IMG/VR virus record: IMGVR_UViG_3300023178_000203
Span: 1-28,378 of that record
Reading direction: 5' to 3' (one strand)
DNA length: 28,378 bases
Origin: a virus
The notes beneath the pieces were generated by a model. The model had not been told where the DNA came from. It did no database searches and saw only the letters and a list, made by a program, of their open reading frames with translations. The stretch's first letter is position 1, and each line of letters opens with the position of its first letter. Shown piece after piece: positions 1-28,378 of the stretch. The position numbers were made by a program, and so were the translations under genes.

Positions 1-87
1 TCATATATACAATAGTTATTTATTGGATATCCGCTGTTTTGGAATATGAAAAAGTTATTTTTCTTAAAATAAACAAAGGAGAACAAT

Positions 88-318
88 ATGGATTTTTTAA
101 AGAAAATTGGCTCATGGGCCGATGAATTAACAAAAATCGGTATTAGTATCATCGCTCTTGGAGTAGTACTTGAAGTATTATTCAAAGGTGCAAACATTCC
201 TTTCTGGCCAAATGTATCAGTAGTTGATAACATCATGGGTATATTGGGAAGTTTGAGTGCTGAAGGTCTATTAGGACTGGTTGGTGCTTTTGTACTTTAC
301 CACATTATTAAGAAGTAA
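88..318 (+). CDS. Small two-helix membrane protein
   Basis: This 76-aa protein is not recognised by family. It has a short charged N-terminus, a first hydrophobic stretch at about residues 17-32 (IGISIIALGVVLEVLF), a polar middle with two tryptophan/proline-containing turns, and a second hydrophobic stretch at about 60-74 ending in two lysines. It probably spans the inner membrane twice. The start is well supported by AAAGGAG six bases upstream of the ATG. A hairpin terminator follows at 357-381, so it ends its transcription unit. Small phage proteins with two membrane helices beside tail genes are sometimes holins, but nothing here proves that. A virion-associated membrane protein or a superinfection factor is equally possible. 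Confidence 0.75.
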   Translation: MDFLKKIGSWADELTKIGISIIALGVVLEVLFKGANIPFWPNVSVVDNIMGILGSLSAEGLLGLVGAFVLYHIIKK

Positions 319-356
319 ATTTTAAACTTAATAATTTCAGAACGCGTTAAGAACAA

Positions 357-381
357 AACCTCACTTCGGTGAGGTTTTTTT
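357..381 (+). terminator. Rho-independent terminator with UUCG loop
   Basis: Eight-base-pair stem AACCTCAC/GTGAGGTT closed by a TTCG tetraloop and followed by a T run. It lies about 40 bp after the small membrane protein gene and 7 bp before a late-promoter-like element. Confidence 0.9.
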
Positions 382-387
382 ATTCAG

Positions 388-398
388 TATATTTATAT
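388..398 (+). promoter_or_regulatory. Putative phage late promoter element, copy 1
   Basis: TATATTTATAT located 21 nt before the ATG at 420. It is one of six near-identical intergenic copies in the window. There is no TTTG -33 box at the expected distance, so it looks like a single-element promoter. It would drive the long tail/baseplate block from 420 onward. Confidence 0.6.
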
Positions 399-419
399 AC
401 AACATAATGTATAAAAATC

Positions 420-830
420 ATGAGTACAGATTTTGAATTATTTCCAGGAAAGAATCTAAGTGGATTGTTCAAGGATATCTACGATAACCAACAAAACAAG
501 AAACAAAGAATCTCAGAACTGATTGCTGAAATGAAAAAGGTAATCAGACATGCAGGTGATATGGCTGTTATTGGTCCTATTATCAAAGACCTTGTTGATA
601 CATCAGTAAAGAACGATGATGCACTAATCAAGATGGCTGCAATTGCCCAACGAATCATTGGTGCACAACACAAAGCAGAAGGAGATAGTGGATTCCTTTC
701 TGATGAAGAAAAAGAACAACTTCTAAAACAATTAGATGAAACCATCGCAGAAGTGGCCGATGAGCAAGATTTAAAGGTTGATGAACTTACAAACGAAATA
801 GAAGAACTTAAACAAAAGGTAAATAAATAA
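420..830 (+). CDS. Hypothetical helical protein, first gene of the tail block
   Basis: 136 aa, predicted from composition to be almost entirely alpha-helical, with a strongly charged heptad-like C-terminal third (about residues 100-136, rich in Glu, Lys and Leu) that should form a coiled coil. The N-terminus reads FELFPGKNLSGLFKDIYDNQ. I do not recognise the family. It is the first gene after a late-promoter-like element, and its stop overlaps the next start by one base (TAATG), so it is probably co-expressed with the gp5-like spike. A structural, chaperone or assembly role in baseplate formation is plausible from position only. No Shine-Dalgarno sequence is seen. Confidence 0.75.
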   Translation: MSTDFELFPGKNLSGLFKDIYDNQQNKKQRISELIAEMKKVIRHAGDMAVIGPIIKDLVDTSVKNDDALIKMAAIAQRIIGAQHKAEGDSGFLSDEEKEQLLKQLDETIAEVADEQDLKVDELTNEIEELKQKVNK

Positions 831-2077
831 TGGCAAATCGTTTAATACAATCACTTAGTTCAAGTAATACAAATAAAAGTATTAGACCAACTCAACTACC
901 AACTGGTCTTGTAGTTGATGTTATTCTTGATGAAACTCACGAAAGATTGGTAAAATACGAAGAAGCATTTAAAGAGCTATTTACAGATGGAAAAGATGCT
1001 GGTTTTAAAGTTGGTGCAGTAGTTGTTCAACCATATGATGATAGAATTTCAGAACCCGAAAATTTACCAATTTATTTACCAGAAGGTAGTGGCTTAGATT
1101 TTGAACTTCCACTTATAGGAGAAGAAGTAATTTTAACAACGATAGGTGGAAAAAAATATTACAAAAGATTTCCAGCAAGAACTTTAAATGTGGGTGATGC
1201 AAGACCAGAACAAATTGCTGGTTTATATCCTGAACAAAACAAAGAAGAAAAAAATCAATCATACTCAAGTGTTTCCCAAACCGGAACTCCTACTTCCAAT
1301 GTAAGTAATAGTGAAGAGTATAAGGTTGGAAAATATTTTGAAGAAACTCCTATTAATAAACTAAAACTTTATGAGGGAGATAGATTAATACAATCAAGAT
1401 TTGGACAATCAATACGATTTAGTGGATATAATAATGAAGATAAAGAATTTTCACCAACAATAATTTTTAGAAATAAACAAGCAGAACCTGAAACAGAAAT
1501 AAAAGAAGGTGATTTAATTGAAGAAGATATTATTAATGATGGTTCTACTATTGTACTATCAAGTAATAAATACAAATTGCCATTTGTACCAGGTAACAGA
1601 GATGTAAAAGTTGAAACAGCAGAATCTGCAGAATATTATGAAGCACCAGAAGAGTTAGACGGTAATCAAATTTTAATAAATAGTGATAGGATTATCTTAT
1701 CTTCAAAAACTCAAGAAATGATTTTCTTTTCCAAAGGAAATATTTCGTTTATATCGGATGGTAAATTTACACTTGATAATGGCCAAGATGGTGCTTCCAT
1801 TGATTTGAATGGTGAGTATAGAACTACAACTAATGATAACGATATGTACTTTTTAGGTGGGAGTGGGGATATATATCTTAATACTGAAAGTCAAGATGAA
1901 CCACTTGCAAGAGGTCAAACTCTAATTGATATATTAAGTGAAATACTTGATGAGTTACAAAAAGAAATTCATCCTACTCCAGCTGGTCCATCATCTCCTC
2001 CAACAAATGCATCGGCGTATGCGAAGATACAAAGTAAATTAGATACAATATTATCTACACAAAATTTTACAGAATAA
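830..2077 (+). CDS. 5: Baseplate hub/central spike protein, gp5-like
   Basis: 415 aa. Residues about 20-120 look like the OB-fold domain found at the top of gp5/VgrG-type spikes, including a PLIGEEVILTTIGGKKYYKR stretch. Around residues 185-215 it has QSRFGQSIRFSG...SPTIIFRN, a signature I associate with gp5-like hub proteins of T4-related phages. From about 270 to 360 it is beta-rich and repetitive (ILINSDRIILSS..., ISFISDGKFTLDN, DIYLNTES), as expected for an intertwined beta-helix needle. The C-terminus has a short helix followed by a Pro/Ser-rich tail. T4 gp5 (575 aa) carries an internal lysozyme. None is visible here, and the next gene carries the cell-wall-cutting domain instead. Start overlaps the previous stop (TAATG). 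Confidence 0.75.
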   Translation: MANRLIQSLSSSNTNKSIRPTQLPTGLVVDVILDETHERLVKYEEAFKELFTDGKDAGFKVGAVVVQPYDDRISEPENLPIYLPEGSGLDFELPLIGEEVILTTIGGKKYYKRFPARTLNVGDARPEQIAGLYPEQNKEEKNQSYSSVSQTGTPTSNVSNSEEYKVGKYFEETPINKLKLYEGDRLIQSRFGQSIRFSGYNNEDKEFSPTIIFRNKQAEPETEIKEGDLIEEDIINDGSTIVLSSNKYKLPFVPGNRDVKVETAESAEYYEAPEELDGNQILINSDRIILSSKTQEMIFFSKGNISFISDGKFTLDNGQDGASIDLNGEYRTTTNDNDMYFLGGSGDIYLNTESQDEPLARGQTLIDILSEILDELQKEIHPTPAGPSSPPTNASAYAKIQSKLDTILSTQNFTE

Positions 2078-2080
2078 AAA

Positions 2081-3481
2081 ATGTCTTTCGCTATATTCAA
2101 ACAAAATATGTTGAGTTATATGGGAAATCAACCAGGTATAAATTCCTATAATGATTTCGCAAAAAAACTTACTGATGAATATGATATGGCGGTTCGTAGA
2201 GGATACCAAACAATAAATCAAATACCTATTGCTAAAGATAACAAACCACTAATGCAAACGTTGGTTACTTTAGCTTGTAGTACTGCATTAAGTAAACGAG
2301 AGGGACAACATACTTTTATAGATGATATTGGAAAAGGAGTTGTTGGTTATTGGACAGGAGCAACTTTAATGACGGGAATTCCTCCAATCATACCAGCTAC
2401 AGGAGCTATACAAAACGTAACTACGGTATCCGCATTTGTAACTACACCTGGTCAGTTTCCAACTGTTGGTCCTTTAACTACTACAATGGATTCGGGTGTA
2501 TTTTTGGACAAGTTAATTAATGCAATGCAAATTCATCTTACATCAATCGAAGGTTTGTATATAACAATATCTTTATATCCTGGATTTCCTCTTGTACCAC
2601 CAGCACCTGGTATTAGAAGTTGGACTGGGTTTACAATACCTCCTGCAGGTCCAAGTGTTCCATTCGAACCACCACAGGCAGGTAATACACTACTTGGTGC
2701 TATTACAAAATTAGCATCTGCAATTCTTGAAGGATTGATAATGAGTGAGGCTGATAAACAAGAAGCTCAACGAGAGGCAGATGAGGCAGATGCTGTTGCA
2801 AACGATACATCCTTACCTCAAAATGGTAGAACATCTGCAAAAGAATATTCTAACTTAAAAAAATCTGAAATAAACACAGGAGAAAAAAATGCAGCAGCTG
2901 TTGAATTATCAGAAGAAGAATTGAAAGCTATTGAAGAAACCACACCACCTGAATATAAATGTGAACAAGGTACTAAGATTGTTGCAATTGCAAAAAGAGA
3001 TATTGGTATTTTAGAAACAGGTACACCTCCTGGTAAAAACTATGGCGGGTTTCCTGGTGGAGTTCAAAAAAATGAACGAGGTAGGATTGATGATATGTTT
3101 GATAATGTAGGATTGGATAATCAGGCTAAAGTTAAAAAAACAGGTAGTGGTTATTATTGGTGTGCTGCCGCTGTTGCAACTTGGTGGCAAGAAGCAGGTT
3201 TAGAAACACCAAGTGGTGGGGCAAGTTGTGATAATTGGATGAATTGGGGAAAACAAAACGGATATTGGAGTACCAAACCAAAAGTAGGTGCAGCTGTTTT
3301 ATATGGTTCACCCTCCGATGCACATCATATTGGTATTGTTGCTGGTGTAACTGCAACTGGTGGTATTATTACAATCGAAGGAAATACAAGTGGTGGTGGA
3401 TTTAATAGAAATGGATGTGGTGTATTTCAGAAAGTACCAAAAAAATATTTAGGATTTGTAAACCCACCTGATTGCTCATAA
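2081..3481 (+). CDS. Tail-associated lysin with C-terminal CHAP domain
   Basis: 466 aa in three parts. Residues 1-270 form an N-terminal region of unknown fold, with a Pro/Gly-rich stretch at about 165-205 that is probably structural. A charged helical linker covers about 225-290. A C-terminal CHAP-type cysteine peptidase/amidase domain covers about 300-466. Catalytic candidates are visible: Cys361 in YYWCAAAVATWW, His416 in DAHHIGIVAG, and Glu433/Asn435 in IEGNTSG. CHAP domains cut peptidoglycan, usually amide or cross-bridge bonds. It follows the gp5-like gene by 3 bp, so it probably supplies the local wall-degrading activity that T4 places inside gp5. Assignment to the virion rather than to lysis rests on this position and on the large N-terminal part. 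Confidence 0.8.
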   Translation: MSFAIFKQNMLSYMGNQPGINSYNDFAKKLTDEYDMAVRRGYQTINQIPIAKDNKPLMQTLVTLACSTALSKREGQHTFIDDIGKGVVGYWTGATLMTGIPPIIPATGAIQNVTTVSAFVTTPGQFPTVGPLTTTMDSGVFLDKLINAMQIHLTSIEGLYITISLYPGFPLVPPAPGIRSWTGFTIPPAGPSVPFEPPQAGNTLLGAITKLASAILEGLIMSEADKQEAQREADEADAVANDTSLPQNGRTSAKEYSNLKKSEINTGEKNAAAVELSEEELKAIEETTPPEYKCEQGTKIVAIAKRDIGILETGTPPGKNYGGFPGGVQKNERGRIDDMFDNVGLDNQAKVKKTGSGYYWCAAAVATWWQEAGLETPSGGASCDNWMNWGKQNGYWSTKPKVGAAVLYGSPSDAHHIGIVAGVTATGGIITIEGNTSGGGFNRNGCGVFQKVPKKYLGFVNPPDCS

Positions 3482-3499
3482 CCATAAACTCATAAAGAA

Positions 3500-3510
3500 T
3501 ATATTTATAT
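3500..3510 (+). promoter_or_regulatory. Putative phage late promoter element, copy 2
   Basis: TATATTTATAT, 24 nt upstream of the ATG at 3535, in the 53-bp gap after the lysin gene. Same motif as the other five copies, and the only intergenic gap of this size within the 420-16233 tail block. Confidence 0.6.
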
Positions 3511-3534
3511 TAAGATAAAAGAAAACAATTTATA

Positions 3535-4116
3535 ATGGATACTAAGAAATTAGCAAAATTAATTAAAGTAATTGTAGAAGCTGAAGTGGCTAAAAATCAC
3601 GAAAGATTTCTTACTAAAACCTTTCCTAAGATTTTAGAAGAAGAAGTATCTCGTAGAATGAAAGTTCTATCGGAGGAGAGGGGAGGTGTTGCTGCTTCCT
3701 CCACGCAAATCGTGGAAGAGGAAGTAGACCCATTTCAAATGGCAGAACAAGCACTACAAGAAGAAAGACAACAACCTAAAAAACAGTTTACAAAAAATGC
3801 TGTTTTAAATGAGGTACTAAATAATACAAAACCATTTTCAGCAGAACAAAGAAAAGGTGGAGTTGAACAAAAATCTGTATTAGATAAATTTCAACAACCT
3901 GTAAATGAAAGTATGGATAAAACAGTTTCATTTACTCAAACAACTGCAGGAGGTGGTCTTGAAAGCATGAGAGCTCAAATGGCATCTCAAATGGGTTATG
4001 GTGATATAAAAAGGGGACCAAGTAAAACAGGTCTTGGAGTTCAAACAGGATTGCCTGGATTAGATAGAATTTTAAACAGAGATAATTCAGAACTTGTTAA
4101 AAAATTTAAGAGATAG
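3535..4116 (+). CDS. Hypothetical protein between tail lysin and gp25
   Basis: 193 aa, not recognised. The N-terminal 45 residues are a lysine-rich amphipathic helix (TKKLAKLIKVIVEAEVAKNH). The middle is low-complexity and rich in Gln, Glu and Lys. The C-terminal part has Gly/Met-rich stretches (GGGLESMRAQMASQMGYGD) and ends in a basic KKFKR. No membrane segment or catalytic motif is seen. Its place in the tail block directly before gp25 suggests a baseplate-associated or assembly protein. It has its own late-promoter-like element upstream and no obvious ribosome binding site. Confidence 0.7.
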   Translation: MDTKKLAKLIKVIVEAEVAKNHERFLTKTFPKILEEEVSRRMKVLSEERGGVAASSTQIVEEEVDPFQMAEQALQEERQQPKKQFTKNAVLNEVLNNTKPFSAEQRKGGVEQKSVLDKFQQPVNESMDKTVSFTQTTAGGGLESMRAQMASQMGYGDIKRGPSKTGLGVQTGLPGLDRILNRDNSELVKKFKR

Positions 4117-4125
4117 GAATAACTG

Positions 4126-4557
4126 ATGGCTTATGTTCTTGATAGAAAAGTTGTAAAAGATACCAAAGAATTTAATGACTTTGCGTATGGTATAACCTTG
4201 CCTTTAAAAAGAGGTAATACGGGTTTCTTTGAACAATCTTTTTCTTCATTTGAACAGGCTAAGACAAATTTAAAAAATCTTTTGTTAACTAAACAAGGTG
4301 AAAGAGTAATGCAACCAAACTTTGGTACTGGATTACATTCTCTTTTGTTTGAACAAATGACAGATGATTTTGAAAATAAGTTAACAGAAACCATAACTAA
4401 GAGTGTTGGTTATTGGTTACCATATATAAACATAGAAGAAGTTGATATTAAAATGACTGATGAAATGAAAGATATGCACAGAGCAGATATGAACATTAAG
4501 TTTACAGTTGGTAACCAAATAGAAACACAAGAGATAACATTTAGAATTCAGGAGTAA
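4126..4557 (+). CDS. 25: Baseplate wedge subunit gp25
   Basis: 143 aa (T4 gp25 is 132 aa), matching the GPW/gp25 family. The family signature is present at residues 58-74, GERVMQPNFGTGLHSLLF, in which Glu59-Arg60 and Pro64 form a variant of the EPR core motif needed for sheath initiation. gp25 sits in the inner baseplate, joins gp6 to gp53, and nucleates polymerisation of the contractile sheath. The next gene is gp6, its direct partner in the conserved inner baseplate of contractile injection systems. An AGGA sequence lies 7 nt before the ATG. Confidence 0.93.
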   Translation: MAYVLDRKVVKDTKEFNDFAYGITLPLKRGNTGFFEQSFSSFEQAKTNLKNLLLTKQGERVMQPNFGTGLHSLLFEQMTDDFENKLTETITKSVGYWLPYINIEEVDIKMTDEMKDMHRADMNIKFTVGNQIETQEITFRIQE

Positions 4558-4563
4558 TAAAGG

Positions 4564-6582
4564 ATGGCTTTAAATAGTGTAACAAAAAGAAGTAATCAAG
4601 GGAGAGATATAAAATATCTTAATAAAGATTTTGCTAAATTCAGACAAAATCTAATTGATTACGCAAAAGCATATTTCCCAAAAACTTATTCTGATTTTAA
4701 TGAATCATCACCAGGTATGATGTTTATTGAAATGGCATCATATGTGGGTGATATACTTTCATACTACACAGATGATACTTTAAAAGAATCATTGATGTTG
4801 TATGCAGAAGATAAGGAAAATGTTATTGCATTGGCCTCTTATTTAGGATACAAACCAAAAGTAACTTCACCTGCTATTGTTAAACTATCTGTTTACCAAT
4901 TAGTACCAGCTACTGGTAGTGGTAGTACAATACGACCAGATTATGATTATTCATTAAGAATTAAAGAAGGTATGGTATGTGAATCAAATGGTGGAATTAT
5001 TTTTAGAACAACCGAACTTTTAGATTTCAATGATGAAACAGATAGAGAAGTTGTTGTATATCAAAGAGATTCAAACACAAACGAACCAACACAATATCTA
5101 ATAAAAAAATATGTAAATGCAATTTCAGCTGAATTAAAAACAACATCTGTTCAGTTTGGTACTGCTCAACAATTTTCACAAATAAGATTAGCAGATACAA
5201 ATATTATTGATATCTATGATGTAAGAGATTCAAATGGAAACAAATGGTATCAAGTTCCTTATCTTGCACAAGAAATGGTTTATGTGGATTATCCAACTTC
5301 AGAACAAACAGATAAAGATTTAGCACAATTTAAAGATTCTGTATCAAGTGTTTTAAAACTTATAAAAACATCAAGAAGATTTACTACAAAGGTAAATGAA
5401 GATAATACAACTTCAATAATATTTGGAGGAGGTAACTCAACATCATCAGATGAAACATTAATACCAAACTTTAAAAATGTTGGATTAGGATTAAATTCAT
5501 CCATAGATAGATTGGGTGCATCATTTGACCCTTCTAATTTCTTAAAAACTAAAACATATGGACAGGCTCCTGCAAATACAACATTGACTGTTTCTTACTT
5601 AGTAGGTGGTGGAGTTGAATCCAATGTTGCTTCAAAAGAAATAACAAGAATTAATTCTATTTCGTTTGATGAAGATACGAGTGTATTTGGTTCGGCAGAA
5701 TTAGCACTTTATAACAGAATGAAAGCTTCTGTTGCAATAGAAAACGAATTACCAGGTAGAGGAGGTAGAGGTGCAGAATCTATCGAAGAGATTAGAGAAA
5801 ATTCATTAGCAAACTTTGGTTCACAAAACAGAGCGGTAACAAGAAAAGATTATCAAGTAAGAGCGTTATCGTTACCTCCAAAGTATGGTGGTGTTGCAAA
5901 AGCATATTGTGCACCAGATGGAGAGTTAGATAATAATTCACCTTCATCTATTTTAAATAATCCTGATTCATTAGAAGAATTTGCAGGATTAGTTCAATCA
6001 TTAGGAAAACAAAACCTAACAGAACAACAAACAAAAGATGAATTGAGAAAATTCTTAAGTGGAAAGAAAAATAACATAAACGAAAAGAATAATCCATTTG
6101 CAATTAACTTATATGTACTTGGATATGATTCAAGTAAATATCTAACATCATTAAATAAGGCTATTAAAGAAAATCTAAAAACTTATTTAGGAGAATATAG
6201 AATGTTAACTGATGGTGTTAATGTTATTGATGGGTTTATCATAAACATAGGTGTAGATTTTGAAATCAGAGTTTATGGTGGATATAATAAAAGAGAAGTT
6301 CTTACACGATGTATAAATGAATTGAAAGATTACTTTAACATCGATAATTGGACATTTAATATGGCAATCAACATTTCTGAAATAGAATTACTGATTGCAG
6401 GAGTAGAGGGAGTACAATCAGTACCTAAGTGTGAAATTACTAACAAGTGTTTAGGAAACTATTCATCGCATTCATATAATATACAAGATGCAACTAAAGG
6501 TAAAATGGTTTATCCATCTTTAGACCCATCTATATTTGAAGTGAAGTTTCCTAACAAAGATATTAAAGGGAGGGTTGTATAA
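4564..6582 (+). CDS. 6: Baseplate wedge subunit gp6 (baseplate J-like)
   Basis: 672 aa (T4 gp6 is about 660 aa). The N-terminus, YLNKDFAKFRQNLIDYAKAY...SPGMMFIEMASYVGDILSYY, is the typical opening of gp6/Baseplate_J proteins. The motif region around residues 400-440 (GRGGRGAESIEEIRENSLANFGSQNRAVTRKDY) is the most conserved part of the family. gp6 dimers form the ring that holds the hub and transmits the baseplate conformational change to the sheath. Start follows gp25 by 6 bp, with AAAGG immediately upstream. The stop overlaps the next start (TAATG), so translation is probably coupled. Confidence 0.92.
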   Translation: MALNSVTKRSNQGRDIKYLNKDFAKFRQNLIDYAKAYFPKTYSDFNESSPGMMFIEMASYVGDILSYYTDDTLKESLMLYAEDKENVIALASYLGYKPKVTSPAIVKLSVYQLVPATGSGSTIRPDYDYSLRIKEGMVCESNGGIIFRTTELLDFNDETDREVVVYQRDSNTNEPTQYLIKKYVNAISAELKTTSVQFGTAQQFSQIRLADTNIIDIYDVRDSNGNKWYQVPYLAQEMVYVDYPTSEQTDKDLAQFKDSVSSVLKLIKTSRRFTTKVNEDNTTSIIFGGGNSTSSDETLIPNFKNVGLGLNSSIDRLGASFDPSNFLKTKTYGQAPANTTLTVSYLVGGGVESNVASKEITRINSISFDEDTSVFGSAELALYNRMKASVAIENELPGRGGRGAESIEEIRENSLANFGSQNRAVTRKDYQVRALSLPPKYGGVAKAYCAPDGELDNNSPSSILNNPDSLEEFAGLVQSLGKQNLTEQQTKDELRKFLSGKKNNINEKNNPFAINLYVLGYDSSKYLTSLNKAIKENLKTYLGEYRMLTDGVNVIDGFIINIGVDFEIRVYGGYNKREVLTRCINELKDYFNIDNWTFNMAINISEIELLIAGVEGVQSVPKCEITNKCLGNYSSHSYNIQDATKGKMVYPSLDPSIFEVKFPNKDIKGRVV

Positions 6583-7646
6583 TGTATTATTTTGTAACGG
6601 CATCAAAAGATGCAACGATTTACTTACAACAACCAACACAAAACACAGGGTTGGATGAGATATTAGAAGTTTCTAAAACTTATTATGGAAACTTAAAAGA
6701 TATTGCTCACACACTAATCAAGTTTGATACAACATCACTTTCTCAATCAATAGTAAGTGGAGATGTAACTATGAGTTCGGCTGAACTTATTCTAAGAGAA
6801 GCTGATTCATCTGATGAAATACCAACAGATTACACAATATATGCATATGCGGTAACCCAATCATGGGATATGGGAATCGGTACAAGATTTGATGAAATCA
6901 GTACAGATGGTGTTTCTTGGGATAAAGTTAGAACAGGTGTTAATTGGATGACACAAGATTCACATTCAGCAGATACTACTGGCTCATTTAATGGTAAAGG
7001 TGGAACTTGGTTTACTGGTTCATATTCAACTCAATCATTTTCATACGAAACAACTGATATTGAAATGGATGTTATTGATACAATGACTTCGTGGATTAGT
7101 GGTTCTATACCAAACGAAGGATTTATTTTAAAATATTCATCTTCATTAGAAAATGATACAAATGATTACGGTCAATTAAAATTCTTTTCAAAAGAAACAA
7201 ATACTATTTACCAACCTAAATTGAGAATTGGTTGGGATGATTCTTCGTTCTCTACTGGCTCTTTAACAGAACTTACCGCTGATGATATTCATGTAACATT
7301 CAAAAGATTAAAGACCAGATATAAGCGTGGAAGTAAACCTGAAATCAGAGTTTTCGGTAGAGAGAAATATCCTCTCAAAACATACACCAACACATATTCT
7401 TACACAGATGTAAAATATTTACCATCTACTACTTATTACCAAATAAAAGATGTAATCACAGAAGAGATAATTATACCATTCTCAGATTACACAAAAGTTA
7501 GTTGTGATTCGAGTGGTAACTATTTTAAATTAAACTTAACAAGCTGGGAATACAATAGAGATTACTATATTGAAATTAAAGTAGATAGGGATGGTGTTAT
7601 AGAATACTTTGTAGATAAGGATTTAACTTTTACAATAGAGAAATAA
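6582..7646 (+). CDS. DNRLRE-like beta-sandwich baseplate protein
   Basis: 354 aa. Residues about 1-220 resemble a DNRLRE/CBM96-type domain. Visible elements are an opening ASKDATIYLQQPTQNTG, then the TLIKFDTTSL strand, a SSAELILREA strand, a YAYAVTQSWD strand and a TSWISGSIPNEGFILKYSS strand. Such domains are common in extracellular and carbohydrate-binding proteins of Bacteroidota and also occur in phage tails. The C-terminal 130 residues are a different beta-rich region. It sits directly after gp6, where T4 has gp7/gp8, so it is probably an outer wedge or fibre-attachment component. The domain call is by pattern memory and should be tested by profile search. The start overlaps the gp6 stop by one base. 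Confidence 0.65.
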   Translation: MYYFVTASKDATIYLQQPTQNTGLDEILEVSKTYYGNLKDIAHTLIKFDTTSLSQSIVSGDVTMSSAELILREADSSDEIPTDYTIYAYAVTQSWDMGIGTRFDEISTDGVSWDKVRTGVNWMTQDSHSADTTGSFNGKGGTWFTGSYSTQSFSYETTDIEMDVIDTMTSWISGSIPNEGFILKYSSSLENDTNDYGQLKFFSKETNTIYQPKLRIGWDDSSFSTGSLTELTADDIHVTFKRLKTRYKRGSKPEIRVFGREKYPLKTYTNTYSYTDVKYLPSTTYYQIKDVITEEIIIPFSDYTKVSCDSSGNYFKLNLTSWEYNRDYYIEIKVDRDGVIEYFVDKDLTFTIEK

Positions 7647-7647
7647 A

Positions 7648-8859
7648 ATGAGTTTACAAGATAGATTTAGAATAGATGAACTTGTTAAAAAAGGTTCAAA
7701 GGCAACGAAGATAGATACATCTAAAGGAATTGTTGTGCGTAAAGTTGATGGAAAGGAAGTAAAACCTGCTTCATTAAAAAAAGATAAACCATTTGGAACT
7801 GAACAAATTAGAGGAAAACAAATACAACCAAAATTAAAAACCGATTTATTAGAACCACAAGAACAAATACAGGAAGAACAAACATCATTTAGTGGTGAAA
7901 CATCAGCTCCTTTAGAAAGACCGTATTACGATGAAGAGCAATTACAAAAGGCAATTGATATAAAAGTTGATGAGTTAATAAAAGAAAAAAAACCACCAAG
8001 AGATAGGTATATTAAATATGAAAAATATGAAGATAAACTTACTGAAATTGAAAGATTAATAAATAAAAATGGTGAGTTAACAGTTGAAAATGCCGATTTA
8101 TCTGCTATAATATCAACACTTGAATCTGAAATATCAGATTTACAAAACCAAGTAATTGCTGCTGAAACATTAACACGAACTGTTCAATCAGAATTTGATG
8201 CTTTAACTAAACGATATGAACAACTATTATCTGATTTCCAAAACTCGGTTTTAAAAGGAACTAAAGAAGGAATAGAAAGAGTATCGTTAACTGCACAAAC
8301 ACGAGGGTTGGGTGCACAAAAAGAAACACTAGCATCTCAATTAGAATCTGAAAAAGAGATTGTTAAATCGTTACAAGCTGCAAATCAAACACTCCAACAA
8401 ACAATTGAAACAAACCAGCAAATTGCTCAACAACAGATTCAGGCAGCAAACCAACAAGTTAAAGCAGCTCAAGCAACAGCATCAACCGCGGCAAACTCTA
8501 AGAAGAAAAAAATTATTTGTAATGAACTTTATCATCAAGGGTATTTACCACAACACATTTGGGATGCGGATGAACGATGGGGTGATAAAAGATTCGTTAC
8601 AGACCCTAAGTTGGTTATTGGATATCAAATGTGGGCAAGAAAAGTTGTGGAGTTTATGAGAAGAAAACCTCAATACACTCCAATTATATATTTCTTATGT
8701 AAACCATGGACAGAATGGATGGCATATGATTTAGGTGTATTACCAAAAAATAATTTAAGAGGACAGTTTACTCAATGGGTGGGTAGATATTTCTCTTATA
8801 TGGTTTATGATTTATATGGTGGAGATAAACTTTACCAAAGATACTTAAACTCTAACTAA
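7648..8859 (+). CDS. Coiled-coil virion protein with conserved C-terminal globular domain
   Basis: 403 aa. Residues 1-110 are charged and low-complexity. About 110-285 is a long coiled coil (LTEIERLINKNGELTVENAD..., then Gln/Ala-rich QQIAQQQIQAANQQVKAAQA). Residues 288-403 form an aromatic-rich domain starting IICNELYHQGYLPQHIWDAD and including GYQMWARKVVEFMRRKP and KPWTEWMAYDLG. I have the impression that domains like this C-terminal one recur in structural proteins of marine T4-like phages, but I know no function for it. The long coil suggests a rod that bridges baseplate parts or fibres. The next gene starts 1 bp after the stop. Confidence 0.7.
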   Translation: MSLQDRFRIDELVKKGSKATKIDTSKGIVVRKVDGKEVKPASLKKDKPFGTEQIRGKQIQPKLKTDLLEPQEQIQEEQTSFSGETSAPLERPYYDEEQLQKAIDIKVDELIKEKKPPRDRYIKYEKYEDKLTEIERLINKNGELTVENADLSAIISTLESEISDLQNQVIAAETLTRTVQSEFDALTKRYEQLLSDFQNSVLKGTKEGIERVSLTAQTRGLGAQKETLASQLESEKEIVKSLQAANQTLQQTIETNQQIAQQQIQAANQQVKAAQATASTAANSKKKKIICNELYHQGYLPQHIWDADERWGDKRFVTDPKLVIGYQMWARKVVEFMRRKPQYTPIIYFLCKPWTEWMAYDLGVLPKNNLRGQFTQWVGRYFSYMVYDLYGGDKLYQRYLNSN

Positions 8860-8860
8860 G

Positions 8861-10918
8861 ATGGCTATAGAAGGATTTAAAGAAATAGTAGATAGAAGAG
8901 GATACAAAGTAGAATCTGAAGATAGAAAAATCTTTGAGAGAGAGATTGGTAAGTCTTATTTCGGTCTTGGTAATGCTGATATGATTGAATTTATATTATT
9001 TGATTCAAATGAAAATCAATTACCACAAGGTGAAGATGGTAAGTTAGTTAGATACATAAACTTAAATGATTCTAATATTAATGAATATTTTATTATTTCA
9101 AATAATAACTTTACAAAAAAATTAAACGGTGCTTCTGAGTTTATAGTTGATATTGAAAAATTAGTAAAGGAAGCTGGGTATTCAAGTGGTATTTTTAAAA
9201 CTCAGGTAACTTTATTAAATAGAAGAGCTGGTTCTGAACCTGGTAGTAATGATAAATTATGGATTCATGAAATTTCACCATCAAGAACTGAAATTAGAGT
9301 TTTACCTTTAAAAAATAAAAAACAACCAAACCCTGATTTAGATTTAAGATATAATTTATTTATTGGAAATTCACAATTTAGAGATGATACGATTTATTAT
9401 GCAAAACAATATATTCAAAACATAACAACACAAAAAGTAATTGATTCTTTTTCTCGAATAAAAGGAACGCAAAAAGATACATCAACTTATCATTCTTTAA
9501 TAAAAAAAGAATTTAAAATTGAAAGTATTGAACTTTTTATTCAAAAAATTAGAGAAAAATTTATTGAATCTATGAATTATTTTATTGATGATAGAGAATG
9601 GAATATTGTAGATTTAAATTATGGTAAGCCAAAAAATAAATTAGATATTGTTGAATTATCGATAAAGACGATACATCAAGTATTCGAACAATCACTTGGA
9701 TTAATTATTCAGTATTATTTACCCAAAAGAACAATACAAGAAGATAATGAATTAACACCAGAACAACAGGTTACATTTGATGAGGTAAAAGAAATTTTGA
9801 AATCGAGTGTATCTAATAATTTATACGAAGCAACTCAGCCTGATAAAATAGATGCTGTTATACGAGGTTGTATGGACCCTGATGCTTTAAATTATAATCC
9901 ACAAGCAAAAGAAGATGATGGGAGTTGTAAATATCAACAAAATGACCCAGACCCAATTGAGATTAAAGGTTGTACGGATGCTAGTGCGTTAAACTACAAT
10001 CCAAAGGCAACACAAGATGATGGAAGTTGTAAATACAAAGATAAAGTTTCACAAAAAACTCAAACGTATTATGTTTGGTCTCAAGTAGCGAGTATAAAAT
10101 ACAAACAAGATGGTGTAATAAAAAATTTACAAGGTATTGAATATGATTCATTTACAATAACATACGATGATAATACTTTTAAATTTAAAGGTGATGTAAG
10201 AACAGTACCGAAAATAAAAGAAATAAAACCTGTACTTGCAAGTTATAGAATTACAAATGTAAGTAAAAAGAAAACGATAGTACAAAGGAATCGTCTAAAA
10301 GAACCATATCTAAGATATCCTGGTGATGAGTTTAGAGGATTTGGATATGGTGATAGAGATAGGTATGGATATGATTACGATAGGTTGGATTACATTGATG
10401 AACCAATAGAAATATTTAAAGGCCAATCAATATCATTTACTTATAAAGATTCAAGTGGAAAACTTAAAACATCAGTTCCTTTGGCACCAAATAGTACAAC
10501 TACTATTTGTGCACAATTAGGTTCTGTGGTAACACCAGCTGGATTAAAAGCAACTCAACTTGGAGCTTGTGGTGGGATATTAACTGATGGTGGTGGGATA
10601 TTAACTGATGATAGAATTGACTTAACCGAAAATGCAAATACTGGTATTGGTGCTGGTGCACTTGGTGGGGTTGAGTTGGATTTAAGTGACCAAAATGAAA
10701 AGGCTTTATTTGATATTGTAACCGATACATATGACCAGGTAAATCAAACATCCACAAAACAATTTTTTGAGGACCAGAACAACAAAGCACTTGAACAATT
10801 TGCACCACAAGAAGAAACACGAGGTCAGAGCACAAGTGGTCAAAGTGCAGGACAAGGAAATTCGGTTAATAGAACATTAGATGGTAAAATAAAGGATAGA
10901 CAAGTAAATCAGATATAG
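8861..10918 (+). CDS. Large tail/baseplate appendage protein with two GCTD-type repeats
   Basis: 685 aa. The N-terminal 200 residues (MIEFILFDSNENQLPQ..., ISPSRTEIRVLPLKNK) look like the anchoring domain of a virion structural protein. Residues 336-358 and 370-392 are two 23-aa cysteine motifs of the form GC.D..A.NYN..A..DDGSC.Y, each with two Cys and an acidic DDG loop that may bind calcium. A beta-rich domain follows at about 395-540, then a short 7-aa tandem duplication (GGILTDG/GGILTDD), then a Gln/Asn/Gly-rich C-terminus. The cysteine motif is widespread in surface and secreted proteins of Bacteroidota, so it hints at the host group. The neighbouring 1768-aa protein has a third copy. Likely role is exposed baseplate or fibre structure. 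Confidence 0.7.
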   Translation: MAIEGFKEIVDRRGYKVESEDRKIFEREIGKSYFGLGNADMIEFILFDSNENQLPQGEDGKLVRYINLNDSNINEYFIISNNNFTKKLNGASEFIVDIEKLVKEAGYSSGIFKTQVTLLNRRAGSEPGSNDKLWIHEISPSRTEIRVLPLKNKKQPNPDLDLRYNLFIGNSQFRDDTIYYAKQYIQNITTQKVIDSFSRIKGTQKDTSTYHSLIKKEFKIESIELFIQKIREKFIESMNYFIDDREWNIVDLNYGKPKNKLDIVELSIKTIHQVFEQSLGLIIQYYLPKRTIQEDNELTPEQQVTFDEVKEILKSSVSNNLYEATQPDKIDAVIRGCMDPDALNYNPQAKEDDGSCKYQQNDPDPIEIKGCTDASALNYNPKATQDDGSCKYKDKVSQKTQTYYVWSQVASIKYKQDGVIKNLQGIEYDSFTITYDDNTFKFKGDVRTVPKIKEIKPVLASYRITNVSKKKTIVQRNRLKEPYLRYPGDEFRGFGYGDRDRYGYDYDRLDYIDEPIEIFKGQSISFTYKDSSGKLKTSVPLAPNSTTTICAQLGSVVTPAGLKATQLGACGGILTDGGGILTDDRIDLTENANTGIGAGALGGVELDLSDQNEKALFDIVTDTYDQVNQTSTKQFFEDQNNKALEQFAPQEETRGQSTSGQSAGQGNSVNRTLDGKIKDRQVNQI
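9866..9934 (+). repeat. GCTD/DDGSC cysteine motif, copy 1
   Basis: 69 nt encoding 23 residues beginning GCMDPDALNYN and ending DDGSCKY, codons 336-358 of the 685-aa protein. Copy 2 starts 102 nt after the start of this one. Confidence 0.85.
9968..10036 (+). repeat. GCTD/DDGSC cysteine motif, copy 2
   Basis: 69 nt encoding GCTDASALNYN...DDGSCKY, codons 370-392 of the same protein. It shares both cysteines, the ALNYNP core and the DDGSC ending with copy 1. Confidence 0.85.
10571..10612 (+). repeat. 21-bp tandem duplication inside the 685-aa gene
   Basis: Two adjacent 21-bp units (10571-10591 and 10592-10612), identical at 20 of 21 positions, encoding GGILTDG then GGILTDD. It keeps the reading frame and looks like a recent slippage or duplication event. 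Confidence 0.9.
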
Positions 10919-10926
10919 GATAGATA

Positions 10927-13900
10927 ATGATTAGACAAGAGTTTGCTATATACGATGATAATTTCAACAACGGATTCAACGAAGGATTCGATGATACTCT
11001 TCGTGTCGATGAGTTTGATTATGGAGTTGGAGGTGGTGGTGGTAGTATCATACGAGGTGGTGGAGGTACTACTATTATAAATGGATGTACAGACTCTAAA
11101 GCAAAAAACTATAATAGATTTGCAACAAGAGATGATGGTAGCTGTAGATATAATCCTCCAGCGTTACCAGTATTACTTGATAAAAGTAAAAGTATTACAT
11201 TTACTATTGGGGTACAAAATGGAAAAGCAGCTAACGTATTTGTTGATGGTGTTTCTAATACAGTTACTAAGGCAGGATTAACTTTTACTGAAAAGGAATT
11301 ATTAACTCCTAAATTAATAAATGTAGTTTCAAATAACAAAGAAAAATCAATTGAAACGTATCGAATCAAAACATTACATAAAACAATATTTAAAAATATT
11401 AAACCCGTACTTGAAAAAGATTTTGATGATGATACGGTAATTAGAGATTTTGAAGATAGAATTAAATTTCGTTCTGATATAAATTTTAGACCAGATTTTA
11501 ATATTTTTGAATCTGGTAGACAACCTATTTTTAATATTGGTGGATTTGGAAACACAAGAATTCCTGCTATTGATTATGATAGACCAACAACAAGACCAAC
11601 TCTTGGAATTGCACCGTATATACCACCAACAAACTTTAAGAAACCATCTTTAACATTTGGAACGTTTGAGTGGACTACTTATGAGTTAATAATTGAAAAA
11701 AGAGATACAAATGGTTCATTTATGCCATTTCCTACACCAAAGCCTCAAAAAATAAATGGAATAGAATTAATTGAAAAGGCAAGAGTAGTACCTTTATATT
11801 TTAGATTTCCTCAACTTCCTCCTCCACTTCCTATTGTAAATGTATTTGATATAAAAATAAAAGGAGATGTAAGTAGTGATGAGATTATTAGATATACTAC
11901 TTCTGATGGACAAACTGGTTTAGTTCGTAATGGATTAAATCAAATAACAGTTAATAAAGTTGGAAAAGATACATCTTGTTATATACAATTTAATGGTATT
12001 GGTATAAATGATTATTCTCATCAAGTAGAATATAAGTACGAAAACAATACAGATAAAACAAGAGGAGAAACTAAAAAAGGAATTGATTCTACTTTTAATT
12101 TATCTGTTGGTGAAAACTTTTTTAAAGTAACCGCAAATAAACAAGTATTTACTCCAGACCCAAGTTCACCTACAATTAAGGTAGAAAATAATAATGTAAT
12201 TTTTAACATTGCTAATTCTGATGATGTTAACGTTGTTTATGATACAACATTTGCAGATAAAGTAATTTATACATTAGGTAATGTAGAACGAGAAATAGGA
12301 CCAAGTGGTGTAATTAATTTACAAAACTCAGATTTTCCAAATGGTGTTGGTAGGTATGTACTATATTTACAACCTGTTTCAGCACGAGGTGGTAGTGGTG
12401 AACTTGAAAAAGTTATCATTACGGTAGAAAGTAAAGCTTATCTACCTGGTCCTGATATTACTCATATTAACTTTCCTCAAAATATCAAAGGTGCTGATTT
12501 TAAAGAATACAATATTGATTTTGAGGTTTCTTGGCAATCTATAAACACAAACTATATCTTAGTATATGCTGGTAAAGTTAGTGAAAGTAATTTAATTAAA
12601 AAAATCCCACCATCAGGAAACATTTCATTAAATGTAGCTGAAGTTATAAAAATTATTGGTAGTGATTTAGATGAAGATAGGGATGTTACTCAATTTAAAC
12701 TTTTATTCATTCCTTATAATGAAGAGGGTGATGAAAGAACAGCAGGTAAAACTGAAGAAGCTACTATTACGTTTGATAAAGGAGATTTAAAATTAAGAAG
12801 AGCAAATGTAGTAAATGATTTAAAATCTGCATTTATTTCAAATAGAAATGTTTCTGAATTTGATGATTACGTTTCACCACTATTAACACATTATTTACAT
12901 CTTGGTGATGGTGATAATAAATTAATTGGTACCTGGGCAATTGATGATAGAACTTTTTCTGAAGAATATAGAGATGAAGAAGATAATCAAATAAAATATA
13001 GAAATATTGAACCATCTCTTGTATTAAAATTATATGAACCTCTACCAATAACTATAAATGTTAATGATAAGGTTTGGATTTCTAAAGTTCATTCAATCCC
13101 ATTAATTGACCAAATAACAATTATTGATGATGTTACAAAACATTGTACACCTTTAACACCAAACTTTGATTTAGAAGTTGGAGATGATATCGGATATCAG
13201 ATTCTTGATGATTTAATTGCAAGTGGTTCAACGTCATCAACACAAGTTATTAATGAGTTTGTTTCATCAAGTGAATTTTCATTAGAAAACTTAAATATAA
13301 ATTTTGTATCATCATCTACAATGGTAAGTGGTGGAGTTGTTGTTGATACTACCAACGATTACAATTGGAAAGATTTTGTAAAATATTCATCAGCAGTAGA
13401 AAGAGTAGAAAATTTCTATTACAAAATAAAACTAATTAATCAATACGAAGCAAGATACGATTTATTAACATCTGGTTCAGATTGGACAGGTTCTGTTGCG
13501 GTAACAAATGAAGCAAACAAACAACTTGAAAAAATAAATGATGTTAAAAAAGGATTCGATGCTTTTGAAAAATTCTTATTTACATCGTCATCTGCCGATA
13601 ACTTTACATATCCAAAAACAAACAATACTGGTAGTTTAATAAATGCATTTAGTTCATCTGCTGTATCTTGGTATAATGGTGCTATAGAATCTGCAGAAAT
13701 ATACGATGAATCAAATACATCAAGATTAACATATAACTTACCAAAACATATACAAGAAGATGATAAGGGTCAAGAGTTCATTTTATTCTTTGATATGATT
13801 GGTCAACATTATGATATCTTATGGACTCACATAAAAGGATTCTCACAATCTAAAAAATTAGAACACAAGTTCGATGGTGGTATTACAAATGATTTAGTTT

Positions 13901-16233
13901 ATCATATGTTAGAATCTCTTGGTTGGGATGCTGATATGGGAGTTCAATCTCAATTACTTTGGGAATATGCCTTCGGACAACACTCAGATGGAACTCAGAT
14001 AACCGAGATGAGTGGTAAGAGTAGACAACAAGAAGTTTGGAGAAGATTACTAAATAACTTACCATATCTTTATAAACACAAAGGAACTAAAAGAGCTTTA
14101 CATGCGGCAATGTCGTGTTACGGTGTACCCGCTTCTTTATTAACAGTAATCGAATTTGGTGGACCAAATGATGTAGATACTTCTGGTACTACTAAATTTA
14201 CATTCGAAGATAGAACTGCAGCAATTAACATAAGTGGTTCTCAGAGAATAGATGTACCTTGGAAAGAATATTCAGGTACTTCAGAATATCCAAATTCAGT
14301 TGAATTAAGATTTAATACAGAAGTTAGAGGAAATCAACAACTAATTAGTGGTAGTGATTGGAGTTTAAATTTATTAGCAGATACTGGTTCATTAGCTAAG
14401 ATTCAATTAGTGGTAGGTTCTGAATCAGCATCTACTGATACAATTCCATTCTTTAATGATGAATATACACAAATAGTTGTAAACAGAGAAACGGGTAGTT
14501 CTGATACATTTGAAGTATTTGTAAAAGAAGGATTCCAGGAAAGAATTAGAAACCAAGTTTCTGCTTCATTAACTACATCAGAAAAAGGATGGACGAGTGG
14601 TTCATATATTTCAGTCGGTGGAACTGATATAACAGGTTCAGTTGATGAATTCAGATTATGGACAACTGCTATTTCTGAATCTAAAATAGATAACCACACT
14701 TTATTACCAGATGCAATCGATGGTAATCATGTTTCATCTTCAACTGAAGATTTAATTTTTAGATTAGATTTTGAATATCCAAAAAATAGAAGTACGAGTG
14801 GAGACCCAAATATTAAGAATGTTTCTATAAATCGTTCTTATGGAGAATCTTATGCAACCGCATCTTTATTTGATAATAATACTACCTATCCATATCACTA
14901 CACACCATATGATAGAACAGTAACTGCGGATGTACCTTCAAGTGGATTTAACTTTAGTAACAAAGTAAGATTTGAAACTCAAACAAAGATTACAGAATTA
15001 TCTTATAGAAGTAGAGCAACTAAAAAATCGTATGACCAAGCACCAATCGATTCGGATAGATTAGGATTATTCTTCTCACCAATCAAAGAGATTAATATGG
15101 ATATCCTTAAATCTCTTGGTTCATTTAATATTGATAATTATATTGGTAATCCACAAGATGAATATTCTGATGAATATACTGAATTAAAACAACTAAGAAA
15201 TTATTACTTTGATAGATATAATTTAAATTTATACGAATATATTCAACTTGTAAGATATATTGATAAATCATTATTTGAAACACTTGAATCTCTTGTACCC
15301 GCAAGAGCAAAAGTATCAAGTGGATTATTGATTGAACCACATATTCTTGAAAGAAGTAAAACTAAATGGAACAGACCTACATCTGAAAAGAAAGATTATT
15401 CAACAATAATAGATGTAGAAAGTGATGTTAATGTAAGTTCAACAAACCCACAATATTCAATGAGTTTGGATGTTGAACAAGATGTTAACTTAAGTGGAAC
15501 ATCACCATTTTATTCATCTACCATCAATGCAGAGGCCGATGTTAATCTAACAGGTACAGCTCCTTTTTATTCTTCAAGTATAAACACAGAAGAAGATATT
15601 AATTTAATTGGAGAAATGACCGTAAACTCTGGCTCTGATATGGGTGGTATTGTATTTAACATTGATGCAAAAATTACAGGTTCTATACAAGGTCAATATG
15701 ATTCTACAAAATATCAACAAATAGGAATGGACCCTGATTCATTATCAAGATTAGGATTTGGATTATATGGTGAAAATGGAAATTCACAGAGAACTTATAT
15801 AGATGCATTTGGTAATGTTCAAAAAGATAGAGTTAAGATATATTTATTAAAACAATCTTATACTGAAGATGTACCGCAAAATAGAGATTTCTTTGATGCA
15901 TCAAGAGGTAGAGAATTTGTAACACAAACAAAATACAGATACAAAGTAAATATATTACCATTTACAGGTTCAGATGGAAATGAGATGAGTTCTTCTGTTG
16001 GGGGTGATATTGTTGAAGTAACACCACTTGATGGATACTTCCCACTACATTATAGAAATGTTGGTGATTTGACAAGTGGATTGGAAAATTCATTTCATAA
16101 TGGTTCAAAACAAACTGCAGCTACAACTACCGATGGTGGTTCACCTGTACAAACATTTACAACAAATCCTAACACATTGAGAGTAAACGATAGTGGTAGA
16201 GGAAGTGGAGAACCAATTTTAGAAGTAGATTAA
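10927..16233 (+). CDS. Giant multidomain tail appendage protein (1768 aa)
   Basis: Longest gene in the window, 8 bp after the previous one. The N-terminus is Gly-rich (GVGGGGGSIIRGGGG), followed by a third GCTD/DDGSC motif at residues 53-75 and a beta domain. Residues about 270-620 are a series of beta-sandwich-like segments. About 950-1080 has a helical stretch with SLGWDADMGVQSQLLWEYAF and EVWRRLLNNLPYLYKHKGT, reminiscent of gpI-type baseplate/fibre-connector proteins. Residues about 1109-1280 look like a concanavalin/LamG-like lectin fold (QLISGSDWSLNLLADTGS, GSYISVGGTDITGSVDEFRL). At 1491-1566 there are four 19-residue tandem repeats. Expected role is a baseplate or fibre protein that may contact host glycans. 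The exact T4 counterpart, if any, is not clear. Confidence 0.7.
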   Translation: MIRQEFAIYDDNFNNGFNEGFDDTLRVDEFDYGVGGGGGSIIRGGGGTTIINGCTDSKAKNYNRFATRDDGSCRYNPPALPVLLDKSKSITFTIGVQNGKAANVFVDGVSNTVTKAGLTFTEKELLTPKLINVVSNNKEKSIETYRIKTLHKTIFKNIKPVLEKDFDDDTVIRDFEDRIKFRSDINFRPDFNIFESGRQPIFNIGGFGNTRIPAIDYDRPTTRPTLGIAPYIPPTNFKKPSLTFGTFEWTTYELIIEKRDTNGSFMPFPTPKPQKINGIELIEKARVVPLYFRFPQLPPPLPIVNVFDIKIKGDVSSDEIIRYTTSDGQTGLVRNGLNQITVNKVGKDTSCYIQFNGIGINDYSHQVEYKYENNTDKTRGETKKGIDSTFNLSVGENFFKVTANKQVFTPDPSSPTIKVENNNVIFNIANSDDVNVVYDTTFADKVIYTLGNVEREIGPSGVINLQNSDFPNGVGRYVLYLQPVSARGGSGELEKVIITVESKAYLPGPDITHINFPQNIKGADFKEYNIDFEVSWQSINTNYILVYAGKVSESNLIKKIPPSGNISLNVAEVIKIIGSDLDEDRDVTQFKLLFIPYNEEGDERTAGKTEEATITFDKGDLKLRRANVVNDLKSAFISNRNVSEFDDYVSPLLTHYLHLGDGDNKLIGTWAIDDRTFSEEYRDEEDNQIKYRNIEPSLVLKLYEPLPITINVNDKVWISKVHSIPLIDQITIIDDVTKHCTPLTPNFDLEVGDDIGYQILDDLIASGSTSSTQVINEFVSSSEFSLENLNINFVSSSTMVSGGVVVDTTNDYNWKDFVKYSSAVERVENFYYKIKLINQYEARYDLLTSGSDWTGSVAVTNEANKQLEKINDVKKGFDAFEKFLFTSSSADNFTYPKTNNTGSLINAFSSSAVSWYNGAIESAEIYDESNTSRLTYNLPKHIQEDDKGQEFILFFDMIGQHYDILWTHIKGFSQSKKLEHKFDGGITNDLVYHMLESLGWDADMGVQSQLLWEYAFGQHSDGTQITEMSGKSRQQEVWRRLLNNLPYLYKHKGTKRALHAAMSCYGVPASLLTVIEFGGPNDVDTSGTTKFTFEDRTAAINISGSQRIDVPWKEYSGTSEYPNSVELRFNTEVRGNQQLISGSDWSLNLLADTGSLAKIQLVVGSESASTDTIPFFNDEYTQIVVNRETGSSDTFEVFVKEGFQERIRNQVSASLTTSEKGWTSGSYISVGGTDITGSVDEFRLWTTAISESKIDNHTLLPDAIDGNHVSSSTEDLIFRLDFEYPKNRSTSGDPNIKNVSINRSYGESYATASLFDNNTTYPYHYTPYDRTVTADVPSSGFNFSNKVRFETQTKITELSYRSRATKKSYDQAPIDSDRLGLFFSPIKEINMDILKSLGSFNIDNYIGNPQDEYSDEYTELKQLRNYYFDRYNLNLYEYIQLVRYIDKSLFETLESLVPARAKVSSGLLIEPHILERSKTKWNRPTSEKKDYSTIIDVESDVNVSSTNPQYSMSLDVEQDVNLSGTSPFYSSTINAEADVNLTGTAPFYSSSINTEEDINLIGEMTVNSGSDMGGIVFNIDAKITGSIQGQYDSTKYQQIGMDPDSLSRLGFGLYGENGNSQRTYIDAFGNVQKDRVKIYLLKQSYTEDVPQNRDFFDASRGREFVTQTKYRYKVNILPFTGSDGNEMSSSVGGDIVEVTPLDGYFPLHYRNVGDLTSGLENSFHNGSKQTAATTTDGGSPVQTFTTNPNTLRVNDSGRGSGEPILEVD
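11083..11151 (+). repeat. GCTD/DDGSC cysteine motif, copy 3
   Basis: 69 nt encoding GCTDSKAKNYN...DDGSCRY, codons 53-75 of the 1768-aa protein. Same 23-residue length and cysteine placement as the two copies in the preceding gene. Confidence 0.85.
15397..15624 (+). repeat. Four tandem 57-bp repeats
   Basis: Four in-frame units of exactly 57 bp (starts 15397, 15454, 15511, 15568), each encoding 19 residues that begin with Tyr-Ser. They share the pattern YS..I(D/N).E.D(V/I)N(L/V).G, for example YSMSLDVEQDVNLSGTSPF and YSSTINAEADVNLTGTAPF. The last unit has diverged most (ends GEMTV). They probably build a short beta-repeat rod near the C-terminus. Confidence 0.9.
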
Positions 16234-16263
16234 TAAAGAAAAATAACTAAAAATAATAAATGT

Positions 16264-16274
16264 TATATTTATAT
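16264..16274 (+). promoter_or_regulatory. Putative phage late promoter element, copy 3
   Basis: TATATTTATAT in the 69-bp gap after the giant gene, 28 nt before the ATG at 16303. The rest of the gap is A-rich. An AAGGAA ribosome-binding-like sequence lies at 16288-16293. Confidence 0.6.
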
Positions 16275-16302
16275 ATTGAACAATAACAAGGAATTTTAAA
16301 TT

Positions 16303-16932
16303 ATGGCTTATTTAGATAATACCGAAATCACAGTAGATGCAATTCTCACAAAGAAGGGTAGGGAGAAGTTAGCAGCTGGGCAAGGTTTAAACATCACAAA
16401 GTTTGCTTTGGGTGATGATGAAATTGATTATACCCTTTACGAACCAGCACACCCAAAGGGAAGTGCTTATTATGATGCTTCTATTAAGGCAATACCTGTA
16501 ACTGAAGCTTCACCAGATGAAACTCAAGTTTTAAGATATAAATTAGTTACCTTACCTAAAGGTACAACTAAAATTCCTAAAGTTGAGTTTGGAGTCCCTT
16601 CAATTTCTACAACTCAAAATGGTGGACAGGTGAACTTATCACCAACAACTTCACCAAGTGGTAATACACAAAGTGGATATACGGTAATTCTTGCTAACAA
16701 GAATGCTGGTTCAATCGTTGGTAGTGGATTAGCAGATGGAGCAGGAGGAACACCAACATTCTTAGGTGATGAATTAACTGCAACGGCAGCAGTTGAGACT
16801 GGATTAACATTCACATTTATCCCTAACCCAAATATTACAGCAACAATTAAAACAACGATTACAGTATATGGTAACGAAACTGGTGGTTCACAATCTATTC
16901 CAGTAACAATTACTTATGTACAACCAACATAA
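16303..16932 (+). CDS. Virion structural protein
   Basis: 209 aa. The N-terminal 75 residues (MAYLDNTEITVDAILTKKGR...FALGDDEIDYTLY) resemble a module I associate with tail structural proteins of T4-related phages, usually written as 'ILTKKGRE.LA.G...I..FALGDDEIDY'. The C-terminal half is a Ser/Thr/Gly-rich beta domain ending in a regular alternating strand pattern (TIKTTITVYGNETGGSQSIPVTITYVQ), possibly immunoglobulin-like. No signal peptide or membrane segment. It is followed by two further virion proteins. It has its own promoter-like element and an AAGGAA sequence upstream. The specific position in the particle is unknown. Confidence 0.7.
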   Translation: MAYLDNTEITVDAILTKKGREKLAAGQGLNITKFALGDDEIDYTLYEPAHPKGSAYYDASIKAIPVTEASPDETQVLRYKLVTLPKGTTKIPKVEFGVPSISTTQNGGQVNLSPTTSPSGNTQSGYTVILANKNAGSIVGSGLADGAGGTPTFLGDELTATAAVETGLTFTFIPNPNITATIKTTITVYGNETGGSQSIPVTITYVQPT

Positions 16933-16952
16933 AAAACGGAGAATAATATAAA

Positions 16953-18182
16953 ATGGCACAAATATCAGGACAGGCAGGAGCAAACTTAACCCAAGAGTTA
17001 GCCAATTATTTATCCGCTCAGCAGGGGAACTTAACATCGGAACAAATTGCATCGATTGTTAACCAATATCTTGTAGGTGGTGATAAATTAGCAACTCAAG
17101 GTGCAAGTGTAACATCGGGCATCTATAAAAGATTTACAGAGTTCGACCAAATTAGTGGTAAAGTTGAAATCGTTACAACTGGTCTATGGAGTGGTGATAC
17201 AGGAAGTTTAACTTCATTCTATACATCATCTACTCAGGCATCAGCAGCGAGTTCAGATTACTATGTTAATGTTTATAATGCAGACCCAGCAACGAATTCA
17301 TCAGCAGCTGTACAATATGCTGTTGCTTATGGACACAAACACGCAAGTGGTTCTGTTTCATTATCAAATTCAGATTCATCAACATTAGCAACAAAAGCAA
17401 CTTATGCACAATATCGTTCAATTCTTTTAGACCAAGATGATGAATTATTTACATTCGTATCTTCTTCATCTGCAGGACTACATGATTCTTCAGATATCTA
17501 TGTAATCAATGTATCACGTGCCAGATACAAAGAAAAAATGGATGCTGGAAACTGGTCATTAGTACTTAGTGGTTCAACAGGAACACACACTTTCATTGAT
17601 GATAGTGGTAAAAAATTCTCAGATAGAGTTGGTAAGGCCGGTAGAATCTTTAATGTAGGTAGTGGTTCATTAAACTTAGGTTCAGAATCAGAAGCAACTG
17701 TTAATTCATTAACTGCTTCAAATGGACAAGGATTCGGATTATTTTATCCTGACCAGGGTTTAATCGTTTTAAATCCAGATGCAGTACATGATTTAATTGG
17801 AACATCAATTGATAGTGGTTCTAACGAAGGTGCATCTGTTTATAGTGGTGTTAGTAGAGAAGGTCAAAACCATTTCTTATTACACAATGCAATTGTAGGT
17901 GGTGGAGATTTTGAGGCAAGAAGAACTGAAAATGTATCTACACAACACTTCTTCGTAAGAGCAACTAACAGAGAATTTAACTTCTCTAACAACCCAACAT
18001 TCGTAACAGGTTCAGATGGTTCTTTTGCAGAATCAACTTTTGAAAGAGACCCTAAAACATTTATTACAACCGTTGGTTTATATAATGATGCAAATGAAAT
18101 GATTGCAGTAGCTAAAACTTCACAACCAATCCCTAAATCATTTGATAAAGAAATTTTAATTAAAGTTAAACTTGATTTCTAA
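16953..18182 (+). CDS. Virion structural protein, paralogous C-terminus (member A)
   Basis: 409 aa. The N-terminus is Ala/Gln-rich and helical (residues 1-50), then a long Ser/Thr/Gly-rich beta region. The final 75 residues, from FNFSNNPTFVTGS to the terminal KVKLDF, include FITTVGLYNDANEMIAVAKTSQPIPKS. This C-terminal module reappears in the next gene, which suggests an old duplication or a shared docking domain. No catalytic motif is seen. GGAGAA lies 9 nt before the ATG, and a strong hairpin terminator follows 20 bp after the stop. It is probably an abundant late virion component. The domain arrangement does not match a tail sheath or tube protein that I recognise. Confidence 0.72.
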   Translation: MAQISGQAGANLTQELANYLSAQQGNLTSEQIASIVNQYLVGGDKLATQGASVTSGIYKRFTEFDQISGKVEIVTTGLWSGDTGSLTSFYTSSTQASAASSDYYVNVYNADPATNSSAAVQYAVAYGHKHASGSVSLSNSDSSTLATKATYAQYRSILLDQDDELFTFVSSSSAGLHDSSDIYVINVSRARYKEKMDAGNWSLVLSGSTGTHTFIDDSGKKFSDRVGKAGRIFNVGSGSLNLGSESEATVNSLTASNGQGFGLFYPDQGLIVLNPDAVHDLIGTSIDSGSNEGASVYSGVSREGQNHFLLHNAIVGGGDFEARRTENVSTQHFFVRATNREFNFSNNPTFVTGSDGSFAESTFERDPKTFITTVGLYNDANEMIAVAKTSQPIPKSFDKEILIKVKLDF

Positions 18183-18202
18183 AATATTTGAAATTTTAAA
18201 AT

Positions 18203-18225
18203 AAACCCCACTTCGAGTGGGGTTT
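18203..18225 (+). terminator. Rho-independent terminator
   Basis: Stem AAACCCCACT / AGTGGGGTTT around a TCG loop, followed by further T residues. It lies between the two paralogous virion genes and only 11 bp before a late-promoter-like element. With its flanking A and T runs it could act in both directions. Confidence 0.9.
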
Positions 18226-18235
18226 TTTATTTCAA

Positions 18236-18246
18236 CATATTTATAT
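18236..18246 (+). promoter_or_regulatory. Putative phage late promoter element, copy 4
   Basis: CATATTTATAT, differing from the other copies only in its first base, 16 nt before the ATG at 18263 and directly after the terminator. A GAGGAA sequence follows at 18248-18253. Confidence 0.6.
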
Positions 18247-18262
18247 AGAGGAATTACTGTAT

Positions 18263-19399
18263 ATGTTAAAGACAATACCAAAATCAAGTGTTAATAAAAG
18301 AGCTTTCCAAGTTTATAAACAATGGGAAGTTAATAACACGCAACACGAAGTAATTTCTGCTTCTGTTGGTGAAGGATACTATGATATTGAATCCTCTGTT
18401 ACTCAAAGTGGATTTGTTACTTCTTCACTATATCGTTCTATTAAATCAAAGTATTACAATCAAGAAGCAACTCTTACAAACGTATTTGGTACGATTTCTA
18501 ATCCGTATAATATAGGTACTGAAAGAAATATTAGTGATACTGTATATGTAATTGCTATACCTCAAAATAAGTATGGTGAAGAAATAAAAAGAAATTCCAT
18601 ATCTTTAGAAGATACTGATAATAGTCTAACATATCAAGATGATGGTTATGGTTCACTTGTATCTAATGTTCCTTTATATACTCTTGTATCTTTAGATTTT
18701 CAAACACAAGAAATTATTATTCAAGATAATGATTTAGAAATATTTACAGGTACAATAAGTAGTTTCGATGTACAATCTGGACTAGCTACACTAACATTTG
18801 GTACAGATACCGATGTGGTTCAAGTAGTAAAACTTGATGCTCAAAATAACATTTTACAAACATCGATTCCACTTGATTTTGATGGATTAGAAATCGATGA
18901 ACAAAAGTATGGTAATGTGTTTTATGATGATGGTTTATTAGTTTTCACAAACGCAACTCAATTTTCAAGTTATGTTTTAGATTTTAAATCAACTCAAACA
19001 ATATATGAAACTGAAGTATTGATTAGTGTTAAAGCTGGAGAATTTAATTATTCACAAAACCCATCCGCAGTACAAGTTACTTTAAGTGGTTCTTATGATT
19101 TTGAAACAACTGGTTTACAAAATAAAATTGTAGGTGGAACTAAAAAAATTAAAGAAGTACTTGATATAAAACGAAGAGAATTCTTTAGTGGTAGTATTGA
19201 CCATAGTGTTAGTGGTTCTTGGGATGATTACTTTACATCTGCCTCAATAGACCCAACAGGTTCTTACTTAACAACTTATATTACAACAATTGGTTTATAT
19301 GATAATGATGGCGATATGTTAGCAATTGCTAAATTACCCAAACCTATTAAGAATTTACCAGATTATGATGTGAACTTTATTGTTCGTTTCGATACTTAA
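18263..19399 (+). CDS. Virion structural protein, paralogous C-terminus (member B)
   Basis: 378 aa. The N-terminal region (FQVYKQWEVNNTQHEVISA..., VTSSLYRSIKSKYYN) is unlike member A, and a central beta-rich domain covers about 90-240. The last 120 residues again contain EFNYSQNPSAVQVTLSG and TYITTIGLYDNDGDMLAIAK, ending NFIVRFDT. This matches the C-terminal module of the preceding protein in order and spacing, but with an insertion of about 45 residues between the two blocks. A role in the tail or fibre network is inferred from this module and from the late-gene context. It has its own promoter-like element and a GAGGAA ribosome-binding-like sequence 9 nt before the start. Confidence 0.72.
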   Translation: MLKTIPKSSVNKRAFQVYKQWEVNNTQHEVISASVGEGYYDIESSVTQSGFVTSSLYRSIKSKYYNQEATLTNVFGTISNPYNIGTERNISDTVYVIAIPQNKYGEEIKRNSISLEDTDNSLTYQDDGYGSLVSNVPLYTLVSLDFQTQEIIIQDNDLEIFTGTISSFDVQSGLATLTFGTDTDVVQVVKLDAQNNILQTSIPLDFDGLEIDEQKYGNVFYDDGLLVFTNATQFSSYVLDFKSTQTIYETEVLISVKAGEFNYSQNPSAVQVTLSGSYDFETTGLQNKIVGGTKKIKEVLDIKRREFFSGSIDHSVSGSWDDYFTSASIDPTGSYLTTYITTIGLYDNDGDMLAIAKLPKPIKNLPDYDVNFIVRFDT

Positions 19400-19401
19400 A
19401 T

Positions 19402-19412
19402 TATATTTATAT
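19402..19412 (+). promoter_or_regulatory. Putative phage late promoter element, copy 5
   Basis: TATATTTATAT, 19 nt before the ATG at 19432 and only 3 bp after the stop of the previous gene. It is followed by the strong ribosome binding site AAAGGAG (19418-19424). Confidence 0.6.
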
Positions 19413-19431
19413 TATACAAAGGAGATAAATT

Positions 19432-19614
19432 ATGGCTTCAATTGAAGAATTATACAACAAATCAGAATTTTCAAAATTAGCAGATAAGAGTAAAGATAAA
19501 ACTCCTATCTCTGCTGATAATACAAACAAACTTCACAAAGATGAAAAAGCACTTGCAACAGCAAGAGGTGGAAAATTAAATCAGAAAAAATATTCTGATT
19601 CGGTATCACGATAA
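19432..19614 (+). CDS. Small charged hypothetical protein
   Basis: 60 aa, 13 Lys, no Cys, no Trp and no hydrophobic segment, so probably soluble and partly disordered. The sequence opens MASIEELYNKSEFSKLADKS and ends KYSDSVSR. It has very clear expression signals for its size: a promoter-like element and AAAGGAG seven bases before the ATG. That suggests abundant late expression, for example as a minor capsid/tail decoration or an internal protein. No family is recognised. The next gene starts 10 bp after its stop. Confidence 0.7.
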   Translation: MASIEELYNKSEFSKLADKSKDKTPISADNTNKLHKDEKALATARGGKLNQKKYSDSVSR

Positions 19615-19624
19615 AATTTTTATT

Positions 19625-20197
19625 TTGAGTTTACTTAAAAATTGTGCTCAGAAATGGGCATTTATTCATATTCCTAAAACAGGTGGAACTTCCATAAGTT
19701 CTGTCCTTCACGAAATAGACGGGACAGAAAAAGTTACAATGCACGATTCTGTTCGTGCTTTAGATGAGGTTAAGGATTACTTTATTTTTACATTTGTAAG
19801 AAATCCTTTCACACGATTACAATCAGCTTACCAACATGGTGTGAGAAAAAATGAATACACAACATCCTTTTCAGAATTTTTAAAATCAGATTTATCATCT
19901 AATATTTGGATGATGCCTCAATATTATTTTGTTACTGCTGGTTCTTCTGAAAATAAAAAAGTTTCATTTATAGGAAAATATGAAAATTTAAAAGAAGATA
20001 CTTTAAAAATATTTAAAAAACTCAATATAGATAAACAGTTACCTCATCTAAATAACAATCCTATTTACGAAAGACATCCAGGTTTAAAACAAGAAGATTA
20101 TTATAAATCTTTTTATACCGAAGAGTGGATGAAGGATTGGGTAAGAGAAAGGTATGAAAATGATTTCAAAATTTTTAACTATGACATGGACATATAA
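19625..20197 (+). CDS. Sulfotransferase family protein
   Basis: 190 aa with the two hallmarks of PAPS-dependent sulfotransferases. The 5'-phosphosulfate loop is HIPKTGGTS (residues 15-23), with Lys18 as the key binding/catalytic residue. The 3'-phosphate site is FVRNPFTRLQSAYQ (residues 57-70), with Arg59 and Ser67. This form is closest to the Golgi/carbohydrate sulfotransferase group, which transfers sulfate from PAPS to sugar hydroxyls. Total length is short but both ends look complete. The start is TTG at 19625; no in-frame ATG precedes the P-loop and no ribosome binding site is visible, so translation may depend on the upstream gene. Substrate is unknown; host surface glycan or a virion glycan are possibilities. 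Confidence 0.85.
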   Translation: MSLLKNCAQKWAFIHIPKTGGTSISSVLHEIDGTEKVTMHDSVRALDEVKDYFIFTFVRNPFTRLQSAYQHGVRKNEYTTSFSEFLKSDLSSNIWMMPQYYFVTAGSSENKKVSFIGKYENLKEDTLKIFKKLNIDKQLPHLNNNPIYERHPGLKQEDYYKSFYTEEWMKDWVRERYENDFKIFNYDMDI

Positions 20198-20651
20198 AGG
20201 AAAACTAATAACTGAATTATCAGATATGCCCGAAGATGTATTTGGGTTTATTTACAAAATAACAAATGGTAAAACTGATGAATACTATATTGGTAAAAAA
20301 CAAGTAGTTTCGGTTCGTAAAAGAAATTTCGGTAAAAAAGAAATTGCTGCTCTTGAAGATAAGAGAATGAAAAAATACGAAATGGTTACCAAAGAATCGG
20401 ATTGGAAAACATATCGTTCGTCCAATAAAGAAGTAAAGGGTTGGTTTGATGAAAACGAAAAAGCTCTTAATGAAGATAGAAGAGATGATATCAATAATCA
20501 ACTTAAATTAGAAATACTTCGTTTCTGTTCAAATAAAAAATCACTCACATACTATGAACTACAAGAACAGTTTGCACATAACGTTCTTGCAGATGAAGAT
20601 TCACTAAACGATAATCTTCTTGGAAAGTTTTTCAGAAAAGACTTGGAATAG
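20181..20651 (+). CDS. GIY-YIG nuclease-like protein
   Basis: 156 aa from the ATG at 20181. GFIYKITN (residues 22-29) and YYIGKK (35-40) supply the GIY and YIG strands, followed by a basic segment with candidate catalytic Arg46/Arg48. The later DWKTYRSSNKEVKGWF resembles the conserved region of phage GIY-YIG proteins. The family includes homing endonucleases (T4 Seg proteins) and repair nucleases; here it is a small free-standing member and mobility is not shown. I prefer this start because the MTWTYKGK opening looks like a family N-terminus. An ATG at 20154 in the same frame would add 9 residues and lengthen the overlap with the sulfotransferase gene from 17 to 44 bp. Confidence 0.78.
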   Translation: MTWTYKGKLITELSDMPEDVFGFIYKITNGKTDEYYIGKKQVVSVRKRNFGKKEIAALEDKRMKKYEMVTKESDWKTYRSSNKEVKGWFDENEKALNEDRRDDINNQLKLEILRFCSNKKSLTYYELQEQFAHNVLADEDSLNDNLLGKFFRKDLE

Positions 20652-20691
20652 TTAAATTTTTTTTGTATATTATTGTATAAGGTATATTGTA

Positions 20692-21345
20692 ATGAAAAGT
20701 AAAATTTGGTTTTTTGGTGATAGTGTAACTAAGGGGGTTGGTTGTTTAAAAGGAGACCCATATTATCAAGAAGATAAAAAAATATTTACACAAATAGTAG
20801 CTGATAAATTAAACATGGTGGTTAAAGATGTATCTATTGGTGGTGCATCTACCGATTGGATACTTCATCAAATTTTAGTTTCTATTAAGTATATGAAACC
20901 GCATGATATTGTAGTTGTATCCAATACACTACCTTGGGGTACTATTATGTTTAATAATGAAAAAGATAAATTATTATCAATTAATGATTTATGGATAGCC
21001 AATAATGATTTTTTATATAACAGTAAAGAAGAAAAAGATATCATTTTCCAATTCTCAAATTTAAAAAGAAAATACAAAAAAGCTTTTTATGAAAAATTCG
21101 AAAAAGAAATAGATGCATTAAAACCAATATTAAAAAAATTTGGAGTAGAGTTATATCAATGGGATATTAGAATTTGGTTTGATGATGAAAATTTAAAACC
21201 TTATGATACTGAATATGAAAGTATAATGAAAGTTACAAATGAAAAAATAAAAGATGGACATTTTTCATATGGTGCTCATGAAAAAATAGCTCAACATATA
21301 CTAAACAAGATTGAGATTAGTAAAAAAGATAAAACTTTTATATAA
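20692..21345 (+). CDS. SGNH/GDSL-like hydrolase
   Basis: 217 aa. Block I is WFFGDSVTKGVG with nucleophile Ser11. Block II Gly is in VSIGGASTDWI (residues 48-58). A candidate block III Asn lies in VVVSNTLPW. Block V is DGHFSYGAHEKIAQHI, with Asp188 and His190 (or His196) as the remaining triad candidates. The family hydrolyses ester bonds, often acetyl groups on sugars or acyl groups on lipids. No signal peptide is visible, so it acts inside the cell or on the virion. Together with the sulfotransferase two genes upstream it forms an accessory group that may modify or de-esterify surface polysaccharide. The spacing of block V is slightly compressed (D.H), so activity is not certain. Confidence 0.72.
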   Translation: MKSKIWFFGDSVTKGVGCLKGDPYYQEDKKIFTQIVADKLNMVVKDVSIGGASTDWILHQILVSIKYMKPHDIVVVSNTLPWGTIMFNNEKDKLLSINDLWIANNDFLYNSKEEKDIIFQFSNLKRKYKKAFYEKFEKEIDALKPILKKFGVELYQWDIRIWFDDENLKPYDTEYESIMKVTNEKIKDGHFSYGAHEKIAQHILNKIEISKKDKTFI

Positions 21346-21349
21346 AATA

Positions 21350-21381
21350 TTTGGCTATATCAAAAATATTTCGTATATTTG
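21350..21381 (+). promoter_or_regulatory. Bacteroidota-type promoter before the primase gene
   Basis: TTTG at 21350-21353, then 20 bp, then TATATTTG at 21374-21381, matching the Bacteroidota housekeeping consensus TTTG-N(19-21)-TAnnTTTG. It lies 20 nt before the primase ATG at 21402. Host RNA polymerase should recognise it, which fits early or middle expression of the replication genes. Confidence 0.72.
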
Positions 21382-21401
21382 TATCAGTTTAAAAGCAAAG
21401 T

Positions 21402-22346
21402 ATGCTATCACACCACGAAAAGCAATCGGTTATAAACATCTTAGATGATGTATTAGGACCTGGTACATCTTTAAAGGGGGATGAACAAGCACATTATTGT
21501 CCTTTTTGTCATCACCACAAAAAGAAGTTACAAGTAAATCTACAAACTCAACAATGGCATTGTTGGGTATGTGATGCTAAAGGAAAACGCATCCAACGGT
21601 TATTAAAAAGATTGCATGTAGATTCTCGAAAGTTAAAAAAGATATACGAAATCTATGGTGATGATTATGTTGTATATAGTAACAATACCGAAGATGAAAA
21701 GGTAGAGTTAAGGTTACCTAACGAGTTTTGTTCACTACTAAAAGAACCAAAGGGAAAAATAAACCCTCTGTTCAGAAAGGTAATGGAATATGCAAAACAA
21801 AGAGGAATTACCACAGAAGATATTAGAAGATATAATATCGGGTATTGTGATACTGGTCATTATGCCAATCGTATTATTATTCCATCTTATGATTCTGATA
21901 ATCGACTCAATTACTTCATCGCACGTTCTGTATTCGATGAGGAAAAATTTAAGTATAAGAATCCGCCGGTTTCGAAAAATGTTATCATGTTTGAAAACCA
22001 AATAAATTGGAATGAACCAATTACCTTAGTAGAGGGAGTTTTTGATGCAATGGCAGTGAAGAGAAATGCAATCCCTCTACTTGGTAAGTTTGTACCAAAA
22101 ACTTTAAATGATACTATATATAAAAAGGGTGTTAAGAGTATAAACATTTTACTCGATGAAGATGCTCAAGAACAAGCGTTATATTACACTATGCAATTCC
22201 AAAATCAAGGAATCACTACAAAAAATATTAAACCATCTGAAAAAGATGCTGGTGAAATGGGGTTCTCCCAAGTAAATAAAATTCTAAAAAATACAGAAGA
22301 AACTAACTTTAGTGATATAATATCGCAAAAATTATTAGGTTTATGA
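21402..22346 (+). CDS. 61: DNA primase, DnaG/gp61 type
   Basis: 314 aa (T4 gp61 is 342 aa). A zinc ribbon is formed by Cys33, Cys36, Cys54 and Cys57 (YCPFC...WHCWVC). A central segment at about 130-190 contains the RNA-polymerase-like basic region. The TOPRIM fold carries Glu211 in LVEGVFDAMAVKR and the acidic pair Asp252/Asp254 in ILLDEDAQ, which coordinate catalytic metal. The enzyme makes RNA primers for lagging-strand synthesis with the replicative helicase; no helicase domain is fused here. A host-type promoter lies directly upstream. The stop overlaps the start of the recombination gene by 4 bp (ATGA), so both are translationally coupled. It could also be called a generic phage primase; the T4 gene number is by functional analogy. 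Confidence 0.88.
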   Translation: MLSHHEKQSVINILDDVLGPGTSLKGDEQAHYCPFCHHHKKKLQVNLQTQQWHCWVCDAKGKRIQRLLKRLHVDSRKLKKIYEIYGDDYVVYSNNTEDEKVELRLPNEFCSLLKEPKGKINPLFRKVMEYAKQRGITTEDIRRYNIGYCDTGHYANRIIIPSYDSDNRLNYFIARSVFDEEKFKYKNPPVSKNVIMFENQINWNEPITLVEGVFDAMAVKRNAIPLLGKFVPKTLNDTIYKKGVKSINILLDEDAQEQALYYTMQFQNQGITTKNIKPSEKDAGEMGFSQVNKILKNTEETNFSDIISQKLLGL

Positions 22347-25300
22347 TAATAAACAAAGTTTATCATTTGGCAGATTTACATATTAGAAATCTCCAAAGAC
22401 ACAAAGAATACAAATTAGTATTTAAAAAATTCTTAAAACAAGTAAAAGAAGATAAAATCGAGGATTCCCTCATTTATATTGCTGGTGATATTGCTCACGC
22501 AAAAACAGAGATGTCACCCGAACTCGTACACGAAATAAGTTGGTTTCTCACCGAGTGTGCGAAGTTAAGAGAAACTGTGTTAATCACAGGTAACCACGAT
22601 TGTAACTTAAACAACTCACATAGATTAGATGTTCTTACTCCGATTATTGAAAATCTTGGAAATAATCGTATTCACTATCTTAGAGATACTGGTGTCTATA
22701 ATATCCATAATCTTACTTTCGTTGTCTATTCTATATTGGATGATAAAGAAAACTGGCCAAATGGTAATGATGTAGAGGGAGAAAATAAAATTGTTTTATT
22801 TCATGGACCAGTAAACAAAGCACAAACTGATATTGGTTATACCGTTTCATCTAACTCATTTCAAGTGGGTATGTTTGATGGATTCGATATGGCCATGTTG
22901 GGTGATATACATAAAAGACAAACATTTGGTGAAGGATATGAGTGGGTTGCCTATGCAGGTTCAATGATTCAACAGAATCATGGAGAACTGCTTGAAAATC
23001 ATGGTTACTTACTTTGGGATATACCCACTCGAACCTTTACCGAACATCATATACATAATGATTATGGATTCTTAACTGTTGATGTGGTTGATGGTAAGAT
23101 TCCAAAATGGGTGTATGATGAAGTTGGTACTAAACTTCCAAAGTATCCAAGATTAAGATTGAGATTTACTAATACCGAAGCAAGTGATATGAAACGATGT
23201 ATCACAGAACTAAAGAAGTTATTCAAAGTTGCTGAAGTTACGGTAACAAGAACCGATACAATCGGACAACTAAAAACAAATAAAAAGGTAAACAAAAACA
23301 TAGTTGGTGATGTTAAAAATGAAACCTTCCAAAACTCACTTATTAGAGATTACTTAGAAAGACAATACCTATTAGAATCAGATGAATTAGATAAGATAGA
23401 AGAAATCAATACAGAACTAAATGGACAAATAGATACATCGGATATTGCCGGTAATATTTTATGGACACCAAAATCTTTTGAGTTCTCTAATATGTTCTCG
23501 TATGGTGAAGGTAATTTAATCCGATTTGATAAAGCACAAGGTATCATGGGTATCTTTGCTCCTAATGCTTCAGGTAAATCTTCTATGTGGGATGCACTCT
23601 CTTTTTGTATCTACGATAAGACATCTCGTACAACCTTTGCTAAGAATGTTTTAAACAATCGTAAGGATAAGTTCTATTGTAAGTTTAACTTCGAGATAGA
23701 TGGGGTAGATTACTTTATTGAGAGAAGAGCTAAGTATGTTAGAAAAGGAACATCGGTTAAAGTAGATGTAGATTTTTGGAAAGAAGATGGTGGAGTTATA
23801 GAATCACTTAATGGAGAACAAAGAAAAGATACAAATAAGAATATCGAAAAGTTCTTAGGTAAGTTTGAAGATTTTGTTTTAACTGCTCTTTCCCTACAAG
23901 GAAACAATGCACTCTTTATTGATAAATCACAATCAGAAAGAAAAGAAATACTTTCTCAATTTATTGGAGTAGATATTTTTGATAAATTATATCAAAAGGC
24001 TGCAGATGAGAATCGAGATAATGCAACACTTATCAGAAAATTCAAGTCCGATGATTTTACTCAGAAGTTGGCCGACATTAGTGAACAATTAAAAACCGAC
24101 AAAAACGAATACAAACTTTTAGAGTTAAATCAAAAATCTTTAAAAGAAGAAGAGGATTTACTAAATAGACAAATCATTAAATTAAACGAGAAAATCGTAA
24201 AGTTAAATGCTGATAGTGGTGTTTCAATAGAAGAATTAGAAAAAAGATTGAAAAACCTTGAAACCAAAAAAGAAGAACTCTTAATAACAAAAGGCTCGGT
24301 TCAAGAAAGAATCACATTTAGAGAGGAATTACAAATCACTTTAGATGAAATACTTGACCAATTTGATGAAGAAGATTTAGAAGAGGGGATTGGTAAGTTA
24401 AAAGATGCAAAGGAAAAGTTAAGAGATGTAGAATCTTCTATCGATAAAATCAATATTAAAAAAGATTCTTTGTATGAAAGAAAAGACCATTTAGATAAAC
24501 ACAAATATAATGAAGAATGTGATATCTGTATGGAAAACTCACAAACTATTTTAGAAGAAAAAGAAAAGGTAGAATCAGAAATATCAGAGTATGAAGATTT
24601 GTTTCAAGAAAATGATAAGATTCGTTTATCTTTAATGTTATTGATAGATTCATTAAAGGGGTATGAAGATGAGTGGAGTAAATATCAAGAAGCAAAAGAA
24701 AAAGAAGATAAACTTGATAGAGAAATTTCTCAACTTATCAACAAGTTATCAACAACTGAAACTGAAGAAATTCGTTTAAGTACACAAATTGACCAACAAG
24801 AGAAGTTAATCGAAGAATATTACAAGAACGAAGAACAAATCAAGATAAATAAACAAATCAGAGAAGAGATTACAGGTGTTCGTGATAAACTCAAAATTGT
24901 TAAAGATGATTTAAAATCTGTTAATGGTGATATTCTTAAATTAAATGGAAAAGTTTCAGCACTTCAAAATCAAAAAGAAACCATTGAAGATAGAATCCAA
25001 GAAGTAAAAGAATTAGAAGAACAATCTAAACTATTTGATTTTTATTTGAATGCACTTTCTAAAGATGGTGTATCGTATGAGTTAATCGAGAAATCCCTAC
25101 CAATGATTGAAGGTGAGGTGAATAATATCTTAGCACAAATCGTAGAGTTTGGAATGCAATTAGAGATTGATGGTAAGAACATCAATGCGTATCTTGTATA
25201 TGGAGACCAGAGATGGTCTTTAGAGATGTGTAGTGGTATGGAGAGATTTATTAGTGGTTTAGCCATTAGAGTTGCTCTAATCAATGTATGTAACCTACCA

Positions 25301-25501
25301 CGACCTAACTTCCTTGTGATAGATGAAGGATTTGGTACTTTGGATAGTGAAAACCTACAATCTTTATTTATGTTGTTTACATACCTTAAAACTCAGTTTG
25401 ATTTTGTTATGGTAATATCACACATCGATTCTATGAGAGATGTTGTAGATGGTCTTATTGAGATAAAGAAAATAAATGGATTCTCAAATGTTAAGTTTTA
25501 A
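22343..25501 (+). CDS. Fused Mre11-like nuclease and Rad50-like ATPase (gp47-gp46 fusion)
   Basis: 1052 aa in one uninterrupted frame. The N-terminal part (about 1-340) is an SbcD/Mre11/gp47 phosphoesterase: HLADLHI (Asp11, His13), AGDIAH (Asp49), TGNHD (Asn84, His85, Asp86), FHGPV and LGDIHKRQ. The part from about 372 is SbcC/Rad50/gp46: a Walker A variant APNASGKSS (406-414), a long coiled coil with the zinc hook CDIC (Cys726, Cys729), a second coil, ABC signature SGMER (964-968), Walker B FLVIDEGFGTLD (Asp994, Glu995) and H-loop VISHID. The complex resects DNA ends for recombination-dependent replication and degrades host DNA. No in-frame ATG lies in the linker at a position that would restart a complete gp46. 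Separate gp47 and gp46 in T4 total about 900 aa. Confidence 0.93.
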   Translation: MIINKVYHLADLHIRNLQRHKEYKLVFKKFLKQVKEDKIEDSLIYIAGDIAHAKTEMSPELVHEISWFLTECAKLRETVLITGNHDCNLNNSHRLDVLTPIIENLGNNRIHYLRDTGVYNIHNLTFVVYSILDDKENWPNGNDVEGENKIVLFHGPVNKAQTDIGYTVSSNSFQVGMFDGFDMAMLGDIHKRQTFGEGYEWVAYAGSMIQQNHGELLENHGYLLWDIPTRTFTEHHIHNDYGFLTVDVVDGKIPKWVYDEVGTKLPKYPRLRLRFTNTEASDMKRCITELKKLFKVAEVTVTRTDTIGQLKTNKKVNKNIVGDVKNETFQNSLIRDYLERQYLLESDELDKIEEINTELNGQIDTSDIAGNILWTPKSFEFSNMFSYGEGNLIRFDKAQGIMGIFAPNASGKSSMWDALSFCIYDKTSRTTFAKNVLNNRKDKFYCKFNFEIDGVDYFIERRAKYVRKGTSVKVDVDFWKEDGGVIESLNGEQRKDTNKNIEKFLGKFEDFVLTALSLQGNNALFIDKSQSERKEILSQFIGVDIFDKLYQKAADENRDNATLIRKFKSDDFTQKLADISEQLKTDKNEYKLLELNQKSLKEEEDLLNRQIIKLNEKIVKLNADSGVSIEELEKRLKNLETKKEELLITKGSVQERITFREELQITLDEILDQFDEEDLEEGIGKLKDAKEKLRDVESSIDKINIKKDSLYERKDHLDKHKYNEECDICMENSQTILEEKEKVESEISEYEDLFQENDKIRLSLMLLIDSLKGYEDEWSKYQEAKEKEDKLDREISQLINKLSTTETEEIRLSTQIDQQEKLIEEYYKNEEQIKINKQIREEITGVRDKLKIVKDDLKSVNGDILKLNGKVSALQNQKETIEDRIQEVKELEEQSKLFDFYLNALSKDGVSYELIEKSLPMIEGEVNNILAQIVEFGMQLEIDGKNINAYLVYGDQRWSLEMCSGMERFISGLAIRVALINVCNLPRPNFLVIDEGFGTLDSENLQSLFMLFTYLKTQFDFVMVISHIDSMRDVVDGLIEIKKINGFSNVKF

Positions 25502-25652
25502 CCCTTAAAACATTCTGAGGTTTAGGCTGTTCAATTCTTTGTTTAATTAATCGTTCAATCAACCCACTTTTCGAATATCCATGTTCACAGCAATACTCGT
25601 GTAGTTCTTTATACAATTCTCTTTTTATTTGTATTGTAGTATATTTTCCCAT
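25491..25652 (-). CDS. Ribbon-helix-helix DNA-binding protein
   Basis: 53 aa, the only convincing minus-strand gene. It reads MGKYTTIQIKRELYKELHEY, continues CCEHGYSKSGLIERLIKQRI and ends NVLRVKT. This is the classic CopG/Arc/MetJ layout: an antiparallel beta-strand (YTTIQIKREL, residues 4-13), helix A (13-24), the G-Y-S turn and helix B (27-40). Such proteins bind DNA as dimers through the strand pair and usually repress their own promoter. A perfect 8+8 bp inverted repeat lies 2 bp upstream of its ATG. Its 3' end overlaps the last 11 bp of the fusion gene in convergent orientation, and it is divergent to the fibre gene. No Shine-Dalgarno sequence is seen. No toxin gene neighbours it, so an antitoxin role is unlikely; a viral transcription regulator is more likely. 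Confidence 0.82.
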   Translation of the reverse strand: MGKYTTIQIKRELYKELHEYCCEHGYSKSGLIERLIKQRIEQPKPQNVLRVKT

Positions 25653-25654
25653 AG

Positions 25655-25672
25655 TATATAGATTTCTATATA
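25655..25672. promoter_or_regulatory. Inverted repeat, candidate operator
   Basis: TATATAGA-TT-TCTATATA, a perfect 8+8 bp inverted repeat with a 2-bp spacer, between the divergent ribbon-helix-helix gene and the fibre gene. Its edge is 2 bp from the minus-strand start codon. A matching half-site TCTATAT recurs at 25724-25730, overlapping the fibre start codon. Likely binding site for the adjacent regulator, by inference. Confidence 0.55.
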
Positions 25673-25698
25673 ATATATATTAACAAAAAAAAGTTTAA

Positions 25699-25709
25699 TA
25701 TATTTATAT
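25699..25709 (+). promoter_or_regulatory. Putative phage late promoter element, copy 6
   Basis: TATATTTATAT, 19 nt before the ATG at 25729. On the minus strand the same bases contain TATAAATA, the T4 late -10 sequence, pointing at the ribbon-helix-helix gene, so this site could be read in either direction. Confidence 0.55.
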
Positions 25710-25728
25710 TAGTAATTGGGAAATCTAT

Positions 25729-28378
25729 ATGGCTATAATTAAAAAATTTTCACCCTTTCAAAACTTATCATCCTTTCAAGTATTTTTAAATGATACTGAA
25801 AGAACTTCTCAGTACTTTAAAATTACAGAGTTTGAAGATACGCTTACTGGTGGTAAGAATGGATTTTTAATTGAAGGTTCTGAATATTTAAAAGAATCAA
25901 CAGAAGTAAAAGTAGAATTACTTGATGTTGAAAACAATCCTATATACTTTGAACCTGGTGATGGTATTCCCGAATATTACGAAGGTATCTCTAAATTAGT
26001 ATCAGTTCATGTTTATGATGATACTCCGATTGGAACTGGTAAAATTACAATACTTGGTGAACTTAAAAATTATATAGATGAAAATGGTGCGGTTGTTCCT
26101 GTTCCTGATGAGTGGAAGGGAATCTATAATGTAAAGTGGGAAAGAACCTTCCAAGTAAATAAAAATTTAAATAACGAAACTATTGTTCGGTTTTACAAAA
26201 GACCTATTGTTAATATAACAGAACTTGTAAAACCAATATTTTCTAAATCAATACCAACAGTAACCGATACAGGATATGCACATGGTATTTCTGAAACACC
26301 AATTGATGGAACTGATATTAGAAATTGGAGAACTGGTACTATATATAGATTAAGAAGAACGAGTGGTACTTGGGATAGAGATGTAGATGAAAATACTATT
26401 ACGTTTACATCACCAAGTTTTACCGCTAATATCGTAGAAGTTTTAAACGATACAGATGTTTTGGTTGATGTACCTTATACGATAAATAATTTAGTATCAA
26501 ACTTTACATCAGGCTCATATTCGGTTTCTTATGCTGATTTTCAAAACGAAGTTATTGGTGAATCCACCTTAACAGGTTCTTTTGCTAAAATTGATATTAC
26601 ACAACTAAAAACTTTTGTTGGTGATGTAGCAAGAGTAAAGGTATTTAGAAAATCAAGAAACTCTGTTGGTGATTTTCAATTTGTACAAGAATCAAAATTA
26701 GAATCAACAGAATTACTTCGTGATGTAACAACACCTTCTAATACTGAAATTCCTTATGGAAGATTTGATGAATCAAACTTATCTACATATTGGATTACAT
26801 CATCAGCTGACCATGAAGTATCAATAGATTCTTCTGTTTTATCTCAGGCTGTTAAGTTTGATTATGATTCAGTTCAAGGTGGTGTACAAAGATTAATTAC
26901 ATCTCAATCTTTTTCAATATCTAAAGATGTAGAATATACATTAAACTTTAGAACTCTTTTAAGTGGTAGTTTAGATGATAGTGGTAAAAGTGTAAGAGCA
27001 TTCTTTAGTTCTTCAAACTTTACACAAGATTTCCTAACAGCAAGTGGTTCAGCTATTTATAGAACAAGACAAAATGTATCACAAAATATATTATCAGAAA
27101 ATACAGGAGATGCACATTTAGTATTTGAAGTAAAAGGTGATGATTGGTATGTTTCAAATGTAAGTTTAAAAAATGCACAAGATACTTCTTTCTCACCAGA
27201 TGAATTTACTTTAATACAAGATATTCCAAGAAAACTAGCATCTGAAACTTTTGATTTCCGTTTTGAGTTTTATGATATAAACAACAATTATATTCCTGTT
27301 GATGTAACTGCAGTTGGAGTATTTGATGGTGGTAATGATTTCCCAACAAGTGGTAAATTACTAACATTTGAATCAGATAGAAATGCATTTAGATTTACAA
27401 GTGGTTCAATAGGAAGTCCACCATTTCAACAACTACAATTTAAAGTAACTCAAAATAACCTAACAGGTTCGGTGTCATTTGCTTCATCTGCATTTGATGA
27501 AGATGGTAACTATATTGACCCATCGAGTTATGGTGGTACATATCCTGGTACTCTTACATCGGTTACACCAGCTGGTGCTATTTTACGAATTGCTGATTTT
27601 AGTGGTAGTGATGAATCTGTTATAGTAGGTTCTATTGTTTATACCGCCTCTTTAGAAGGATTGGAAGAATTTGAAACTGTTTATAGATTAGAAGATGGAG
27701 ATAATGCTCCTACCTTATTGGTAACTTCGAATGCAAATCAGTTTACATATGAACCAACTTCATTAATTCCAAAACCAGTTGGGCAATCAATTACAGTAAG
27801 AGCTCAGAGAAAAAATTTAGCATCACTTGTAACACCAATTACGGTGAATAGTGGTAGTAACAGACCTGCACTAACTTATGTAGATACTGTTGGTGGAATT
27901 GATACTTATACAATTTCTGCTACAGAATTTTCATCATCCTTCTCAGCAAACTCATTTGATGAAGTAACTTATCAATTTACTGGTTCTGATGTTTTTGGTA
28001 TTGAACAAACTGATGAAATAACTTTATCTAAGGTAGTAAACTTTGATGGTGTTTCTATAACTCTTTCTAATGAATCAACTGCATTTAGGTCAAATGGTCA
28101 AGGATTAATTTTAGATTCATTTGATAGTGGAGATGGTGAAGTTGAAGTAAGAATTGCAGATAAAGAAATAGACCATAGTAATGGATTATCATCACCAAAT
28201 ACATTTGATATTGTTTCTGCAACGGCAACGAATGTAACAGAAGCTTATTCATCTTACTTAACAAATCAGTATGGTATTAACGCAATGAGTGCAGATAGTG
28301 GTTCTCTTGTATTAAATATTTCATATCTTGCAGGTGATAATTCAACTACTCAATCTTTCCAAAAGAAAGTAAATTATA
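25729..28378 (+). CDS. Large tail fibre/appendage protein, 3' end outside window
   Basis: Open from the ATG at 25729 to the window end: 883 complete codons with no stop seen. The protein begins MAIIKKFSPFQNLSSFQVFL. Its first 190 residues include SKLVSVHVYDDTPIGTGKIT and KWERTFQVNKN, a module that looks like the attachment domain of phage baseplate/fibre proteins. The rest is beta-rich with many Ser/Thr/Gly turns; about 280-640 is mixed and may hold a carbohydrate-binding sandwich. About 768-835 (ITLSNESTAFRSNGQ...FDIVSATATN) resembles a repeat-like domain seen in fibre proteins of T4-related phages. Likely host-recognition or virion surface protein. A late-promoter-like element lies directly upstream and no ribosome binding site is visible. 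Confidence 0.8.
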   Translation, partial: MAIIKKFSPFQNLSSFQVFLNDTERTSQYFKITEFEDTLTGGKNGFLIEGSEYLKESTEVKVELLDVENNPIYFEPGDGIPEYYEGISKLVSVHVYDDTPIGTGKITILGELKNYIDENGAVVPVPDEWKGIYNVKWERTFQVNKNLNNETIVRFYKRPIVNITELVKPIFSKSIPTVTDTGYAHGISETPIDGTDIRNWRTGTIYRLRRTSGTWDRDVDENTITFTSPSFTANIVEVLNDTDVLVDVPYTINNLVSNFTSGSYSVSYADFQNEVIGESTLTGSFAKIDITQLKTFVGDVARVKVFRKSRNSVGDFQFVQESKLESTELLRDVTTPSNTEIPYGRFDESNLSTYWITSSADHEVSIDSSVLSQAVKFDYDSVQGGVQRLITSQSFSISKDVEYTLNFRTLLSGSLDDSGKSVRAFFSSSNFTQDFLTASGSAIYRTRQNVSQNILSENTGDAHLVFEVKGDDWYVSNVSLKNAQDTSFSPDEFTLIQDIPRKLASETFDFRFEFYDINNNYIPVDVTAVGVFDGGNDFPTSGKLLTFESDRNAFRFTSGSIGSPPFQQLQFKVTQNNLTGSVSFASSAFDEDGNYIDPSSYGGTYPGTLTSVTPAGAILRIADFSGSDESVIVGSIVYTASLEGLEEFETVYRLEDGDNAPTLLVTSNANQFTYEPTSLIPKPVGQSITVRAQRKNLASLVTPITVNSGSNRPALTYVDTVGGIDTYTISATEFSSSFSANSFDEVTYQFTGSDVFGIEQTDEITLSKVVNFDGVSITLSNESTAFRSNGQGLILDSFDSGDGEVEVRIADKEIDHSNGLSSPNTFDIVSATATNVTEAYSSYLTNQYGINAMSADSGSLVLNISYLAGDNSTTQSFQKKVNY

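Follow-up and report, generated by a model that had tools for sequence, protein, structure and literature searches.

A one-chain SbcD-SbcC (Mre11-Rad50-like) protein encoded by a tailed phage: an example of the R555-type fusion

We found that the window, a 28,378-nucleotide stretch of viral DNA (positions 1 to 28,378 of IMG/VR record IMGVR_UViG_3300023178_000203), carries on its plus strand a single gene (22343..25501; 1052 aa, stop codon included in the coordinates) whose product unites an SbcD/Mre11-like nuclease with an SbcC/Rad50-like ATPase. In most phages and bacteria, these two subunits, which process DNA ends, are separate proteins. Our prediction, with a probability of about 0.83, is of a tailed-phage Mre11-Rad50/SbcDC nuclease in a single chain, which would assemble into an M2R2 head, resect DNA ends for recombination-dependent replication and belong to a widespread aquatic R555-like lineage. 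The fusion itself is genuine and well conserved, makes biological sense and had been foreseen in the literature.

The 3159-nt reading frame (translation of 22343-25501, plus strand) has no internal stops, and its two halves were recognized by separate profiles. The N-terminal half matches Pfam Metallophos (residues 5-191, E 5.5e-8) and the C-terminal half AAA_23 (residues 382-618, E 1.9e-11), both over their curated cut-offs, with further significant matches, below the curated cut-offs, to the NCBIfam families TIGR00619 sbcd (5-88) and TIGR00618 sbcc (376-646). A phmmer search against PDB sequences linked the C-terminal half to M. jannaschii Rad50 and E. coli SbcC, and a 68-sequence profile recovered both SbcC/Rad50 and SbcD/Mre11 chains from the PDB, with no single solved chain spanning both halves in that search. 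The assignment of the N-terminal half to SbcD/Mre11 and of the C-terminal half to SbcC/Rad50 thus bears out the first-pass annotation, which had placed both nuclease and ATPase motif sets in one frame, and confirms at the level of sequence profiles that the product is a genuine SbcD-SbcC fusion in a phage. Its plus-strand layout runs from a phosphoesterase core (residues 1-238, 22343..23056) through the Mre11 capping-domain position (residues 239-322, 23057..23308; placed from the structural model and the domain order in PMC3175470), a probable helix-loop-helix Rad50-binding domain (residues 327-362, 23321..23428) and a short tether (residues about 363-373, 23429..23461) to ATPase lobe I (residues 373-541, 23459..23965), an antiparallel coiled coil (residues 542-905, 23966..25057) and ATPase lobe II (residues 906-1052, 25058..25498).

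The nuclease core displays DLH (11-13), GD49, GNHD (83-86), H154 and GDIH (187-190), i.e., phosphoesterase motifs I-V are all present, except that the first His of motif V (GHxH) is replaced by Asp. This Asp188 changes a predicted metal ligand, so the nuclease chemistry may differ, and one could envisage a protein that keeps the Mre11-Rad50 fold with little nuclease activity and works for the most part by tethering DNA or bridging its ends, driven by ATP. Such a role would agree with the invariance of Asp at this position (68/68 aligned clade proteins), which is His in canonical enzymes and in the separate phage pairs. However, we regard it as improbable: the same 68 proteins show little or no variation at D11, H13, D49, N84, H85, H154 and H190, as would be expected of a working active site, and Asp is itself a common metal ligand. 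The predicted nuclease is coupled to an ATPase with the complete set of SbcC/Rad50 features, namely Walker A (APNASGKS, 406-413), the Q-loop (Q519), a coiled coil with a CxxC hook (CDIC, 726-729), the signature (SGME, 964-967), Walker B (FLVIDE, 990-995) and the H-loop (H1027). The odd Walker A (APNASGKSS) remarked on in the first-pass annotation is real and inherited: its first position is Ala in 61 of the 68 clade proteins and Gly in seven, while Gly411 and Lys412 are invariant, and since this form is conserved through the clade it is not a sign of decay. The signature Met (M966) is found in 64/68, as opposed to S[EA]GE in the separate phage pairs, and the two hook cysteines are retained in 67/68 and 68/68.

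The junction was examined in an AlphaFold2 model computed from a 68-sequence alignment (mean pLDDT 82), whose pTM of 0.46 means that the relative placement of its domains is not to be trusted; a weaker first model (pLDDT 66.9), computed from 30 close sequences and now superseded, contained the same helices. Between the capping region and the ATPase, the model features predicted helices at 327-341 and 346-362. At the corresponding place in T. maritima Mre11, a helix-loop-helix holds Rad50 at the base of its coiled coil (PMC3175470), and residues 327-362 are probably the equivalent element by which the Mre11 half grips Rad50. Consequently, residues 335-372, initially taken as the linker, are mostly accounted for by these helices, leaving an unstructured tether of only about 11 residues (about 363-373). 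The tether is variable in sequence (mean column entropy 2.09 bits vs 1.29 in ABC lobe I) and near-constant in length (12 residues between 361 and W374 in 62/68); 9-12 residues have been estimated to bridge a 28 Å gap in such fusions (PMC3175470). As in the R555 type, a probable helix-loop-helix is kept between nuclease and ATPase, followed by bridging residues. With a helix pair in the Mre11 docking position and a tether of bridging length, the ordinary docking mode seems, on the model, to be preserved in the fusion. The suggestion that the linker forms part of the docking site is accordingly replaced by one of a probable docking helix-loop-helix followed by a variable tether; nor does the covalent link fix stoichiometry, as had been proposed, because the ordinary complex of separate proteins is already M2R2, i.e., 1:1, and is unchanged in this respect by fusion.

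Two scans of IMG/VR yielded 158 loci with relatives of the gene, 115 of them non-identical. The window is a 28-kb metagenome fragment, which on its own might suggest an assembly or frameshift artefact joining two separate genes. We rejected this explanation, whose probability we consider negligible, on the grounds of the single frame in these loci and the substitution pattern at the join: residues 300-420 are crossed in one frame without a stop in 158/158 loci, and dN/dS for the stretch 326-385 is 0.06-0.23 between the window protein and six relatives, i.e., the join is under purifying selection. Moreover, the fusion is a single CDS in the cultured phages Mel-JY01, pT24, PTm1, PAU and MA9V-1, whose genomes are complete. 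The fused form is the rule among related phages, and the two-gene arrangement that close relatives would have shown had the join been spurious was seen in none of the 158 loci. Among more divergent loci, 29 of 30 have one long frame.

The exception (IMGVR_UViG_3300014208_000346, 2483-5723) has overlapping frames of 224 and 860 aa, split not at the join but after motif V, with no inserted gene; either a frameshift error or a genuine split could account for this. At nearly the same place, a different interruption is seen in the 484-kb phage LR756508.1, where a 305-aa frame (6671-7588) breaks the fused gene (5950-10175 of locus L002, which covers 116577-132742) immediately past nuclease motif V. 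This frame has TnsA-like and HNH-endonuclease profile matches; by these matches the insert is a predicted homing-endonuclease-like gene that cuts the coding sequence in two. An Rfam search for an intron at this interruption gave no match.

The gene adjoins a DnaG-type primase (21402..22346, plus strand; phrog_47, 2.5e-48), which lies directly upstream and shares an ATGA overlap with it. A primase homologue is present in 162/171 loci, and is upstream of the fusion in those inspected, including Mel-JY01 and LR756508; in Bacillus phage BSP14 and Staphylococcus phage Stab23, which have separate genes, the order is SbcD-SbcC, then primase. Across ten related contigs of 123-289 kb, which are possibly incomplete, there is one AAA_23 match each, within the fused frame, with no separate SbcC detected and RecA/UvsX in seven of the ten. 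The tailed phages that carry the fused enzyme seem to have no other SbcC. Some related contigs also have extra metallophosphoesterase frames of 217-275 aa, shorter than SbcD. The window itself contains T4-type baseplate genes, a few genes past which is a 1768-aa frame (10927-16233) with no Pfam or PHROG match. It further encodes a sulfotransferase-like protein (19625-20197; Pfam Sulfotransfer_2 1.4e-18, phrog_3347) and, downstream of the fusion, a long frame open at its 3' end (25729-28377), which likewise matches nothing in Pfam or PHROG. Many relatives among loci L173-L191 have a long frame 3' of the fusion too.

The primase neighbor, the sole AAA_23 protein in the ten contigs and RecA in 7/10 fit T4-like recombination-dependent replication, and by analogy with gp46/gp47 the most likely function is DNA-end resection in this process. 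We infer the assembly, cis docking, enzymatic action and replication role of the fused protein as follows. Two fused chains would dimerize through their nuclease and ATPase halves to form the usual M2R2 head, in which the helix-loop-helix (327-362) would grip a coiled-coil base, most simply that of its own chain, with the tether of about 11 residues leading from it to the ATPase. The head would close on ATP binding and open on hydrolysis, giving DNA ends access to the nuclease; the 3' single strands so produced would feed recombination-dependent replication, as with gp46/gp47 in T4. Alternatively, the enzyme might act mainly in defense, anti-defense or host-DNA degradation: ATPase heads of the Jet and Lamassu defense systems are among the PDB fold matches of the model, and T4 gp46/gp47 are annotated as also needed for host-DNA degradation. 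We hold this to be very unlikely, given the place of the fusion next to a primase in much of the lineage, and since no other AAA_23 protein was found in the ten large relatives. The finding also has a wider bearing: long contigs and complete phage genomes now confirm the suspicion, drawn in 2011 from short environmental reads, that tailed phages are the source of many of the abundant R555-like fusions in aquatic metagenomes. A one-chain Mre11-Rad50 would in addition be handy for structural and enzymatic work, as its nuclease and ATPase are inseparable.

In a tree of 33 fused and six separate sequences (T4, S-SKS1, S-CAM9, BSP14, Stab23 and E. coli), the fused phage proteins fall on one side of a branch and the separate ones on the other (SH-aLRT 98). 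This favors, without proving, a single origin of the fusion among the phages sampled, given the quick method, the small number of separate pairs and the length of some branches; none of the fused sequences in the tree came from giant viruses, plasmids or eukaryotes. The thirteen fusions studied in 2011 did not form one group (PMC3175470). It is conceivable, albeit rather doubtful, that the SbcDC fusions found in aquatic tailed phages, in jumbo phages of Bacteroidota and Sphingomonas and in relatives of Mimivirus, which would be marked by the motif V Asp and SGME, all descend from one ancient fusion, with the gene passed between bacteriophages and protist giant viruses. No bacterial homologues were recovered by tblastn in one scan of genome contigs, which used only two peptide patterns and says little on distant relatives; plasmids gave partial ATPase matches only, and a plasmid search with the protein of a 735-kb phage as query gave no match. 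A 1009-aa protein of Listeria phage LMTA-57 (BFVD A0A068CB47) aligned nearly full length to the fused model and is possibly a further fusion; the Bacillus and Staphylococcus relatives of LMTA-57 examined have separate genes.

Mre11/Rad50 fusions have been reported from Mimivirus (R555), Bacillus phage 0305phi8-36, plasmids, bacteria and eukaryotes (Yoshida, Claverie and Ogata 2011, PMC3175470). From viral metagenomes of aquatic origin, the same study described R555-like fusions that share scaffolds with phage primases, suggested that many such sequences are phage-derived, and discussed the helix-loop-helix and tether of the fusions (PMC3175470). The fusion is thus not new in kind, phage and aquatic-virus examples being already published; no later accounts of phage fusions were found in literature searches that covered few subscription journals and preprints.

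Compared by the description in that paper, R555 shares with the window protein the Mre11-like N-terminal and Rad50-like C-terminal halves, the helix-loop-helix region with a short tether, an Asp at the position of P. furiosus Mre11 His206 (Asp242 in R555; PMC3175470), and the setting in aquatic viruses with primases on the same scaffolds; it differs in being a 1351-aa protein of a giant virus of protists rather than a 1052-aa protein of a tailed phage. Fold searches of the model point the same way, in that its best BFVD matches are predicted giant-virus fusions of the R555 type, led by Tupanvirus (E 2e-75, 26% identity over 1308 columns), with Harvfovirus, Yasminevirus, Terrestrivirus and Catovirus near the top and pT24 and PTm1 lower down. 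The fused "metallo-phosphoesterase" proteins of Tenacibaculum phages pT24 and PTm1, Chryseobacterium phage MA9V-1 and Sphingomonas phage PAU are also encoded by one CDS with the same domain order and lie on the same side of the tree, but they are longer (1301-1326 aa) and very divergent, start their Walker A with the canonical Gly and, over the stretches read, have no annotated primase beside the gene. T4 gp47/gp46 and the other phage SbcD/SbcC pairs comprise the same two enzymes, with the nuclease gene before the ATPase gene and a similar combined length (899-986 aa); they differ in their separate genes, GHxH motif V and S[EA]GE signature, and the fused window protein stands across the SH-aLRT 98 branch from them. 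E. coli SbcCD and the archaeal and thermophile Mre11-Rad50 complexes (PDB 6s6v, 7yzo, 3qg5, 3av0) share the fold of both halves but consist of two chains; among the PDB fold matches of the model are heads of Rad50/SbcC as well as T. maritima Mre11 (3qg5, 3tho). SbcCD enzymes are nucleases that need ATP and Mn2+ and act on ends and hairpins of DNA. The window gene is a full-length example of the known R555-type fusion and adds new details: a tether of near-constant length, a D188 that never varies in the clade sample, a broad occurrence in tailed phages and a single branch of the fused phage proteins.

Follow-up and report, generated by a model that had tools for sequence, protein, structure and literature searches.

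What does a regulator of 53 amino acids control when its gene runs against the prevailing gene direction and stands back to back with a giant presumed tail-fibre gene? We addressed this question in a stretch of 28,378 nucleotides from a viral contig, analysed over its whole length (the window), where the first-pass annotation had noticed the small gene and proposed that it acts as a switch between gene classes.

The regulator gene and its neighbours

The open reading frame at 25491-25652 (minus strand) encodes a 53-aa protein, MGKYTTIQIKRELYKELHEYCCEHGYSKSGLIERLIKQRIEQPKPQNVLRVKT. Its description as a clear CopG/Arc-type DNA-binding protein was borne out by matches to the ribbon-helix-helix (RHH) family Pfam RHH_1 (21.9 bits against a cut-off of 20.5, E 1.7e-4) and to PHROG 3180, an Arc-like repressor (E 6.6e-6). 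The RHH proteins of relatives stayed below the Pfam cut-off in a genome-wide six-frame search and do match the RHH profile built in this analysis; with this family HMM, the protein was found in 113 of the fetched loci. Simple ORF calling gave 18 plus-strand genes and 1 minus-strand gene in the window, and 290 and 5, respectively, in a 276-kb relative, where most minus-strand ORFs appear spurious. The RHH gene is the sole clear minus-strand gene, as had been annotated. The AlphaFold monomer was of low confidence (pLDDT 66.5), with helices at residues 11-24 and 28-40 and no strand formed, and was dropped as a structure search query because it was too weak. When profiles were compared with the PDB, the only matching chain was 2kel, and the match was marginal (E 0.0038). 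The protein would contact DNA as a dimer through a beta-sheet, a trait of the RHH family, and at this locus the beta-strand residues covary with the core of the putative binding sites. An LRV motif at the C-terminus shows no variation among the 18 closest relatives (alignment A1), and the linker preceding it is variable. Searches of sequenced phages with two RHH alleles (that of the window and one AM-type) gave no match, and no relative was found in the bacterial genomes searched.

Relatives were collected by four scans of viral contigs, using the RHH protein, the exact repeat upstream of its gene, the N-terminus of the presumed fibre and the C-terminus of the recombination nuclease; the contigs are metagenomic and mostly incomplete. 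Gene order is near-universal: a SbcCD fusion gene (plus), the RHH gene (minus), a gap and the giant presumed fibre gene (plus), with extra genes in some relatives between SbcCD and RHH or between operator and RHH. The SbcD-SbcC fusion (22343-25501, plus strand; Pfam and PHROG matches) is a recombination nuclease resembling T4 gp47/gp46 in one chain of 1052 aa, with a metallophosphatase at residues 5-191 and an ATPase from about residue 382. Such a fusion is also present in Microcystis phage Mel-JY01. The giant gene starts at 25729 (plus strand) and runs off the window at 28378; in relatives its product has about 1800-2000 aa. Pfam and PHROG searches with this protein gave no match, and it is presumed to be a tail fibre from its size, position and context. 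Weakly related fibre genes occur in Mel-JY01, where no annotated gene opposes the SbcCD direction at the corresponding place, and in one uncultured phage. Elsewhere in the window, a sulfotransferase, a SegE-like GIY-YIG endonuclease and a GDSL-lipase-like gene lie in a row (19625-21345) between the tail and replication genes. The host group is likely Bacteroidota: genes of the 276-kb relative include one for a CarboxypepD_reg-Plug-TonB barrel, a SusC-like TonB-dependent receptor (L059:16051-18759), and one for a GroEL (L062:14616-16232) whose closest relatives in cellular organisms belong almost exclusively to this group.

The surroundings of the gene bear on two of its possible roles. In the window the RHH and recombination genes overlap convergently by 11 bp, and an antisense effect on the latter had been suggested. 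We rejected antisense control, since this neighbour is replaced in many relatives and the overlap is lost once other genes intervene. Many RHH proteins are antitoxins, and the gene might accordingly belong to a toxin-antitoxin pair. However, the constant toxin partner gene of a type II antitoxin was not found, as the region downstream holds the SbcCD stop codon in the window and assorted genes elsewhere, and we regard this role as very improbable.

Tandem boxes at a fixed distance from the fibre promoter

A perfect repeat, TATATAGA-TT-TCTATATA, occupies 25655-25672 upstream of the RHH gene, 2 bp from its start codon, and searching the window for further operator sites returned this single match. 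The DNA is AT-rich (31% GC) and shuffled sequence contained on average 0.71 repeat matches when 3 mismatches were allowed, so the perfect repeat by itself is only moderately surprising. It was accepted as real because it is conserved at the same gap in relatives. The first-pass annotation had called it the regulator's own operator-like inverted repeat; it is indeed perfect and conserved, but the relatives reveal a tandem arrangement of two 8-bp boxes with a 10-bp period, each an imperfect match to TCTWWAGA. Box 1 (TATATAGA, 25655-25662) and box 2 (TCTATATA, 25665-25672), 10 bp apart, were defined by repeat search and aligned gaps. Several relatives have direct instead of inverted repeats (TCTATATA-AT-TCTATATA and TCTATAGA-TT-TCTATAGA), and more distant ones have three copies (TCTTTAGA-TT-TCTTTAGT-TT-TCTAATAT). 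The arrangement of two or three equally spaced boxes is that of a tandem-operator RHH repressor, for which at least two are expected. A half-site on the fibre start codon, also annotated originally, is absent as a conserved feature from the aligned gaps.

The boxes were present at this gap in every readable relative that keeps the RHH gene, amounting to 60 of 60 non-redundant gap sequences, of which 57 were scored by machine and three that the script missed (L024, L083 and L099) were fitted by hand. For 11 diverged gaps, two-box scores averaged 9.6 out of 12, compared with 5.8 ± 0.3 (maximum 6.9) in dinucleotide shuffles, and a single spacing was shared by 10 of the 11, whereas at most 7 shared one in 500 shuffles. 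The repeat was thus not lost where the gene was kept: the register of the boxes is conserved, they occur together with the gene and, as described below, they covary with the protein.

On the far side of the boxes lies ATATTTATA (25700-25708, plus strand), the promoter element of the fibre gene. The window contains six copies of (T)ATATTTATA, at 389-397, 3501-3509, 16265-16273, 18237-18245, 19403-19411 and 25700-25708, all intergenic and on the gene strand. The 276-kb relative has 51 copies on the plus strand, of which 41 fall between genes, compared with an intergenic share of about 10% of the sequence, and most are located 17-30 bp upstream of start codons. Several copies immediately follow terminator-like hairpins. 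The genes behind them are largely structural: tail tube and baseplate hub genes follow directly, and portal and tail sheath genes are one gene further on. An EM model placed about 104 sites of this type in 382 upstream regions. ATATTTATA is therefore best read as a phage-wide, late-type promoter element. Read in reverse complement, its coding-strand core TATTTATA gives the T4 late octamer TATAAATA. A gp55-like late sigma factor (phrog_234, phrog_12791) gave no match in six large contigs, where it may be too diverged, and a literature search for the motif found no papers. We also considered whether TATAAATAT in the gap could be a late promoter of T4 type for the RHH gene. This was rejected: its six copies in the window all lie between plus-strand genes but on the minus strand, and are really the ATATTTATA elements of those genes.

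Boxes accompany ATATTTATA at 3 of 89 sites in three contigs, all three at this gap. It is hardly credible, then, that the repeat is a chance product of AT-rich DNA, as the shuffle matches might suggest, or a common part of late promoters: its register is conserved in 60 gaps, it beats the shuffles, and boxes are absent at the other 86 of the 89 sites. With its operator confined essentially to this gap, the regulator appears to be local, and the RHH strand bears the late genes' promoter element in a weaker version; the proposed switch between gene classes is not supported.

The boxes are separated from the fibre promoter element by a spacer (25673-25699) whose length is conserved and whose sequence is not. 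In the 57 machine-scored gaps the distance from the last box to the element was 27 bp in 49, 26 bp in six and 29 bp in two, the latter both being diverged alleles that each have a possible 27-bp register as well. Other distances vary: the fibre leader measures 5-30 nt and the interval from RHH to the boxes -5 to 716 nt. The promoter-like element on the RHH strand (25672-25682, minus strand) is weak in the window (PWM, 2.8 bits) and reaches up to 14 bits in relatives, where its position is variable; it shifts within about 12 bp, between -3 and about +10 as measured from the box end. It is mainly because one distance is fixed while several others are free that we think the operator acts on the fibre promoter.

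Autoregulation is the rule among small RHH proteins (PMC5569661), and the boxes here adjoin or overlap both the promoter element and the start codon of the RHH gene. The regulator could thus control its own operon only, the fibre gene being merely adjacent. However, the fixed distance is the one to the fibre promoter, and both the RHH start and the RHH-strand element shift. Moreover, where inserted genes displace RHH from the boxes, the boxes remain at the fibre promoter (L020, L077, L083, L151/L149/L169 and L165). Autoregulation on its own is for these reasons rather unlikely. In L020 the insertion directly behind the operator is an SGNH/GDSL-like gene (L020:3474-4178; weak match), and ATGRGAAAATAT is present both at the operator and where the RHH gene begins, which looks like a duplication of the start. 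Across a large group of uncultured phages, the RHH gene, the tandem boxes and the fibre promoter appear to be joined in one fixed unit of control.

Co-occurrence and joint exchange of regulator and boxes

A clade comprising L129 and L132-L135 (support 100/99 in the SbcCD tree) has no RHH gene, and its four readable members keep CATATTTATATGT-ATG before the fibre gene and have no boxes. In the same tree, which rests on a few long branches, the RHH type switches several times. In three pairs of near-identical phages (L141/L142, L120/L123 and L138/L146) the RHH gene and the boxes have been replaced jointly, the exchanged segment being bounded by the SbcCD stop codon on one side and approximately by the fibre promoter element on the other. 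L141 and L142, for example, show 98.5% identity as far as the SbcCD stop codon and 96% beyond a point close to the fibre promoter element, whereas their RHH proteins are 38% identical and their boxes differ. The beta-strand and the box core switch together in these exchanges, TTIQ with TCTATA versus KM[ILV]Q with TCTTTA; in one KM case, the swapped allele of L138, the boxes are degenerate. Across the collection, YTT[IL]Q proteins had TCTAT- in 52 of 52 boxes beginning with TCT, YAM[IL]Q proteins had TCTTTA in 43 of 51 boxes, and YKM[ILV]Q proteins had mixed boxes, TCTTTA being the commonest (6/14). These counts are non-independent; the independent evidence comes from the three exchanges. Since protein and sites were exchanged jointly between near-identical phages, we consider them matched partners. 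Conserved register, co-occurrence and joint change thus agree with the annotated regulator having its own operator, in a position from which it could act on either of the divergent genes.

Swapping of regulator and operators as a unit between near-identical genomes resembles the exchange of immunity regions in lambdoid phages. Unlike in lambdoids, no tyrosine integrase was found in six contigs of 123-289 kb, and there was no sign of lysogeny or immunity; a temperate cycle was not indicated by this search. Small co-directional ORFs lie behind the swapped RHH alleles (L141:5502-6110 and L138:5494-5952) and may be a mobile element driving the exchange. A GIY-YIG identity of this ORF, suspected by eye, was dropped as a Pfam search gave no match.

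Possible mode of action and its significance

Our favoured explanation, which we hold to be probable, is that the RHH protein represses its own gene and, in addition, governs when or how strongly the giant fibre gene is expressed. RHH dimers would bind the two or three TCTWWAGA boxes between the back-to-back promoters, probably one dimer per box. With the boxes just downstream of, or against, the weak RHH-strand element, binding would shut off the regulator's own gene. The low score of this element in the window (2.8 bits) counts against the explanation, as do the degenerate boxes of L138, the low confidence of the AlphaFold monomer and the identification of the fibre gene by size and position. 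As the boxes also lie 27 bp upstream of the fibre element in fixed helical phase, the same binding would modulate the fibre promoter from about -42, assuming that ATATTTATA is the -10 position. We infer binding, dimer stoichiometry, autorepression and the fibre effect from the sequence features described above.

The position upstream of the fibre promoter is an unusual one for a simple repressor. This placement and the strict phase would suit a fibre activator, that is, an RHH protein which contacts RNA polymerase from about -42 to -69 and represses itself, as in a bidirectional switch of the lambda-CI or AvtR kind. There is precedent in AvtR of an archaeal virus, which both activates and represses (PMC5569661). 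At the same time, the fibre element has a near-consensus sequence (PWM, 5-14 bits) and persists in the RHH-less clade, where boxes are missing, and we regard activation as possible but doubtful; this estimate overlaps with that for the favoured explanation, activation being one of its two possible signs. As far as sequence goes, repression and activation of the fibre gene look alike. Our guess leans slightly towards delay or restraint, because the element is near-consensus and kept in regulator-less phages.

The nearest functional precedent is SvtR of the archaeal virus SIRV1 (PDB 2kel), an autorepressor that binds, in addition, the promoter in front of a tail-fibre structural gene (PMC5569661). 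Both are small viral RHH proteins combining self-repression with a fibre promoter, the combination being predicted in our case. SvtR differs in acting on archaeal TBP/TFB promoters through an imperfect inverted repeat at several genomic sites, whereas the present locus has a divergent gene pair, tandem boxes at a single site and a promoter element of a bacterial virus. In an archaeal spindle-shaped virus (SSV), the RHH protein F55 binds two tandem TAGA-containing repeats, ATAGATAGAGT (PMC5569661), but belongs to another virus group, has other target genes and is of no demonstrated sequence relationship to our RHH protein. With Arc of phage P22 and CopG the protein shares its family (Pfam RHH_1, PHROG Arc-like repressor). 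The half-sites of the arc operator are TAGA-type; unlike Arc and CopG, our regulator is associated with 8-bp boxes of 10-bp period beside the presumed tail-fibre gene of a T4-like phage. The met-boxes of MetJ are tandem 8-bp palindromes binding one dimer each; the present system differs from MetJ in box sequence, in its 2-bp spacers and in that no metabolic co-repressor is evident.

Fibre genes decide host range at attachment, and to our knowledge dedicated control of a single fibre gene has hardly been described for T4-like phages. Here, the geometry linking the 53-aa regulator to its operator and to the fibre promoter stays strict across strongly diverged phages. A further idea, which we consider improbable, is that the cassette serves lytic phages for allele-specific interference. 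The regulator of a resident phage would then act on co-infecting relatives of the same box type through their fibre promoter, and swapping the regulator-operator pair would benefit a phage, as with the immunity regions of temperate phages. The natural exchanges of matched pairs offer ready tests of how beta-strand residues read bases and, if they have been selected, immunity-like specificity swapping would extend to apparently lytic phages.
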